Source: Devosia sp. ZB163 (lineage in GTDB: Bacteria; Pseudomonadota; Alphaproteobacteria; Rhizobiales; Devosiaceae). From it: a DNA stretch of 64,000 nucleotides. The DNA lies in the NCBI RefSeq assembly GCF_028613635.1, contig NZ_JAQRMY010000002.1:496001-560000 (forward strand), given 5' to 3'. Under the pieces are notes generated by a model. The model made no database searches and was not told the origin of the DNA. It worked only from the letters and a program-made list of their open reading frames with translations. Positions 1 through 64,000 of this stretch are shown here, in pieces (the first letter of the stretch is position 1; each line of letters starts with the position of its first letter). A program made the translations under genes and the position numbers.

Positions 1-568
1 TCCAGCCATCGGGATTGGCGGAGACGATGTCCTCGCGCACCGGGAAGAAGGTCGAGAAGCCGAGCAACTGCAGCATGTAGGGGACGCGCTGCTTGAGCGT
101 GAAGGTCAGCGTCTTGTCATCGGTGGCGCTGACCGCGACGCTGTCCTTGCTCTGGTCGGCGAAGTATTCCTCGGCACCGACGATCGAATAGAGCATCGGC
201 GCGTTCATGGCGCCCGAGGCCGGGGTCAGCACGCGCTTCCAGGCGTAGACGAAATCGCCGGCGGTGACGGGCTTGCCGTCCGACCACTTGGCGGCGTCGC
301 GGATCTTGAAGGTGTAGGTGAGGCCGTCATCGCTGAGGGTCCAGCTTTCGGCGAGCGCCGGAACGATCGAACCGTCCGAGGCATACTTCACCAGGCCCTC
401 GAAGGCGTTGCCGATGATGGGGGTGGCAAACGTTTCGGCCGTGGTGCCGGGATCGTACTTGGCGGATTCGTTGTTGACCACGTAGGTCAGCTCGCCCGCG
501 GCCCAGACCGGACTGGCGGAGGCGAGCAGCAGTGCGGCCAGGGCTGGCAGCAGCGCAGTCTTCAGCAT
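1..568 (-). CDS. Oligopeptide ABC transporter substrate-binding protein (family 5), C-terminus beyond window
   Basis: Periplasmic peptide-binding component of the transporter encoded just upstream (633-4736). Only the first 189 codons are inside the window. The start ATG (complement of 566-568) follows a GGGAG Shine-Dalgarno. Residues 1-25 form a Sec signal ending in VWAAG. The mature part has the family 5 (OppA/DppA) landmarks in normal order: a GLVKY segment, AESW, then KWSDGKPVTAGDFVYAWKR. The YAWKR form is typical of OppA-like proteins. It is the last gene of a five-gene set read leftwards, 64 bp after the ATPase gene. The family is certain; the ligand is unknown. Confidence 0.93.
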   Translation of the reverse strand, partial: MLKTALLPALAALLLASASPVWAAGELTYVVNNESAKYDPGTTAETFATPIIGNAFEGLVKYASDGSIVPALAESWTLSDDGLTYTFKIRDAAKWSDGKPVTAGDFVYAWKRVLTPASGAMNAPMLYSIVGAEEYFADQSKDSVAVSATDDKTLTFTLKQRVPYMLQLLGFSTFFPVREDIVSANPDGW

Positions 569-632
569 GACGTTTCTCCCTGTTGAATCCGGACCGAGAG
601 CCGGTCCTGCGAAAGTCGGCGGCCGCGTGACG

Positions 633-1634
633 TCACGCAGCCTCCATCTGCCTGGCCATCACCTTCTCGGCGTAGTGGCAGGCGGCGAAATGGCCTCCGT
701 CGAGTTCGCGCAGTGGAGGCTCGGCGGAAGCGCAAAGGTCGGTGGCGAAGGGGCAGCGCGTGCGGAAGCGGCAGCCCGAAGGGACGTCGACGGCAGTCGG
801 GATCTCGCCGCGCATCGGCGCAGTGTCCCGCCGCGCCGTCGGATCGGCGACCGGGATCGAGGCGAGCAGCGCCTGCGTGTAGGGATGCGCCGGGGCGCGA
901 TAGAGGGCGTCATTGGGGGCAAGCTCGACGATCTTGCCCAGATACATCACCCCGATCCGATCCGAGATATGGCGCACCATCGACAGGTCGTGGGTGATGA
1001 AAAGGTAGGTCAGGCCGAACTCGTCCTGCAGATCCTCGAGCATGTTGACCACCTGCGCCTGGATCGACACGTCGAGCGCCGAGATCGGTTCGTCGCAGAT
1101 CACGAGGTCAGGGTTGAGCGCGATGGCGCGGGCGATGCCGATGCGCTGGCGCTGCCCGCCGGAGAACTCGTGCGGGAAGCGCGTGGCGTGGTCGGGGTTG
1201 AGGCCGACCCGGTCCATGAGTTCGTCGACCCGGGCCAGCCGCGAGGCTGCGTCGCCGATGCCTGCAATCTCGAGCGGCTCGGCGATCAGGTTCCGCACAG
1301 TCATGCGTCCATTCAGCGACGCATACGGATCCTGGAAGATCATCTGCATGCGGCGGCGGAACGGCGCGAGCTGCCGCTCGCCGATTTCGGCGATGTCGAT
1401 GCCATCGAACAGCATCTCGCCGGAGGTTGGCTGGAACAGGCGGATCAACGTGCGGGCGAGGGTCGACTTGCCGCATCCGCTTTCGCCGACGAGGCCGAGC
1501 GTCTCGCCGCGATTGATGGTGAGGTCAACGCCATCGACGGCGCGGAGCACGACCTTGCCGCGGCCGAACAGGCCGTTCGACAGCGTGAAGTGCTTGGTGA
1601 GATTGCGCAGTTCGACCAGGGGCGTGTCGCTCAT
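633..1634 (-). CDS. oppF: Oligopeptide ABC transporter ATPase, OppF type
   Basis: Cytoplasmic ATPase that powers peptide import with the OppD-type partner. The 333-residue protein starts [11 protein letters not shown]. It has Walker [10 protein letters not shown], the ABC signature [14 protein letters not shown] and Walker [13 protein letters not shown]. The C-terminal oligopeptide-transporter extension contains [16 protein letters not shown], whose cysteines in related proteins hold an Fe-S cluster. The start overlaps the previous gene's stop by 4 bp (ATGA), so translation is probably coupled. The open frame extends further upstream, but that part is antisense-type sequence lying over the OppD gene. 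Confidence 0.95.
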
Positions 1635-2644
1635 GCCGGCACCAGTTCGTTGATACCCTCGACGCGCGGGGCTTCGGCATGGTGCAGCCAGCAGCGCGAC
1701 CCATGGCCTGCGTCGACTTCGTAGATTGGTGGCAGCGCCTTGACGCATTGCGCCATCGCGTTGCGGCAGCGCGGGGCGAAGGGGCAGCCGGCGGGCGGGC
1801 GGCGCATATCCGGCGGCGAGCCGGGGATAGGCGTCAGCCGCTGGTGCGTGCCATCGCGGAGGTCGGGAATCGAGGCGAGCAGACCGCGCGTGTAGGGGTG
1901 GCTCGGCCGGGCGAACATGCGGCGCACCGGTGCTTCTTCCATCACCATGCCGCCATACATCACCAGCACGCGATCGGCGGTTTCGGCGATGACGCCGAGG
2001 TCGTGCGTGATGAGGATCACGGCCATGCCCAGCCGCGACTGCAATTCTCGCAGCAGCGCCAGGATTTGTCGCTGGATGGTGACGTCGAGGGCGGTCGTCG
2101 GCTCGTCGGCGATCAGCAGCTTGGGATCGCAGCTCAGGGCCATGGCGATCATCACCCGCTGCCGCATCCCGCCCGAGAACTCGTGCGGATACGAGCGGAG
2201 CCGCTTGGCGGCCGACGGAATGCGCACGAGCTCGAACAGCTCGGTGGCGCGTTGCCGCGCCGCCGCTCGGGAGATGCGACGATGCCTCAGGATCGTCTCG
2301 ATCACCTGCTCGCCGACCGTCAGCGTGGGGTTCAGCGAGGTCATCGGATCCTGGAAGATCATGCCGATCTCGTCGCCGCGCAGGCGACGCAGGTCGCGAT
2401 CGTCGAGCTGCAGCAGGTCCTCGCCTTCGAACAGGGCGGAGCCGGCGATCACCTTGCCGTTGCTCTTGAGCAGCCCGAGCAGGCTCATGCAGGTGATCGA
2501 CTTGCCCGAGCCGCTCTCGCCGACGATGCCGAGAATCTCGCCGGGCCGGAGTTCGAACGACACCCCGCGCACCGCCTGCACCTCGCCACGTGAGGTGAAG
2601 AAGCTGGTGCGCAGATCCCTGACCGACAGAAGGGGCTGGCTCAT
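1631..2644 (-). CDS. oppD: Oligopeptide ABC transporter ATPase, OppD type
   Basis: The second ATPase of the importer, 337 residues, starting [16 protein letters not shown]. Walker A is [13 protein letters not shown], the signature [14 protein letters not shown] and Walker [13 protein letters not shown]. The tail [15 protein letters not shown] is the cysteine motif of oligopeptide ATPases. It overlaps the permease gene upstream and the OppF gene downstream by 4 bp each, a tightly packed operon. The D/F assignment rests on gene order and on the FSGGM versus FSGGQ signature. Confidence 0.95.
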
Positions 2645-3813
2645 GTGCGCAGCCTCGGATCGAGTGCATCGCGCAGGCCGTCGCCGAGGAAGTTGAAGGC
2701 GAACATGGTTAGGCTGATGGCGGCCGCCGGGAAGAACATCTGGTACGGATAGGCCCGCAATGTCTCGACGGCCTCCGATGTCAGGGTGCCCCAGCTTGCT
2801 TCGGGCGGCGTGACGCCGAGACCGATGAAGCTCATGAAGCTCTCGATGAAGATGGCGCTCGGGATCAGCATCGTCAGTGCGACGAGGATCGGGCCGATGG
2901 AGTTGGGCAGCAGGTGACGCGTCAGGATGCGGCCGGTCGAGGCGCCCATCGTCCGCGCCGCGGCAACGTAGTCCTGCTGCTTCAGCGTGAGGATCTGCCC
3001 GCGTACGATGCGGGCCATGTCGACCCAGTAGACCGAGCCGATGGCGATGATCACCGAGAAGAAGCCGGAGTTGAACACCACCATGATGAGGATGACGTAG
3101 AGCGTCAGCGGGATCGTGGAGATCACCTCGACGACGCGCATCATCAGCGTGTCGACGCGACCACCCAGGTAGCCGGCGATGCCGCCGTAGAAGACGCCGA
3201 TGAAGAAGTTCACCAGTGTTGCGACCAGCGCGACGGTCAGCGAAATCCGTGCGCCGTAGAGCTGGCGGGCGAGCACGTCGCGGCCGAGCTGGTCGGTGCC
3301 GAAGAGGTTGCTCATGTTCCACTGCCAGCCGCCCGCAGCCAGCACCACGCCGCCGCCGCGCGTCAGCGTCTGGGTTGCCGCGTTGAGGGTCACCTCGACA
3401 TCGCCGAAGGCAAACACGGTCTGCTTCTTCAGCAGGTCCTTCTTGCCGCGGATGAGACCGGCGATGCGGCCGTCGTCGGTCACCTCGTAGAGGTTGAGGT
3501 TGCCGGAGTTGAAGAAGAAGCGCGTGGTCGCGCCGCTCTCGTCCGTCACCTCATAGACCTGGAACACCGGCGGGATGTTGGAGAGCTTCAGGTCCTGGTC
3601 GTAGTAGTTGTGCCGCGACACCATCGGGCCGAAGATCGCGGCGATGACCAGCACGATGATGAAGCCCAGCCCGAGCATGGCCGGCCGATTGCGCCACAGG
3701 CGCTGGCGCACGTCCTGCCAGTAGGTGAGGCTGGGTGCCGCGATCTGCTCGGCCGCGCCCGCGATCCGGGCAGCCGGCTTCCACATCTCGGGGGCGACGT
3801 GAATATCGCTCAT
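2641..3813 (-). CDS. oppC: Oligopeptide ABC transporter permease, OppC type, with a large periplasmic insertion
   Basis: Inner-membrane permease with the binding-protein-dependent transport fold. At 390 residues it is about 90-100 longer than the usual OppC. The extra length lies between TM1 (about residues 45-65, [18 protein letters not shown]) and the conserved [20 protein letters not shown] stretch, so it is a periplasmic segment (about residues 70-175) rich in beta-forming residues ([30 protein letters not shown]). The two halves of that segment look weakly repetitive (each has a YEVTD). The ATPase-contact EAA loop (AARTMGAS) is normal. The insert may contact the binding protein or ligand; that is inference. 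Confidence 0.93.
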
Positions 3814-4736
3814 CGCGCCTCGCGGTATTTGATGCGCGGGTCGAGCACGAGGTACAGCATGTCGACGATGAAGATCATCACCATCAGCACCGCTGCGTAG
3901 AAGATCGTGATGCCCATGATCGCGGTGTAGTCGCGATTGGTGATCGACAGCACGAAGTGGCGGCCGATGCCGGGCAGGGCGAAGATCTGCTCGATCACGA
4001 ACGACCCCGTGATGAGGTTGGCGACGACCGGTCCGAGCACTGTCACGACCGGGATCAGTGAGTTGCGCAGTCCGTGCTTGAAGAGGATCTGGCCGGGCTT
4101 CAGGCCCTTGGCCTTGGCGGTGGTCATGTAGTCCATCTGCAGCGTCTCGAGCAGGCTCGAGCGGGCAAGGCGCGCGATGAACGAAATCCAGAAGCCCGAC
4201 AGCGCGAAGACCGGGAGGAAGTAGCCGCGCCAGTCGTCGAGGCCGAAGGTCGGGACCCAGCCCAGGCGCAGCGCAAAGAAGTAGAGCGCCACCGTCGCGA
4301 TGACATAGGACGGCACCGCGACGCCGATGGTGGCGATCACCATCACCAGCGTGTCGGGCCAGCGGTTGCGGTTGAGCGCCGCGACAATGCCGAGCGGCAC
4401 ACCCAGCGAGACGACGCAGATCAGCGCCAGCACCCCGACCTTGAGCGTCGTCGGCAGCCCCTGGGCGATGATCTCGTTGACGCTCATGCCTGCGTACTTG
4501 AACGACGGCCCGAGGTCGAAGGTCGCGATGCCCCGCAGGTAATTGAGGTACTGCACCCAGATCGGGTCATCGAGGTGGTACTTGGCGTTGATGGCCGCCT
4601 GGATTTCCGGCGCCATCATCTTGTCGGAGACGAACGGCCCGCCGGGCACCGCGTGCATCAGGAAGAAGGTGAGGGTGATGATGGCGAACAGCGTCACCAG
4701 CATCAGCGCCAGCCGCTGCAAGACATAGGCGGTCAT
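3810..4736 (-). CDS. oppB: Oligopeptide ABC transporter permease, OppB type
   Basis: First permease of the set, 308 residues, starting MTAYVLQRLALMLVTLFAI. It has the OppB features: TM1, then the periplasmic GGPF..DK segment, about six membrane segments, the EAA loop (TTAKAKGLKPGQILFKHGLRNSLIP) and the C-terminal LVLDPRIKY motif. Its stop overlaps the OppC start by 4 bp. It heads the operon oppB-C-D-F-SBP. The 89 bp upstream hold an A+T-rich stretch (TATAATT, + strand 4780-4786) that could carry a promoter in either direction. Confidence 0.95.
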   Translation of the reverse strand: MTAYVLQRLALMLVTLFAIITLTFFLMHAVPGGPFVSDKMMAPEIQAAINAKYHLDDPIWVQYLNYLRGIATFDLGPSFKYAGMSVNEIIAQGLPTTLKVGVLALICVVSLGVPLGIVAALNRNRWPDTLVMVIATIGVAVPSYVIATVALYFFALRLGWVPTFGLDDWRGYFLPVFALSGFWISFIARLARSSLLETLQMDYMTTAKAKGLKPGQILFKHGLRNSLIPVVTVLGPVVANLITGSFVIEQIFALPGIGRHFVLSITNRDYTAIMGITIFYAAVLMVMIFIVDMLYLVLDPRIKYREAR

Positions 4737-4825
4737 GCCGGCTGCCCCGTTTGTCCCACCACGCTCAACTTTAGCCCCACTATAATTGGAGGCATATCAG
4801 CACCTTGCCGGCGCCCGCGCAACCA

Positions 4826-5323
4826 TCAGATGGTGAAGCGGCTGCGCAGGATCAGGAAGCAGGCGATCGCCGGCACGGTCAGGAGTCGCGCGGCCTCGAC
4901 GCGCTCGGGCGTGTACCAGCCTTCCTCGTGCAAGAGATTGACGCTTCCGAGCATCTCGCCGCCTGCGACGATCGGCATGTTGATCGCCGAACCGCAGCCC
5001 AGCGAAACGATGAGGTCGAGGTCGGGGAAGTCAGCGCGCATCGCCTCGACCGAGTTCGCCACGTAGACGAATCGCTCCTCGGTCATCTTGCGGTAGGTCT
5101 CGTCGAACACGATCGGCTTGGTGCCGAGCACCGGATAGGCCGTCTCGTCGCTCGAATAGACGCGTCGCACATATCCGCCCGCGGGATTGTCGGCTGTCAT
5201 CGTGAACAGCTTCACGCCAACCGTCGCTTCGGCAAGGCGATGCAGCGCCACTCCGACGTCGCGCTCGGTGCGATACGTGGCAAGGGCGTCGGCGAACGCG
5301 ATCTGCGGCGATGTCTGCGTCAT
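4826..5323 (-). CDS. GAF-domain protein
   Basis: Small soluble protein of 165 residues, starting MTQTSPQIAFADAL. The whole length is one GAF domain: an N-terminal helix, the LAEATVGVKLFTMT strand, a central FDETYRKMTEERF helix, and the signature segment SLGCGSAINMPIVAGGEMLGSVNLLHEEG near residues 108-137. No output domain is attached. Stand-alone GAF proteins of this type can bind small ligands or act as methionine-sulfoxide reductase-like enzymes, but I see no basis to choose. It is co-directional with the ADP-ribosylglycohydrolase upstream and the opp operon downstream. A longer frame upstream is only untranslated sequence. Confidence 0.82.
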   Translation of the reverse strand: MTQTSPQIAFADALATYRTERDVGVALHRLAEATVGVKLFTMTADNPAGGYVRRVYSSDETAYPVLGTKPIVFDETYRKMTEERFVYVANSVEAMRADFPDLDLIVSLGCGSAINMPIVAGGEMLGSVNLLHEEGWYTPERVEAARLLTVPAIACFLILRSRFTI

Positions 5324-5433
5324 GTCGTCGATGATTCCTGCGCGGCTTGAAGATGTCCAGACGGCGCCGCGGCAGCAACCGCGCACCAGGCTGGCGTTGC
5401 GGGGCAGGCATGCAGTTCGGCATGACCGCATGC

Positions 5434-5465
5434 ACGTCCCTCTCACCCTGCGGGGAGAGGGACGT
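5434..5465. repeat. Long GC-rich hairpin between genes
   Basis: Two 11-bp arms, ACGTCCCTCTC and GAGAGGGACGT, are perfectly complementary. Inside them CCC and GGG pair again around a TGC loop, giving a 14-bp stem with one bulged A. It lies 9 bp downstream of the ADP-ribosylglycohydrolase stop. Similar ccctctc...gagaggg palindromes are dispersed repeats in many alphaproteobacteria. It could also end or stabilise the upstream transcript. No second copy was noticed in the window. Confidence 0.6.
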
Positions 5466-5473
5466 GGCGTTGC

Positions 5474-6862
5474 TTACTTCCGTGCCTTGCGCACCGCTTC
5501 GACGGTCTGGCCGACCAGGTCGTCGAAGGCGATCTTGGCCGGGCGGCGCATGTAGGTGACGATGTCGTCGACCAGCAGCGGGGCGGACCAGCGGTCGTCG
5601 ATGATGCTGCTGCCCTGCTGGATGCCGAGGATGCAGAGCATCTGGGCGGCGTTGCAATCGACGTCGTGGCCGATGCCGCAGATGATCTCCAGCGTCAGGT
5701 CGAAATCGCCGTTGCCGAACCACAGCGCCACCACCTGCGCGGCGGCATTCGGGTAGACGTGGATCCAGTTGTACTCGACGTATTCCGCGTCGCACTTCGC
5801 CCAGGCGGTCTGCCAGTCCGGCGAATTGCGGCAGGCGTCGAGCGCGAAGGCGAGGACGGCGCCGTACTCGGTGCGGGTCGAGAACAGGGCGATGGTCGAG
5901 GTGAGCAGCGCCTTGCTGTCGGTCTCGGTGTAGGCGCGGGCGGCGAGCACGGCGTTGAACACCTCGCCGAGGATGCCGTTGCCGGCGGCCGAGATCTCGG
6001 CGTCGATCCAGGCGAGGCGGGCGGCCTCACGGGCCTGGCCGGGGGCGACCATGCCGCAGATGGTGCCGCGCATCTGGCCGCCGATCCACTCGTCGAACGG
6101 GTTGTCGAGCGAACCGGTCAGCGGCGGCAGGAGGCCACGGCGGATGCTGGCGAGCGCCACGGCCTCGGCCGACCAGCCCATCGGGATCAGCGCGGTCCAG
6201 CGCTCGGCGATATCGGCGCCGGTGACGGCGTGGCCCTTGTCGGCGAAGGCTTCGAGGAAGGCGATCTCGAAGGTGATGTCGTCATTATAGGTGTTGGGCT
6301 CGCGCACGTAGTCGCGGATCGGGCCGAACACCTTGGCGATGTTTTCGGCGGTGTAGCCCTCGAGCGCCGTGCCGGCGGCAGCGCCGACCAGCTGCGCCAG
6401 CCAAGCGGCGCGGGTGCGATCGACGAAGTCGGCGCTGGCGACGTCGACGGCAGTGTCGGCCGGCCAGTTCACATCGGCATCGAACGCGGCCCAGTCGGCG
6501 TAGCGCAGGGTCTTCTGGCTCTTGTGGTTGGGATCGGCCACGGCGGCGCGCATGATGGCGCGCAGGCGGTAGTCGATGGTGTAGAGCGCTTCGTAATTCT
6601 TGGCGGCCAGAGCGTCGAGGCCCTGCTTCAGCAGGTCCTCATAGGGAGCGAGCTTGTACCCCTTGCTCTCCATCGACTGCAGCGCGCCGGCCATCAGGCA
6701 TTCGGGCGCGGCGGAGCCGGGCACGTTGCTCTGCCAGTACATCGCCACCAGCATGTCGCCGCCGTTCATGATGGCGCTGGCGTCCCAGGTCTGCTCTTCG
6801 GCAGTGCGGACGATCGGCATGGTGTCGCGCAGCAGGTCGCGGGTCAGTTCCCAGGCTTTCAT
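5474..6862 (-). CDS. ADP-ribosylglycohydrolase family protein
   Basis: Enzyme of the DraG/ARH fold, 462 residues, which hydrolyses N- or O-glycosidic bonds of ADP-ribose-like substrates with two metal ions. The catalytic half starts around residue 165 (AWLAQLVGAAAGTALEG). Metal-binding motifs visible are YNDDITFE near residue 208 and GHDVDCNAAQ near residue 400; these match the family TDD and GxDxD sites, with His-Val replacing the usual small residues in the second. The first 150 residues are a helical extension not found in DraG. The gene is 24 bp downstream of a BMP-type nucleoside permease, so a role in breaking down imported nucleosides or ADP-ribose derivatives is more likely than nitrogenase control. 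Confidence 0.85.
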   Translation of the reverse strand: MKAWELTRDLLRDTMPIVRTAEEQTWDASAIMNGGDMLVAMYWQSNVPGSAAPECLMAGALQSMESKGYKLAPYEDLLKQGLDALAAKNYEALYTIDYRLRAIMRAAVADPNHKSQKTLRYADWAAFDADVNWPADTAVDVASADFVDRTRAAWLAQLVGAAAGTALEGYTAENIAKVFGPIRDYVREPNTYNDDITFEIAFLEAFADKGHAVTGADIAERWTALIPMGWSAEAVALASIRRGLLPPLTGSLDNPFDEWIGGQMRGTICGMVAPGQAREAARLAWIDAEISAAGNGILGEVFNAVLAARAYTETDSKALLTSTIALFSTRTEYGAVLAFALDACRNSPDWQTAWAKCDAEYVEYNWIHVYPNAAAQVVALWFGNGDFDLTLEIICGIGHDVDCNAAQMLCILGIQQGSSIIDDRWSAPLLVDDIVTYMRRPAKIAFDDLVGQTVEAVRKARK

Positions 6863-6886
6863 GGGCTACCTTCGTATCTAGGGTGG

Positions 6887-7807
6887 TCAGGAATTCGAGC
6901 GGGCCTTGGCCTGCCGGCGTGCCGCGTAAACGGTCAGCATGACGGCCGGCACGATGTAGGGGATCATCTGCATCAGCTCATTGGGCAGGCCCTTGGTCTG
7001 CATGGTGATGGCGACGGTTTCGGCGATGCCGAGCACCGCCGCAGCGGCGAACGTGCCCCAGGCCGTGCCCATGCCCATCACCTCGGCGGCGAGCGCGATG
7101 AAGCCACGTCCGGCGGTCATGTTCTGGGCGAACCAGCTGACATAGCCCATCGAGAGATATGCGCCCGCGGCGCCGCCGAATACGCCGGAGAGAGTCAGCG
7201 CATGGAACTGCACGCGATTGCGCGAGACACCGGCGGCCGCGGCCGCCTTGGGGTCGGAGCCGACGGCGCGGATGTGAAGGCCGAAGGGCGTCCGCGCCAG
7301 CATGATGGCGACCGTGGGGACGGCGAGGATCGCCACGTAGGTCAGCATGTGGTGGCCCGACAGCAGCGGGCCGAGCACCGGGATGCCGCCGAGCAAGGGG
7401 ATGTCGATATTGGGCAGCACGCCGCTCTGCAGCGCGCCCGACATCCCCTTGTCGCCGGTGGCAAGGAACAGGCCCAACGTCGTCGCGGCGAGGGCCGCCA
7501 TGTTGAGCGCAATACCTGTGATGATGAACTGGGTGCCGAGGCCATTGATGAACAAGGCCATCAGCGCGCCGAGCATGCCGCCGCCGATCAGCGCGGCGAA
7601 GAGGCCGAGGAACGGGTTGGCGGTAGCGGCGCTGACCAGCACGCCGATCAGCGCGCCCGAGAGCATGATGCCCTCCATGCCGATGTTGAGCACGCCCGCG
7701 CGATCGGAGATCAGCACGCCGAGGGCAGCGAGCAGCAGCGGCGTCATCACTCGCAGCACGGTGGCGACGACGGCGGGGTCGGCGATGGCCTGGAAGAACT
7801 CGATCAT
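6887..7807 (-). CDS. Nucleoside-type ABC transporter permease 2 (BPD_transp_2 family)
   Basis: Second membrane subunit of the BMP-type importer, 306 residues, starting MIEFFQAIADPAVV. Eight or more hydrophobic segments are visible, with the family motifs SDRAGVLNIGMEGIML near the N-terminus and GSDPKAAAAAGV in the cytoplasmic loop. This matches YufQ/NupQ-like permeases. The start overlaps the upstream permease's stop by 4 bp. Confidence 0.93.
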   Translation of the reverse strand: MIEFFQAIADPAVVATVLRVMTPLLLAALGVLISDRAGVLNIGMEGIMLSGALIGVLVSAATANPFLGLFAALIGGGMLGALMALFINGLGTQFIITGIALNMAALAATTLGLFLATGDKGMSGALQSGVLPNIDIPLLGGIPVLGPLLSGHHMLTYVAILAVPTVAIMLARTPFGLHIRAVGSDPKAAAAAGVSRNRVQFHALTLSGVFGGAAGAYLSMGYVSWFAQNMTAGRGFIALAAEVMGMGTAWGTFAAAAVLGIAETVAITMQTKGLPNELMQMIPYIVPAVMLTVYAARRQAKARSNS

Positions 7808-8871
7808 GCGCCGCGCTCCTGACCCTTGATGTCGCGGATGAGGCGCAGGAACGCCGGGTGGCGGAAGATGGCCGCGGCGGTGACGGCCAGCAGGATCGCG
7901 GCGGTGACCAGCCCGACGATCTCGGAGGGCACGTCGAGATTGCGCGCCAGCATGTCGCCGCCGACCTGGAGGTAAGCGAGGAACAGTGCGGCAGGGATGA
8001 CGAGGAACGGGTTCTCGCGGGCGAGGATGGCGACGGTGATGCCGGTCCAGCCGAGGCCGGGCAGGGCGGTCCACGAGAAGCGGCTGTAGAGCCCGAGCAC
8101 CTCGATGGCGCCGGCCATGCCGGCAATCAGACCGCCGGCGACCTGCGCCTGCATCAGCAGTTTCGACGAGGCGAGGCCGAGATGGCTGGCAAAGCCCGGG
8201 CTCGAGCCGACGATGCGGACATTGAGGCCGGAACGGGTGCCGTAGAGCCAGATGCCGCCGAGGATGCAGGCGACGAAGGCGATGATGACGCCGGTATGCA
8301 GGCGGGTGCCCTGCAGCAGCCGGTCGAGGGTGAAGTCGGCGGGCAGCTTGTAGGACATCAGCGCGCCGGCATTGGGATCGCGCAGCACGTAGTTGAGGAA
8401 GTAGACGCCGGCGAACAGGAAGGCGAAGTTCAGCACCAGCGAGTTGACCATCTCGGAGGCGCCGAAACGCACCCGGAGGTAGCCCGGCACGATACAGGCG
8501 AGCGAGCCGACGAGCGCGCCAACGAGGATGGCGGCAGGCGTCGCGACGAAGCCGGTGAGCGGGAGCAGGACGGCAGTCGCGGCGGCGGCGAGGCCACCGA
8601 GGAAGAAGCTGCCCTCGACGCCGAGGTTGAACATGCCGGCGCGAAAGATGATGGTCGCGGCAAGGCCGGTCATCATGGCGGGGGTCGCCGCTTCGAGGAT
8701 GTTGCCCATGTGGCGGATGGTGCCGAACGGGCCGAGGACGAACAGCCGGAGCACCTCGAACGGGTCCGGCTGCGACAGCGCCACCGGCACCAGTACGGCG
8801 AGGATCACCAGCACGATGACCAGTGCCGTGAGGGCGAATTCGGTGAGACCGGCGAGGATGGAGCGGGTCAT
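7804..8871 (-). CDS. Nucleoside-type ABC transporter permease 1 (BPD_transp_2 family)
   Basis: Membrane subunit of 355 residues, starting MTRSILAGLTEFALTAL. It carries FRAGMFNLGVEGSFFLGG, the permease-1 counterpart of the NxGxEG motif, and GSSPGFASHLGLASSKL, the cytoplasmic coupling loop. Family members (YufP/NupP) pair with the second permease to import purine nucleosides. Four-bp overlaps on both sides show a coupled operon. Sequence upstream of this start is open but lies over the ATPase gene in another frame. Confidence 0.93.
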   Translation of the reverse strand: MTRSILAGLTEFALTALVIVLVILAVLVPVALSQPDPFEVLRLFVLGPFGTIRHMGNILEAATPAMMTGLAATIIFRAGMFNLGVEGSFFLGGLAAAATAVLLPLTGFVATPAAILVGALVGSLACIVPGYLRVRFGASEMVNSLVLNFAFLFAGVYFLNYVLRDPNAGALMSYKLPADFTLDRLLQGTRLHTGVIIAFVACILGGIWLYGTRSGLNVRIVGSSPGFASHLGLASSKLLMQAQVAGGLIAGMAGAIEVLGLYSRFSWTALPGLGWTGITVAILARENPFLVIPAALFLAYLQVGGDMLARNLDVPSEIVGLVTAAILLAVTAAAIFRHPAFLRLIRDIKGQERGA

Positions 8872-10412
8872 GAGGCCTTCTCCAGACCGAGCATGTAGGG
8901 GCCGAGCGCGGCGGGCGTCAGGCCGGCGTGGTTGGCGAGGTCGGCGACGATCCGGCCGTTGAACAGCACCAGCACGCGATCGGCGAGGCGCAGCAGTTCG
9001 TCCAGATCGGCAGTGATCAGCAGCACCGCGGCGCCGTTGCGGGCGGCCTGGTCGATGCGGCCGTGCAAGAGGGCAGCGGCCGCGACGTCGACGCCGCGGG
9101 TCGGCTGGTCGGCGATCAGCAGTTTTGGCGAGCCGGCGAGTTCGCGCGCTGCGATCAGCTTCTGGGCGTTGCCGCCGGAGAGCGAGTCCAGCCGCTCGCC
9201 GGTGCCGCCGGCGCGCACCGCATAGTCGGCGATCATCTGCTGGACGCGCTGGCGGATGGCGCCGCGGCGAAGGAACGGGCCCCATTGCAGCGCCTTGTCG
9301 CCATCGGTGCCGGCAATGGCGTTGTCGGCCAGGCTGAGCGAGGCGGTGCCGCCCTGCGCGTAGCGATCGGCCGGGAGGTAGGCGAGGCCGGCCTTGCGCC
9401 AGGCGGGGGCGGCGGCTCGCGACATGTCGGCGCCGGAGAGGCGAATGCTGCCGGAGGCCGGATGCATCAGGCCGCTGAGCACCGAGACGAGGCCACGCTG
9501 GCCGCTGCCATCGACGCCGGCGATGCCGACGATTTCATCGGCGCGGATCGATAGCGAGATGTCCTCGATGCGGTCGGCGGGATCGTGCGAGCGGGTCGAG
9601 ACTTTCGCGAGCTCGAGCACGACCGGGGCAGAGGTGGTCTGGCGCTGGCGGCGTGGCACGTCGACGTCGCGGCCCATCACCATGCGGGTGATCTCGGCGT
9701 CATCGACCTCGGCAAGCGGCGTGGTGCCCACCACCTTGCCGGCGCGCAGCACGGTGACCGTCTCCGCCAGCGCGCGCACTTCGTGCAGCTTGTGGGAGAT
9801 GAACAGGATGGTCATGCCCGCGGCGCGCAGGTCGCGCAGGCGGTTGAACAGTTCTTCGATCTCGGGCGGAGACAGCACAGCGGTCGGCTCGTCGAGGATG
9901 AGCAGGCGCGTGTCGCGCGACAGTGCCTTGAGAATCTCGACCTTCTGCTGCGCTGCGACCGACAGGGTGTCGGTGCGCGCATCGGGGTCGACTGCGAGGT
10001 CGAAACGTTCACTCAGTTCGACGACCTGGCGGCGCGCCTTAGTACGATCGATGAAGATCGAGCTGCGCGGCTCGTGGCCGAGGATGATGTTCTCGGTGAC
10101 AGTGAGGATGGGGACCAGCGAGAAGTGCTGGTGCACCATGCCGATGCCGTGCTTGCCGGCGAAGTCTGGCGTCGCGGTATCGGCCGCGGCGCCATCGATG
10201 AAGACCTGTCCGGCGCTCGGGCTTTCGAGCCCGAACAGGATCTTCATCAGCGTGGATTTGCCGGCGCCGTTCTCGCCGCAGATGGCGTGGATCGATCCTC
10301 TCCGGATGTCGAAGGAGGCGTCCGTGAGGGCCACGGTGCCGTTCGGATAGGTCTTGCCGACCTGCCGGAACGAGACGATGGGGCCTTCGGCCATTTGCGG
10401 CGCGGTGCTCAT
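8868..10412 (-). CDS. Nucleoside-type ABC transporter ATPase, tandem nucleotide-binding domains
   Basis: A 514-residue protein with two ABC domains, as in sugar and nucleoside importers. Domain 1 has Walker A GENGAGKSTLMKILFG and Walker B LLILDEPTAVLSP. Its signature reads LSVAAQQKVEILKAL, with Ala-Ala where relatives usually have Gly-x. Domain 2 has a degenerate Walker A (GVDGSGQRGLV, no Lys) but an intact LSGGNAQKL signature and IADQPTRGVDV. One intact and one degenerate Walker A is normal for this subfamily. The stop overlaps the permease start by 4 bp. Confidence 0.94.
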   Translation of the reverse strand: MSTAPQMAEGPIVSFRQVGKTYPNGTVALTDASFDIRRGSIHAICGENGAGKSTLMKILFGLESPSAGQVFIDGAAADTATPDFAGKHGIGMVHQHFSLVPILTVTENIILGHEPRSSIFIDRTKARRQVVELSERFDLAVDPDARTDTLSVAAQQKVEILKALSRDTRLLILDEPTAVLSPPEIEELFNRLRDLRAAGMTILFISHKLHEVRALAETVTVLRAGKVVGTTPLAEVDDAEITRMVMGRDVDVPRRQRQTTSAPVVLELAKVSTRSHDPADRIEDISLSIRADEIVGIAGVDGSGQRGLVSVLSGLMHPASGSIRLSGADMSRAAAPAWRKAGLAYLPADRYAQGGTASLSLADNAIAGTDGDKALQWGPFLRRGAIRQRVQQMIADYAVRAGGTGERLDSLSGGNAQKLIAARELAGSPKLLIADQPTRGVDVAAAALLHGRIDQAARNGAAVLLITADLDELLRLADRVLVLFNGRIVADLANHAGLTPAALGPYMLGLEKAS

Positions 10413-10418
10413 CGGCGC

Positions 10419-11528
10419 TTACGGACGGACGGCGTCGCGGATGGCGCTGATCGCGGCGGTGTCCATGCCGAACGCGGTCGGCACGACGATCTCGCCCGCG
10501 GCGATCTTGGCCTTGGCGTCGGCGATGGCGGCCTTGGTCTCGGCGGACGCGAGCTTCTCGTAGTTGCCGGTCTCGACGATGCCGACGGCGCCTTCAGCAA
10601 GGCCGACGGTCTCGGCCGAACCGAAGGGGAGCTTACCCTCCTTGTAGAGGTCGTAGGCGCGGACGAGGCTGACGTCGACGTTCTTCAGCACCGAGCTCAC
10701 CACCTGGCTGGCGATCGCCGGATCGCTTTCGGCGAAGATCGCTTCCTGGTCGGAGTCGACGCCGAGCACGAACTTGCCGGTTTCCTTGGCGGCAGCCGCC
10801 TGGCCGAGGCCGGCCTGCGAGGCGGCGATGAAGCCGAGCGCAACGCCCGAGCGATACTGGGCGAGCCCGAGTTCCTTGCCCTTGGCGGCATCGGTGAACG
10901 AGCCGGCATAGGCGACCGACACCTTGACGTCGGGGGTGACCGACTGGGCGCCGGCAATGTAGCCGACGAGGAAGTCGTTGATCACGGGAATGTCCATGCC
11001 GCCGAGGAAGCCGAGCGCCGTGCCGGCGTCAGCGGGGAGGCCCGACTTCAGGAGGCCCGCGGCAAGGATGCCGCCGAGGTAGGAGCCTTCGTTCTGCTTG
11101 TACTGGACGGCGTAGACGTTGGGGTAGGCGCCGCCTTCGAAGGGCAGGCTCGCATCGAACAGGATGTACTTCTTGTCCGGGTACTGCTCGGCCACGGTGC
11201 CCAGCGTTTCGGACAGCGAGAAGGTGCCGCCGATGATCAGGTCCCAGTCCTGCTCGGACACTTCGAGCAGCGCCGGCTCCCAGCCGGTCGGATCGTCGCC
11301 GATTTCGAGCACCTTGGTCTCGACGTCGTCGCCGTACTTGGCCTTGATCTCCTCGATGCCCTTATTGGCCGAGTCGAAGAACGACTTGTCGCCAAGGGCG
11401 CCGTTGATCAGCAGCAGGACCTTGTCCTGGGCCAGCGCGCCGGCAGCGGTGGCGGCCAGCAGCGCCGTGGCGCTGACGAGCCCGAGGGCAGCACGGCGCA
11501 GGGCCACGCGGGTTGCGGATCTAGACAT
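10419..11528 (-). CDS. BMP family nucleoside-binding lipoprotein-like periplasmic protein
   Basis: Substrate-binding protein of the Bmp/PnrA family, 369 residues. Residues 1-34 form a long Sec signal (MSRSATRVALRRAALGLV...GALAQ). No lipobox cysteine is present, so it is probably soluble. The mature part has LLINGALGDKSFFDSANKGIEE, the GGTFSLSET region, QNEGSYLGGILAAG and VLGVDSDQEAIFAESDP, which line the nucleoside pocket in relatives. It is the first gene of a four- to six-gene leftward operon. AGGAG sits just before the ATG. The region upstream is shared with a LacI-type regulator. Confidence 0.92.
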   Translation of the reverse strand: MSRSATRVALRRAALGLVSATALLAATAAGALAQDKVLLLINGALGDKSFFDSANKGIEEIKAKYGDDVETKVLEIGDDPTGWEPALLEVSEQDWDLIIGGTFSLSETLGTVAEQYPDKKYILFDASLPFEGGAYPNVYAVQYKQNEGSYLGGILAAGLLKSGLPADAGTALGFLGGMDIPVINDFLVGYIAGAQSVTPDVKVSVAYAGSFTDAAKGKELGLAQYRSGVALGFIAASQAGLGQAAAAKETGKFVLGVDSDQEAIFAESDPAIASQVVSSVLKNVDVSLVRAYDLYKEGKLPFGSAETVGLAEGAVGIVETGNYEKLASAETKAAIADAKAKIAAGEIVVPTAFGMDTAAISAIRDAVRP

Positions 11529-11560
11529 GGGGACTCCTCCAGAGCGGTCCGATGAAACTC

Positions 11561-11587
11561 AACGATCAGGTCGTTTAATCGTGTAAA
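11561..11587. promoter_or_regulatory. Candidate LacI-type operator in the divergent intergenic region
   Basis: Two overlapping inverted repeats are visible. AACGA-N5-TCGTT lies at 11561-11575. TTTAATCGTGTAAA at 11574-11587 pairs TTTA/TAAA around a central CG, the usual dyad centre for LacI-family operators. They lie 33-59 bp upstream of the BMP gene start and 118-144 bp upstream of the regulator start. The assignment to the adjacent LacI protein is inference. Confidence 0.45.
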
Positions 11588-11704
11588 TAGATAACCGAGG
11601 TGCTATTGGGGGAGTCAAGCCGCATTTCGTCGGATGCCGCTGGGTGCTTGGCAGAGCAGCGGTCTTGGTCCACAGATTTCAGGCGGGGGAGCGGTCGGGG
11701 AAGC

Positions 11705-12685
11705 ATGGGCAAAGAGAAGAGCCCAACCATCAAGGACGTGGCGAGAATTGCCGGGGTTTCCTCGGCGACCGTGTCCTATGTGCTCAACGATCTCAACAAG
11801 GTAACCCCTGAAGTTGACGCGCTGGTGCGCCGGGTGGCGGAGGAACTGGGCTACTCGCGCAACAATGCGGCGCGGGCGCTGAAGACCGGGCGCAACAACA
11901 TCATCGGCTGCATCCTGCCGACGCTGACGAGCCCGGTGTTCCCGGAAATCGCCCAGGCGGTGCAACTGCGCGCCGAGGCGCATGGCTATGCGACACTGGT
12001 GATCGATTCCGGCAATGCGCCGATGCGCGAGGAGAGGGTGGTGCGCACCCTCGCCAAGCACGGAGTCGATGGCGCGGTGGCGCTGCTGCACCCCAAATTC
12101 AAGCTGGCCAACCCGCCGATCTTCCCGATGGTGTCGCTCGACGCGAAGTTCCCTGGCCTCGACAGCGTCCACGCCGATCACTATGCCGGCGGGCGGCTGA
12201 TGGCGGAACACGCTATCGCGCTAGGGCACCGCCGCGTCGGCATGCTCTCTGGATTCCAGGATCTCACCAGCAGCTACGAACGCCGGCAGGGCTTCGTCGA
12301 TGCCGCCGCGGGCAGGGTGGAGCTGGTGTGGGAAGTGAACGTGCAGCTCGTGCCGCAACTGCCGCCCGAGGCGGTCGCTGCAATCCGCCGGCGCGAGGTG
12401 ACGATGATCGCCTGCGTCAACGACCTCGTCGCGATCGCGGCGCTCAGCGTGCTCAAGGACAGCGGCATGAGCGTGCCCGGCGACGTCTCCGTGTTCGGTT
12501 TCGACGACATGCAGTGGGCCAGCTGGCCGCTGATCGACCTGACCACCATCCGCCAGCCGCTGGCCGATCTCGGCAGCCGCGCCACGGACCTGCTGATCGC
12601 CCGCCTCGGCAACCGCGACCTGCCCACAGAGGACGTGGTGCTGCCGGTGACGCTGGTGGAGCGCGGCTCGACATCTCGAATTTGA
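11705..12685 (+). CDS. LacI-family transcriptional regulator
   Basis: DNA-binding repressor of 326 residues. I start it at MGKEKSPTIKDVAR because the helix-turn-helix (TIKDVARIAGVSSATVSYVLND) belongs near the N-terminus; the open frame 105 bp upstream adds nothing recognisable. The effector domain has GCILPTLTSPVFPEIAQAV, the HADHYAGGRLMAEH hinge region and DVSVFGFDDMQWASW. It is divergent from the BMP operon, so it most likely controls nucleoside uptake and the linked ADP-ribosylglycohydrolase. It converges with the next ATPase gene, 38 bp away. Confidence 0.93.
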   Translation: MGKEKSPTIKDVARIAGVSSATVSYVLNDLNKVTPEVDALVRRVAEELGYSRNNAARALKTGRNNIIGCILPTLTSPVFPEIAQAVQLRAEAHGYATLVIDSGNAPMREERVVRTLAKHGVDGAVALLHPKFKLANPPIFPMVSLDAKFPGLDSVHADHYAGGRLMAEHAIALGHRRVGMLSGFQDLTSSYERRQGFVDAAAGRVELVWEVNVQLVPQLPPEAVAAIRRREVTMIACVNDLVAIAALSVLKDSGMSVPGDVSVFGFDDMQWASWPLIDLTTIRQPLADLGSRATDLLIARLGNRDLPTEDVVLPVTLVERGSTSRI

Positions 12686-12723
12686 TCGAGGCGTCATGCC
12701 CCGGGTTTCACCGCGGCTAGGCC

Positions 12724-13728
12724 CTAGTTGAGCGCTGCACCGACTTCCAGGGATGAGGCGCGGCCTTCCGAGACTGCGTGACAGGCAACGCGCGCCGGAC
12801 CGGCTTCGGCCAGCGTGGGCAGCTCCGACTTGCAGCGGTCGTTCGCCAGCGGGCAACGGGGGTGGAAAGGGCAGCCGGTGGGCGGATTGAGCGGCGATGG
12901 CAGTTCGCCCGTCAACTGCACGCGCTTTCCGCGCTGGTCCGGATCGGCAATGGGGGTCGCCGAGAGCAGGGCCTGCGTATAGGGGTGGCGCGGACGCGAG
13001 AAGAGCACGTCCGCTGGCGCCACTTCGACGGCATGACCCAGATACATCACCATCACATCGTCGGCGATGTGGCGAACCACGGCCAGGTTGTGGGAGATGA
13101 ACATCATGGTCAGGTTGAGCTGGCCCTTCAGCACGCGCAGCAGGTTCAGGATCTGCGCCTGCACCGAGACGTCCAGCGCCGAAGTCGGCTCATCGCAGAT
13201 CAGCACTTCGGGCTCGAGTATCAGGGCACGGGCAATGCCGATGCGCTGGCGCTGACCGCCGGAGAATTCGTGTGGATAGCGATCGGCCGCCTGCTGCGGC
13301 AGTCCCACCCGCTGCAGGATTTCGCCGACGGCCTTGCGTCGGCTCGCGGCATCGCCGATGCCGTGGATGACGAGGCCTTCGCCGATCGAGACGCCGACCG
13401 GAACGCGCGGGTCGAGGGAGGAGTAGGGGTCCTGGAAGACCATCTGGATCCGGCGGCTCGAGGCAAAGTCGATGCCTGAGGCGCCGCCGCTGATCGTCCT
13501 GCCATCGAAGACGACCTCGCCGCTGCTGGGCGGATGCAGTCCGATGACGATCCGGGCCAGCGTGGATTTCCCGCACCCGCTTTCACCGACCACACCGAGG
13601 GTGCGCCCCTTCTCGATGGTGAGATCGATGTCGCTGACCGCGCGGACGCGGCCGACGAGGCGCTGAAAGGTGCCGCCTCTAATCGCGAATTCCTTGTGGA
13701 TTCCGCGCAGTTCCAGCAGGGCGCTCAT
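12724..13728 (-). CDS. Peptide ABC transporter ATPase, DppF/OppF type (second transporter)
   Basis: ATPase of 334 residues, starting [14 protein letters not shown]. Motifs: Walker [17 protein letters not shown], signature [14 protein letters not shown], Walker B VLICDEPTSALD, and a C-terminal cysteine motif GCPFHPRCPLANDRC. It is the last gene of the SBP-B-C-D-F operon and overlaps the D-type ATPase by 4 bp. The open frame continues upstream of the ATG only because of high GC. Confidence 0.94.
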   Translation of the reverse strand: MSALLELRGIHKEFAIRGGTFQRLVGRVRAVSDIDLTIEKGRTLGVVGESGCGKSTLARIVIGLHPPSSGEVVFDGRTISGGASGIDFASSRRIQMVFQDPYSSLDPRVPVGVSIGEGLVIHGIGDAASRRKAVGEILQRVGLPQQAADRYPHEFSGGQRQRIGIARALILEPEVLICDEPTSALDVSVQAQILNLLRVLKGQLNLTMMFISHNLAVVRHIADDVMVMYLGHAVEVAPADVLFSRPRHPYTQALLSATPIADPDQRGKRVQLTGELPSPLNPPTGCPFHPRCPLANDRCKSELPTLAEAGPARVACHAVSEGRASSLEVGAALN

Positions 13729-14741
13729 GCCAGTTCTGCCTCTTTTCGTGTTTCGCCGGCAGATGGTGCCGTCAGCCAGCACCGGCAGTTGTGTCCCCCC
13801 GCCACCGAGAGCAGATCCGGCACCGTCGTCGTGCAGCGCGGCTCGTTGGCTTCGCGCCGGGCGGCGCAGCGCGGGGCGAACAGGCAGCCCTGCGGCAGAT
13901 TGGTCAACTGCGGGACCCGCCCCTCGATCACCTCGAGCATCTCGCGGCTGGCGTCCATGCTCGGAACCGAGCGCAGCAAGGCCTGGGTGTAGGGGTGCTT
14001 GGGCGACTTGAACAGCGTCCGCACGTCGGCGTACTCGACGATCTGGCCGGCATACATCACCGCCACGTGGTCGGCCATCTCGGCGACGACGCCGAGATCG
14101 TGCGTGATCAGGATGATGGCGGTGCCGTAGTCGCTCTGCAGCTGGCGCATCAGGTCCAGGATCTGGGCCTGGATGGTGACGTCGAGTGCGGTCGTCGGCT
14201 CGTCGGCGATCAGGACCTGCGGTTCGCAGGCCAGCGCCATGGCGATCATGATGCGCTGGGCCATGCCGCCGGACATTTCGTGCGGATAGGCCTTCATGCG
14301 TCGGGCCGGATCCGGGATACCCACCGCGGCCAGCAGCCGCGTGGCAGCCGCCTCGGCCTGCTTTGCATCCATGCCCTTGTGCAGGCGATAGACCTCGGAG
14401 ATCTGCTTGCCGACGGTATGGACGGGATTGAGCGAGGAGGAGGGGTCCTGGAAGATCATCGACAGGCGATTGCCGCGCACCTTGCTGATCTCGGCGGGCG
14501 TCATCCTGCGCAGGTCGACGCCTCCGAGCAGCACTTCGCCACCGACCACCTTGCCCGGGTAGGGAACGAGATCGGCAGCGCTCAGCGCGGTGATCGACTT
14601 GCCGCAGCCGCTCTCACCGACGATGCACAGGGTTTCCCTCGCATTGAGGTCGAAGCTGACGCCGTCCACGGCCCGGGCAATGCCCGAGCGCGTGGTGAAG
14701 ACGGTGCTGAGGTCGCGGACTTGAAAGATTGGCTCGCTCAT
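13725..14741 (-). CDS. Peptide ABC transporter ATPase, DppD/OppD type (second transporter)
   Basis: ATPase of 338 residues, starting [15 protein letters not shown]. Walker [14 protein letters not shown], signature [14 protein letters not shown], Walker [13 protein letters not shown]. The C-terminal motif [15 protein letters not shown] keeps two of the usual cysteines, with more in GGHNCRC further on. It follows the permease gene by 10 bp. Confidence 0.94.
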
Positions 14742-14751
14742 GGCGCTTGCC

Positions 14752-15705
14752 TCAGCTGTTCAGGCGCGGATCGAGCGCGTCGCGCAGTCCGTCGCCAAGC
14801 AGGTTGAAGCCGAGCACCGTGATGACGATCGCGATGCCGGGGAAGAACACGAGGTGGGGCGAAGAGAACATCTGGTCCTTTTCGGTGCCCAGCATCGTGC
14901 CCCATTCCGGTGTCGGCGGCTGCGCGCCGAGCCCGAGGAAGCTCAGGCCGGCGGCTTCAAGAATGCCTCCCGCCACACCCATTGTCGCAAGGACGACGAT
15001 CGGCGTCAGGGCATTGGGCAACACCCGGGTGAACAGGATCCGCCACTTGCTGCCGCCCAGAACGCGGCTGGCGGCCACGAAGTCCTGGGACTTCACCGAC
15101 AGCACGCTGGCGCGGGTGACGCGGGCATAGCCCGGTACCGACACCACGGAAATGGCGAGCAGGGCGTTGACTATACCCGGCCCGAGCACGGCCACGATGG
15201 CGATGGCGAGGAGGAGGGCAGGGAAACCCAGGATCACGTCCATGCAGCGCATGATCAGGTTGTCGGTCCAGCCACCGAAATAGCCGGCGATCGCGCCGAG
15301 AAACACGCCCACGATCAGCGCGATGGTGACGGTGACGACACCGATCATCAGGCTGATCTGCGCCCCGTAGACCAGTCTCGAGAACACGTCGCGCGAGTTG
15401 CCGTCGATGCCCATGATGTGCTGCGGGCGCGATACGTCGCAGCCGAGCATGTGCACGCAGGGAGGGTCACGGCGCTTGACGTCCTCGATCCCGATCAGAA
15501 CCTGGTTCGGATCGTAGGGGGCAATGAGCGGGGCAAAGATTGCCACCAGCACCATGAAGCCGATCAGGAACATGCCGACCTGGCCCGACCGCTTGCGCAG
15601 CAGTCGTTTCAACGTCTGTTTCCACAGCGGCACCGGATCGCCGAGCAGGCCATCCTCCATTACGTTCGCGGCCGCCTGGGCGCTGGCGATGTTTAGGCTC
15701 GTCAT
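14752..15705 (-). CDS. Peptide ABC transporter permease, DppC type, with a paired-cysteine periplasmic loop
   Basis: Inner-membrane permease, 317 residues. TM1 is near residues 43-63. The following periplasmic loop holds Cys83 and Cys89 (PPCVHMLGCDVS), which could form a disulfide. The conserved GRD of the family is here SRD (GIDGNSRDVFSRLVYG). The EAA loop (AASRVLGGSKWRILFTRVLPN) and C-terminal [11 protein letters not shown] are normal. Members of this family rarely carry cysteines in this loop; here they go with cysteine pairs in the B-type permease and the binding protein of the same operon. Confidence 0.93.
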   Translation of the reverse strand: MTSLNIASAQAAANVMEDGLLGDPVPLWKQTLKRLLRKRSGQVGMFLIGFMVLVAIFAPLIAPYDPNQVLIGIEDVKRRDPPCVHMLGCDVSRPQHIMGIDGNSRDVFSRLVYGAQISLMIGVVTVTIALIVGVFLGAIAGYFGGWTDNLIMRCMDVILGFPALLLAIAIVAVLGPGIVNALLAISVVSVPGYARVTRASVLSVKSQDFVAASRVLGGSKWRILFTRVLPNALTPIVVLATMGVAGGILEAAGLSFLGLGAQPPTPEWGTMLGTEKDQMFSSPHLVFFPGIAIVITVLGFNLLGDGLRDALDPRLNS

Positions 15706-15713
15706 ATCAGGTC

Positions 15714-16793
15714 CTATTGAGGCCGAACGCGTGGGTCGAGGTAGGTGTAGGAGAGGTCCACGATCAGGTTCACCACGACGTAGATCGTGGCGATCATCAC
15801 CGTGAACGCCTGGACGATGGGGTAATCGCGGGCGAAGATCGCCTCGACCAGCATGCGTCCCACCCCGGCGAGACCGAACACGGTCTCGGTGAGGACCGCC
15901 CCGCTGAGCAGGGCGCCCATCTGCAGTCCCAGGATCGTCACCACCGGCAGCATGGCGTTGCCCAGGGCGTGCCGCCGCACCACCTTGTTGTCCGGCACCC
16001 CCTTGGCGCGGGCCGTGCGGACATAGTCGCGCCCCAGCACGTCGAGCAGGGATGAGCGGGTCATGCGGGCGATCACGGCCATCGGAATGGTGGCCACGGC
16101 AAGCGCCGGCAGGATCATGTGCCGAACCGCGTCGGTGAAGACTACCCAGTTCTGCGTGATCAGCGCGTTGAAGATGTAGAAGTTGGAGATGAACTCGGCG
16201 AACTGGGCACCGAACGTGCCCTTGGTCAGTTCCCAGCCCCAGACCTGGTAGAACGGCACGGAGCTCAAACCGGCGGTGAGCCGGCCGGACGGCGGCAGCC
16301 AGAGGGGCGTACCCTTCAGCATGACGCCGAAGACATAGGCCATCATCAGGCCGAGCCAGAAGATCGGCATGGCGATACCGACATTGGCGAGCGCCATCGT
16401 GCCAACGTCAGCGGCGGTGTTGTGCCGCCGCGCCGCGAAAATGCCGATGGAGATACCGGCAACGGCGGCGACGATCAGCGCCAGGATCGCCAGTTCCATG
16501 GTCATCGGCAGGCGCTCGATGATGATCTGCGTCACCGGCCGGGAGAAGCGGATGGAGTTGCCGAAATTACCCTGGGCGATATCGCGCAGGTAATAGAGGA
16601 ACTGCACCGGAATGGGTTGGTCGAGGCCGAAATTGCGCACGAACTCGGCGCAAGTCGCATCGCTGACCTTGTCGCCCAGCATGGCTTTGCACGGGTCGCC
16701 GGGAATGAGGCGGGCGAGGGAGAAGGTGACTACCAGGATGCCAAACAAGACTGGAATGGCGCTGAGTAGCCGTTTGATCGCGTAACCAAGCAT
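15714..16793 (-). CDS. Peptide ABC transporter permease, DppB type, with loop insertion and cysteine pair
   Basis: Permease of 359 residues, about 40-50 longer than typical. Right after TM1 the periplasmic loop has IPGDPCKAMLGDKVSDATC, with Cys35 and Cys48 spaced for a disulfide. A second extra segment (about residues 180-230, ending FIFNALITQNWVVFTDAV-like) sits in the central periplasmic loop. The EAA loop (TARAKGVPDNKVVRRHALGNAMLP) and the terminal YTYLDPRVRPQ are conserved. It follows the binding-protein gene across a strong hairpin. Confidence 0.93.
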   Translation of the reverse strand: MLGYAIKRLLSAIPVLFGILVVTFSLARLIPGDPCKAMLGDKVSDATCAEFVRNFGLDQPIPVQFLYYLRDIAQGNFGNSIRFSRPVTQIIIERLPMTMELAILALIVAAVAGISIGIFAARRHNTAADVGTMALANVGIAMPIFWLGLMMAYVFGVMLKGTPLWLPPSGRLTAGLSSVPFYQVWGWELTKGTFGAQFAEFISNFYIFNALITQNWVVFTDAVRHMILPALAVATIPMAVIARMTRSSLLDVLGRDYVRTARAKGVPDNKVVRRHALGNAMLPVVTILGLQMGALLSGAVLTETVFGLAGVGRMLVEAIFARDYPIVQAFTVMIATIYVVVNLIVDLSYTYLDPRVRPQ

Positions 16794-16823
16794 CGCGCAA
16801 AACTTTATGGGCTGAAAGCGGGT

Positions 16824-16849
16824 GAGGCGGGCGCCGGAACGCCCGCCTC
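16824..16849 (-). terminator. Intercistronic stem-loop between binding protein and permease
   Basis: Perfect 10-bp arms GAGGCGGGCG and CGCCCGCCTC around a 6-nt loop lie between the SBP stop (16865) and the permease start (16793). No T-run follows directly, so it is more likely a processing or partial-termination hairpin. Such hairpins often let the binding protein be made in excess over the membrane subunits. Confidence 0.65.
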
Positions 16850-16864
16850 AAGACAGAACTCGCC

Positions 16865-18478
16865 TTACTGGGCGGGCGCGTTCATCAGGCCCCAGAGGCT
16901 CGAGAAGTAGTCGAACGCACCGGTGTTGCCGACGTGCGACGGATTGCTCACGTCAATGCCGGCAGCGTAGGAGGCCACGACGTCGTTGGCGTCGAAGGCC
17001 GAACCGTCGGTGAACTTCACGCCTTCGCGCAGGTGGCAGGTCCACTCGGTCGCGTCGGCATTCGCCTCGCAGCCCGTTGCCAGGCCGCCCACGACCTCGC
17101 CGCTGTCCTGAGCGTAGTCGAGCAGCGTCTCGGTGATCTGCGTGCAGACCAGGGTCGACTCGCCGTCGCTCTCGTCACCGCAGTAGAGGCTGATCGGCTC
17201 AGCGTTCTGCATGACGATCATGGTGTCCTTGCCCGGGTCCACAGTGCTGAACTGCTTGGCGCCGAACGGACGGTAGTTCGCGTTCTTGACGTAGCTGCGG
17301 GCCGCCGAACCTGCTGCCGCGTGGGAGATCGGCACCATCGGCACGAATTCGCGGATGGCGTTGTTGGCCTGCTCGTAGACCGGCTTGGCTTCATCGACAT
17401 TGGCGATCGAGGAGCCCTTGGTCAGCGCCTCGTGGATCTCCGGGATGGAAGCGCCAAACTGCTTGGTGTCCTTGCCGAAGTGGTAGTCGAGGAAGTTGGT
17501 GATGTGCGGATAGTCCGCGCCCCAACCGAGCAGGTAGAAGCCGTCGAGGTTGCCGGCGCTGGCCTGGCCGATGAACTCGCCCGACTCCATCGGAGACACT
17601 TCGGCGTCGATGCCGATGGCCTTCAGCTGCGACTGGATTTCCACTGCCATGGTGCTGGGTTCCGGCAGGTAGGTGCGGAACACGTCACGGTAGTAGATCT
17701 TGGTCTTGAAGCCTTCCGGGAAACCGGCTTCGGCCAGGAGCGCCTTGGCGGCGACGGGATCGAACCCGTACCAGGCCTCGCCCGCACAGCCGTTCGGGAT
17801 CGTGCACGGCGTGAAGTGGGACGCAACTTCCGACCCATCGGGGAAGTAGTTGTCGACGATGCGCTGGCGGTCGATGCCCATCGCAATGGCCTGACGCACC
17901 TTGACGTTGTTGAACGGCTCGAAGGTGTTGGTCATGCCCAGATACAGGGTATTCGGGCCCGACTGCGGCAGGAACTGCAGGTCGGGGTCGTTCTTGACGG
18001 CGTCGAAGTCGTCGGGGCTCAGGGTGCTGATCTGGTCGACCGTGCCCGAGCGCAGTTCGTTCAGCTGGCCGGCACCGGACGTGCTCCAGCGGAACACCAG
18101 CGTCTCGTAGGGCGACTTGTTGCCCCAGTAGCCATCGTTGCGCTTGAGGATGATCGAGTCGCCGCGATTCCAGGCATCGAGCTTGAAGGGACCGGTCCCG
18201 ATCGGGTTGGTAAGGATGTCCTTGGTCGTGCCGACGGTGGCGAGGTGCTCGGACGGTTGAATGCCGAACGAGACGAAGGCGGCCTTCGCCTCGAATGCCG
18301 GATCCGCTGCGCACATCGTGAAGGTGACGGTGTGCTCGTCGGTGGCCCGGATCGCGCTGATCTTGCCGCCGTAGTTGCAGTCGGGGGCAACGAGAGAACT
18401 TCCCTCGAAGCTCAGCGCTGCGCCAGTGGACATCGTTGACACCGCGAGTGCGGCGCCAAGAAATACCAATCGTTTCAC
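16865..18478 (-). CDS. Circularly permuted family 5 peptide-binding protein of an ABC transporter
   Basis: Secreted binding protein, 537 residues, signal peptide about 1-23. The family 5 landmarks are all present but in rotated order. The mature protein begins with what is normally the middle (GGKISAIRATDEHTVTFT, residues 38-54). It then runs through GTGPFKL (94-100), VRQAIAMGIDR (194-204) and the usual C-terminal VPMVPISHA (379-387). After DPGKDTMIVMQNAEPIS (414-430), normally the mature N-terminus, come TEWTCHLREGVKFTDG (477-492) and FDANDVVASY (495-504), normally near residue 100. The cut is in the loop after DVV.S and the join links the old C- and N-termini. Eight cysteines (34, 56, 225, 231, 433, 445, 470, 481) look arranged for disulfides. 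It heads the transporter operon. The family is sure, the permutation is read directly from motif order, the ligand is unknown. Confidence 0.9.
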   Translation of the reverse strand: MKRLVFLGAALAVSTMSTGAALSFEGSSLVAPDCNYGGKISAIRATDEHTVTFTMCAADPAFEAKAAFVSFGIQPSEHLATVGTTKDILTNPIGTGPFKLDAWNRGDSIILKRNDGYWGNKSPYETLVFRWSTSGAGQLNELRSGTVDQISTLSPDDFDAVKNDPDLQFLPQSGPNTLYLGMTNTFEPFNNVKVRQAIAMGIDRQRIVDNYFPDGSEVASHFTPCTIPNGCAGEAWYGFDPVAAKALLAEAGFPEGFKTKIYYRDVFRTYLPEPSTMAVEIQSQLKAIGIDAEVSPMESGEFIGQASAGNLDGFYLLGWGADYPHITNFLDYHFGKDTKQFGASIPEIHEALTKGSSIANVDEAKPVYEQANNAIREFVPMVPISHAAAGSAARSYVKNANYRPFGAKQFSTVDPGKDTMIVMQNAEPISLYCGDESDGESTLVCTQITETLLDYAQDSGEVVGGLATGCEANADATEWTCHLREGVKFTDGSAFDANDVVASYAAGIDVSNPSHVGNTGAFDYFSSLWGLMNAPAQ

Positions 18479-18867
18479 CAGTAGGGCTCCTCTGTCCTGG
18501 TTGTTGTAGTCGAAAAAGTGCCAGCCTACGCAGGTCGAGCCTGCGTATGAGTCTCCGGGTAATCTAGCTAAGCTTCCGGAGGGGCCGTCAGCTTTATTGT
18601 TGTTTTGCTTGCAATCGGCGTCGGTCGCAAAAAAAGACTATCAAAGTCCGGTTTTGGACACCTGTGACCCCATGTTTGTCAAATGTCAGACAAAGGCATG
18701 TCGCGAGGCCTGTCAAGGCGGCGTCGTAGCGAAAGAACAGCATCCGATGCGATTCACGCCTCCGACAGAGGCAGTCTTGAGTATGGATGGTGCCTCCCTG
18801 GGGCATGTGCCATACGCCCCCGTAGCGGGATCGGAGAGAGTGATCCCGAATCACAGAAGCGGTGCCT
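18479..18867. promoter_or_regulatory. Divergent promoter region with inverted repeat TTTGTC-N8-GACAAA
   Basis: This 389-bp gap separates the leftward permuted-SBP operon from the rightward peptidase genes. No convincing coding sequence was found on either strand. A perfect inverted repeat, TTTGTC at 18675-18680 and GACAAA at 18689-18694, sits midway. The stretch around 18590-18660 is locally A+T-rich (TTATTGTTGTTTTGC, CAAAAAAAGAC), consistent with promoters. The repeat resembles GntR-type half-sites, but no such regulator is adjacent. Confidence 0.4.
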
Positions 18868-20259
18868 ATGTCAGACCTCGAACCTGTCCTCACCCGTGCC
18901 GACGCGAACCTTGAATCGAGCCTCGAAACCCTATTCGAGCTCGTACGGGTCCCCTCGATATCGACCGACCCAGCCCACGCCGCCGACTGTCGCAAAGCGG
19001 CGCAACTGCTCGCCGATTACCTGACGAGCCTGGGATTTGATGCCTCGGTGCGCGATACGATCGGCCATCCTATGGTGGTGGCGCATCACGAGGGCGTCCG
19101 CCCCGACAGTCCGCACTTCCTGTTCTACGGTCACTACGACGTCCAGCCCGTCGATCCGCTGCACCTGTGGACCCATCCGCCGTTCGAGCCGGCGATCCGC
19201 ATCGGCGCCAAGGGCCAGAAGATCATTTCCGGTCGCGGCACCTGCGACGACAAGGCGCAGCTGCTGACCTTCGTGGAGGCCGTGCGAGCCTACAAGGAAG
19301 TGCGCGGGAGCCTGCCGGCCCGCATCTCGATCATCTTTGAAGGCGAGGAAGAATGCGGCTCGCCGTCCGCCCGCCCTTTCCTTGAAGCCAACAAGGAAGA
19401 GCTCAAGGCCGACTACGTGCTCGTTTGCGACACGGGCATGTGGGACGATGACACCCCGTCGATCTGCGCCGGCCTGCGCGGCCTCGTGGGCGAAGAGATC
19501 AAGATCTACGCCGCCAGCCACGACCTGCATTCGGGTGGCTATGGCGGCATCGCCGCCAATCCGCTGCATATCATCAGCGACATTCTCGCCGGTCTCCACG
19601 ACAAGGACGGCACCGTTACGCTGCCGGGCTTCTATGATGGCGTCCGCGAAACGCCGGCCGACCTGAAAAAGGTCTGGGACGACCTCGAAAAGTCGATGCC
19701 GCACATGCTCGATCAGGTGGGTCTCTCCATCCCGGTAGGCGAGAAGAACCGTTCGATGCTCGAGCTCAACTGGGCTCGTCCGACCGCCGAAGTGAACGGC
19801 ATCAGCGGCGGCTATGCCGGCGAAGGCTTCAAGACCGTGATCCCGGCCGAAGCCACTGCCAAGGTCTCGTTCCGGCTGGTGCACGATCAGGATCCGCTGA
19901 AAATCCGCGACAGCTTCCGCGCCTATGTCCGCTCGAAGGTGCCGGCCGACTGCCGCGTGGAGTTCGGCGACCATGGCGCCGCGCCGGCCGTCCAGCTGCC
20001 GTTCGACGCGCCGATCCTCGACAAGGCCAAGCAGGCGCTGCTCGGTGAATGGTCGAACCCGGCCATCGTCACCGGCGGTGGCGGCTCGATCCCGATCGTC
20101 GGCGATTTCGGCACCATCCTCGGCATGGATGCGCTGCTGGTCGGCTGGGGCAATTCCGACGACCGCGGCCACTCGCCGAACGAGAAGTACAATCTGAGCT
20201 CGTTCCAGAAGGGCATCCGTGCCTGGGTGCGGATTCTCGACGCCATTACCACGCCGTAA
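18868..20259 (+). CDS. M20 family dipeptidase/carboxypeptidase
   Basis: Zinc peptidase of 463 residues that would cut short peptides in the cytoplasm. Metal-site motifs are GHYDVQPVDP (His89, Asp91), GRGTCDDKAQ (Asp127/128), FEGEEECGS (residues 158-164) and VCDTGMWDDD. The dimerisation domain starts near GLVGEEIKIYAASHDLHSGGYGG. C-terminal GGGGSIPIV and the final His of DRGHSPNEK complete the site. I chose the ATG at 18868; a GTG two codons upstream is possible. No signal peptide. It lies beside a peptide importer and an M24 peptidase, so it probably digests imported peptides. Confidence 0.92.
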   Translation: MSDLEPVLTRADANLESSLETLFELVRVPSISTDPAHAADCRKAAQLLADYLTSLGFDASVRDTIGHPMVVAHHEGVRPDSPHFLFYGHYDVQPVDPLHLWTHPPFEPAIRIGAKGQKIISGRGTCDDKAQLLTFVEAVRAYKEVRGSLPARISIIFEGEEECGSPSARPFLEANKEELKADYVLVCDTGMWDDDTPSICAGLRGLVGEEIKIYAASHDLHSGGYGGIAANPLHIISDILAGLHDKDGTVTLPGFYDGVRETPADLKKVWDDLEKSMPHMLDQVGLSIPVGEKNRSMLELNWARPTAEVNGISGGYAGEGFKTVIPAEATAKVSFRLVHDQDPLKIRDSFRAYVRSKVPADCRVEFGDHGAAPAVQLPFDAPILDKAKQALLGEWSNPAIVTGGGGSIPIVGDFGTILGMDALLVGWGNSDDRGHSPNEKYNLSSFQKGIRAWVRILDAITTP

Positions 20260-20306
20260 ACCGACCCCACACGGGGCGATGCACTCGCGTGTGTGACAGC
20301 AACAAT

Positions 20307-20330
20307 GGCAGCGGGACCAGACCCGCTGCC
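20307..20330 (+). terminator. Intercistronic hairpin
   Basis: Perfect 9-bp arms GGCAGCGGG and CCCGCTGCC with a 6-nt loop, 47 bp after the M20 stop and 82 bp before the M24 start. No T-run follows. It may reduce read-through or mark an mRNA processing site. Confidence 0.5.
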
Positions 20331-20411
20331 GATGACAACAAACACGGCCGCATCGCTCCCGGATGGGCAGGCGAGGGGCCAGGACCATACGCCTGAAGGG
20401 GGGCGCCTACT

Positions 20412-21512
20412 GTGACTGTGGATACCAAGGCCAGGCTCGCCGGACTGCGCGAGCGGATGAAGGCACAGGACGTCGATCTCGTTGCCCTCGCCCCGAGCCC
20501 GCATATGGACTGGCTCGTCGGGTTCCATCCGCTGCTGTGCGAGCGCCCGTGCCTGCTGCTCGTGGGGCCGGAGCGCGAAGCGTTCCTGATGCCGGCGCTC
20601 AACGCCGACGGCTCCCGCGAAGAGACCGAAATCCCGTTCCGCGTCTGGGCCGACGATGTTGGCCCGAAGGCCGCGTTCCTCGAAGCCCTCGCCGATGTCG
20701 GCGGCACGACCGCGCGCCATGTCGCGTTCGACGAGACGATGCGCATCGACTTTGCCATGCTGCTGCTCGACGCTCTGCCCGAGGCGAAGCGCAGCTTCAC
20801 GGACGACACGCTGAGCTACCTGCGCATGCGCAAGGACGCACGCGAATACGCTGCCCTCAAGAAGAACGCCCTCATCGCCGACAAGGCGATGCAGAAGGGT
20901 TTTGCGGCGATGCGTCCCGGCATGACCGAAAAGGAACTCGCCGCGATCATCTTCGATGAGTTCAGCGCGCAGGGCGCCAAGCCGGAATTCGCCGTCATCG
21001 CCGCTGGCCCCAACGGTGCCTTCCCGCATCATCACACCGGCGACCGGCAGCTGGCGGAAGGCGATGCCGTCGTCATGGATATCGGTGGCCGCATCGCCGG
21101 CTTCCCGAGCGACATCACCCGCATGGCCGTGGTCGGCCGTCCGCCCGACGGATACGGCCAGATCCACACCATCGTTGAACGCGCCGTGCAGGCTGCGCTG
21201 AAGGCGGCCAAGCCGGGCGCGCTGGCCCGCGATGTCGATGAGGCGGCCCGCAAGGTCATCACCGATGCCGGCTACGGCGAATACTTCGTCCACCGCACCG
21301 GCCACGGCATGGGCATTGGCGGGCACGAGCCGCCCTATATCACGGCGACATCCGACACGGTGCTCGCCGAGGGCATGGTGTTCTCGATCGAACCCGGCAT
21401 CTACATTCCCGGCCGCTTCGGCATCCGCCTCGAGGACATCGTGATCCTGCGGGAGGACGGGCCGGAGATTCTCTCCAGCCTGTCGCGCGACATGCATGTG
21501 GCGGCCGACTGA
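20412..21512 (+). CDS. M24 family metallopeptidase (Xaa-Pro dipeptidase-like)
   Basis: Pita-bread-fold peptidase, 366 residues, starting with GTG after the Shine-Dalgarno AAGGGGGG. The N-terminal creatinase-like domain spans about residues 1-130 (MDWLVGFHPLLCERPCLLLVG). The catalytic domain has the full metal set: DIGGRIAGFPSDITR (two Asp), HRTGHGMGIGGHE (His), FSIEPGIY (Glu) and RLEDIV (Glu). The second, substrate-gating His is in FPHHHTGDR. Family members remove N-terminal residues before proline. It likely works with the M20 enzyme on peptides brought in by the divergent transporter. Confidence 0.92.
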   Translation: MTVDTKARLAGLRERMKAQDVDLVALAPSPHMDWLVGFHPLLCERPCLLLVGPEREAFLMPALNADGSREETEIPFRVWADDVGPKAAFLEALADVGGTTARHVAFDETMRIDFAMLLLDALPEAKRSFTDDTLSYLRMRKDAREYAALKKNALIADKAMQKGFAAMRPGMTEKELAAIIFDEFSAQGAKPEFAVIAAGPNGAFPHHHTGDRQLAEGDAVVMDIGGRIAGFPSDITRMAVVGRPPDGYGQIHTIVERAVQAALKAAKPGALARDVDEAARKVITDAGYGEYFVHRTGHGMGIGGHEPPYITATSDTVLAEGMVFSIEPGIYIPGRFGIRLEDIVILREDGPEILSSLSRDMHVAAD

Positions 21513-21546
21513 CGGCGACGCGACAGCCGGTCACCCGGACAAGTCC

Positions 21547-21568
21547 GACGGCTCCCATGGGAGCCGTC
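21547..21568. terminator. Perfect 22-bp palindrome between convergent genes
   Basis: GACGGCTCCCA is followed at once by its exact reverse complement. Folded, it gives a 9-bp stem with a CATG loop. It lies 35 bp after the M24 stop and 57 bp after the convergent sulfatase stop, the expected place for a bidirectional terminator. There is no T-run. Confidence 0.6.
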
Positions 21569-21624
21569 CCGAGGGCAATGCCGCGACGTCACCGCCGCTG
21601 CCCGCCTCCCAGGCTGGGCTCGCC

Positions 21625-23991
21625 CTACTGGCGGGCCATGGCGGTGCGGGCCAACGCGGCTTCCTGTTCCTTCGTATCGACGATCAGCTTGCCGGTCAGA
21701 TCGACCGTCACCTGCTTGATGGTGCCGGTGAAGGCGAAGGGCGGATCGTACAGCGCGGAGACCGATGAGCCGCCATTGCGGCCGACAAAGACGCCGCTGC
21801 CGATACCGAGCGCCAGCGGCACGGTGTAGGGCAGCTTCATCTCGCCGACGAGCTTGTGCGCGATGTAGAGCCGGCCGGTCCCCGCAGCCCCCTTGCCGCG
21901 GGCGAGATCGGGTTTGCCGGTGACCTCGAACTCGTAGCGGAGCTCGACCTTGCCCACCGGCACGTCAGTGTCCGAGACGAGGTGGAATTCCTCCGCGCCC
22001 ACGTAGTTGTGGACATAGTGGAGCTTTCCATCCTTCACGAACAGCGTGTAGCCGCCGACATTGCCGCCGTGGCAGATCAGTACGCCCTCGGCGCCGCCCT
22101 TGGGGATCTCCACCTCGGCGGTGAGGCTGTGCGAACGGTTGAGCAGCTTGGCCGCGACATTCTCCGGCACCATCTGCGTCCCGGGATAGTAGACATAGGT
22201 GGCCCGGTCCTTGGTGAGCTGCGGCCGCGGATCGGCGAAGCGCATGGTGCCGCGGCTGTCGAGCGGCAGCACCTTGTACTTGCCCGCCTCGACGTACCAG
22301 GTGGCGATCATCTCGATCAGCTTGGCGCGGTTGGTCTCGGCAAGATTGTTGGTTTCGGTGGGGTCCTTGCTGAGGTCGTAGAGTTCCCAACCCGTCGCAT
22401 CGAGCTCGCGGAGCTTGTCCTCGGTCAGCACCATCTGGCCGAAGCCGAAGCCGGACTCGATGAACGAGGTGCCGGGCACCGGGCACACCGCCCGCCAGCC
22501 GTCGTGATAGATCGAGCGGTGCCCGAACATCTCGAAATACTGGGTCTTGTGCCTGTCCTCGGCCTTCGGGTCGGAGAAGGTCTCGGCAAAGCTGATGCCC
22601 TCGATCGGCGACTGGGTGACGCCGCGGACTGTCGTCGGCGGGTCGAGCTTCAGCGCGTCGTAGACCGTCGGAACCATGTCAATGGCGTGGGTGAACTGCG
22701 TCCGCAGCCCGTTCTTCCTGATGCCGTGCGGCCAGTGGACGATGAACGGGTCGGAAACCCCGCCGCGATAGGTCTCACGCTTCCAGCGGCGGAACGGCGT
22801 ATTGCCGGCATGCGTCCAGCCCCAGGCGTAGTGATTGAAGTACTTCGGCCCGCCCAGGTCGTCGAGCGCCGCGAGGTTCTGCTTCAGGTCGTCCGGGACG
22901 TTGTTGAAGAACTTGTTCTCGTTGATCGAGCCTGTCGGGCCGCCTTCCGCACTCGCGCCGTTATCCGAGATGAACATGATCAGCGTGTTGTCGAGCTCGC
23001 CGAGCTTTTCGAGGTAGTCGATGATCCGGCCGACCTGATGGTCCATGTGCGAGCAGAAGCCAGCGTACACCTCCATCATCCGCGCGTAGAGCTTGCGCTC
23101 TTCGGCGGGGAGCTTGCCCCAGTCCTGCACATCCGGATCATGGCGTGAGAGCACCGCATCCTTGGGCATGATGCCGAGTTTCTTCTGCCTGGCGAAGGTG
23201 CGCTCGCGCAGCGCGTCCCAGCCATCGTCGAACTGGCCCTTGTACTTGTCGGCCCACTCCTTGGGCACGTGGTGCGGAGCGTGGTTCGCGCCGGTGCAGA
23301 AGTACATGAAGAACGGCTTGTCCGGCGCCACCTGCTTGAGGTCGCCGATGAACTCGATGGCCTTGTCCGCCAGGTCCTCGGAGAGATGGTAGCCCTCCTC
23401 GGGTGTCTTCGGCGGCTCGACCTGGTGGTTGTCGTAGACGAGGTCCGGATAATACTGGTGCGTATCGCCGCCGAGGAACCCGTAGTAGCGATCGAATCCG
23501 CGCCCCAGGGGCCAGCGATCATACGGTCCGGCCGCGCTGATCTGCTCGGCCGGCGTCAGGTGCCACTTGCCGAGTGCGACGGTCGCATAGCCGTGCTGTT
23601 GCAGCCCCTCGGAGAGGAAGCCGTTCTCGAACGGAATTGCGCCGTTGGAGCCCGGATAGCCGGTTGATCCTTCGGTGATGCAGGCCATCGCGTTGGAGTG
23701 GTGGTTGCGACCGGTGATCATGCACGAGCGCGACGGCGAGCAGAGCGCCGTGGTGTGCATGTTGGTGAACAGCAGCCCGTTCTTGGCCAGCCGGTCGATG
23801 TTCGGTGTCTCGATCGGGCCGCCATAGCAGCCGAGCTGACCGAAGCCGGTGTCGTCGATGACGATGAACATGACGTTGGGCGAACCGGCCGCGGCCCGCT
23901 CCGGCGCCGGCCAGGCCGGCTGGGATTCATCGATCGTGCGGCCCATGCGGCCGGGGAAGGTAGTGCCGGGTTTGTACTCTGTGAGTGCCAT
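21625..23991 (-). CDS. Type I sulfatase (arylsulfatase)
   Basis: Formylglycine-dependent sulfatase, 788 residues. The signature CSPSRSCMITGR places the cysteine that becomes formylglycine at residue 84. The metal-binding pair is at IVIDDTGFGQLG (Asp46-47), with further ligands in GKWHLTPAEQ, ANHAPHHVP and ISDNGASAEGG. A C-terminal beta-rich extension (about residues 600-788) resembles that of large arylsulfatases. No signal peptide is evident, so it may act in the cytoplasm or use another export route. A sulfatase-maturing enzyme is not in the window. It is monocistronic. Confidence 0.93.
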   Translation of the reverse strand: MALTEYKPGTTFPGRMGRTIDESQPAWPAPERAAAGSPNVMFIVIDDTGFGQLGCYGGPIETPNIDRLAKNGLLFTNMHTTALCSPSRSCMITGRNHHSNAMACITEGSTGYPGSNGAIPFENGFLSEGLQQHGYATVALGKWHLTPAEQISAAGPYDRWPLGRGFDRYYGFLGGDTHQYYPDLVYDNHQVEPPKTPEEGYHLSEDLADKAIEFIGDLKQVAPDKPFFMYFCTGANHAPHHVPKEWADKYKGQFDDGWDALRERTFARQKKLGIMPKDAVLSRHDPDVQDWGKLPAEERKLYARMMEVYAGFCSHMDHQVGRIIDYLEKLGELDNTLIMFISDNGASAEGGPTGSINENKFFNNVPDDLKQNLAALDDLGGPKYFNHYAWGWTHAGNTPFRRWKRETYRGGVSDPFIVHWPHGIRKNGLRTQFTHAIDMVPTVYDALKLDPPTTVRGVTQSPIEGISFAETFSDPKAEDRHKTQYFEMFGHRSIYHDGWRAVCPVPGTSFIESGFGFGQMVLTEDKLRELDATGWELYDLSKDPTETNNLAETNRAKLIEMIATWYVEAGKYKVLPLDSRGTMRFADPRPQLTKDRATYVYYPGTQMVPENVAAKLLNRSHSLTAEVEIPKGGAEGVLICHGGNVGGYTLFVKDGKLHYVHNYVGAEEFHLVSDTDVPVGKVELRYEFEVTGKPDLARGKGAAGTGRLYIAHKLVGEMKLPYTVPLALGIGSGVFVGRNGGSSVSALYDPPFAFTGTIKQVTVDLTGKLIVDTKEQEAALARTAMARQ

Positions 23992-24214
23992 CGGGGGGGG
24001 CTCCGTCCAGGCGGCGAACGAGGCCCTTCGATCCGTGAGAAATGGCAGACGCGCGATTGCGGCAAGACGACCGTCAGGCGTCGCATGAGGCGATGGAGAG
24101 ACGACGATTAGGGCGTCCCCCTCTACAGCCCCTTCTCCCGTGGCCTGGCAATCGAGTCGATTTTTCCGTTAACCCGAGACGACCCGCCAGGCACCCCTGC
24201 AACGCACAACGGCG

Positions 24215-24847
24215 CTACGCCTGAACGGTTCGAGGCCGCCACGGTTCGTGCTCATGCGCGAGCCAGATCAGTTGCGGGTTCATCGCCAAGACGCGCAGTT
24301 GACCTTCGCTGTGCGGCTCCTCGAGTTCGCCGAACCAGACCGCAACGTCGCCGCCGACCACGATCGGGCGTTCTCCGGTGTCCACGACGACGACCTGCAT
24401 CCCGTCTGTGTGGCCCGGCGCGGGGACGAGCCGAAGCCCGGGTAGCAGCTCGAGCTCGCCATCCACTGGAATGTACTCAACGCCTGCGGCATCGATCCAC
24501 TCTCGAATGGGATACTCGTCCTTGTTGCTGCGGGCATCGTCCAGTTCGCGGCGCTGGACGTAGATTGGCTTGCCCGCGAAGAGGTGATTGCCACCGCAGT
24601 GGTCGGCGTGCAGGTGCGTATTGACCACGATGTCAACGCTGCCCAGGTCGAAGTTCTGCTTGTTGAGCGGGTGGAGGCAGGGGTTCAGGTCCGCTGCCAT
24701 CGGGTGAAGTTCGGTCATGCCCGTGTCCACCAGAATCCGCGCATCGGGATGGTCGATGACATGGACGTAGACCGGCATCCGCTCGCCTTCGACCAGCAGA
24801 TCGGCAACGAAAATCGGCGTGATGGTGATTGGGCGGGAAGCGCTCAT
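24215..24847 (-). CDS. Metallo-beta-lactamase fold hydrolase, lactonase-like
   Basis: Zinc hydrolase of 210 residues. The HxHxDH motif is THLHADHCGGNH. The later ligands are in VPAPGHTDGM and VVGGDVAVWFGEL. The layout (dinuclear site and a short LLVEGERMPVYVHVIDHP front strand) is close to N-acyl-homoserine lactonases, but other esterases share it. Start: three in-frame ATGs are possible; I took the one at 24847 because GGAG lies 9 nt before it. No partner genes. Confidence 0.82.
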   Translation of the reverse strand: MSASRPITITPIFVADLLVEGERMPVYVHVIDHPDARILVDTGMTELHPMAADLNPCLHPLNKQNFDLGSVDIVVNTHLHADHCGGNHLFAGKPIYVQRRELDDARSNKDEYPIREWIDAAGVEYIPVDGELELLPGLRLVPAPGHTDGMQVVVVDTGERPIVVGGDVAVWFGELEEPHSEGQLRVLAMNPQLIWLAHEHEPWRPRTVQA

Positions 24848-25051
24848 CGTCTTTGTCTCCAGCATAGGTTCAGAGTTGGCCATGCCGCACGCTTTCAGGC
24901 GATGCGGCCGAACCGAATGCGTAGGGCGCGTCGGGCGAAGCCACCTTGAGTTGCGCACTCATTGACGCGTGCGGACGCATGCGTTGGATTGGTTCGGTGG
25001 TGGAAGTGCAGGGCTCGGCGTGAAGTCGCCCCGGGCCCCAGGTAAGCCGCG

Positions 25052-25534
25052 CTACGCTTTGGTCAGCAGTGCCTCGAGCTTGTCGTAGACTTCGTCAAAG
25101 CCGTCCGTCATGCCGTTTCTGATCGCCTCTTCGCGGGCTTCTGCATCGGCGTATCGCATGACGATTGTCATGCGGGTCCCGGTGCCGCGTGCCTCCAGAT
25201 CGGTCGTGATGGTTGTCCCCGACGCCGTGTCGCCGTTGAAATATTCGACGTGGGTCATGTGGTGCGGCGCGTCAACAGCCAGGATTGGCCCGGAGAAGTA
25301 AAAGGAGTTCTCCGGTGAGCCGCCCCATTCGTAATGGAAACTGCCGCCCGGCCGCAGATCCATCTCGCATCGGGTCATCGTATCCATCGATGCCATCCAC
25401 TTGGGGATCAGGGCGGGGTCGGTCATCGCCCGCCACACCCGGGTGGGCGGGTGGCGAAAACTGCGACGGACGATGATGGCGGTGTCGCCGTCCTGGGTGA
25501 CCTGCAGTTGCAGCATTTCCACGTTCTTGTTCAC
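25052..25534 (-). CDS. SRPBCC (AHSA1/START-like) domain protein
   Basis: Ligand-binding helix-grip protein, 160 residues. It has the family pattern: VRRSFRHPPTRVWRAMTDPALIPKWM at the N-terminus, DLRPGGSFHYEW in the middle and EAIRNGMTDGFDEVYDKLEALL as the C-terminal helix. It is translationally coupled (4-bp overlap) to an ArsR-type regulator. ArsR-SRPBCC pairs are very common; the ligand is usually unknown. Confidence 0.9.
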   Translation of the reverse strand: MNKNVEMLQLQVTQDGDTAIIVRRSFRHPPTRVWRAMTDPALIPKWMASMDTMTRCEMDLRPGGSFHYEWGGSPENSFYFSGPILAVDAPHHMTHVEYFNGDTASGTTITTDLEARGTGTRMTIVMRYADAEAREEAIRNGMTDGFDEVYDKLEALLTKA

Positions 25535-25884
25535 GGCAGGCCGGCTCCTCGATCGCGTGACGTTTGCTGTTCATCATCGGCAATCTCGTCGAGTACCGCG
25601 TCGAGCTTCTGGAACTGCACCTCCCAAAGCGTGCGGTATTGGCCGAGCCAGTTCCAGAGCTGAGCGACAGCCTCGGGCTTCAGCCGACGGGGCCGCGCCG
25701 TGCCGTCAACGCGCGTTTCGATCAACCCCGCGTCCTCGAGGACCTTCAGGTGACGGCTGATTGCGGGCTGGCTGATGGAAAACGGTCGGGCCAGGTCCTG
25801 CACCGTTGCTTCGCCCTCCGCCAGCCGCTGGATAAGGGCACGGCGCACAGGATCGGAAAGGGCGGCAAAGGACTGGTCGAGCAT
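25531..25884 (-). CDS. ArsR-family winged-helix regulator
   Basis: Repressor of 117 residues from MLDQSFAALSDPVRRAL; an in-frame ATG at 25908 would add eight residues. Winged-helix motifs are VQDLARPFSISQPAISRHLKVLEDAGLI (recognition helix QPAISRHLKVL) and ETRVDGTARPRRL (wing). The cysteine metal site of true ArsR is absent, so this is the metal-independent subtype that accompanies SRPBCC genes. It probably represses its own operon through the adjacent palindrome. Confidence 0.92.
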   Translation of the reverse strand: MLDQSFAALSDPVRRALIQRLAEGEATVQDLARPFSISQPAISRHLKVLEDAGLIETRVDGTARPRRLKPEAVAQLWNWLGQYRTLWEVQFQKLDAVLDEIADDEQQTSRDRGAGLP

Positions 25885-25917
25885 CTGAAGCCGTCCGCTT
25901 GATAACATACGTCTTAT

Positions 25918-25933
25918 ATAACAGACATGTTAT
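25918..25933. promoter_or_regulatory. Operator palindrome ATAACA-N4-TGTTAT
   Basis: A perfect 6-4-6 inverted repeat lies 34 bp upstream of the ArsR start codon (25884). A looser copy (ATAA...TTAT) overlaps at 25903-25918. Position and symmetry fit autoregulation by the ArsR protein. Confidence 0.65.
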
Positions 25934-26114
25934 GTTGTCAACGCGACGTGGGAGCAACTCTGGAACAGCCGAGCGCTGCCTCAGGTGGCCCAGATGGCGT
26001 GCAAGGCGGAATGGCCGCCGGGAGGCCTGCGGCTCTTACGATTTGCTGCGTTATCGCCCCGAATGCGGGGGGTGATGTTCACCCCGTGTTGGAACGGGCT
26101 CGCGATGATGTGGT

Positions 26115-26130
26115 GGGGCAATGTTGCCCC
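26115..26130 (+). promoter_or_regulatory. Leader hairpin before the HdeA-like gene
   Basis: GGGGCAA-TG-TTGCCCC is a perfect inverted repeat ending 16 bp before the start codon; the Shine-Dalgarno (GAGGAGAAGG) follows at once. A second hairpin, CCCCG-AATG-CGGGG, lies about 60 bp further up. Two stable stems in a short leader could affect translation or mRNA life. Confidence 0.4.
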
Positions 26131-26146
26131 TGAGAGGAGAAGGGTT

Positions 26147-26434
26147 ATGACGCGCATTCGCATTCTTGCAGTCGTTGCTTCAGTCCTGATTATTGCTGGC
26201 CCGGCCGTCGCCGCCGAGGCCGACCTGTCCAAGCTGACCTGCAAACAGGCTGCCGAGATGGGGCCAGTCGCCACGGGAGTGGTTGCGGCTTGGGCGAGCG
26301 GTTATTCCCACGCCAAGAGCAATAACCCGATGGTAGAAGTCGGGACCCTGACGGCCAACGTGGACAAGGTGAAGGCCGCTTGCGCCACGTCGCCCGATGC
26401 TACCGTTTCGAGCATCATCGAGGGCATGAAGTAG
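26147..26434 (+). CDS. Small periplasmic HdeA/HdeB-like protein
   Basis: Secreted protein of 95 residues with a signal peptide to about residue 23 (VIIAGPAVAAEA-like cleavage). The mature part has exactly two cysteines, one in LTCKQAAEM and one in KAACATSPD, the single-disulfide layout of HdeA. Other matches are VVAAWASGYSHAK, VEVGTLTANVDKVKAAC and VSSIIEGMK. HdeA proteins are acid-activated periplasmic chaperones; many alphaproteobacterial members are untested. I chose the start by the GAGGAGAAGG site and the signal peptide. Confidence 0.78.
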   Translation: MTRIRILAVVASVLIIAGPAVAAEADLSKLTCKQAAEMGPVATGVVAAWASGYSHAKSNNPMVEVGTLTANVDKVKAACATSPDATVSSIIEGMK

Positions 26435-26507
26435 AACTAACCCATCGGAACAGGCGAATGGCGGCGAATGGTCACTCTCGCCGCTTGCCTATCGATGGAA
26501 CGGCTGG

Positions 26508-26531
26508 AGCGGCAAAGGGCCTTGCCGCTCC
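26508..26531 (+). terminator. Hairpin downstream of the HdeA-like gene
   Basis: GAGCGGCAA and TTGCCGCTC form a perfect 9-bp stem with a 6-nt loop 73 bp after the stop. A second stem, GCGGCGA/TCGCCGC at 26461-26484, precedes it. Neither has a T-run. The rest of the 388-bp gap before flgE holds a sigma-54 site and no convincing gene. Confidence 0.5.
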
Positions 26532-26752
26532 TGTCGTTCGGCGCAACGGTTCGCCTCTCCCTGTTCGGCAGCGCCGCGATTGCAGTCTGCTCCCCAGGAT
26601 CGGTGGGGCAGGGGGCGCGCTCCGAATCCCCGATCTTGCGACGTCTCAGGCCCGGCAAATCCTGCCCATGGACCCGGACTCTTTTGCCTCAATGCGTCCA
26701 CAGTTCGGCGTGACTGTGAAGAAAATCCAGCAAAAACAATAGCATGCCGGTT

Positions 26753-26768
26753 TGGCATCACCCTTGCA
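26753..26768 (+). promoter_or_regulatory. Sigma-54 (-24/-12) promoter for the flagellar hook operon
   Basis: TTGGCATCACCCTTGCA has GG at 26754-26755 and GC at 26766-26767, exactly 10 bp apart as sigma-54 requires, and is close to the consensus TGGCAC-N5-TTGC. It lies 54 bp upstream of the flgE start. Sigma-54 control of hook genes is established in Caulobacter; here it is inferred from sequence. Confidence 0.7.
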
Positions 26769-26822
26769 TTGTTTCCGGTGAACCCGCGTGTCCGCACGCC
26801 AATGGGGGTACTGGAGCTTAAC

Positions 26823-28595
26823 ATGGGCATCTACGGCGCTCTTTCGACCGCAGTTACGGGGCTTCGCGCCCAATCCTTCGCTCTCGAGAACATCTCGGGC
26901 AACATCGCCAACAGCCAGACGACCGGCTTCAAGCGCATCGATACCGACTTCGTCGACATGATCCCGGATGCCTCGCAGAAGCGGCAAACCGCCGGTTCGG
27001 TGCTGGCCTACTCGCGCTCGACGAACAACCTCCAGGGCGACATCAAGGGCACGACGACCGAAACCAACATGGCCATCAACGGCAACGGTTTCTTCGTGGT
27101 CGAGCCGGCCATCGGCATGTCGGACGGCGACACCCTGTTCGCCGGCGCCAGCTACTACACCCGCCGCGGCGACTTCGAGCTCGACAAGAACGGCTACATG
27201 GTCAACGGCTCCGGCTACTACCTCAAGGGCCTGCCGATCGACCCCGAGACGCAGAATATCTCGGGCTCCGTGCCGCAGGTGCTGCGGGTTTCGAGCGCGT
27301 TCCTGCCGGCCCAGCAGACGAGCACGGTGAACTACGAGCTCAACCTGCCGCAGCTGCCCAAGACCGCGGCCTACCAGGCCTCGCTCGCGCCCGGCAGCGA
27401 ACTGCTGCGCGCCCAGGACTTCCTGAACCTGACGCCGGACGTGCCGGCGACCACGAGTGGTGCAACGTTGGCAGCTGGCGACCTGGCAACCAATGTTGCC
27501 AGCGTCGGTGACTCGCTGACCATCAGCGTCAACGGCTCGCCGGTGACGATCAACTTCGTTTCAGGCGGCGGCCATACCGGCAACAACGTCGACATCGCGG
27601 CCGCGGGCACGGTCGGCGGTCTGCTGACTGCCATTCAGAACGTCATCAACGCAGGGATTCCGGCGCCGGGCGACAGGCCCACGATCGCGCTGAACGGCAG
27701 CGGCGCCGTCACTGTGACGGCGGCGGACGCCACCGACGTTATCCAGGTCACCGACACGACCACGGGCACCTCTTCGCTCGGTTTCGGTCTCGCCGACGGC
27801 ACCTACAACCCGACGGTTTCGTCGTCTGTCGCGCTGGCGGCCCGCGTGAACAACATCGCGGCCGACGATGCGAACACCTTCGTCTCCCAGTCGATCTCGG
27901 GCGGCGCCATCACCGTCTATGCGGGCAACGGCGCGCCGGCCAACGTGCAGATGCGCTGGGCCAAGGTGAACTCGACCGCCAATGGCGGCGCCGAGCGCTG
28001 GAACCTGTTCGTCCTGACCAACTCGGCGGCGACCGGTGCCGGCACGGCCTGGTCCCGTGTCGGGGGCGACTACAGCTTCGGCGCCGACGGCTCGCCCAAC
28101 CCGCCGATCGAATACACCCAGCTCGACGACCTGCAGGTCAACGGCGTGCTCATCGGCGATGTCCGGCTGCAGCACGGTCAGACGGGCCTCACCCAGTTCT
28201 CCGATCCGAACGGCACCGCCGAGGTGACGACGCTCAACCAGAACGGCTACGCCGCGGGTGAGTTCGTCTCGGTGGCGGTGAACGACAACGGCCGCGTGGT
28301 CGTCTCCTACACCAACGGGCAGCAGCTCGAGGTGGCGCAGGTCGTGACCGCGAACTTCAACGCCGTGAATGCGCTGAAGCGCATGGACGGTGGCGTCTTC
28401 GCCGCGACCTCGCAGTCGGGCGAGCCTCTGCTCGATACCGACGGCGTGCTGGGCTCGGCGGTGGAAGCCTCGAATACCGACATCTCCGAAGAGTTCACCA
28501 AGCTCATCGTGACGCAGCAGGCCTATGCGGCCGGTACCCGCATCGTCTCGGCGGCGGACCAGATGCTGCAGGAATCGCTGAACATGATCCGCTGA
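26823..28595 (+). CDS. flgE: Flagellar hook protein FlgE
   Basis: Structural protein of the flagellar hook, 590 residues. I start at MGIYGALSTAVTGLRAQ, which is the family N-terminus; GGAG precedes it. The N-terminal rod-like D0 region has SFALENISGNIANSQTTGFKR, and the C-terminal D0 helix is LIVTQQAYAAGTRIVSAADQMLQESLNMIR. A long Thr/Val/Ala-rich middle (about 220-400) forms the variable outer domains and is larger than in enteric FlgE (about 400 residues), as usual in alphaproteobacteria. No signal peptide: export is by the flagellar type III system. First gene of flgE-flgK-flgL. Confidence 0.95.
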   Translation: MGIYGALSTAVTGLRAQSFALENISGNIANSQTTGFKRIDTDFVDMIPDASQKRQTAGSVLAYSRSTNNLQGDIKGTTTETNMAINGNGFFVVEPAIGMSDGDTLFAGASYYTRRGDFELDKNGYMVNGSGYYLKGLPIDPETQNISGSVPQVLRVSSAFLPAQQTSTVNYELNLPQLPKTAAYQASLAPGSELLRAQDFLNLTPDVPATTSGATLAAGDLATNVASVGDSLTISVNGSPVTINFVSGGGHTGNNVDIAAAGTVGGLLTAIQNVINAGIPAPGDRPTIALNGSGAVTVTAADATDVIQVTDTTTGTSSLGFGLADGTYNPTVSSSVALAARVNNIAADDANTFVSQSISGGAITVYAGNGAPANVQMRWAKVNSTANGGAERWNLFVLTNSAATGAGTAWSRVGGDYSFGADGSPNPPIEYTQLDDLQVNGVLIGDVRLQHGQTGLTQFSDPNGTAEVTTLNQNGYAAGEFVSVAVNDNGRVVVSYTNGQQLEVAQVVTANFNAVNALKRMDGGVFAATSQSGEPLLDTDGVLGSAVEASNTDISEEFTKLIVTQQAYAAGTRIVSAADQMLQESLNMIR

Positions 28596-28663
28596 CGCGG
28601 GCATCCGAACTCGTCCGGCGCGGTTCAGCCGCGCCGGATGCGACCTAAACTGGAGCAGGGTGT

Positions 28664-30511
28664 ATGGGGCTCTCGGTTACCCTCAGCAACGCACTATCGG
28701 GCATGCGCGTCGGCCAGAGCGCGCTCGATACGCTGTCGAACAACGTCGCCAATGCCGGCACCCCCGGCTACCACCGGCGTTCGATCAGCGTCATCGACTC
28801 GATGGGCGCCAACTCCACCTATGCCCGCGAGGGGGCGCTTACCCGCGCCTTCAATTCCAGCCTCCAGCAGCACTATACGCGGACGACCGCCGAGTCCGGC
28901 TTCGCCAGCGTGAAGGCGAACTACCTCGACCGCGTGCAGACCCTGTTCGGCAAGCCCGGCACCATCGGCTCGATCGACAGCGCCTACAACGCCTTCGAAA
29001 GCTCGCTCGCGGCTGTTGCGACGAGCCCCGACAGCTATGCAAGCCGGGCCGACCTCGTGCAGAAGGCGCAGACGCTGGCCACGACGCTCAACCGCCTGAG
29101 CTCGGACGTGCAGTCGCTCCGCCAGGAGATCGAGGCCAAGCTCTCCAACAACGTCGACAGCATAAACCAGCAGTTGCAGGCGCTGGAGAAGGTGAACTCG
29201 CGCCTCGCCGACCAGGGCATCGATTCCGGCTCGCGGGCGACGCTGATGGACCAGCGCGACCGGCTGATCGAAGGCCTGTCCGGACAGATGGACCTGCGCG
29301 TCAGCTACCGCGGTGACGGCACCGTGTCGCTGATGACGCGCTCGGGCGTGGGCATTCTCGACGTGAAGGCGTCGGTCTTCCACTACGAGAGCGCCGGCGC
29401 GCTCTCGGCCGCCTCGCGCTTCAGCCCGGACGATGCCGTCAGCGGGGTGGGCAAGCTCACCATCATGACGCCGGCCGGCCTCGAGATCGATCTGGTCAAG
29501 CAGAACGTCCTCAGTTCCGGCGAGATCCGCGGCCTCATTCAGCTGCGTGACCAGTCGCTGGTGCAGGCGCAGGACCAGCTTGACGAGATCGCTGCGTCCG
29601 TCGCGCAGGCCATGTCGACCAACGTGACCCAGGGCACGCAGGTCACGGCCGGCGCGTTCAACGGCTACGAAGTCGATATCGCGAACATCCGCAACGGCAA
29701 CGAGTTCAGTTTCACCTATACGCAGGGCGGCGCGGAGAAGACCGTGCGCGTGCTGCGCGTCGATGACGCCAGCAGGCTGCCGATCGACTATGTCGATGCG
29801 AACGGCGCCCGTGTCATCGGCCTCGACTTTGCCGGTGGCGCGGCGGGCGTCGCCGCCCAGCTGCAGAACCGCATCGGCGTCAACCTCGCCGTGAGCAATC
29901 CCTCGGGCTCGACGCTCAGGATCATGGACGATGGCGCAGCCGGCACGCTCGACATGCTGTCGCTGTCGACCCGCACGACCTCGACGGGCCTACAGAACGG
30001 CACGCTCGGCTTCTCGCTCTTCGTCGATACCAACGAGGCCGATTTTACGAACAGCCTCGATGGCGTGGGCCAGAAGCTCGGCTTCGCCAGCCGCATCAGC
30101 GTCAATTCGGCCATCGTTACGGACAACAAGCTGCTGGTGCAGCACACCGCCACGACGCCGCTCGGCGACCAGGACCGGCTCAACCAGCTGATCAACAACC
30201 TCGACGGCATGCGCTTCGCCGGCACCAAGGGGACCAGCGGAACCACGGCAAGCCTCCGCCTCGGCGGCACCGTCGCCGACCTCATTTCGCAGACCCTCAA
30301 TTTCCAGGGCAATGTCGCGCAAGCCGCGATCTCGGAAGCCGAGACGCAGGAGCTGACCCTCGATGCCCTGACCCAGCGGCTCGACTCCGAATACGGCGTC
30401 GACGTCGACGAAGAAATGGCGCGCCTCATGGAACTGCAGAACGCCTTCGCCGCCAATGCGCGGGTGATGAGCGTGGTGCAGGAACTCATGAACGCGATCA
30501 TGCAGCTGTAG
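28664..30511 (+). CDS. flgK: Flagellar hook-associated protein 1, FlgK
   Basis: Hook-filament junction protein, 615 residues. The N-terminus has SLTLSNALSGMRV-like helix and LDTLSNNVANAGTPGYHRR, diagnostic for FlgK. A coiled-coil follows (about 120-200). The C-terminal helix DEEMARLMELQNAFAANARVMSVVQELMNAIMQL matches the family end. It is 68 bp after flgE and 11 bp before flgL, so the three are one transcript. The chromosomal neighbours usual in Rhizobiales (flaF, flbT, flgD) are missing here. Confidence 0.95.
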   Translation: MGLSVTLSNALSGMRVGQSALDTLSNNVANAGTPGYHRRSISVIDSMGANSTYAREGALTRAFNSSLQQHYTRTTAESGFASVKANYLDRVQTLFGKPGTIGSIDSAYNAFESSLAAVATSPDSYASRADLVQKAQTLATTLNRLSSDVQSLRQEIEAKLSNNVDSINQQLQALEKVNSRLADQGIDSGSRATLMDQRDRLIEGLSGQMDLRVSYRGDGTVSLMTRSGVGILDVKASVFHYESAGALSAASRFSPDDAVSGVGKLTIMTPAGLEIDLVKQNVLSSGEIRGLIQLRDQSLVQAQDQLDEIAASVAQAMSTNVTQGTQVTAGAFNGYEVDIANIRNGNEFSFTYTQGGAEKTVRVLRVDDASRLPIDYVDANGARVIGLDFAGGAAGVAAQLQNRIGVNLAVSNPSGSTLRIMDDGAAGTLDMLSLSTRTTSTGLQNGTLGFSLFVDTNEADFTNSLDGVGQKLGFASRISVNSAIVTDNKLLVQHTATTPLGDQDRLNQLINNLDGMRFAGTKGTSGTTASLRLGGTVADLISQTLNFQGNVAQAAISEAETQELTLDALTQRLDSEYGVDVDEEMARLMELQNAFAANARVMSVVQELMNAIMQL

Positions 30512-30522
30512 GACCCGAGATC

Positions 30523-32022
30523 ATGACCTCTGTCGCCAAGACGATGTTCCCGCTGGCCAACGGCATCAAGAACATCACGGACATGAAGGCCCGCTACGAC
30601 AAGCTGCAGACGCAGCTGGCGACGGGCGAGAAGGCGGCGACGCTCGCCGAGATGGGCTCGGACCGTTATTTCGACCTCGCGCTCCGTCAGCGCATCGCGC
30701 GCATGGATGGCTACCAGCAGTCGATCTCGGTGGTGAACCTCAGGCTGGAAGCGCTCGACTCGGTGATGACCCGGCTCGATACCATCGAGGGCGATGCCCG
30801 CGCCGCGGCGCTCTCGGGCGGCGGTGGCACGTCCGGGCTCAACTTCCAGACGGCGCCGACGCTCGCCATGTCGCGCTTCGACGAAGTGCTGACGCTGCTC
30901 AACACCGACATCGCCGGCCGCTTCATGTTCGGCGGCAACAAGACCGACAAGAACCCCGTCGGCATGCCCAAGGACATCATGAACGGCGTCGGCGCTAGGG
31001 CGGGCTTCAAGCAGGTCGCCGCCGAGCGCAAGCTCGCCGATCTCGGCCCCGACCAGCAGGGCCGGCTCGACGTCACGGTCGCCACCGACACGGTGACGCT
31101 GGCCGAGGAGAACACCGTCTTCGGCATGAAGCTCTCCGGCGCCACCACGACCTCGGCCAACATCTCGGTGACCGCGCCCAGTGGCAGCCCGGCTTCGCTG
31201 ACCGTGCAGTTCGGTGCCACCCTGCCGACAGCCGGCGAGAAGGTGCAGGTGAACTTCACGCTGCCGGATGGCACCGAGGAGCAGGTCATGCTGGTTGCGA
31301 CCACCGGCACGCCGGGCCCCGGCGAGTTCCAGATCGGCGCCGATGCGGACGCCACAGCCGCGAGCTTTCAGACCGCGCTCACCGCCTCGGTGAAGGATCT
31401 CGCCCAGACCAGCATGGTCTCCGCCTCCGCCTACGCGGCGGCCGAGAACTTCTTCAACGGGCAGGGGACGCCCGTCCAGCGCGTCGATGGCCCGCCCTAC
31501 GACACGGCGACCGGCACCATCGCCGGCACCAACGCCAACACCATGCTGTGGTACACCGGCGAGGACAGCGCCGATCCGCGCAGCACGGTGACGGCGCGGG
31601 TAGGCGAGGGGACCACCGTCAACTACGGCGTCCAGGCCAACGAGCTCGGCTTCGTCAATCTCATCCAGACCCTCGCCGCCCTGGCGGTGCAGGATTTCCC
31701 GGACTCCGATCCTACCTCCTCGGTTCGCTACACCTCGATGATGGAGCGCCAGGCGACCCGACTCGCCGACACCAAGGACAACAACCCGGGCTCGCTCGCG
31801 GCCATCACGGTCGAGCTCGGCCTCGCACAGAGCACCACCGGCGCCATCACCGAGCGACATACCGCCCATTCGGCCCACCTGACCAACATGCTCGAGGACA
31901 TCGAGAACGCACCGACCGAGACCATCGCCATGGAGATCCTGGCGCTGAAGACCCGGCTCGAGGCCAGCTACCAGACAACGGCGCTGCTCAGCCAGCTCTC
32001 CTTGGTCAACTACATCAAGTAG
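30523..32022 (+). CDS. flgL: Flagellar hook-associated protein FlgL (HAP3)
   Basis: Second junction protein, 499 residues, longer than the 300-350 of most FlgL. The N-terminal helix (MKARYDKLQTQLATGEKA) and the C-terminal helices (GAITERHTAHSAHLTNML, IAMEILALKTRLEASYQTTALLSQLSLVNYI) are flagellin-like. The extra length is a beta-rich middle domain (about 180-300). It ends the flagellar operon. FlgL versus flagellin: the position after flgK and the divergent termini favour FlgL. Confidence 0.9.
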   Translation: MTSVAKTMFPLANGIKNITDMKARYDKLQTQLATGEKAATLAEMGSDRYFDLALRQRIARMDGYQQSISVVNLRLEALDSVMTRLDTIEGDARAAALSGGGGTSGLNFQTAPTLAMSRFDEVLTLLNTDIAGRFMFGGNKTDKNPVGMPKDIMNGVGARAGFKQVAAERKLADLGPDQQGRLDVTVATDTVTLAEENTVFGMKLSGATTTSANISVTAPSGSPASLTVQFGATLPTAGEKVQVNFTLPDGTEEQVMLVATTGTPGPGEFQIGADADATAASFQTALTASVKDLAQTSMVSASAYAAAENFFNGQGTPVQRVDGPPYDTATGTIAGTNANTMLWYTGEDSADPRSTVTARVGEGTTVNYGVQANELGFVNLIQTLAALAVQDFPDSDPTSSVRYTSMMERQATRLADTKDNNPGSLAAITVELGLAQSTTGAITERHTAHSAHLTNMLEDIENAPTETIAMEILALKTRLEASYQTTALLSQLSLVNYIK

Positions 32023-32202
32023 AACCGGAATCCCGGCCGCTCCCGCCTTGACAGTTGCGGGCGCTCGTTGAAGGTAGCAGCCGACATGTCAGCGGCGGCT
32101 CGGCTCATCGGCGAAGTTGCATCCGAACGGCCGATCACTCCCCGCTAGACTGAGGTACGTGCACCAGACGGCGGCCGAACCGTCGTCCACAGGGAGGTAA
32201 TC

Positions 32203-33261
32203 ATGATGCGCACCATCAAGGGGCCGGCGATCTTTCTCGCCCAGTTCGCGGGCGACAAGGCACCGTTCGACACGCTCGACAACATCTGCGCCTGGGCGGC
32301 CGATCTCGGCTACAAGGGCGTGCAGATCCCGACCTGGCTCACGCACTTCGTCGATGTCGAAAAGGCCGCGACGTCAAAGACTTACGCCGACGAGGTGAAG
32401 GGCACCGTGCAGAGCCACGGGCTCGAGATCGCCGAGCTCGCGAGCCACATCATCGGCCAGCTCGTCGCGGTGCATCCGGTCTACGACACGCTGTCCGACG
32501 GCTTCGCCATCCCGGCCGTGCGCGGCAACCCCGCGGCGCGGCAGGAATGGGCCGTGCAGCACCTGAAGCATTGCGCTGCTGCATCCAAGAACCTCGGCCT
32601 CAAGGCCCATGCGACCTTCTCGGGCGCGCTCGCCTGGCCGTTCCTCTATCCGTTCCCGCAGCGCCCCGCCGGCCTCGTCGAAGAGGCCTTCGATGAACTG
32701 GCCCGTCGCTGGACCCCGATCCTCAACGAGTTCGACAAGCACGGCGTCGACGTCTGCTACGAGATCCATCCGAGCGAGGACCTGCACGACGGGGTCACCT
32801 ACGAGATGTTCCTCGAGCGGGTGAACAACCACCCGCGCGCGAACCTGCTCTACGATCCCAGCCACTTCGTGCTGCAGCAGCTGGACTACCTGCAGTACAT
32901 CGATTTCTACCACGACCGGATCCGGATGTTCCACGTCAAGGACGCCGAGTTCAATCCGACCGGCAAGCAGGGCGTCTATGGCGGCTTCCAGAACTGGGTG
33001 AACCGGGCAGGGCGCTTCCGCTCGCTCGGCGATGGCCAGGTCGATTTCGTCGGCATCTTCAGTAAGCTCAGCGCCTACGGCTTCGATGGCTGGGCGGTGC
33101 TGGAATGGGAATGCGCCATCAAGTCGGCCGAGCAAGGCGCGGCGGAAGGGGCTCCTTTCATCCAGAGCCACATCATCAACGTCACCGAGAAAGCCTTCGA
33201 CGACTTCGCGTCGTCGGGCACCGACAAGGCGGCCAACCGCAAGATTCTCGGTCTGAGCTAA
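32203..33261 (+). CDS. Sugar phosphate isomerase/epimerase (xylose-isomerase-like TIM barrel)
   Basis: TIM-barrel protein, 352 residues. The metal ligands expected for this family are visible: CYEIHPSEDLHDG (Glu), LLYDPSHFVLQQLDY (Asp, His), MFHVKDAEFNP (His) and AVLEWECAIK (Glu). It follows a strong AGGGAGGTAAT ribosome site; an ATG one codon later is equally usable. Ten bp upstream of a Gfo/Idh oxidoreductase, a very common pair in inositol or 3-keto-sugar breakdown. The sugar is not determined. Confidence 0.92.
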   Translation: MMRTIKGPAIFLAQFAGDKAPFDTLDNICAWAADLGYKGVQIPTWLTHFVDVEKAATSKTYADEVKGTVQSHGLEIAELASHIIGQLVAVHPVYDTLSDGFAIPAVRGNPAARQEWAVQHLKHCAAASKNLGLKAHATFSGALAWPFLYPFPQRPAGLVEEAFDELARRWTPILNEFDKHGVDVCYEIHPSEDLHDGVTYEMFLERVNNHPRANLLYDPSHFVLQQLDYLQYIDFYHDRIRMFHVKDAEFNPTGKQGVYGGFQNWVNRAGRFRSLGDGQVDFVGIFSKLSAYGFDGWAVLEWECAIKSAEQGAAEGAPFIQSHIINVTEKAFDDFASSGTDKAANRKILGLS

Positions 33262-33271
33262 GGGGGAAGAA

Positions 33272-34423
33272 ATGGCAGAGAACGGCGCACCGCGCATTCG
33301 TCTTGGCATGGTCGGCGGCGGGACCGGGGCCTTCATCGGCTACGTCCACCGTGTCGCGGCCCGCATCGATGGCGACTATGAACTCGTCGCCGGCGCACTC
33401 TCGTCGCGCCCCGAAGTGGCGATCGAGTCCGGCAAGAACATCGGCCTCGCCGAGGACCGCATCTACACCTCCTACGAGGAGATGGCGGCCAAGGAATCGG
33501 CCCGCAAGGACGGCATCCAGGCCGTGGCGATCGTGACGCCCAACCACATGCACTACGGCCCGGCCAAGGCCTTCCTCGAGGCCGGTATCCACGTCATCTG
33601 CGACAAGCCGCTGACCTCGACGCTCGAGGATGCGCGGGCGCTGGCGGCGATCAAGCCGAAGAAGGGTGCCAAGTTCCTGCTGACGCACAACTACACCGGC
33701 TACCCGCTGGTGCGGCAGGCGCGCGAGCTGGTGAAGTCGGGAGCGCTGGGCAAGATCCGCGTCGTGCAGGTGGAATACCCGCAGGACTGGCTGACCAACG
33801 CGGCCGACCCGGGCAACAAGCAGGCGAGCTGGCGCACCGATCCCAAGCGCTCCGGCGCGGGCGGCGCCATCGGCGATATCGGCACGCATGCCTACAACCT
33901 CGCGCGCTTCGTCACCGGGCTGAAGACCGAGGCGGTGAGCGCCGAGCTCACCAGCTTCGTCAAGGGCCGGAAGCTCGACGACGACGTGCAGATCAAGCTG
34001 CGCTTCGTCGGCGGCGCCAAGGGCATGCTCTGGGCTAGCCAGGTCGCGGTGGGCAACGAGAACGGCCTGCAGTTGCGCGTCTATGGCGAGAAGGGCGGCC
34101 TCGAGTGGCGGCAGGACAACCCGAACTACATGTGGTTCTCCGAGTTCGGTAAGCCCAGGCAGTTGCTGACCCGCGGCGGCGCCATCTCGGCCGATCCGGC
34201 CGCCTCGATGAACGTCCGCATCCCGTCCGGCCATCCCGAGGGCTACCTCGAAGCCTTCGCCACGCTCTACAGCCAGTTCGCCCAGGTCATCCGCGGCGAG
34301 GGCAAGGACGTGGCAGGACTGCTGCCCAGCCTCGCCGATGGCGTCGAGGGCATGGAGTTCATCATGGCCTCGGTCGCGTCGTCGAAGAACGACGGCAAGT
34401 GGACCAAGCTCAGCGAGGTCTAG
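33272..34423 (+). CDS. Gfo/Idh/MocA family oxidoreductase
   Basis: NAD(P)-dependent sugar dehydrogenase, 383 residues. The Rossmann motif is [19 protein letters not shown] at the N-terminus. The catalytic lysine is in [12 protein letters not shown], where the usual EKP reads DKP. The active-site region is [17 protein letters not shown] with Asp and His four apart. It is the second gene after the TIM-barrel isomerase. Substrate unknown. Confidence 0.93.
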
Positions 34424-34447
34424 TCCAACTCAAGCGGGCGGGAGATC

Positions 34448-34702
34448 ATGTCACCAGTGGTCTTCCGCCATCGCGGTTACCGGTTCCAGTTCTACGCCAA
34501 CGAGGGCAATCCTCGTGAGCCAACGCATATCCACATGGTCAAGGACGGCATCGACGCCAAGTTCTGGCTTTGGCCCGAGGTCACCCTGGCCTATAATGAC
34601 GGCTTCGACGCACGGACCATCAGGCAGATGATCCCGATCATCGAGGCGCAACGTGGAACGATCGAAACAGTCTGGAACGACTTCTTTGGTGAAGCCGACT
34701 GA
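34448..34702 (+). CDS. DUF4160 protein
   Basis: Small protein of 84 residues, starting MSPVVFRHRGYRFQFYANEGNPREPTH. The motif NEGNPREPTHIHM is typical of DUF4160. GGAG lies 3 nt upstream of the start. It overlaps the DUF2442 gene. DUF4160-DUF2442 pairs recur in bacteria and are suspected toxin-antitoxin-like modules; this has not been shown for this copy. Confidence 0.88.
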   Translation: MSPVVFRHRGYRFQFYANEGNPREPTHIHMVKDGIDAKFWLWPEVTLAYNDGFDARTIRQMIPIIEAQRGTIETVWNDFFGEAD

Positions 34703-34940
34703 CATCCGGTTCGAGGGCGACAAGTTCTGGGTCGACTTGTCGGATGGTCGCGTACTTGGCGTGCCCCTCTCGTGGTTCCCGATCCTCGAGGAAGCAACGG
34801 CGGAACAGCGTGCGCGGTTCTATCTTAGCTCCCGTGGTCTGCACTGGGAGGAGCTCGACGAGGACATCTCGGTCGAGGGACTGCTTGCCGGGCGCGGCGA
34901 CATGACTAATCGCCGGCGCAAAGTCGCGGCTGCAGAGTAG
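34689..34940 (+). CDS. DUF2442 protein
   Basis: Small protein of 83 residues from a GTG start. The conserved part is DLSDGRVLGVPLSWFPIL, then EQRARFYLSSRGLHWEELDEDISVEGLL, the defining DUF2442 pattern. An alternative GTG at 34653 has a better ribosome site (GAGG) and would add 12 residues; family length favours the shorter form. It overlaps the DUF4160 gene by 14 bp in another frame, so the two are co-translated. Confidence 0.88.
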   Translation: MKPTDIRFEGDKFWVDLSDGRVLGVPLSWFPILEEATAEQRARFYLSSRGLHWEELDEDISVEGLLAGRGDMTNRRRKVAAAE

Positions 34941-34947
34941 CAGCAGG

Positions 34948-35691
34948 CTACACCCAGGCCGCCACCGCGCCCCAGACCAGCACAAGCCCCGACACGGTCA
35001 ACACCATCAGCACCAGTCGCCGGAACCCGACGGTGCTGAGCTGACGGAATACCAGCACGCCCATGATGGCGAACGGCACCAGCACCAGTCCGGTCACTGC
35101 CAGCGGTGCCGCCATGTCCGCCACGATCCGGCCCGACGCGGCGTAGACCGCCAGCGTTCCTGTATGCATGGCGATGTTGAAGCCCTGCAGGATGCCGCGC
35201 TGCTCGTCCTTGCTCAGCCCCCTGAGCGTCGCCCACAGCGTCGGCGCCGGCCCCGACAGTCCTGAGAAGCCTCCAAGTACGCCGCCGATCCACCCCACTA
35301 CCGCGTCGGCGATGCGCCCGCCGGCCTTGATCCGCAGGTCGGGTCGCATCAGCAGCATGGCGGGGCAGTAGATCAGCAGGAACAGCCCCAGCACGAACTT
35401 GAACAGGGTAGGGTCCGCCGCCCCCACGAACTGCGCCCCGATGGGAATGCCCACGAGCCCGCCGAGGACAAAGGGCAGGGCCTGCCGCAGGTTGAAGCCG
35501 CGCCACACGAAGGGCAGGGTGACGAGCTGGCCGACCAGCGAGCCGAACACGGCCAGCACGGCCGCCAGCACCGGATTGATGCCCCAGGCCCAGACCGACA
35601 GCGCCACCAGCGAGAAGGCAAAGCCCGATATGCCCTGGGCAAATCCGGCCGCCGCGGCCCCAAGGCCGATGAGAAGCAGCGTTCCGTCCAC
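34948..35691 (-). CDS. TauE/SafE family permease
   Basis: Integral membrane protein of 247 residues with about eight hydrophobic segments. The repeat motif GFAQGISGFAFSL near the start and GGVLGGFSGLSGP in the middle are the paired glycine-rich signatures of TauE/SafE sulfite or sulfonate exporters. Substrate undefined. It ends 8 bp from the DUF2442 stop on the other strand and starts 6 bp after the TraB/GumN stop, so it is likely in one operon with it. Confidence 0.9.
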   Translation of the reverse strand: MDGTLLLIGLGAAAAGFAQGISGFAFSLVALSVWAWGINPVLAAVLAVFGSLVGQLVTLPFVWRGFNLRQALPFVLGGLVGIPIGAQFVGAADPTLFKFVLGLFLLIYCPAMLLMRPDLRIKAGGRIADAVVGWIGGVLGGFSGLSGPAPTLWATLRGLSKDEQRGILQGFNIAMHTGTLAVYAASGRIVADMAAPLAVTGLVLVPFAIMGVLVFRQLSTVGFRRLVLMVLTVSGLVLVWGAVAAWV

Positions 35692-35697
35692 CTCTGG

Positions 35698-36600
35698 CTA
35701 CCGGCGGGCGCCGTCGACATGCGAGCCGGCTGTGGTGGGCGCATCGATGCGCTCGACCTTGTAGCCCTTGCCTTCGAGCAGGGCTGGCACGCCCTCGGGC
35801 CCGACCAGGTGGCCGGCGCCGACGATCACCAGCGCGTTGTCGTTCTCGGCCAGGAGCTGCTCGAGCGGCGCGATCCACTTGGCGTTGCGCTCGTCGATCA
35901 GCTTGGCATAGGCCGCCTTGTCACGCGGCGTGATGAACCCATCCATCGCCGCCTTGAGCGCGTCAGTGTCGCCGCTCTCCCAGGCATCGACCAGTGGCTC
36001 GAGTTCGACCAGCATGCCGCTCTCGATGCCCTCGACCGTGGACATCAGCCCCTCGATCTGCTCCGCGCGCGTGCCGCCGGCGAACAGGTCCATCTGCTCC
36101 TCGACCGTCTCGAGGCTGCGCTTGCGCTCGGGCTCGACCTCACTGTCGATGAGCAGCTCGACGCCGGCGCTCGTCTTGGGCATCGCCATCTGTCCGAGCG
36201 TCATCGCCGCCAGCCAGGGCTGCATCCGTTCCAGCGCCCCCATCTCGAGGCCGAGGGAGCTCGTTACCTCCGCAAGGGTCGAGTATTGGTCGGCGCTCAG
36301 CATGTCGCCCAGCAATTCGCCGTTGGGGAGCGTCCCCTCGGTCATGGTGATGTAGGTGAGGGTCGAGTAGGCATCGACGTCCATCACCACCTCGAAAACG
36401 ACGTGGTCGGCCGACTTCAGCAGCGCGTCGAACTGAGGCGTGCGCCAGTTCATCTCGCGCGTGAAGATGTGGACGGAACCGAAGAGGTAGATGTCGCTGT
36501 CGCTGTCGCTGACCCGCCAGAGGGCAGGGTCGGCCAGCGCCGGCGAGCTGAGGCTGGCCGTGGCCAGCGCGGTCAGGACGAGGCGTCGGAACAAACCCAC
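35698..36600 (-). CDS. TraB/GumN family protein with signal peptide
   Basis: Secreted protein of 300 residues. I start at a GTG (36600) because TGAGGA precedes it and a signal peptide follows (LFRRLVLTALATASLSSPALA); the long open frame upstream is not coding. The TraB/GumN motifs are IYLFGSVHIF (the GTxH position) and VIVGAGHLVGPEGVPALL (GxxH) near the C-terminus. Members are suspected metal-dependent proteases related to TIKI; no activity is assured here. It lies 11 bp after the NDUFS4-like gene. Confidence 0.83.
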   Translation of the reverse strand: MGLFRRLVLTALATASLSSPALADPALWRVSDSDSDIYLFGSVHIFTREMNWRTPQFDALLKSADHVVFEVVMDVDAYSTLTYITMTEGTLPNGELLGDMLSADQYSTLAEVTSSLGLEMGALERMQPWLAAMTLGQMAMPKTSAGVELLIDSEVEPERKRSLETVEEQMDLFAGGTRAEQIEGLMSTVEGIESGMLVELEPLVDAWESGDTDALKAAMDGFITPRDKAAYAKLIDERNAKWIAPLEQLLAENDNALVIVGAGHLVGPEGVPALLEGKGYKVERIDAPTTAGSHVDGARR

Positions 36601-36611
36601 GCCGCCGGTCC

Positions 36612-36917
36612 TCAGTGCGTCCAGGGTGTCTTGCGATCGGAGCGGAAGTTGTCCGAGTAGTTGTTCCGCTTCACGGTGGGCTTGTGGTCGGGCATCACCT
36701 GGTAGGCGATGCCGTTGCGGTGCGCGTAAGCCTCGGCTTCCTCGAGCGTATCGAAGGAGAGGCGGATCTGCGCGCGGGCATCGCTGGTCGAAGTGTAGCC
36801 CATCAGCGGCTCGATCTCGCGCGGCGAGGCGGGCTCGTAGACGAGCACCCATTCGTTGGACTTGCCTCGGCCGGACTGCATGGCATTGGGCGCAGGCCGG
36901 AAGATACGTGCCGTCAT
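36612..36917 (-). CDS. NDUFS4-like NADH dehydrogenase accessory subunit
   Basis: Protein of 101 residues matching the ETC complex I subunit family. Conserved stretches are ARIFRPAPNAMQSGR, WVLVYEPASPREIEPLMGYTSTSDARAQIRLSF and AEAYAHRNGIAYQVMPDHKPTVKRNNYSDNFR. Alphaproteobacterial complex I carries this 18-kDa-type subunit, which is shared with mitochondria. It is encoded away from the nuo cluster. It is the first gene of a likely operon with the TraB/GumN gene. Confidence 0.93.
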   Translation of the reverse strand: MTARIFRPAPNAMQSGRGKSNEWVLVYEPASPREIEPLMGYTSTSDARAQIRLSFDTLEEAEAYAHRNGIAYQVMPDHKPTVKRNNYSDNFRSDRKTPWTH

Positions 36918-37074
36918 GATCGCTATCGAGTCCTTGTCGAGTTTGGCCGAACCATAAGGGTCTTTCAGTACCCTTTCGAGTCCTTCTGCCCCCGTGGGTC
37001 AACGCCCCGCAATTTGGACAAAAACCGGGAGCGGTCAACCCTTTCTGCTGCGGCGGCCGGAATCCGGCCCAGCC

Positions 37075-37422
37075 CTAGCGCCGCCAGTCGGCAACCAGCA
37101 CTCGCAGCAGCAGGGCCGCCACCACTACGTGCAGCACGACGACCGGCCACAGCAGGACGCCTGTAGCCTCGCCCCGGAAGCCGAGCCAGGCGAGGTAGAC
37201 CGCGACGCCCGCCCCATAGACCAGCATCCCCGCGATGGGCGGGCCGGGCCAGCAGGCGATCCCGAGGCCGAGCAGCGCAATCCCCAGGATGCGAGCGACC
37301 GGCACGGCGATGCCCGCCAGATCCTCTCCGAGCAGGAGCTGCCCGACCAGCGCGGGAGCGAGCAGCAACGCGGCGCCGGTGAGGATCTCGACGAGGGCGG
37401 CGAAGGTCAGGGCTCTGCTCAT
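37075..37422 (-). CDS. Small integral membrane protein of unknown function
   Basis: 115 residues with four predicted membrane segments (about 5-30, 38-58, 64-82, 89-108) and short loops. The end WRR is basic. No family recognised with confidence. It begins 4 bp after the stop of the serine hydrolase gene, so it is the second gene of that transcript. Confidence 0.7.
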   Translation of the reverse strand: MSRALTFAALVEILTGAALLLAPALVGQLLLGEDLAGIAVPVARILGIALLGLGIACWPGPPIAGMLVYGAGVAVYLAWLGFRGEATGVLLWPVVVLHVVVAALLLRVLVADWRR

Positions 37423-37426
37423 GGAG

Positions 37427-38623
37427 CTACTGGATCGGCGCGGTGTAGATTTCGCCCAGCAGCATCAGCATCATCGTGTTGGCGGTCGGCTTGGCATCGA
37501 GAGCGAGGGTCAGGTTGGTCCAGACGACCAGCGTCACGTCGTTCTCGGAATCCCGGCCCATGAAGGATTGGAAGCCGGGCATTTCCCCGCCGTGGAAGTA
37601 GAGCTTGTTTGGACCGACGTTGGTGAACGCGATGCCGTAGCCGTATCGCTGGCCGTTCGGCTTGGCCGGGTCCTCGGGCAGGGGACTCTGAAGCCATTTG
37701 TCGTGGTACTCGGCGTCGAAGAGCTTGCCGTCCACGAGTGCTGTCATCCAGGTCGCGAGATCGCTGGCGGTCGAGATGGCGCCGCCAGCGGCCGAGTAGG
37801 GCGATGGGTTCTGCCAGGTCACGTCGTTCGGCTTGAGAGTGCCCGCCTTCGCGGCGGCCTGGAGATCGGCGGGGTACGGCGCATCCACCATCGCATAGGA
37901 GCTCCCGCCGTAGAGGTAGCCATGCGAGAACGGCTCGGGAATAGCGTTCGACGCGGCGTCGGGCAGAGCCGTGTTCTTCATCCCGAGCGGGCCGAACAGG
38001 CGAGCCTGAAACACGGTGGCGAGCGGCTTGCCTTCGAGCTTTTCGATCACGAGGCCGAGCAGCAGGTAGTTGGTGTTGTTGTACTCATACGCCGCTCCGG
38101 GTGCAAAGTTCGGCGGATGCGCGAACGCCAGCTTGAGCAGTTCCTCCCGGGTCCACACCTTGTCCGGATCGTTGTCGAGGCTTTCCGAGAGCTCCGGTGC
38201 GTCGGTGAAGTTGTAAAGGCCGCTGCGCATCCGGATCAGCTGGTCGATGTCGATGTTCTCCCCGTTGGGGACGCCGGGCACGTACTTCGTGATCGGATCG
38301 TCGAAGCCGAGCTTGCCCTCCTGGATGAGCTGCACGATCACCGCGGCCGTCATCGTCTTGGTGTTCGAGGCGGCCCGGAAATGCGTTCCGGCATTGGGAA
38401 CATCCGACTTGCCCAACTCGGTCGTGCCGTAGCCGATCGCGTAGTCGCCCTGAGGCGTGTGAAGCAGCACCATGGCTCCCGGAAGCAGCAGCTCCTTGGC
38501 CAGCGCCGCAACCTTGTCCTCCAGGGCCGCCGGATCGATCTGCCTGAGCGCCGGCGTACTCGCCGCCATGGCGCTGCCGGTCCACCAGACGGCGGCAATC
38601 AGCATGCACAGCACTCTCGACAT
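37427..38623 (-). CDS. Serine hydrolase, class C beta-lactamase/esterase family
   Basis: Exported protein of 398 residues with a signal peptide (1-20, ending GSAMA). The catalytic SxxK is SNTK (Ser86, Lys89); the YxN motif is YNN at 181-183; the third motif is FHGGEMPG (HGG in place of KTG). These fit a penicillin-binding-protein-like esterase or D-aminopeptidase rather than a resistance enzyme. Upstream 336 bp hold no visible gene. Confidence 0.9.
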   Translation of the reverse strand: MSRVLCMLIAAVWWTGSAMAASTPALRQIDPAALEDKVAALAKELLLPGAMVLLHTPQGDYAIGYGTTELGKSDVPNAGTHFRAASNTKTMTAAVIVQLIQEGKLGFDDPITKYVPGVPNGENIDIDQLIRMRSGLYNFTDAPELSESLDNDPDKVWTREELLKLAFAHPPNFAPGAAYEYNNTNYLLLGLVIEKLEGKPLATVFQARLFGPLGMKNTALPDAASNAIPEPFSHGYLYGGSSYAMVDAPYPADLQAAAKAGTLKPNDVTWQNPSPYSAAGGAISTASDLATWMTALVDGKLFDAEYHDKWLQSPLPEDPAKPNGQRYGYGIAFTNVGPNKLYFHGGEMPGFQSFMGRDSENDVTLVVWTNLTLALDAKPTANTMMLMLLGEIYTAPIQ

Positions 38624-38959
38624 GTCGTCCTCCTCGGTCGGGTGGAGTCGCGTCGGACACTAGGTCCGAGCGCCGCAGCCCGGCCACAGGTCGGTGGGCG
38701 TTCGATCTACGAAGGGTGTACGCACCCGGCGCAAGCTGCGCCGAATTAGCCGCTCATTTCCATCAGGGGGCGATCGCGGAAAATCCTTGTGCCTTGTCGT
38801 GTCGGCCCCGTCGCCGAACCCCGGGACGCCGCGTATGGTCCTCGGTGCGTCGGGTGGGAAGCCGGTGCGATATCACCCTAAGTAGGGGGATCGAGCGCCG
38901 GGGGCAGGCTGTATGTCGACCAGGAGAACACCGGCTCGGTCGATCAAAACAGGCAGCAG
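38624..38959. other. Intergenic region, no gene seen
   Basis: A 336-bp gap between divergent genes. Short open frames exist but none has a ribosome site with coding-like composition. It must hold promoters for the serine hydrolase (leftward) and the GMC dehydrogenase (rightward). No clear operator or repeat was found. Confidence 0.5.
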
Positions 38960-41071
38960 ATGACCTCTGACATCAGCACCGGCTCCAGCACAGGGCCCAC
39001 CGACAACCTCCGCGCCGCGATCGATCGCATCATACCGCGCGACAGCGACCCCGGAGCCATCGACCTCGGGACCGAGAACTACGTCCGGGCCCAGCTCGCC
39101 GGCGACGCCAGGGGCCATGCCGAGGCGATTGCGGCAGGGTTGGCCGGGCTCGAACAGGCCGCGACATCCCGCTTTGACGCCGGCTTTGCGTCGCTGACCG
39201 AGGCGCAACGCGACGATCTGCTCGCCGGGGTTTCGGACGAGGGTTGGTTCGCGGTGCTCGCCGAACTCGTGGCCGAGGGCTTTTATGCCGATCCCGGCAA
39301 TGGCGGTAACCGCGATGCCGCTTCGTGGTCGATGATCGGCTACGGGCATCGTCTCCCGGACGGGCCGGACGGACCGACTGCCGGACGGCCTCCGCTGGCC
39401 CAGCGGCTGGGGCGGGCACAGGATAGCTACGATGTCATCGTCGTCGGCGCTGGAGCGGCCGGCGGCATCATGGCGAAGGTGCTGGCGGAGGCGGGGCTGC
39501 GCGTGCTCGTCCTCGAGCGCGGCCCGCACATCGGCTACGAAACGGATGGTCGGCGCGACCACCTGCGCAACCAGCGCCTTGCCCAATATGGCCACAACAC
39601 CGGACCCGACATCGACCATAACCCGCGCGTCTTCGTCGATGCGCAGGGGATCGAGCGCGTGGTCCGTCCGCATGAGGCGGGCTACCAGAACAACGCGGCA
39701 GCCGTCGGCAGCGGGACCGTGGTCTACGGCGCGCAGGCGTGGCGTTTCCTGCCCGACGACTTCCGCATGGCGAGCCTCTATGGCGTCCCGGCCGGCTCGT
39801 CGCTGACCGACTGGCCGATCGGCTATGACGAGCTTGCCCCCTTCTATGAGCAGGCGGAGTGGGAGATCGGCGTCGCCGGTCAGAGCGACGACAATCCGCA
39901 CAAGGGCGGGCGCGCGCGGGACTATCCCATGCCGCCGGTCTGGCAGCACCGGACCGCGGCACTGCTGAAGGAAGGCGCGGCGGGGCTAGGGTTCAGGACC
40001 CTCGTGCCGCCGCTCGCCATCAATACCGTGTCGCGCGACGGCAGGCCCGCCTGCATCGAATGCGGCTCGTGCATCGGGTTCGCCTGTCCCAGCGATGGCA
40101 AGAACGGCACCCAGAACACTGTGCTGCCGAGCGCCATCGCGACCGGCAATTGCGAGCTGGTCGCCCACGCCATGGTCGAGCAGGTCGATACCGACGCGAG
40201 CGGCAAGGTCACAGGCGTCACCTTCATCGACGACAGCGAGGGCCGGCGGGTCCGGCGGACGGTTCGGGCGAAGGCGGTGGTGCTCTCGGCCGGTGCCATC
40301 GAGAGCGCCCGTCTGCTGCTGCTGTCGCGGTCGCCGCTGCATCCGGACGGGCTGGGAAATGCGCATGACCAGGTCGGGCGGCACCTGCAGGGGCATTACT
40401 ACGCCTCGGCCTGGGGCGAGTTCGACGAGGAGGTTTACGATCCCCGCGGGCCGGGCGTCACCGTCGCCACCGTCGACTTCAACCACGGCAACCCCGGCGT
40501 GATCGGCGGCGGCATGCTGGCCGACGACTTCATCATGCTGCCCGCGATCTTCTGGAAGACGGCGCGGCCGGCGGGTGTCCCGCGCTGGGGTCTTGGCGCC
40601 AAGGAGTTCATGCGGCACGGCTACCGGCACATCACCGCGGTAAAGGGACCTGTGCACGAGATCCCCAATCCGGAGAGCCGGGTCCAGCTCGACCCTCGCG
40701 TCCGCGACGGCTTCGGCCTCGCCGTGGCGCGGCTGTCCGGCGTGGCGCATGAGGAGACGGTTCGGACGACCCGCTTCATGAACGAGCGGGCGGCCGACTG
40801 GCTGCGGGCCGCGGGCGCCCGCCGGACCTGGAGCCACGATCCCGTGGCGCGGCTCTCGGCCGGGCAGCACCAGGCCGGCACGTGCCGGATGGGCACCGAT
40901 CCCGAGACGTCGGTGACCGACAAGTGGGGGCGCGTGTGGGGGCACGACAACCTGTTCGTCTCCGACGGCTCGCTCCATCCCACCAATGGCGGCTTCAACC
41001 CGGTGCTGACCATCATGGCTCTCGCGTTCCGCAACTCGGCCCACATCGCGAGCCAGCTGTCAGCCGGGTGA
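38960..41071 (+). CDS. GMC dehydrogenase fused to a gluconate 2-dehydrogenase subunit 3 domain
   Basis: FAD-dependent alcohol/sugar dehydrogenase of 703 residues. Residues about 15-125 resemble the small subunit of gluconate 2-dehydrogenase (AAIDRIIPRDSDPGA, GFASLTEAQRDDLLAG, WFAVLAELVAEGFYADP, GNRDAASWSMIGY). A linker leads to the FAD site VIVVGAGAAGGIMAK (163-169). CIECGSCIGFACP gives cysteines 365, 368, 371 and 376, a CX2CX2CX4C cluster that could bind an Fe-S centre as in related fructose and glucose dehydrogenases. C-terminal GMC motifs are GTCRMGTDPETSV and SDGSLHPTNGGFNP (catalytic His-Asn). No signal peptide or cytochrome subunit gene is nearby. The two subunits are usually separate proteins. 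Confidence 0.9.
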   Translation: MTSDISTGSSTGPTDNLRAAIDRIIPRDSDPGAIDLGTENYVRAQLAGDARGHAEAIAAGLAGLEQAATSRFDAGFASLTEAQRDDLLAGVSDEGWFAVLAELVAEGFYADPGNGGNRDAASWSMIGYGHRLPDGPDGPTAGRPPLAQRLGRAQDSYDVIVVGAGAAGGIMAKVLAEAGLRVLVLERGPHIGYETDGRRDHLRNQRLAQYGHNTGPDIDHNPRVFVDAQGIERVVRPHEAGYQNNAAAVGSGTVVYGAQAWRFLPDDFRMASLYGVPAGSSLTDWPIGYDELAPFYEQAEWEIGVAGQSDDNPHKGGRARDYPMPPVWQHRTAALLKEGAAGLGFRTLVPPLAINTVSRDGRPACIECGSCIGFACPSDGKNGTQNTVLPSAIATGNCELVAHAMVEQVDTDASGKVTGVTFIDDSEGRRVRRTVRAKAVVLSAGAIESARLLLLSRSPLHPDGLGNAHDQVGRHLQGHYYASAWGEFDEEVYDPRGPGVTVATVDFNHGNPGVIGGGMLADDFIMLPAIFWKTARPAGVPRWGLGAKEFMRHGYRHITAVKGPVHEIPNPESRVQLDPRVRDGFGLAVARLSGVAHEETVRTTRFMNERAADWLRAAGARRTWSHDPVARLSAGQHQAGTCRMGTDPETSVTDKWGRVWGHDNLFVSDGSLHPTNGGFNPVLTIMALAFRNSAHIASQLSAG

Positions 41072-41422
41072 TGACCCGAGCGTGATCGAGTCGAAAAGCC
41101 CTCGCAGCAGCGAGGCGCTACGCTCCAGCTCGGCATGCTCCGCCTGGTCGAGTTCGGGGAACAGGTCGGCGGTCACTCCCTTGCCACCGACGACGCGGGG
41201 GAGCGAGAGAGCCACGTCGCGCACGCCCTCGACCTCCGACGTGACGATCGAAACCGAGAGCAAGGCCTCTTCGTCCTGGCGGATCGCCGCCACGATCCGC
41301 GCGATGCCGGCGCCGATGCCAAAGTAGGTGCAACCCTTGCCCGAAACGATCGTGTAGGCGGCGTTGCGGGTCTGGGAATCGATCTCTTCACGCACGACCT
41401 GCGTGATGGCGGTCAAGTACAC
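41060..41422 (-). pseudogene. Lactate/malate dehydrogenase C-terminal fragment
   Basis: About 110 residues match the C-terminal third of L-lactate dehydrogenase: NAAYTIVSGKGCTYFGIGAGIARIVAAIRQDEEALLSVS and VALSLPRVVGGKGV, ending in ERSASLLRGLFDSI. The NAD domain and the catalytic His region are missing, and the frame starts in the middle of the domain. The last residues overlap the GMC stop by 12 bp on the opposite strand. It is a relic, not a functional gene. Confidence 0.75.
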
Positions 41423-41429
41423 TTCAGCG

Positions 41430-41845
41430 GTGCGCTGACAGAGTTGCTCTCCCTATCCAAGCTCGAGACTGAAATTAGCGTTCTGCTGGCTGGGAGGGGT
41501 AGCGAGAAGCTGCCTCTCGATGAACCCACAACAGGGGCAGGGGGCGGTCAGGGTTCGGACCTCGAGCGTGCCACCACGCTCGCGAAGGCGATCGAGATGC
41601 TCTACGGTTTTGGAACCGCACCGGGCCTCACCTACCTGGGCGGCGCCGACTTACTCTGGCATCCCGGCATCCTTGAAGCCGTCAAGGAAAGGCTGGCGAG
41701 GATCGACGGGAGCGTTACCGAATTGCTCGCCGCGCACCTCGAGGAGCTGCGGGCCGTCGCGACGGCGTTGGCGGCAAAGGAGTACCTCACGGGGGCCGAG
41801 GTCGCTGAGATCATTCGGGGTTCCAACGCACGGATGGCATCATGA
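41430..41845 (+). pseudogene. FtsH-like AAA protease (M41 domain) C-terminal fragment
   Basis: The reading frame resembles the end of a peptidase M41 domain: ETEISVLLAGRGSEKL, EPTTGAGGGQGSDLERATTLAKAIEMLYGFG and a final LEELRAVATALAAKEYLTGAEVAEII. The ATPase domain and the zinc HExxH are absent. The break lies at about 41430, where it abuts the lactate-dehydrogenase stump head to head. Its stop overlaps the next small gene by 4 bp, so the downstream operon order survived the deletion. Confidence 0.7.
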
Positions 41846-42039
41846 ACCGCATCGACGCGAACCCGGAGGATGAGGCTGTAAGTCGCTTACTGGAGTCAAT
41901 CAACGAACTAAGTCATGTGGCTGAATTTGATGCCGCAACGTTGACAGAGGAACTCGCTGAGATCGTCGTCCGCCGTGTGACCTTCGAACAGCTTCGCAAC
42001 CGGTTTGACGCGGGTCATCTGAAACGGCGTCGGACTTAA
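41842..42039 (+). CDS. Small hypothetical protein
   Basis: 65 residues, acidic N-terminal half and a basic tail (LKRRRT), mostly helical. Not recognised. It starts within the stop of the FtsH-like remnant (ATGA), so it belonged to that operon. It may be untranscribed now that the upstream gene is truncated. The following 227 bp hold no gene. Confidence 0.5.
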   Translation: MNRIDANPEDEAVSRLLESINELSHVAEFDAATLTEELAEIVVRRVTFEQLRNRFDAGHLKRRRT

Positions 42040-42266
42040 GTGCTCAATGTCGCCGCCGGAGGGAATCGAAGTATCGCACTTCCCGTGTCCGCAACGGATG
42101 ACCGGCTGGCAAGCATGCCTTCTCGTCGATAATAGGCAGTTCGAAACTGCACGAGATACCTCGGCCGACTCAGAGTAGAGGGCCCTCACTTCTGGCGCGA
42201 AGCTCCTGTGCCGAGAAACGTGCGGCGACGGACCTGGGGAGGCTGTCGTCGCCGCGCGCGGCGGGC

Positions 42267-43292
42267 TTAGTGGGCCACGCCGGTGGTCGGGACTTCGAGG
42301 TTCTTGCGAACGATGTTGCCCAGGATCTGCATTACGGCCATCGAGGTTTCCCCATCGAGACCGTCGACGAGGAAGTCGGTGGTGCACATCATGGCTTCGA
42401 GACCGCCGGCATCGAGGCATTGGCGCAGCATGCGCTCTTCCTGAGCCGGGGTGTGGATGATCTCGGGCTTCTTAAGCAGGTAGGCGAGAGCCGCCTCGAT
42501 GCCGTAGCAGCCCCAGTTGCTCATCATCACCGGCAGCACGATGTCGCAGGCGGTGGTGGTGCCCAAGAACTCGCCGCGCGGCATGGTCTTGACCACGGTG
42601 TCGTGGATGGCGCCGAAGCCGATTTCGTTGCCGTGATCGCCGATGCCGATCGTAAGGATGCCACGCTTGGTGGCTTCGGTGACGACCGCCGAGATGTCGA
42701 TGATGCCGGTGGCACTCGGCGAGGACGGATCATAGAACGGAATGCCGGTGGCACTATGCAGAATGCCGTCTTTGCCCGGACCGATGCGCTCGGCGCTAAT
42801 CAGAGCCTTGGGTTGGTACTTGTCGAGCAGGTCCTTGGCCCACTTCTGCACGTCGGTCTGGTTCCTGGGCGCATAGACAATGGTCGAGCCGAGGCGCTTG
42901 TCCTTGGCGTCCTCGAAGTGCTCCTTGACCATCAGGCCGAGGGCGTGGCTCGAGGCGACGACCGGACCGGCGTGGCACTCTTCGACCACATAGACCGGGA
43001 CGGCGCCGAGGCCGCGATAGAGGGCGCGCGCGATGGCAGCCGCACCCGGAGGGCCGTCGCTCTCGCCGAACGGCATCTGCGGCGCATAGCCGGCACCGGT
43101 CAGCACCAGCACCGAGTCACCCTGGCCCACGTTTTCCCTCAGCTTTTCGGCGGCTACCATAGTGATCGGGCGGTCGCCCACGAGCTTGCGGGCGGCGGCG
43201 TACATCGGCGCCAGAACATTAATCGGCATGCCGCGGTTCTTCGCTTCGATGGTGCAGATCTTGTCTATGGCCTCGCCGGTAGTATCAGGCAT
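42267..43292 (-). CDS. D-glutamate cyclase-like protein (DUF4392)
   Basis: Protein of 341 residues starting MPDTTGEAIDKICTIEAKNRGM. It matches the C-terminal domain of D-glutamate cyclase: VLVLTGAGYAPQMPFGESDGPPGA, LISAERIGPGKDGILHSATG and GILTIGIGDHGNEIGFGAI, the last being diagnostic. The animal enzyme converts D-glutamate to 5-oxo-D-proline. The N-terminal DUF1445 part is not present. Sequence upstream of this ATG lies over the divergent regulator and is not coding. It is divergent from a LysR regulator that precedes a peptide transporter. Confidence 0.87.
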   Translation of the reverse strand: MPDTTGEAIDKICTIEAKNRGMPINVLAPMYAAARKLVGDRPITMVAAEKLRENVGQGDSVLVLTGAGYAPQMPFGESDGPPGAAAIARALYRGLGAVPVYVVEECHAGPVVASSHALGLMVKEHFEDAKDKRLGSTIVYAPRNQTDVQKWAKDLLDKYQPKALISAERIGPGKDGILHSATGIPFYDPSSPSATGIIDISAVVTEATKRGILTIGIGDHGNEIGFGAIHDTVVKTMPRGEFLGTTTACDIVLPVMMSNWGCYGIEAALAYLLKKPEIIHTPAQEERMLRQCLDAGGLEAMMCTTDFLVDGLDGETSMAVMQILGNIVRKNLEVPTTGVAH

Positions 43293-43396
43293 TCGTCTCT
43301 CCGTTGATCTCGGCCACGCCGGGCTGCGCCGGGATGCCGCATCCACCAAGGACATCAGGTCTAGCCTATCACGAGAAGCAGCAATAAGGTTCAGAA

Positions 43397-43417
43397 GCGA
43401 TGACCGTGGGTCATCGC
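43397..43417. promoter_or_regulatory. Perfect 21-bp LysR-type operator
   Basis: GCGATGACC-GTG-GGTCATCGC, nine-bp perfect arms around 3 bp, with the T-N11-A pattern (T43401, A43413) of LysR boxes. It lies 32 bp before the LysR start and 105 bp before the D-glutamate cyclase-like start, between the divergent genes. Confidence 0.75.
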
Positions 43418-43448
43418 CTTGATTGAGTCCCGGGAGTAAGGCCGCACT

Positions 43449-44348
43449 TTGCTCAAGACGTCGATGAGGTACTTTCTGGCGGTTGTACAGCACGGGTCGA
43501 TCCGTGCGGCGGCCGAAGCCCTGCTGATCAACCAGTCCGCCATTAGTCGTCAGATCCAGAGTCTCGAAGAAGAATACGAGACGCCGCTCTTCGAGAGGCA
43601 TGCCCGGGGGGTGCGCCTGACACCGGCCGGCGAGTTGGTGTTCGGCGCCATCCGGGAGATCGGCTTCACCTCGGACCGGGCGCGGTCCGAGATCAATGCG
43701 CTGCAGGGGCTCAAGCGCGGTCACATCAAGATGCATGTGATCGAATCCATGATTCAGCACGTGATCCCGAGCGTCATCGAGAAGTTCCACGATCAATTTC
43801 CGGGGGTGAACTTCGAGGTGATCATGACAGGCTCGGACGCGGTGGTGACCGCAGTGCGCAACGGCGAGTGCGACTTCGGCATAACCCTCTGCAACCACTC
43901 GCATCCGGGTGTCACCGCCATGTTCAGCATCGACTGTCGGCTGACGGCCATTATGCGGCCTGATCATCCACTGGCATCGCAGCGCAATCTTTCGGTCGGC
44001 AACCTCGTCACCTGGCCCGTCGGTGTGGCGACGCGGCCAACCGGCACGCGCCAATTCTTCGATGACGCATGCCGAACGCGGGGGGTGGACATCATCCCCA
44101 AGATCGAAACCAACTCGGTCGAACTGCTGCACCAGTTCGCATTGATGGAAGAAGCCGTGGTGGTCACCAGCGACCTGATGTTCGCCGCCTCCATCCGGTC
44201 GGGCAAGCTGCTCAAACGCCCGCTGGCCGAGACCGAACTCAACAACGGGCGCTTCGAAGTTTTGGTGATGACTGGGCGAAAGCCCACCGTCGCGGCCGAG
44301 CGCTTTCTGATGATGCTCGGGCGCGAACTTGAACGGCCCGTGGGTTGA
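43449..44348 (+). CDS. LysR-family transcriptional regulator
   Basis: Regulator of 299 residues from a TTG start; an ATG at 43464 (MRYFLAVV) is an alternative. The winged helix is FLAVVQHGSIRAAAEALLINQSAISRQIQSLE. The effector domain begins near GLKRGHIKMHVIESMIQHVIP and has a typical LysR substrate fold (HPLASQRNLSVGNL). It probably controls the divergent D-glutamate cyclase-like gene and perhaps the transporter operon that starts 198 bp downstream. Confidence 0.92.
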   Translation: MLKTSMRYFLAVVQHGSIRAAAEALLINQSAISRQIQSLEEEYETPLFERHARGVRLTPAGELVFGAIREIGFTSDRARSEINALQGLKRGHIKMHVIESMIQHVIPSVIEKFHDQFPGVNFEVIMTGSDAVVTAVRNGECDFGITLCNHSHPGVTAMFSIDCRLTAIMRPDHPLASQRNLSVGNLVTWPVGVATRPTGTRQFFDDACRTRGVDIIPKIETNSVELLHQFALMEEAVVVTSDLMFAASIRSGKLLKRPLAETELNNGRFEVLVMTGRKPTVAAERFLMMLGRELERPVG

Positions 44349-44496
44349 ACGCGAATAGTGCCTAAGGCCTACGCACCGACGTCGAATTCAAGGCAGCCAG
44401 TGATGACTCCTGCGCATCAGCCTGCTGCCAGCTTTGCGGCTACCGCGAGGCTGGGGGGCGATGCTGTAGTCACCAACGCCTGCTGAGCCGGGCAAA

Positions 44497-44531
44497 ATGA
44501 TCGAAGGATCATACAGGTTGCACCCGAACCT
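44497..44531 (+). promoter_or_regulatory. Leader dyads before the third peptide transporter
   Basis: Two inverted repeats precede the binding-protein gene: ATGATC-GAAG-GATCAT (44497-44512, perfect) and AGGTT-N7-AACCT (44515-44531). They end 15 bp before the start codon. They may be an operator or a leader hairpin. Confidence 0.4.
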
Positions 44532-44546
44532 AGGACGGAAGTTTGG

Positions 44547-46115
44547 ATGACTGAGAAAACGAAGTTGGTCAGTTTCAACCGACGCCAATTCATCAAGACC
44601 GCTGCGGCTGGCGCCACGCTCGCCGCGGCTGGCGGCTTCGGCGCCTTCCCCGCTATCGCGCAGTCGGCGCGAAACGATCTGCGCATTGGCCTGTGGGGCG
44701 GGGACTTCGGCAACCTGAGCCCGGTCATCCGCTGGGACATCTCCGCCGGCATAATTATGAACCACATCTATGATGGCCTCGTGCGCGTTAACTACGCCGA
44801 GCGCACCATCATGCCGTGGCTCGCCGAAGAGTGGACCAACCCTGATCCACTTACTTGGCGCGTCCGCCTCAAGGAAGGCGTCAAGTGGCACAAGGGCTTT
44901 GGTGAGTTCACCGCCGAGGACGTTGCGTATACCTGGCGCTACCACCTCGATACGTCGAGCTTCCAGGTCGGTACCGCGATCTTCCCGATCGACACCGTGA
45001 CCGTCGACAGCAAGTACGTGCTCGAGGTCAAGACCAAGCTGCCCTTCGGCGCCTTCCCGGGCGTGACCATGGGCTATGGCGGCATGACCATTAGCCAGAA
45101 CGCCCACAAGGAAATGGGTGATGGCGAGTATTCGGCCAATCCGATCGGCCACGGCCCCTATGTCTTCTCGGCTGGCCGCGGCAATGAGATCGAGCTTGCT
45201 AGGAACGCCGAGTACTGGCGTCCGGGCTTCCCCAAGCTCGACCATCTGCTCTACCGAGCCATCCCAGACTCGACCGTCCGCCTGCAGGCGCTGCAGAACG
45301 GCGAACTGGACTTCATCACCCACCCCGAGGCCCGTGAAGTGGCCGGCGTGCGGTCGAACGCGAATTTCAGCGTCACCTCCACCCCGGGCTGGAACTGGGA
45401 CTATCAGCAGTTTAACCTGGTCGGCGGCAGCAACTCGCCCTACACCAACAAGCTGGTGCGTCAGGCGATCTCCTACGCGATCGACCGCGAGGCCATCGTC
45501 AACGAGATCTATGCCGGCGAAGCAACGGTCACCGACAACCAGATCCCGCCGGGTTTCCTCGGGCACAAGTCCTCGCTCGTCCGCTACCCCAAGAACGGAG
45601 ATCTGTCTAAGGCCAAGGAGCTGATGGCGCAGGCAGGCGTATCGGGCTACGAAGTCGAGGTCATCACCTCCGACAAGGATTGGCTGCGGCGTGAACTCGA
45701 ACTGGTGGCCGCGATGGTCAGCCAGATCGGCATCAACTACAAGATCCGCGGCCTCGACATCGGTGGCTTCAACAACCTCTGGCTCAACAAGAACTTCGAC
45801 CAGACGCTCGAAGACATCACCATCGTGTCGCCCGATCCGGACGCGACCTCGTGGTGGTTCCTGCACTCGCGCGGCACGTCGGGCGCCCTCAACCTGCCGC
45901 AGATGGACGAGCTGCTCGATACCGCCCGCGGCGAGACCGACGTGGCCCGTCGTGCAGAGCTCTACGGCCAAGTCACCGATCTGACGCTCGAAGAGAACCC
46001 GAACATCTACCACTGCAACGTGAACTTCGTGCGTATCTTTGACGCGCGCCTGCAGGGCTTCGAGCCCACGCCGCAGGAGTTCAACGAGATGGTCGACGAA
46101 GTCAGCTGGGCCTGA
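44547..46115 (+). CDS. Tat-exported peptide-binding protein (family 5) of an ABC transporter
   Basis: Binding protein of 522 residues. The N-terminus has a twin-arginine motif, FNRRQFIKTAAAGATLAAAG, so it folds before export. The family 5 landmarks are in the normal order: HIYDGLVRVNY, WLAEEWTNPDPLTWRVRLKEGVKWHKGFGEFTAEDV near residues 90-130, NPIGHGPYVF, VRQAISYAIDREAIV. This normal order contrasts with the permuted protein at 16865-18478. It heads the operon SBP-B-C-D-F. It lies near a D-glutamate cyclase-like gene; the ligand could be a D-amino acid peptide, which is speculation. Confidence 0.94.
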   Translation: MTEKTKLVSFNRRQFIKTAAAGATLAAAGGFGAFPAIAQSARNDLRIGLWGGDFGNLSPVIRWDISAGIIMNHIYDGLVRVNYAERTIMPWLAEEWTNPDPLTWRVRLKEGVKWHKGFGEFTAEDVAYTWRYHLDTSSFQVGTAIFPIDTVTVDSKYVLEVKTKLPFGAFPGVTMGYGGMTISQNAHKEMGDGEYSANPIGHGPYVFSAGRGNEIELARNAEYWRPGFPKLDHLLYRAIPDSTVRLQALQNGELDFITHPEAREVAGVRSNANFSVTSTPGWNWDYQQFNLVGGSNSPYTNKLVRQAISYAIDREAIVNEIYAGEATVTDNQIPPGFLGHKSSLVRYPKNGDLSKAKELMAQAGVSGYEVEVITSDKDWLRRELELVAAMVSQIGINYKIRGLDIGGFNNLWLNKNFDQTLEDITIVSPDPDATSWWFLHSRGTSGALNLPQMDELLDTARGETDVARRAELYGQVTDLTLEENPNIYHCNVNFVRIFDARLQGFEPTPQEFNEMVDEVSWA

Positions 46116-46154
46116 CGCACGTAGGTTCGGATACCACCAGGACCAGGAGCCACC

Positions 46155-47105
46155 ATGTGGAGCTATCTCGTCAAGCGACTGATCCAGATGCCTCTGGTTC
46201 TGCTGGTGGTCACGATCACCATCTTCCTGATCATCCGGTTCACGCCGGGTGATCCCGTCCAGATCATGCTCGGCATGCAGACCTCGCCGGAGGCGGAGGC
46301 GGCCCTACGCGCCGAGTTCCGCCTCGATCAACCCTGGCACATGCAGTATCTGCTCTGGGTAGGCGATCTGTTGCAGGGCGATTTCGGTCGCTCCATCCGC
46401 ATGAACACGCCGGTGCTGCAACTGCTGGCTGACCGTCTCCCCATCTCGCTGGCGCTGGCATTGAGCGCCATGATCTTCGCGGTGGTCGTCTCCATCCCGC
46501 TGGGTCTCATCGCAGCGCTCAAGCGCAACACCTGGATCGACTATCTCGCCACCGGCTACACGCTATTCGGTTTCGCCGTGCCCAACTTCGCGCTGGCGAT
46601 GATCCTCATCTACGTCTTCTCGATCACGCTGAGTTGGTTCCCCATTACCGGCATCGGCTCGGGCGCCTCGACCGCGCCGGGCCTTTGGGGCGTGGTCCAG
46701 CCCTATGTGCTGCCGGCGGTCGCCCTGGGCACGCTGCAGACCGCGATCTTCACCCGTCTCCTCCGCTCGAGCATGATCGACGTGCTGGGGCAGGACTATA
46801 TGCGCACGGCCAATGCCAAGGGGCTGCAGCCGCTGACCATCCTCCTCGTGCATGCACTCAAGAACGCGATGATCCCGTTCGTGACTATGCTCGCCATCCA
46901 GTTCGGCTACCTCATCGGCATCCAGGTCACGATCGAGCACATCTTCGCCATTCCTGGCATGGGCTCGGCGATCCTCTCGGCGGTGGTCAATCGCGACTTC
47001 CCGGTCATCCAGGGTTTCGTATTGGTGATCGCCGCCTTCTTCATGCTGGCCAACATCATCGCCGACATTCTCTACGGCATTATCGATCCCAGGATCCGCT
47101 ACTGA
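46155..47105 (+). CDS. Peptide ABC transporter permease, DppB type (third transporter)
   Basis: 316 residues, starting MWSYLVKRLIQMPLVLLVVTITIFLIIRFTPGDPV. Six membrane segments, EAA loop (TANAKGLQPLTILLVHALKNAMIP) and C-terminal ADILYGIIDPRIRY are all present. Normal length. The TGA stop overlaps the next start (ATGA-type, 1 bp). Confidence 0.95.
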   Translation: MWSYLVKRLIQMPLVLLVVTITIFLIIRFTPGDPVQIMLGMQTSPEAEAALRAEFRLDQPWHMQYLLWVGDLLQGDFGRSIRMNTPVLQLLADRLPISLALALSAMIFAVVVSIPLGLIAALKRNTWIDYLATGYTLFGFAVPNFALAMILIYVFSITLSWFPITGIGSGASTAPGLWGVVQPYVLPAVALGTLQTAIFTRLLRSSMIDVLGQDYMRTANAKGLQPLTILLVHALKNAMIPFVTMLAIQFGYLIGIQVTIEHIFAIPGMGSAILSAVVNRDFPVIQGFVLVIAAFFMLANIIADILYGIIDPRIRY

Positions 47106-48040
47106 TGGCCTTTCACGACGCTTCCACGCCGGTAGCGGTTGAGCCGAACTACGACTCCGGCTTCCGCATGGCCATGCGCCAGCTGCTGCGCAACAAGGCA
47201 GCCGCAGCGGGTCTCTTCTGCCTGTTGCTCATCGTGTTCCTTGCGGTGTTCGCGCCCTGGATCATTCCCTATGACCCGACCCAGATCGCGCTCTCGTCCA
47301 AGCTCCATGGGCCGAGTTGGGAGCACTGGCTGGGCACCGATCATTTCGGCCGCGACGTGCTGGCCCGCATGGCCCATGGGGCGCGGGTCTCGCTCTCGGT
47401 GGGGCTCTCGACAGTGGCCTTCGCCGCCGCCTTCGGCGTGCCGATCGGACTGCTCTCGGGCTATGTCGGCGGCCGACTCGACAATGTGCTGATGCGTCTG
47501 ATGGATGCGTTCCTGACCTTTCCGCCGCTGCTGCTCGGCGTCGCGATCGTCGGCCTCCTCGGCGCCGACCTCACCACCGTGACATTGGCCCTCGGCATCG
47601 TGCAGATCCCGGTGCTGGCCCGCGTGGTGCGATCGGCGACGCTGGTGGTGCGCGAGGAAACTTACATCACAGCGACCCGGGCGCTTGGTGCTGGCTCGTG
47701 GCGGCTCGTCTTCCAGCATGTGCTGCGCAACATCCTCTCGCCGCTGGTGGTGCAGATCACCATCGTCTTCTCCGCGGCCATCGTCGCCGAAGCGTCGCTG
47801 AGCTTTCTCGGCCTGGGTGTTCAGCCGCCCACGCCATCTTGGGGCCGCGACCTCGCTGAGGCGCGCCGTTTCATGGTGGATGCGCCCTGGATGTTCCTTG
47901 CGCCCACCGGCTTCATCATCGTGAGCGTCATGGCCATCAACTTCATGGGCGACAGCCTGCGGGACTCGCTGGATCCGCGTTCGTGGGTCCGCCGTGCGGT
48001 TACTTCCAGGGAGACGCCTCGTGCCTCTGCTGACCGTTAA
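47105..48040 (+). CDS. Peptide ABC transporter permease, DppC type (third transporter)
   Basis: 311 residues, starting MAFHDASTPVAVEPNY. The family sequence GTDHFGRDVLARMAHGARVSLSVG follows TM1 directly, with no insertion, unlike the first transporter's OppC. EAA loop TATRALGAGSWRLVFQHVLRN; C-terminus MGDSLRDSLDPRSW. The earlier part of the open frame lies over the B-type gene and is not coding. Confidence 0.95.
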   Translation: MAFHDASTPVAVEPNYDSGFRMAMRQLLRNKAAAAGLFCLLLIVFLAVFAPWIIPYDPTQIALSSKLHGPSWEHWLGTDHFGRDVLARMAHGARVSLSVGLSTVAFAAAFGVPIGLLSGYVGGRLDNVLMRLMDAFLTFPPLLLGVAIVGLLGADLTTVTLALGIVQIPVLARVVRSATLVVREETYITATRALGAGSWRLVFQHVLRNILSPLVVQITIVFSAAIVAEASLSFLGLGVQPPTPSWGRDLAEARRFMVDAPWMFLAPTGFIIVSVMAINFMGDSLRDSLDPRSWVRRAVTSRETPRASADR

Positions 48041-49013
48041 GAACCTGAGGACGCGGTTCTCCACCGATCGCGGCACCGTGCGCGCCGTCGACGGCGTCTC
48101 CTTCGAGCTCGAAGAGGGCGAAGTGATGGGGCTGGTGGGCGAGAGCGGCAGCGGCAAGTCCATCACCGCCATGTCGATCATGCGGCTCATCAAGGAGCCG
48201 CCGGGCAGGATCGAAGCCGACGAGATCACCTTCGATGGCGTCGACTTGCTAGCGCTCACGCCGGCGCAGTTGCGCGACTACCGGGCGCGGCACATCTCGA
48301 TGATTTTCCAGGATCCGATGCGGTCGCTGAACCCCGTGCTCACCATAGGCCGGCAGCTGATGGAAACGCTGCAGCGCCATCTTCGGATGAGTGCCCGCGA
48401 TGCCCGCCGCAGGAGCATCGAACTGCTCGAAGTGGTCGGGATTCCGCGAGCCGAAAAGCGGCTCGACGAGTATCCGCATCAGTTCTCGGGCGGCATGCGG
48501 CAGCGGGTGATGATTGCCATCGCGCTCTCGTGTAATCCGCGCCTGCTGATCGCCGACGAGGCGACGACGGCGCTCGACGTCACCATCCAGGCGCAGATTA
48601 TCGATCTCATTCGTCGTCTGCGCTCCGAAATGGGCACGGCGGTGATCTGGATCAGTCACGATCTCGGCCTCGTCGCGGGTCTCTGTGATAAAGTGAGCGT
48701 GATGTATGCCGGCCGCATCGTCGAAAGCGGCCCGGTGCGCGAAGTCTTCTACCGCCCAGCCCACGGCTACACGCTCGGTTTGATGAATTGCACGCCGCGC
48801 GTCGACGATATCGGCCACCGCCTGCGTCCCATTGAAGGCATGCCACCGAACCTGGCCGAACCGATGCCGCTCTGTCCGTTCCTGCCGCGCTGCGAAATGG
48901 CGGTCGCCGCCTGTCGTGAAAGCAAGCCCAGGCTCGAGACCATCGCTGAGGGTCACGTCGCGTCGTGCCATGCCAACCTCAGTGCCTATTGGCGCAAGGA
49001 GAAGGTGGCATGA
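48021..49013 (+). CDS. Peptide ABC transporter ATPase, DppD type (third transporter)
   Basis: 330 residues from a GTG start with GGGAG just upstream; it overlaps the permease gene by 20 bp. Walker [14 protein letters not shown], signature [14 protein letters not shown], Walker [13 protein letters not shown] (Ala for the usual Pro). The C-terminal cysteine motif is [16 protein letters not shown]. Confidence 0.94.
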
Positions 49014-49978
49014 CCCAGGTTGTGCTGCTGTCGGCCGAAGGGCTGACCGTGAGTTTCCCCGGCCGCGCGCGGCCCTTCGCCAAGCCCGACGTCGTCCGCG
49101 CCGTCGATGGCGTCGACATCACCATCAAGCGGGGCCAGACCCTAGGCCTCGTCGGCGAATCCGGCTGCGGTAAGTCGACGACAGGCTATGCGCTGCTGCG
49201 GCTCAACAAGGGCACCGGCCGGGTGATGTTCGACGGCGTCGACCTCATGCTGTTGCCGCCGGAAAAGCTGCGCAGCATGCGCCGCCGCATCCAGATCATC
49301 TTCCAGGATGCCGCGGCCTCGCTCGACCCGCGTATGACCATCGGCGATCTCATCGCTGAGGCGCTGGACCTGCACAAGCTCCACACCGGCGGCAGCCGGC
49401 AACCGCGCGTGCGTGAACTGCTCGAACTGGTGGGCATTCCGCAGCGCTTCGCCGAACGCTATCCGCATGAACTCTCGGGCGGACAAGCGCAACGCATTGC
49501 CATCTGCCGCGCGCTGGCGGTGGAGCCCGACCTCATCATCTGCGACGAGGCGGTGTCGGCGCTCGATGTTTCGATCCAGGCGCAAATCCTCAACCTGCTG
49601 CAGGACCTGCAGCAGCGGCTGGGTCTATCCTTCCTCTTCATCTCGCACGACCTCTCGGTGGTGCGTCACATAAGCCACGAAGTGGCGGTCATGTATCTGG
49701 GCAAGATCGTCGAACAGGCACCGACCAGCCTGCTGTTCGAGAACCCGCGGCATCCCTACACCAAGGCATTGCTCTCGGCCGTCCCCGTGCCCGACCCTGA
49801 TGTCGAGAAGGCGCGCGAACGCATCGTCCTAGCCGGCGACCTGCCCAATCCTGCCAATCCCCCTAGCGGTTGCCGCTTCCGCACCCGCTGCCCCGTCGCC
49901 CAATCCAAATGCGCCGAAACGCTGCCAACGCTGCATGAAATCGAGCAGCGGCACTCTGCCGCCTGCCTATTTGTCTAG
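49010..49978 (+). CDS. Peptide ABC transporter ATPase, DppF type (third transporter)
   Basis: 322 residues, starting [16 protein letters not shown], four-bp overlap with the D-type gene. Walker [14 protein letters not shown], signature [14 protein letters not shown], Walker [13 protein letters not shown]. Tail [15 protein letters not shown]. It closes the operon. Confidence 0.94.
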
Positions 49979-50040
49979 GCGCGGTCGGTCCGCCCGCCAA
50001 GCTCACTATACCATTCGTCCTCTCACTCCCTGAGGTCTAC

Positions 50041-50082
50041 TTCGGTTGACTTGTTGGCCGTCTGGGTTAGCCGTTAACCGAA
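50041..50082. terminator. Inverted repeat after the transporter operon
   Basis: TTCGGTT (50041-50047) and AACCGAA (50076-50082) are exact inverted copies 28 bp apart. They lie 63 bp after the last transporter gene. The long loop and lack of a T-run make terminator function uncertain. The rest of the 278-bp gap up to the kinase gene holds only the stress promoter. Confidence 0.3.
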
Positions 50083-50191
50083 ACAGGGAGAGGGGCCGAT
50101 GAGAAGGCCTTCCGCAGACTTCATTCAGCGCGAGGCCTCCGGCTGTGGGTGTGAGTCAGCGTACCAACCCCATTCGACCTTCACGGCTCGC

Positions 50192-50216
50192 GGAACCAAT
50201 GCTGTGCTCAAAAGTT
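50192..50216 (+). promoter_or_regulatory. EcfG-type general stress promoter for the first HWE kinase
   Basis: GGAAC at 50192-50196, a 16-bp spacer and AGTT at 50213-50216 match the alphaproteobacterial EcfG consensus (GGAAC-N16/17-nGTT). Transcription from here would start near 50223, which excludes the in-frame TTG at 50215 and supports the ATG at 50257. Confidence 0.6.
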
Positions 50217-50256
50217 GAGCACGCGCGCGCGAAACGCGGCAACCGCCTGGGGCTCG

Positions 50257-51276
50257 ATGAACGCATACCCTCCGACTATCACCAGCGACGCGTGGCTCGC
50301 CGCCATCGTCGAAGGTACGACCGATGCGATCGTCTCGAAGACGCTCGACGGCATCGTTACGTCCTGGAACGCAAGCGCGCAGCGGATCTTCGGCTACACT
50401 GCGGACGAGATGATCGGGCAGTCGATCCTGAAGCTGATCCCGCTGGACCGTCGCGATGAGGAGACGCTTATCCTCAGCCGCATTCGTCGTGGAGAGCGGT
50501 TGGAGCACTTCGAGACGAAGCGCCGGCGCAAAGACGGTTCGCCGATCGACATCTCCCTGACGGTCTCCCCGATTATGGACGACAAGGGGCGGATCGTTGG
50601 CGTCTCGAAGATCGCCCGCGACATCAGCGAAGAGCGAAGAGGTCGTGAGACCCAGCGACTGCTCATGCGTGAGGTGAACCATCGATCCAAGAATCTGCTG
50701 GCCGTCATCGAGGCGATGGTTCGCCAAACAGTCGATACGAGCACGCCCGTCGATTTCTCCCGCGCCATTTCCGGGCGCATCGCCGCGCTGTCCCTCACTC
50801 AGGACCTGATCGTCCGGGCGGATTGGCAAGGCGTCGATCTGAGAGAGCTGGTAATGGCGCATGCCGGCGTGATCGCCGCGATGGCGGAGGGGCGATACAC
50901 CGTGACGGGCCCGGAGGTTCGGGTTTCGCCCAGTGCTGCGCAGGCCCTTGGTCTGGCACTGCACGAACTGTTCGTCGGATCGGCCCAACGGCTGTCGAGG
51001 TCGGAAAGCGGAGCCGTCGCTATCAGTTGGACGAGCGATCAGGACGGGCAGTCCCTTGCGCTCGGGTGGGCAGAAGAGCTCGACGACCCCGGCGGTGTGC
51101 CGACCACCAACGACGACTTCGCACGAACGATCCTTAGCAAGGTTGCTCCGATGTCGTTGAATGGGCTTGCGACGCTGAACTCGTCCGACCTTGGCTGGCG
51201 CTGGACCCTGACGACCAAGTCCGATTCTGCCTTTGGGCCGCAAATTGTCGACCCTCTTGGATTCCATGCGGGCTGA
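50257..51276 (+). CDS. PAS-domain HWE histidine kinase with degenerate ATP-binding domain
   Basis: Soluble protein of 339 residues. A PAS domain covers about 10-125 (WLAAIVEGTTDAIVSKTLDGIVTSWN; C-terminal RDISEERR). The phospho-acceptor box is REVNHRSKNLL with His142. In the catalytic domain the N-box, HELATN in active HWE kinases, reads HELFVGSAQR (237-245), so the magnesium-binding Asn is gone. The GFG lid motif is also missing; WxE survives as GWAEE. It can probably be phosphorylated but not bind ATP well. It overlaps or abuts an intact HWE kinase gene. The start was chosen from the promoter position. Confidence 0.82.
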   Translation: MNAYPPTITSDAWLAAIVEGTTDAIVSKTLDGIVTSWNASAQRIFGYTADEMIGQSILKLIPLDRRDEETLILSRIRRGERLEHFETKRRRKDGSPIDISLTVSPIMDDKGRIVGVSKIARDISEERRGRETQRLLMREVNHRSKNLLAVIEAMVRQTVDTSTPVDFSRAISGRIAALSLTQDLIVRADWQGVDLRELVMAHAGVIAAMAEGRYTVTGPEVRVSPSAAQALGLALHELFVGSAQRLSRSESGAVAISWTSDQDGQSLALGWAEELDDPGGVPTTNDDFARTILSKVAPMSLNGLATLNSSDLGWRWTLTTKSDSAFGPQIVDPLGFHAG

Positions 51277-51343
51277 AAGGTTGTGCATTGGAGCCGAAGG
51301 TGACATCGTTGCCGTGCTCCAACGACGGGGCCATTCCAACCAG

Positions 51344-52300
51344 ATGAAGATGATCGACGACGAGTTGGCGATAGCTGTTGCCGAAACCACGCCCGCTATG
51401 CTGTGGATGGGGGACGCTTCCGGTCGCTGCGTGTTCCTGAACGGTGCGCTGCGGCGGTTCTGGGGCGTCGATCCGGAGCGTCTCGACGAGTTCGACTGGA
51501 CCTCGACGCTTCACCCCGATGACATCGAACTGCTGAGCAGGCCGTTCGGCGAGGCCATGGCCGCTCACACCCCGTTTGTCGTCGAGGCACGCTACAAGCG
51601 CGCCGATGGCGTCTACCGCATCATGCGCACAGAGGCGAACCCGAGGTTCGGCCGGGACGGTTCATTCCTCGGCATGACTGGGGTCAACACCGACGTGACC
51701 GAACAGCGCGACGCCGAGCAGCAGTCTCGATATCTGATGGGCGAACTCAACCATCGCACCAAGAACCTGATCACGGTGGTGATGGCGATCGCACGCGCCA
51801 CCGCCCGTTCCACCGAGCCCGAGCGGTTCCTCGACGCCTTTTCCTCTCGGCTATCGGGTCTCGCTTCCAGCAATGACCTGCTGGTCGCAAAGGACTGGAC
51901 GTCGGTGTCATTGCGAGATCTCGTTGCCGGTCAGTTCCAGACGATCTCGATGGAAGGCGATGGACGCATCGCCTTCGATGGGCCGGATATCTCGGTATGT
52001 CCGCAGCATGCGCAGACGCTGGGAATGGCGCTGCATGAGCTGGCAACCAACAGCCTGAAGCACGGAGCATTGGCGGAGCCAAGTGGGCGTCTGACCGTGA
52101 CCTGGCGGGCCAAGGATCGAGACCGCTGGCGCATGGATTGGCGAGAGACCGTGTCGCGGCCTGTCGTCGCTCCGGAGCGAAAGGGGTTCGGGCACGTCGT
52201 CATGGTCGACATGGTCGAGCGCGCAGTGGACGGAAAAGTCGAACTGCGCTTCGAGCCGGACGGCGTAGTCTGGAGCCTCGAGGTCCGGCCTCCGGCCTGA
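51344..52300 (+). CDS. PAS-domain HWE histidine kinase (intact)
   Basis: 318 residues from MKMIDDELAIAV; upstream in-frame ATGs at 51233 and 51266 are possible. A PAS domain (about 8-123: TTPAMLWMGDASGRCVFLN, GVNTDVTEQRDAE) precedes the His box GELNHRTKNL (His137). The N-box HELATNSLKHGAL (231-243), WRE (266-268) and GFGHVVMVDMVERAV (281-295) are all intact, so it should be an active kinase. Proteins of this class often feed the PhyR general stress pathway or light/redox responses. No response regulator is adjacent. Confidence 0.85.
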   Translation: MKMIDDELAIAVAETTPAMLWMGDASGRCVFLNGALRRFWGVDPERLDEFDWTSTLHPDDIELLSRPFGEAMAAHTPFVVEARYKRADGVYRIMRTEANPRFGRDGSFLGMTGVNTDVTEQRDAEQQSRYLMGELNHRTKNLITVVMAIARATARSTEPERFLDAFSSRLSGLASSNDLLVAKDWTSVSLRDLVAGQFQTISMEGDGRIAFDGPDISVCPQHAQTLGMALHELATNSLKHGALAEPSGRLTVTWRAKDRDRWRMDWRETVSRPVVAPERKGFGHVVMVDMVERAVDGKVELRFEPDGVVWSLEVRPPA

Positions 52301-52301
52301 C

Positions 52302-52436
52302 TTATTGCTTGGGAACGATGGCACCGATGATGAGCAGGGCAAAAGCCACCCACGCCACACGCTCCACCGTCCAGAACCGCTCCTGAAAGGCGCGATCCTC
52401 GGAAATGTCCGGCTTCTGTGCAGTGGTGCGGGCCAT
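52302..52436 (-). CDS. Small single-pass membrane protein (44 residues)
   Basis: MARTTAQKPDISEDRAFQERF, then a membrane span WVAFALLIIGAIV and end PKQ. It lies 11 bp after the YciE-like stop and converges with the HWE kinase stop, 1 bp apart. The ribosome site is weak, but the amphipathic-plus-hydrophobic layout and placement in a stress operon are convincing. The RFWTVERVAWVAFALL segment resembles the N-terminus of larger alphaproteobacterial membrane proteins; this copy may be a short form. Confidence 0.6.
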   Translation of the reverse strand: MARTTAQKPDISEDRAFQERFWTVERVAWVAFALLIIGAIVPKQ

Positions 52437-52447
52437 GTGGGCAACCG

Positions 52448-52939
52448 TCAGGCGGCCTTCCGATTGGCTTCGGTGACGCCCAACTGCGAGAGCTTCTCGT
52501 CAGTCGCCACTTCTTCGGACAGCGTAGTGTCGAACAGCTTCATCGCATCGTTGAGGCCGAGATCCTTGGCCCAGGCTTTTAGGGTGCCATAGCGGGCGAT
52601 CTCGTAGTGCTCGACGGCCTGTGCGGCCGCCACGAGGCCGGCGTCTAGGACAGGGGTGCCCTTGTACTCGTCCATGATCGTCTTGCCTTCTTCGAGGATG
52701 CCAAGGATAGCGTCGCAGGTCTTGCCGCGAGCCGGCTTGCCCAGCATCTCAAACACTTGCTCGAGGCGTTCGACGTGGACCTCGCTCTCCCTCAGATGGT
52801 GCTCGAAACCAGCTTTCAGAGCCGCGGATTCGGCCGCTTTCGCCATCTTCGGCAGCGCTTTCACGATCTGCCGTTCGGCGTAATAGATGTCCTTGAGGGT
52901 ATCGAGGAAGAGGTCGTCGAGTGTCTTTTCCTGAGCCAT
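52448..52939 (-). CDS. YciE/DUF892 ferritin-like protein
   Basis: 163 residues, four-helix bundle. The metal-ligand pattern is visible as LFLDTLKDIYYAERQI (Tyr-Ala-Glu), FEHHLRESEVHVERLEQVF (Glu, His), and AAAQAVEHYEIARYGTLKAWA (Glu, His, Glu). Start by GGAGGAAATC. These proteins are induced by osmotic and general stress in alphaproteobacteria. It carries a near-perfect EcfG promoter 35 bp upstream and is divergent from catalase. Confidence 0.93.
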   Translation of the reverse strand: MAQEKTLDDLFLDTLKDIYYAERQIVKALPKMAKAAESAALKAGFEHHLRESEVHVERLEQVFEMLGKPARGKTCDAILGILEEGKTIMDEYKGTPVLDAGLVAAAQAVEHYEIARYGTLKAWAKDLGLNDAMKLFDTTLSEEVATDEKLSQLGVTEANRKAA

Positions 52940-52973
52940 GATTTCCTCCGTGGCCTGTTCGAAGTGCAGGCCG

Positions 52974-52999
52974 AACGTCCCGTCGAAGGCAGAGGTTCC
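52974..52999 (-). promoter_or_regulatory. EcfG-type general stress promoter for the YciE-like gene
   Basis: On the - strand, GGAAC (52999-52995), a 17-bp spacer and CGTT (52977-52974) match the EcfG consensus exactly. The predicted transcript starts about 25-30 bp before the ATG. For catalase on the other strand, GGAAC at 53026-53030 is present but its -10 (GATTGTT) is off by 2-3 bp, so that one is doubtful. Confidence 0.75.
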
Positions 53000-53076
53000 G
53001 CCGCATGCGCCCAACGCCGTAGGGGGGAACGTTTCGCGGTCACGCTGATTGTTGGCAGCAGCAACGGGAGGCCACC

Positions 53077-55179
<2,103 letters not shown>

Positions 55180-55202
55180 TCCGATTCACCAAGGAGATAG
55201 CC

Positions 55203-55373
55203 ATGTCTTCTACCAAGCATGAAAAGCCCAATCCCAAGGGCGACAAGCCGAGCAAGGAAAGCCCGAACGAGCCAGCAACCGGCTCCAAGGATGATCGCAA
55301 GGTATCCGACCCGCACCCCGACACCGAGGAGGGATATGGCCGCGCCACCGAAGTGCCCATGACGGGGTTGTAG
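55203..55373 (+). CDS. Small hydrophilic disordered protein (56 residues)
   Basis: MSSTKHEKPNPKGDKPSKES is the start; the rest is Lys/Pro/Asp/Glu-rich with no hydrophobic core and ends EVPMTGL. The ribosome site AAGGAGATAGCC is strong. It sits between katE and treZ in the same direction. The composition is like small hydrophilins and stress-induced peptides; no family is recognised. Confidence 0.75.
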   Translation: MSSTKHEKPNPKGDKPSKESPNEPATGSKDDRKVSDPHPDTEEGYGRATEVPMTGL

Positions 55374-55389
55374 CCGGGGAGGGTCTGCG

Positions 55390-57162
55390 ATGAACCAGAT
55401 TACGCCGCTCATGGCCTCGCCGCGGTTCGGTCCACTGATCGCTGGCAACACGACTACATTCAGGCTGTGGGCACCGTCGCTGCCCTCGGCGGACCTCATC
55501 ATCGACGGTCGCCCCGCACAAGCAATGCGGAAGGCCGCAGACGGGTTCTTCACCGTCGATGTGGAGGATGCGGGGCCGGGCACTCGCTATATGTTCCGTT
55601 CGGGCGAACTGTCCTTCCCAGACATTGCCTCACGCCAGCAGGCCCAGGACGCGGATGACTGGAGCGTCGTCCGTGCGCCGCTGGCGCCGGGTCGATCGAC
55701 TACGGTGCGGCCATGGCACGAAGCGGTGATATGCGTTGGAGCGGCGACGCCGGAGGGCACGTTCGCCGCCCTGTCCGAGAAGCTCGAGCACTTCCGCGAT
55801 GCCGGCTTCACTTGCCTCGAGATCATGCCGGTAAACGAGTTCCCCGGCGACAGGAACTGGGGCTATGACGGGACACTGATCTTCGCGCCCGAACATGCTT
55901 ACGGATCACCCGAGGACCTTCGAGCACTTGTGGATCGTGCCCATGAGTTGGGCCTCTCGATGGTTCTCGACGTCGTCTACAACCACTTCGGTGAGGCACA
56001 CAATTTTCTTCCTCGCTATGCCCCTGAGTGGTTCAGGAAAGACGAGACTACGCCCTGGGGGCCAGCAATCAATTTCGACGAGCCGATGGTGCGGCAGTTC
56101 TACTGCGAGAATACGGCCATGTGGCTCTCGGAGTACGACTTCGATGGGCTGCGCTTCGACAGCGTCCATGAGGTCAAGACAGGAAGCCGGGATGTCGTCC
56201 TGACCGAGATCGCACGCGCTGCCAAAGCGGTGAAGCCCGACTGCCAACTGATCATCGAGAACGTCCGCAATTCTTTCCGCTGGCTTGAGCGCGATGGCAA
56301 CAACAAGCCCATTCAGTACCTGGCGCAGTGGAACGACGACATGCACCATGTCCTCGCCTAGCTCGTCACGGGCGAGGCGAAGAAGACCGGCTATGACGAT
56401 CCCGGCAAGGACCCCTACGCCGACCTCGAGAAGGCGCTGGCGAACGGGTTCGTTCACGATCCGACCGAAGGCGACGAAAGCGACGGTCGCACGAGGGGAG
56501 GGGCGGCGGCAAAGCTCCCGCCCGACAGCTTCATCACCTACATCGAGAACCACGACCAGATCGGCAACCGAGCGGACTCTATGCGCCTTTCTGCCCGCAT
56601 CAGTCCGGAGAAGTTGGACTTCCTGCATTTCATCAAGTTTCTCGCGCCGCAAATTCCGCTCTGCTTCATGGGCGACGAAGCCAACCTCACCAGCGGATTC
56701 CCTTTCTTCTTCGACCTGCCGGAGGACGTGGCCAGGTCCAAGGCCGACGACCGCTACGAGCAGATGCGCGAGATGTTCGGCGAGGAGGTGAAGGAAGGCG
56801 ACCTTCCTGAACCGAACGATTCGGAGGCCTTCCTCATGGCGAAGTTGCCATGGGACGACTATCGCGACCTCCCCGAGCGCCGCTCGGCTCTCGAACGTTT
56901 CCGCACGCTCGCCCATTGGCGGCGGGAGAGACTATGGCCGCTTGCAGCAACGCCGTGCCTCGAGGCAAGGACCGTTCGCCACGGCACCTGCCTGATCGTC
57001 ACATGGCAGTTCGAGGCGGGAACACTGTCCATCGCGCTGAACCCAACGGCGGCGCCTGCCGATCTTGCCTGCATGGTGTGCGCAGAGCCGGTCGCGACGG
57101 GCGAGTTCTCCCAGCACGGCGATGTCCTGCGACTGGGGCCTTGGTCGGCCGTCTCGTGGTAA
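55390..57162 (+). pseudogene. treZ: Malto-oligosyltrehalose trehalohydrolase gene interrupted by an in-frame amber codon
   Basis: GH13 enzyme that releases trehalose from malto-oligosyltrehalose, 590 codons if read through, the usual TreZ length. It starts MNQITPLMASPRFGPL. The N-terminal domain and barrel are complete: LEIMPVNEFPGDRNWGYDG, nucleophile Asp257 in LRFDSVHEVK, acid-base Glu290 in LIIENVRN. A TAG at codon 324 (56359-56361, DDMHHVLA then stop) breaks the frame; the same frame resumes with LVTGEAKKTGYDDPG and includes the third catalytic Asp389 (ENHDQIGNR) to the end. The 323-residue product would lack Asp389. No treY or treX is nearby. It could be a recent nonsense mutation or a sequencing error. 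Confidence 0.85.
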
Positions 57163-57164
57163 AC

Positions 57165-57185
57165 GGGGCGGCCTGAGGCCGCCCC
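57165..57185. terminator. Bidirectional terminator hairpin
   Basis: GGGGCGGCC-TGA-GGCCGCCCC, perfect 9-bp arms with a 3-nt loop, sits between the convergent treZ and SDR genes, 2 bp from one stop and 6 bp from the other. No T-run on either side. Confidence 0.75.
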
Positions 57186-57191
57186 TCCTGA

Positions 57192-58052
57192 TTACATGAC
57201 GGGTTTACCGCCGGTAACGGCAATGGTGGCGCCGGAAATGTAGCTCGCTTCGTCGCTCGCCAGCATCACGTATGGAGGAGCCAGTTCCACCGGCTGTGCT
57301 GGCCGCTTGAATGGCACCTGCTTGCCAAACTCGGCAACGTTCGACGCCGGCAGGCTGGCAGGCCCGAGTGGCGTCCAGACGGGGCCAGGCGCAACGGTGT
57401 TGACGCGGATACCCTCCTTGGCGAGCAACTGGCACAGCCCAGCACTGAAGTTCTGGATGGCGCCCTTGGTCACCGCATAGGCGAGCAGTTCCGGGCTCGG
57501 TTCGTCGGCTTGCTTGGACGCCGTGTTGATGATCGACGAACCCGACTTCATGTGCGGCACTGCGGCTTTGGTGATGTAGAACATCGCCGAGATGTTCACC
57601 GCCATGGTCGTCTCCCATTCCTCGTCGGGGATTTCCTCTAGGCTTTCGAAATAGGACTGGTGCGCCGCGTTGTTCACCAGCACGTCGATCCTGCCGAACG
57701 CATCCACGGTCTTCGCAACGAGGTCACGGCAATGCTCGGGAGCGGCGATATCGCCGGGAAGCAGTAGGCATTGGCGACCGTCTGCCTCGATGACCCGCTT
57801 CACATCCTCAGCGTCTTCATGCTCGTTGAGATAGGAGATGGCGACGTCAGCGCCCTCCCTGGCGAAGGCGATCGCTACGGCCCGGCCGATGCCGGAATCG
57901 GCCCCGGTGATCAGAGCCTTCTTGCCCTTGAGGCGCCCGTTGCCACGATAGGTCTCCTCGCCATGATCAGGCACCGGGTCCATCTTGCTGGCGAGCCCGG
58001 GGTAGGGCTGCTGCTGCTCGGGGAACGGCGGCTTGGGATATTCCTTCTGCAT
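57192..58052 (-). CDS. SDR-family oxidoreductase, YghA-like
   Basis: Short-chain dehydrogenase of 286 residues, starting MQKEYPKPPFPEQQQPYPGL. The long Pro/Gln-rich N-terminus and KMDPVPDHGEETYRGNGRLKGKKALITGADSGIGRAV (nucleotide site) mark the YghA/glucose-dehydrogenase-like subgroup. NNAA is in VLVNNAAHQSYF; the catalytic set is Ser in SIINTASKQ, Tyr and Lys in YAVTKGAIQNF. Members reduce aldehydes with NADPH and are often stress-induced. The gene lies in the stress block. The start ATG was chosen by family N-terminus. Confidence 0.92.
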   Translation of the reverse strand: MQKEYPKPPFPEQQQPYPGLASKMDPVPDHGEETYRGNGRLKGKKALITGADSGIGRAVAIAFAREGADVAISYLNEHEDAEDVKRVIEADGRQCLLLPGDIAAPEHCRDLVAKTVDAFGRIDVLVNNAAHQSYFESLEEIPDEEWETTMAVNISAMFYITKAAVPHMKSGSSIINTASKQADEPSPELLAYAVTKGAIQNFSAGLCQLLAKEGIRVNTVAPGPVWTPLGPASLPASNVAEFGKQVPFKRPAQPVELAPPYVMLASDEASYISGATIAVTGGKPVM

Positions 58053-58238
58053 TACGACACATCTCCGTTGGGACAAGAGGTACAACTCGAGGCCGCCGGA
58101 TGAGTTCACCGTAGCCATTGCTTGCCCACGGGCTCGTTCCCGAGGCGGCACGGGATGGCTGCGGATCAGGCCACGGCCCGCCACTGGCTAAGCTGTTGAC
58201 TGCGATCGTCGAGCACACGTTCCGCAGCAATGAAGACG

Positions 58239-59054
58239 TCAAAGCGCACCCTCCCGGGCCGCCTGCCAGATCGTCGCTACCTCGGGCCTAAAGCCCAGGC
58301 TCTGCGCTAGGGTCCCGTCCAAGACGCCCGACCAGGGATTGGCGAGCGGTGCTGTGCTCGGCTGCATCGGAGCACCAGCCAATTTGCACAGATCGAGTAT
58401 CGTCATCGGCGCCTCGTCCACCGTATTGACGGTTCTTCCGTCCAACGCGCCGGTTAGTGCCATCTTCACGAAAGAGGCTATGTCGCGGTGATGGATCAGG
58501 CTCAGGCGGTTGGCTGGATGCAGTTTCAGGATCTTGGCGAGATGTGGAATTTGGTCCAAATGCCCGTCGCCGTCCCCATAGACGAAACCAAACCTGAGCA
58601 CCGACCAGTTGAGCCCGCTCTCGCGCAAAATCCTCTCTGCCGCGACCTTGCTCGCGGGATAGTCGCGCTCCGGTGCAACCTCATCGCCTTCCAGCGAGGG
58701 CCTAACGCTGTCCTTGTTGTAGACTAGGCCCGTGCTCGCCATGATGAACCGTGCACCGGGTGCATGGTCTTTGACCGCTGCGACCAGATTACGAGTGCCT
58801 TCGACATTAACGGCCCACGTGCGTTCGGGGTCGGGCGCACGCAGTACCGCAGCAAGGTGGACGACGGCATCAACCCCTTTCACGGCGAGGGCCAACGACG
58901 AAGGGTCGAGCACATCGCCCTCAACCGCCACCGCCCCTGGCGGTACAGTATTCCCTGACCGGACCAGGACGCGGCAGTCGAGTCCGGCGTCGATTAGCCG
59001 AGGGAGAAGGCGAGTGCCGACAAGGCCGCTGCCTCCCGTCACGAAGATGCTCAT
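58239..59054 (-). CDS. NAD-dependent epimerase/dehydratase-like protein
   Basis: Extended SDR protein of 271 residues. The nucleotide motif is VTGGSGLVGTRLLPRL at the N-terminus. The active Tyr-x3-Lys is YPASKVAAERILRE (Tyr-Pro-Ala-Ser-Lys). Substrate unknown. Its start overlaps the MarR stop by 4 bp; regulator and enzyme are co-transcribed. It is followed by 186 bp with no gene. Confidence 0.88.
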   Translation of the reverse strand: MSIFVTGGSGLVGTRLLPRLIDAGLDCRVLVRSGNTVPPGAVAVEGDVLDPSSLALAVKGVDAVVHLAAVLRAPDPERTWAVNVEGTRNLVAAVKDHAPGARFIMASTGLVYNKDSVRPSLEGDEVAPERDYPASKVAAERILRESGLNWSVLRFGFVYGDGDGHLDQIPHLAKILKLHPANRLSLIHHRDIASFVKMALTGALDGRTVNTVDEAPMTILDLCKLAGAPMQPSTAPLANPWSGVLDGTLAQSLGFRPEVATIWQAAREGAL

Positions 59055-59494
59055 GATTTCTTTCCGACTTTCAGAACGTTGTTCAATCGTTCGGTGCCCG
59101 TCCGCAGCACACGGACAACCGTTGCAAGATCTTCTTCGGGCGTGCCCTCGAAGGCGATTGCACGCATAAGCGCGATGGGGTCAGGAAGAGTGTCCCAAAG
59201 GGCCCGCCCGGTTGTCGTGATCGACAAGAGTTTCTGACGCTGGTCTTCGGGGGCGGTCGATTGCTCGACAAGGCCCTTGCGAACGAGCGCCGAAACCACC
59301 CCGCTAAGTGTGGGTTTCTCAACCTGCAAGAGATCTAGAAGATGGCGTTGGGCCATCGGCCCTTCGTGAACCAGGTGCCACAGCACATACCACTGGGTCG
59401 AGCCAAGGTCATATGGCCGCAACGCGGCCTCCATGGCGGAGCGGGCCGCGAGATGGAATCTCTTCACCCAGGCGCCAGCCGAGTCATAGCTCAT
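59051..59494 (-). CDS. MarR-family regulator
   Basis: 147 residues from MSYDSAGAWVKRFHLAARSAMEAAL; an ATG at 59527 would lie inside the operator, so the later start is preferred. The winged helix is QRHLLDLLQVEKPTLSGVVSALVRKGLVEQ with wing TAPEDQRQKLLSI. It overlaps the epimerase gene by 4 bp and probably represses this pair through the repeats just upstream. Confidence 0.9.
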   Translation of the reverse strand: MSYDSAGAWVKRFHLAARSAMEAALRPYDLGSTQWYVLWHLVHEGPMAQRHLLDLLQVEKPTLSGVVSALVRKGLVEQSTAPEDQRQKLLSITTTGRALWDTLPDPIALMRAIAFEGTPEEDLATVVRVLRTGTERLNNVLKVGKKS

Positions 59495-59503
59495 GTCACC
59501 ATC

Positions 59504-59544
59504 CATATGGTACGGTACCGAACCCATATCGTTTGGTAGCGAAC
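59504..59544. promoter_or_regulatory. MarR operator: 20-bp direct repeats and nested palindromes
   Basis: Two 20-bp copies, at 59504-59523 and 59525-59544, agree at 16 of 20 positions, 21 bp apart (two helical turns). The first contains the palindrome GGTAC-G-GTACC (59509-59519). ATATGG (59505-59510) and CCATAT (59524-59529) are also inverted partners. The block is 10 bp upstream of the MarR start codon. Confidence 0.65.
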
Positions 59545-59993
59545 TATGTCAAGTCGCCTCGCCATGATCGCTATTGTGCTGAGCTGCGGAGTGAGGACCG
59601 CCACTCAGGCGACCGACAAAATCGTATGAGTTTGTGCTCTTCATGCCGCTCGCGCGGTTCGTCTCGAGGGGGCAGGTCGAGTGCCTACGAGGTCGACGAT
59701 GGCGGATTTGGCCTTACGGTCTCCATGAGAAAAGCCCGCCCTGTTGGGACACAGACGCGGGCTGGTTCGGGCGATTTCGGCCGCTTCAATGCTTTGGGGG
59801 CTAGTCCACGGCCGCCGAACGTCCGGGACCATGGGGCGTGGCGCGTGATGGCCGCGTTAGTGGTTGCGGTTACAGGGCACGCCGGCGTGCATCACGGGGA
59901 TGTGTCCCGCGTTACCATGGCGAACCCGGCTCCCTTCACTCACGTCGCCAATCAAAGCAAGGCCAAGAATCTCGACGAGTGAAGGACAGAAAA
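59545..59993. other. Intergenic region with one orphan terminator-like hairpin
   Basis: 449 bp without a convincing gene. On the - strand, AGCCCGC and GCGGGCT (59763-59757 and 59739-59733) pair around a 17-nt loop and are followed by TTTCTC, the form of a rho-independent terminator for leftward transcription. No gene upstream on that strand explains it; a lost gene or small RNA is possible. Confidence 0.4.
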
Positions 59994-60445
59994 ATGTACA
60001 AAGTCACGAGCGCCATTGGGGTGCTGACCGCACTTGCCTTCCCTTTGGTCGCAACCGCCCAGGACACCCCGCAACAACCTCCGCCCGGATGAGCAGGAGC
60101 CAGCTCCCGGCCAGGCCGAGCCGACACCCACAGAGCCGACGCCCACTGAGCCGACCGCTCCGGCCGAGGCAGATTCGGTGACAACACGGATTGCAGTGCA
60201 CCCCCCGAGCAGCAGGCTCAGATCCGGACCGACATAACGGCGCTCAAGGTCGCGCCGGTCACCTCGATTTTGCCGTCGACGTCGGTGTAGTCGTCCCGAG
60301 CACGGTTGTGCTTCAGCCGCTGCCAGCCAGTATCATCACGCTTGTGCCCCGGTGGGCGGGCTTCCTGTTCTTCGTACTGGCAGACGGCCGGATCGTGGTG
60401 GTCGAACCGGCGGGTCTCAAGGTCGTCGCCGTCGTCACGGCATAG
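59994..60445 (+). pseudogene. DUF1236 secreted protein gene with several frameshifts
   Basis: The gene is readable only by changing frame at least three times. Frame one gives a signal peptide and linker (MYKVTSAIGVLTALAFPLVATAQDTPQQPPP). A second gives a Pro/Thr/Glu spacer (GQAEPTPTEPTPTEPTAPAE). The first frame returns with PEQQAQIRTDITALKVAPVTSI after a run of six C (60201-60206). A third gives the conserved end VDVGVVVPSTVVLQPLPASI and FFVLADGRIVVVEPAGLKVVAVV, typical of DUF1236. Intact relatives are periplasmic proteins of unknown role. Decay is likely; clustered base-calling errors are the alternative. Confidence 0.75.
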
Positions 60446-60751
60446 TCAACCAATGTCCAGTCGACTGGCGTGGCGAGGATATCGTCACGCCGGAATGCGT
60501 TTGTACGCCTATCGACCGACACGCGACGCCGTCCCCTGCCTGCGGGCCAGCAGGCCAATCGAAATCCGAAGAGATCGATCCTGATCGCTCGCTGATGATA
60601 TCAAATTGAAATGCCCCCACGTTTAGAGGGCCTATCCTCATATCTACCAAGACCGGCTTAAGCGGCCAACCAGCGGTTGGCACGACGCACACTGTGGGCC
60701 GGGCGGCGACCTCCGCAATATCCCACCGTCTCGATGGAAGGTTTTGCGGAA
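60446..60751. other. Intergenic stretch, no gene seen
   Basis: About 300 bp between the broken DUF1236 gene and the receiver-like gene. It contains an A+T-rich patch (GATATCAAATTGAAAT near 60596-60611) that may hold the promoter for the next gene. No hairpin or repeat stands out. Confidence 0.4.
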
Positions 60752-61396
60752 ATGCGAAATCAAACCGCGTTACTATATCAACCCAACGCCATGGTTCTGA
60801 TGGACCTGGAGAGTGTGCTGCTGGAACTCGGCTTTACCTGCACCACAACCCTTACGCCGCCTGCAACCGTCAGGGCGGGCTATTCTCTTGCCGTGCTTCA
60901 TCTGGACCAATCGGCTCGTGACGTCGTTCCGACGCTCGTTGCGCAAGGGACGGCGGTCATCGCAATCTCATCGAGTAGCCTTCCGGATTTGCCGGAGCAT
61001 GTCAGCTATCTGGCGGCTCCGTACCTTTCCGGTGACCTCGTGACGATGGTCGGCTCGCTCACTGACCCACTCCACCGGCGTCGCCCGCCCCAGCTTGAGA
61101 CCCTGCAGAGGAGGGCGGCTGCTAAGCTGGTGGCGCCCTACGCCAGGCGCCTGCACGATTGGCATAGCAGGGTCGCGCGTCTCAGTGCTATCGGCAGCTT
61201 CCGCCGCCCCACGCCTCACGAACGGCAACTGTTGATCGCCAAGATCGCAGGCTTGCGAGAGGAGGTCCGGCGAGCTCACGTCGAGATGGAGTCCGTCACG
61301 CGGAGCAGCCCGCGGCATACCCTTATTGATGATGTTGAAACCGGCCTGCTGAAGGTGATGCAGGACCTGGCGGAACTGGGTGCCACTATAGACTGA
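60752..61396 (+). CDS. Divergent receiver-like domain protein
   Basis: 214 residues from MRNQTALLYQPNAMVLMDLE; an ATG at 60734 is an alternative. Residues 1-105 follow the CheY pattern of alternating strands and helices (MVLMDLESVLLELGF, LAVLHLDQSA, GTAVIAIS). The acidic pair and the conserved Lys near the end are missing (APYLSGDL), so phosphorylation is unlikely. The C-terminal half is helical with KIAGLREEVRRAHVEME. Similar pseudo-receivers occur beside HWE kinases in Rhizobiales, but none is adjacent here. Function unknown. Confidence 0.6.
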   Translation: MRNQTALLYQPNAMVLMDLESVLLELGFTCTTTLTPPATVRAGYSLAVLHLDQSARDVVPTLVAQGTAVIAISSSSLPDLPEHVSYLAAPYLSGDLVTMVGSLTDPLHRRRPPQLETLQRRAAAKLVAPYARRLHDWHSRVARLSAIGSFRRPTPHERQLLIAKIAGLREEVRRAHVEMESVTRSSPRHTLIDDVETGLLKVMQDLAELGATID

Positions 61397-61466
61397 CCAA
61401 CTGGGGTGGGTAGTGCCGCGGAGCATCCGCGGCACCGTTGTCAGTGGAGATCGCGCGATCCCTCGG

Positions 61467-61580
61467 GACCAGGCCATCGGCCCCTGGATCGATGCCTACA
61501 ACACCACCAGGCCACACGCTGCCCTCGGTGGCATCAGCCCATTCCAAAGACTGAACAACCTGGTTGGTAACGGCAGCTAG
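61467..61580 (+). mobile_element. IS481-type transposase C-terminal remnant
   Basis: The frame reads DQAIGPWIDAYNTTRPHAALGG, then ISPFQRLNNLVGN, and stops. This is the end of an rve-fold integrase/transposase of the IS481 group (YNTxRPHxALGG). The rest of the gene and both terminal repeats are missing, so it is a relic. Confidence 0.78.
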
Positions 61581-61727
61581 GCATCGTCATCGGCTCCATA
61601 GTCGACGGGATTCCGGAGTCGATCATCTTCGGTTCCAGCAAGCGAGCGGCCAAGCAATAAGCATCGCGTTTCTCTCGGCAGTCGCGATATCCAATATTCC
61701 CCAAGCAGTCACCGCCATAGGCGGACC
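61580..61727 (+). pseudogene. ZIP-family metal transporter fragment, frameshifted
   Basis: One frame gives IVIGSIVDGIPESIIFGSS; after a one-base shift the next gives SGQAISIAFLSAVAISNIPQAV. Together they match the core of ZIP transporters (GxxxDGIPES...FxSNxPxA), whose metal-site residues lie here. Both ends of the gene are gone. It begins exactly at the transposase stop, so the IS probably inserted in this gene. Confidence 0.65.
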
Positions 61728-61759
61728 TGGCGGCGAGTGGTTGGCGGTGGCAACGGATT

Positions 61760-62190
61760 CTCGGCGTGGTGCTTGAGACCGTAGCTGCCCATTTTCCGGT
61801 TAGGCAACTTGGTGCGGCCCTGGCGCGACAGGTGGATCAGGGCCAGCTCGAACTGGTCCGCTGCCCAGGCAGACTCGTAGGCATGCTTCCGGCGCTCGGC
61901 CAACAACGCGAGCCTTTCCTCACGAGACTTGCGCTGTTCCTCCGGGCCACCTTGCCAGATGGAATCAAGCCTCGCTCGGTCAGCGCCGGATGTTCGTTGA
62001 GAACCCCGGTGAGCATTGACTTCGCGATCGCGTGGGAAAGCGGACGGTCGGGACGACCTCCTGAGGCCGTCGGATTGCCCAGTAATGTCACGAAGACGCT
62101 CTCGTCCGGCAAGACTCTGACGGGGCCATTGGCTAGTCCGGTCGGTAGGCCGGCATAAGTCCGAAAACCGCAACCCCGAGCTGCCGCCTC
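61760..62190 (-). pseudogene. Broken gene of unknown function
   Basis: On the - strand one frame reads LPDESVFVTLLGNPTASGG through NEHPALTE, then the neighbouring frame continues as ARLDSIWQGGPEEQRKSREE, LALLAERRKHAYESAWAADQFE and NRKMGSYGLKHHAE. The pieces join smoothly if one base is removed near 61973, suggesting a single frameshifted gene. The SYGLKH motif recurs in plasmid or phage-linked hypotheticals as I recall, which is not verified. Start and end cannot be fixed. Confidence 0.4.
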
Positions 62191-62524
62191 CATGCGAAGG
62201 CTGGAGCCGGAATCTCATCGGTCGGCAGCAGGACGCCATTTGAGCAGCGGCGGGGATGAAGATCGGCGTGCGCTGATTAGTACGAAAGTTCCGCCGTTCT
62301 ACTTGGCGACAGGTTCGGAGACACGGTCCAAGAAAATATCCCGGAGGCTGGGTTGAGTCGTCAACCCCGCGGCCCCGGCTGTGTCGAGCCGCCCTATTGT
62401 AGGTCCGGTCCTTTGCTGCGCCACGCTCTCGCTCGACGCGGGCCAACCACGCAAGCGCCTCAATCGCTGGGGGCTGCCGCGGACAACAGGACTCGGAAGC
62501 TACAGATCGTCGCTTTCTGTCTGA

Positions 62525-62601
62525 TGGTCGGGGCAGAGTGATTCGAACACTCGACCCCCGGTTCCCAAAACCGGTGCTCTACCAGGCTGAGCTATACCCC
62601 G
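62525..62601 (-). tRNA. tRNA-Pro (anticodon TGG)
   Basis: The cloverleaf is complete: acceptor stem CGGGGTA/TGCCCCG, D-loop AGCTCAGCCTGGTAGAGC, anticodon stem CCGGT/ACCGG with loop TTTGGGA (anticodon TGG), T-arm GAGTGTTCGAATCACTC. ACCA at the 3' end is encoded. Its 3' end faces the decayed strip at 59.5-62.5 kb, as when elements insert at tRNA genes. Confidence 0.96.
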
Positions 62602-62699
62602 AACGGGCACTCCGTACCGGCTGTCGCGGGAAAGCGCAAGCGTGGGCCTATCGTGTCGTGCGTGTTGACGTCGGGCGCGTCAGTCCCCATCAACAGGCC

Positions 62700-63428
62700 A
62701 TGACCGATTTGAGCAAACCCTGGCCCTTCGGGCTGTCGCGCCGGAACGCACTGTTCTTCCTCGCCGGCTTCGCCGTCCTGATCGTGCTGCTTCACTTCCT
62801 CGACCGGCCGCTGTCGGCCTGGGGCACGGGGCTTCCCCATGATGTGCGCGCCGTCTTCGAGTGGATCACCGAATGGGGGGAGTCGGGCTGGATCCTCATT
62901 CCGGCGCTGGTCGCCTGGCTCGTCGCCTGGCTGCTGTCGCTGGTGACGCGGGACAATATCAAGCGGGCGCTGGCCGAAGTGGCGTCCGTCGCCGGCTTCA
63001 TCCTGCTCGGCGTGGGCCTGCCGGGCCTCGCCTCCGCCATTCTGAAGCGCGTCATCGGGCGCGGGCGTCCGGAGACCTGGACGGTCGACAATCCGCTCAG
63101 CTTCCAGTGGTTGAACTGGGGCGCCTACGACTACCAGAGCTTCCCGTCGGGTCACGCGACCACGGCGTTCTCCCTGGCTGCGGTGGTCGCCTTCCTCTGG
63201 CCCCGGGCCTTCTGGCCGGCGATGGCGTGTGCGGCGCTGATCGCGTTCTCGCGCATCGTGGTGGGCGCGCACTACCCCACCGACATCACCGCCGGCGCGG
63301 TGCTCGGCGTTCTGGGCGCCTATGCCGTGCGCGAGCTGTTCGTCGCGCGCGGCTGGCTGTTCACCTCCTCCGATGGCCGCACCGAGCGTCGCCCGCTTGC
63401 GGCCATCACGGGCCTCTTCAGGCGCTGA
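62700..63428 (+). CDS. PAP2-family membrane phosphatase
   Basis: 242 residues with about six membrane segments, starting MTDLSKPWPFGLSRRNALFF. The three acid-phosphatase motifs are KRVIGRGRPE (motif 1), FPSGHATTAFS (motif 2, His) and SRIVVGAHYPTD (motif 3, His-Asp). Such enzymes remove phosphate from lipid or undecaprenyl diphosphate outside the membrane. It starts 99 bp past the tRNA gene (opposite strand), and its stop overlaps the convergent PLP enzyme gene by 11 bp. Confidence 0.93.
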   Translation: MTDLSKPWPFGLSRRNALFFLAGFAVLIVLLHFLDRPLSAWGTGLPHDVRAVFEWITEWGESGWILIPALVAWLVAWLLSLVTRDNIKRALAEVASVAGFILLGVGLPGLASAILKRVIGRGRPETWTVDNPLSFQWLNWGAYDYQSFPSGHATTAFSLAAVVAFLWPRAFWPAMACAALIAFSRIVVGAHYPTDITAGAVLGVLGAYAVRELFVARGWLFTSSDGRTERRPLAAITGLFRR

Positions 63429-64000
63429 TCGAGCCGTAGCGCGCGAGCGCTGCGGCCATGTCGGCCTTGAGGTCGTCGAGACCCTCGAGCCCGACATGCA
63501 CGCGGAAGAGCTGGCCGCGCGCCGTCCACGGCACGGCCGTGCGGATGTTGCTCGGGTTGAACGGGATGCAGAGGCTCTCGTAGCCGCCCCAGGAATAGCC
63601 CATGCCGAAGAGCTGGAAGCCGTTGACCATCGCCGCCACGGCGTCGCGGTTGCGCGGCTTCAGCCGGAAGGTGAAGAGGCTGCCCGAGCCGGTGAAATCG
63701 CGCTTCCAGATCGCGTGGTCGGGGCTGTCGGGAAGGGCAGGGTGGTACACCTCCTCCACCTCCGGCTGCCCGGCGAGCCACCTGGCGAACTCCACCGAGG
63801 TTTCGTTGTGGTGCTTCATGCGCACCCCGAGTGTCCGCATGCCACGCAGGGTGAGGTAGGCGTCGTCGGGCGAGATGGTGACGCCGAAGATGCGGTGCGT
63901 TCGCTTCAGCCGGGGCCACAGCTTCTCGTTGGCCGAGACCGTCCCCACCATGGCGTCCGAATGGCCGACGAACATCTTGGTCGCCGCGTGCATGACGATG
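63418..64000 (-). CDS. Cys/Met metabolism PLP-dependent enzyme (cystathionine beta-lyase-like), N-terminus beyond window
   Basis: 194 codons of the C-terminal half are inside the window. HAATKMFVGHSDAMVGTV contains the PLP lysine (AATK) with the GHSD motif, and RTLGVRMKHHNETSVEFARWL, GSGSLFTFRL and SWGGYESLCIPFN follow as in cystathionine beta-lyase. The region ends with HVGLEGLDDLKADM. beta-lyase is favoured over gamma-synthase by SWGGYESL, but this is not certain. Confidence 0.9.
   Translation of the reverse strand, partial: IVMHAATKMFVGHSDAMVGTVSANEKLWPRLKRTHRIFGVTISPDDAYLTLRGMRTLGVRMKHHNETSVEFARWLAGQPEVEEVYHPALPDSPDHAIWKRDFTGSGSLFTFRLKPRNRDAVAAMVNGFQLFGMGYSWGGYESLCIPFNPSNIRTAVPWTARGQLFRVHVGLEGLDDLKADMAAALARYGSISA

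Follow-up and report, generated by a model that had tools for sequence, protein, structure and literature searches.

The window analysed here, a stretch of 64,000 nucleotides from Devosia sp. ZB163, carries at 16865..18478 on the minus strand a gene encoding a family 5 substrate-binding protein (SBP) of 537 amino acids whose chain, as indicated by Pfam, DppA alignment, HMM and AlphaFold2 analyses, is circularly permuted. The frame, opened by a GTG preceded by AGGAG, runs to its stop without interruption, as had been stated in the sequence-only reading that preceded this analysis. The first ~23 residues (18410..18478) have by eye the appearance of a signal peptide and include residues 1–20, the sole stretch of the full AlphaFold2 model with a pLDDT <50; they are followed by the block that in family 5 proteins of normal order makes up the middle and the C-terminus (residues 37–413, 17240..18370, corresponding to HMM positions 143–515), by the join between the old C-terminus and the old N-terminus (residues 413–417, 17228..17242, as defined by the ends of two HMM matches) and finally by the block found at the N-terminus in those proteins (residues 417–528, 16895..17230, HMM positions 25–130), all on the minus strand and both blocks being identified also by the DppA alignment.

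Further downstream, and on the same strand, lie the genes for a DppB-like permease (15714..16793; Pfam BPD_transp_1, DppB alignment and Cys counts), in which C35 and C48 bracket D41-K42, a DppC-like permease (14752..15705; Pfam, alignment and Cys counts), whose C83 and C89 are located in the stretch before a conserved GxDxxxRDVxSR, and DppD-like (13725..14741) and DppF-like (12724..13782) ATPases, both having Pfam ABC_tran and oligo_HPY; SBP, two permeases and two oligo_HPY ATPases thus constitute a single gene run of Dpp-type layout. Divergently oriented, on the plus strand, are an M20 peptidase gene (18862..20259) and an M24 peptidase gene (20412..21512; Pfam Creatinase_N and Peptidase_M24), the latter perhaps encoding an Xaa-Pro peptidase and being adjoined by the gene of a 788-aa sulfatase (21625–23991). 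Genes of a Bmp/PnrA-type ABC importer (7804–11528) are found just downstream of the permuted operon.

The only Pfam family detected in the protein is SBP_bac_5 (PF00496), with 266.6 bits against a gathering cut-off of 32.4; instead of a single collinear match of normal order, there are two stretches in permuted order, the best of which relates residues 37–339 to profile positions 62–366 of 368. Likewise, a phmmer comparison with PDB sequences aligns residues 40–413 with positions 124–504 of E. coli DppA (1dpe) and residues 450–528 with positions 34–118. At E≤0.001 the protein is matched by 93 distinct PDB sequences, the best being those of DppA-type and haem-binding proteins, and none of the best 60 PDB sequence stretches extends beyond residue 414. 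Taken with the DppA alignment, this pattern indicates that the normal N-terminal block is present and is placed last; indeed, neither Pfam nor phmmer against the PDB detects a second copy of this block in the protein. The genome yields 26 matches to the SBP, of which only the 16865–18478 gene covers query residues 1–537. Two other SBPs of the window had been proposed as controls for the motif order: that at 44547–46115 is indeed a full normal-order protein, giving a single Pfam stretch (88–444 to profile 2–366), whereas the product of 1–568 is truncated at the window edge to a mere N-terminal fragment, the surviving part of which (68–177 to profile 2–99) is in normal order. As to the motifs themselves, VPMVPISHA occupies residues 379–387 as previously read, but NAEPISL begins at residue 425 and not at 417.

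The order was assessed with an HMM made from normal-order rows found by similarity to the window protein; of these 35 rows, 34 are distinct and 14 come from the same genome. In its native order the SBP gives two matches (315.2 and 78.5 bits), which meet the profile in swapped order, whereas after swapping its halves it gives a single match of 403.3 bits spanning HMM positions 26–515; furthermore, when the chain is opened at the join or at any of 23 further points spaced 20 residues apart, the join scores best of the 24, points 400 and 420 being next. For a single alignment the expectation that the swapped sequence would score far better is borne out, the score rising from 315 to 403 bits; the summed HMMER scores do not bear it out, being nearly equal at 395.6 for the native and 403.6 for the swapped order, since in the former the two matches are added together. 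The HMM match ends narrow the join, formerly put at residues 411–417, to approximately 413–417. On the other hand, the cut cannot be placed just after DVV.S (499–503), since homology to the old N-terminus continues to approximately residues 525–528, i.e., some 25 residues further. From the ends of the HMM pieces, the new chain ends sit in the stretch corresponding to DppA ~119–123; here the distance between fixed flanks has a median of 56 residues (range 51–99) in 64 permuted rows, 63 of them distinct, all related, some near-identical and 19 derived from whole-protein searches, against 37 residues (23–46) in the 35 normal rows, so that the new ends carry ~19 extra residues, C34 among them.

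That this order could be an artefact of assembly or reading has a practically negligible probability in view of 44 named full-length permuted homologs, almost all from separate records and organisms and two (L021 and L022) on chromosome records, and of the purifying selection acting on the moved block (dN 0.048 and dS 0.476 against L018 around the join, ~residues 380–460), and the earlier opinion that no assembly accident is involved can be upheld.

AlphaFold2, run on the native order with 44 permuted sequences and without templates, yields a model with pLDDT 89.9 and pTM 0.87; a Foldseek search with this model gives 171 matches in the PDB at E≤0.001. The top four rows (5f1q twice, 3m8u and 1dpp) are DppA/GbpA (glutathione-binding) structures having 26–28% identity, aligned over 387–392 columns with an rmsd of 2.2–2.6 and a TM score of 0.65–0.67 on the query, the remaining part of the model being omitted by this sequence-order alignment, as would be expected of a permuted chain. 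Lower rows reach an rmsd of 8.7 and are in part open structures, such as 1dpe (6.5), which is described as open in the accessible portion of PMC12136057. The best 50 rows consist of peptide, nickel, opine and similar binding proteins and contain no cluster B sugar-binding fold. The claim of a circular permutation is thus supported by the DppA alignment, by the HMM rotation and by the predicted fold of the native order. The moved block reaches a pLDDT of only 47.5 when predicted alone (AlphaFold2, 18 rows), whereas within the full model its ten-residue blocks have values of 76–98; it therefore looks integrated rather than a separate domain, and this behavior, together with the lack of another copy of the N-terminal block, makes it very improbable that the C-terminal block was gained as an additional domain, leaving the place of the missing N-terminal segment unfilled.

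The scan of genome contigs for homologs, based on the patterns A[PG]DC[ND]YGG (which includes C34) and EH[TE][VA][TV]FTM, returned 48 loci comprising the 44 full-length permuted genes, one partial match (L059) and three normal-order genes (L062–L064). As to how widespread the permuted form is, which a search for relatives had been expected to show, record titles assign 31 homologs to Chloroflexota, two to Promineifilum without an assigned phylum, four to Actinomycetota and seven to Pseudomonadota, these last being all alphaproteobacterial (Devosia, Martelella and Agrobacterium vitis), and the nearest permuted relative of the window SBP (87%) comes from a Devosia MAG. In genome samples in which at most three candidates per genome were scored, a permuted SBP was found in 57 of 400 Chloroflexota (54 strong matches, including a partial one, and the divergent G796, G850 and G830) and in 6 of 396 Actinomycetota, counts that include the centre genomes (that of L024 and Ilumatobacter, respectively) picked for having the gene; among 385 genomes drawn for the class of the source organism, only its own genome has it. 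Among near relatives of the source genome the permuted SBP is present in 3 of 61, its own included.

The trees discussed here are quick ones, having SH-aLRT support alone and several long branches flagged. In that of the 64 permuted rows, the alphaproteobacterial sequences and the window SBP fall into a single clade, with support 99, that sits among sequences of Chloroflexota and Actinomycetota, a placement that makes a horizontal transfer likely. A second tree joins 28 permuted rows, their halves swapped, to the 35 normal rows, which had been found through their resemblance to the window SBP, and groups all 28 in a single clade with support 100. The simplest reading of these trees would be a single permutation and a single transfer into Rhizobiales. 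The permutation would have arisen once, probably in or near Chloroflexota, either through a duplication with truncation or through recombination within a Dpp operon, the permuted cassette being transferred to Rhizobiales at a later time; the family seems to have reached some soil- and plant-associated bacteria along with its membrane channel genes. A mobile-element origin of the window copy was considered and rejected, there being no plasmid match at E≤1e-60 and no viral match.

The origin suggested by the sequence-only reading, a duplication with subsequent loss of the outer halves, is plausible. Two candidate tandem intermediates were discarded: in G522, an open frame of 1052 residues containing a single TAG turned out to be a plain SBP of normal order, and in G744 the long frame (933 aa) consists of a permuted SBP preceded by upstream open frame. 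It is also conceivable, if rather less probable, that the protein is a chimera of permuted layout whose old N-terminal block was acquired by recombination from another family 5 gene. In favor of this possibility are the lack of any tandem or fused intermediate among the loci inspected, the fact that some permuted SBP genes (L034, L048 and L121–L123) adjoin normal-order SBP genes and a precedent in the accessible text of PMC4990184, where a recombination origin is raised by the authors for their own permuted protein, TpMglB-2. At two of these loci the permease genes are followed by a family 5 SBP of normal order (L034:11342–13489 and L048:11495–13543), oriented like the permuted one, a single gene run thus holding two binding proteins of differing layout.

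The permuted SBP is tightly linked to its own type of permease. A DppB-like gene occurs at 37 of the 44 named permuted loci, mostly directly behind the SBP, the permease pair being on the opposite strand at L047, L049 and L051; of the seven loci lacking it, two lie on contigs ≤3.3 kb, and the other five (L040, L041, L045, L046 and L065) show no DppB-like gene in the flanks fetched, which include sequence on both sides. At the Thermoflexus loci L040, L041, L046 and L065 the fetched flanks contain neither DppB- nor DppC-like genes. Within the same 400 Chloroflexota genomes, a strongly matching permuted SBP is found in 54, a closely matching permease in 53 and both in 52, the genomes being related and no probability being attached to this co-occurrence; the limit for a closely matching permease was drawn between G695 (3.4e-109) and G677 (1.4e-96, 52% identity), the latter having a normal-order SBP. 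The three mismatches concern genes at contig ends (G784 and G826) and a partial SBP match (G679). In the permease tree, 37 rows from permuted loci form one clade (99) against 30 others, a result that is partly circular since the labels rested on an identity threshold of ≥52%. An M20 peptidase gene is near the permuted SBP at six of the seven named alphaproteobacterial loci, being ~2 kb away in A. vitis, and was not found near it at the other 37 named loci.

As to the ligand, the accessible portion of PMC12136057 reports that R383 and D436 of DppA (R355 and D408 without signal peptide, positions verified in 1dpe) grip the dipeptide at its two charged ends, that a double charge-reversal mutant loses dipeptide binding and that E41 and R42 of DppB form salt bridges with R383 and D436. 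The window SBP has both elements of this Dpp-type clamp, as R268 and D322. The Arg is kept in 60 and the Asp in 61 of the 64 permuted rows, the divergent L121–L123 having neither residue and L128 lacking the Arg. Normal relatives also frequently have them (19/35 and 25/35, respectively), so that the clamp speaks less for the present specificity than for descent from a Dpp-like ancestor. The clamp-less genes stand back to back with a normal-order SBP gene (L121:2321–6117, L122:619–4403, L123:1598–5228), an arrangement suggesting that these divergent SBPs may have lost their transport role. Their lack of both residues would also fit a permuted fold that binds longer peptides, opines or peptide-like metabolites or that serves mainly as a receptor, as would the presence of nickel, opine, haem and longer-peptide binders among the PDB matches of the fold and the score obtained with the best curated family, the DppA equivalog NF043070, which at 186.5 is far below the NCBI cut-off of 1005. 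Nevertheless, the conservation of the clamp in nearly all other permuted members, the Dpp-like permeases and ATPases of the operon and the peptidase genes adjoining the SBP at most alphaproteobacterial loci leave such ligands in a minority position, and the best reading of the sequence is that the window gene would encode the SBP of a working permuted dipeptide importer.

Beyond the permutation itself, the new features are pairs of Cys residues that co-occur in the SBP and a pair that surrounds the scoop loop of the permease. In 45 permuted rows, window included, C34/C56 and C433/C445 are complete in all 45, the ubiquity of C34 being partly built in by the scan pattern; C225/C231 occur as a pair in 23 rows and are missing together in the other 22, and for C470/C481 these numbers are 30 and 15. 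In the 64 rows the corresponding figures are 63 for C34/C56 (L134, having C56 alone, is the sole breach of the pair rule), 63 present and one absent for C433/C445, 40 and 24 for C225/C231 and 45 and 19 for C470/C481; by eye, even the divergent L121 has all four pairs. By contrast, the eight equivalent positions are occupied by Cys in 0, 0, 0, 0, 1, 4, 0 and 0 of the 35 normal rows, one of which has C433 and C445 together and none of which has any of the other three pairs, 31 having a gap at C34.

D41-K42 of the window DppB-like permease align with the scoop-loop residues E41-R42 of E. coli DppB. In 88 DppB-like permeases encoded near permuted SBPs, 78 of them distinct in sequence and some coming from loci fetched twice, an acidic residue occupies position 41 in 85 and K, R or H position 42 in all 88; C35 is present in 88 and C48 in 86, L121 and L131 having their second Cys at 51; the L121 permease, which follows a normal SBP, was counted since a divergent permuted SBP lies within 2.6 kb. 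None of 22 comparison permeases has C35 or C48, and in the DppC-like partner C83 and C89 are found in 45/45 cases against 0/10 in the comparison set. The premise that the Cys-bracketed scoop is exclusive to permuted systems had to be abandoned, since the permeases beside the normal-order SBPs of L121, L152 and L154 have the 35/51 pair; in two more distant permeases, those of the normal-order loci L142 and L143, two Cys occur elsewhere in the scoop stretch, and at L146–L150 and L153 this stretch contains no Cys. The association of the pair with permuted systems is strong but non-exclusive. Judging from co-occurrence in related rows, the Cys pairs of SBP and permease may be disulfides mechanically tied to the permutation.

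The new N-terminal end is presumably located in domain II of the DppA/OppA fold. Ahead of it, a regular expression detects a lipobox-like motif in 30 of the 44 named permuted relatives, so that in many members the lipid anchor would leave from the new end; the motif is absent from the seven alphaproteobacterial sequences and from seven others, two of which (L052 and L053) are fused to other sequence. L052:6690–9578 is a single open frame joining a family 1 type SBP (SBP_bac_1) to the permuted family 5 SBP, and in L053 the apparent tail of another protein precedes the latter. These lipobox-like or plain signal sequences of most homologs and the signal-like N-terminus of the window protein, judged by eye, are in line with the earlier suggestion that the permuted order is exported. 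A bolder proposal, to be regarded as tentative and on balance doubtful, is that these systems represent a distinct class of peptide importers in which the permutation, the disulfide-pinned arm and scoop, the DppC Cys pair and, in most members, the moved lipid anchor changed together; if this were true, the permutation would alter the tethering and docking of the SBP and would not be just a neutral rearrangement.

Computation shows the permuted order, a confident predicted fold, a single clade, lasting conservation and the linkage to the permease. The best explanation, in our opinion a quite probable one, is an exported permuted SBP of a Dpp-type importer, having the origin envisaged above and operating as follows. 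The normal termini would be joined and new ends opened at approximately DppA residue 120; the protein would close on a dipeptide like an ordinary Venus flytrap, R268 binding the carboxylate and D322 the amino group, and would hand it to the DppB/C-like channel, with the scoop loop D41/K42 entering the cleft and displacing the peptide, after which the neighboring M20 and M24 peptidases would split the dipeptides. Probable disulfides would pin the new N-terminal arm (C34–C56) and the old N-terminal segment (C433–C445), and the permease pair would probably stiffen the scoop hairpin.

With its single permuted clade, its closely related normal-order systems having an operon of similar type and its likely inter-phylum transfer, the family offers a testable system in which to ask whether the way a binding protein docks and is tethered depends on where its chain ends lie, and whether the partner permeases must change along with it. 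Moreover, plain family matching conceals the rearranged chain, a circumstance relevant to models and to sensor design based on the SBP fold. A literature search on permutation, judged mainly by titles and abstract openings and including few subscription papers, found, among the papers listed, no natural permuted family 5 SBP; the sole natural permutation of a transporter binding protein encountered in it was the aforementioned TpMglB-2, a sugar binder.

The system that the window operon most resembles is E. coli DppABCDF, with which it shares two permeases and two ATPases; its SBP resembles DppA (1dpp, 1dpe) in sequence and predicted fold over the part that aligns and has the equivalents of R355 and D408. 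The differences lie in the permuted chain and in the extra Cys pairs of SBP, DppB-like and DppC-like proteins. Normal-order Dpp-like systems of Chloroflexota and Actinomycetota (such as L119, L124, L125 and L146) likewise have an SBP gene followed by DppB- and DppC-like genes, with identities to the window proteins of 29–33% for the SBPs and ~39–52% for the permeases, but the order of their chain is normal. TpMglB-2 (Tp0684) of Treponema pallidum is described, in the accessible part of PMC4990184, as a glucose-binding protein whose chain is circularly permuted (“Type Ic / Cluster Bc”), with its old N-terminal strands near the C-terminus, most of whose relatives are thought by the authors to be tethered. 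Both proteins represent natural circular permutations in the binding protein of an ABC importer, TpMglB-2 being a cluster B sugar binder, whereas for the window SBP Pfam shows SBP_bac_5 alone.
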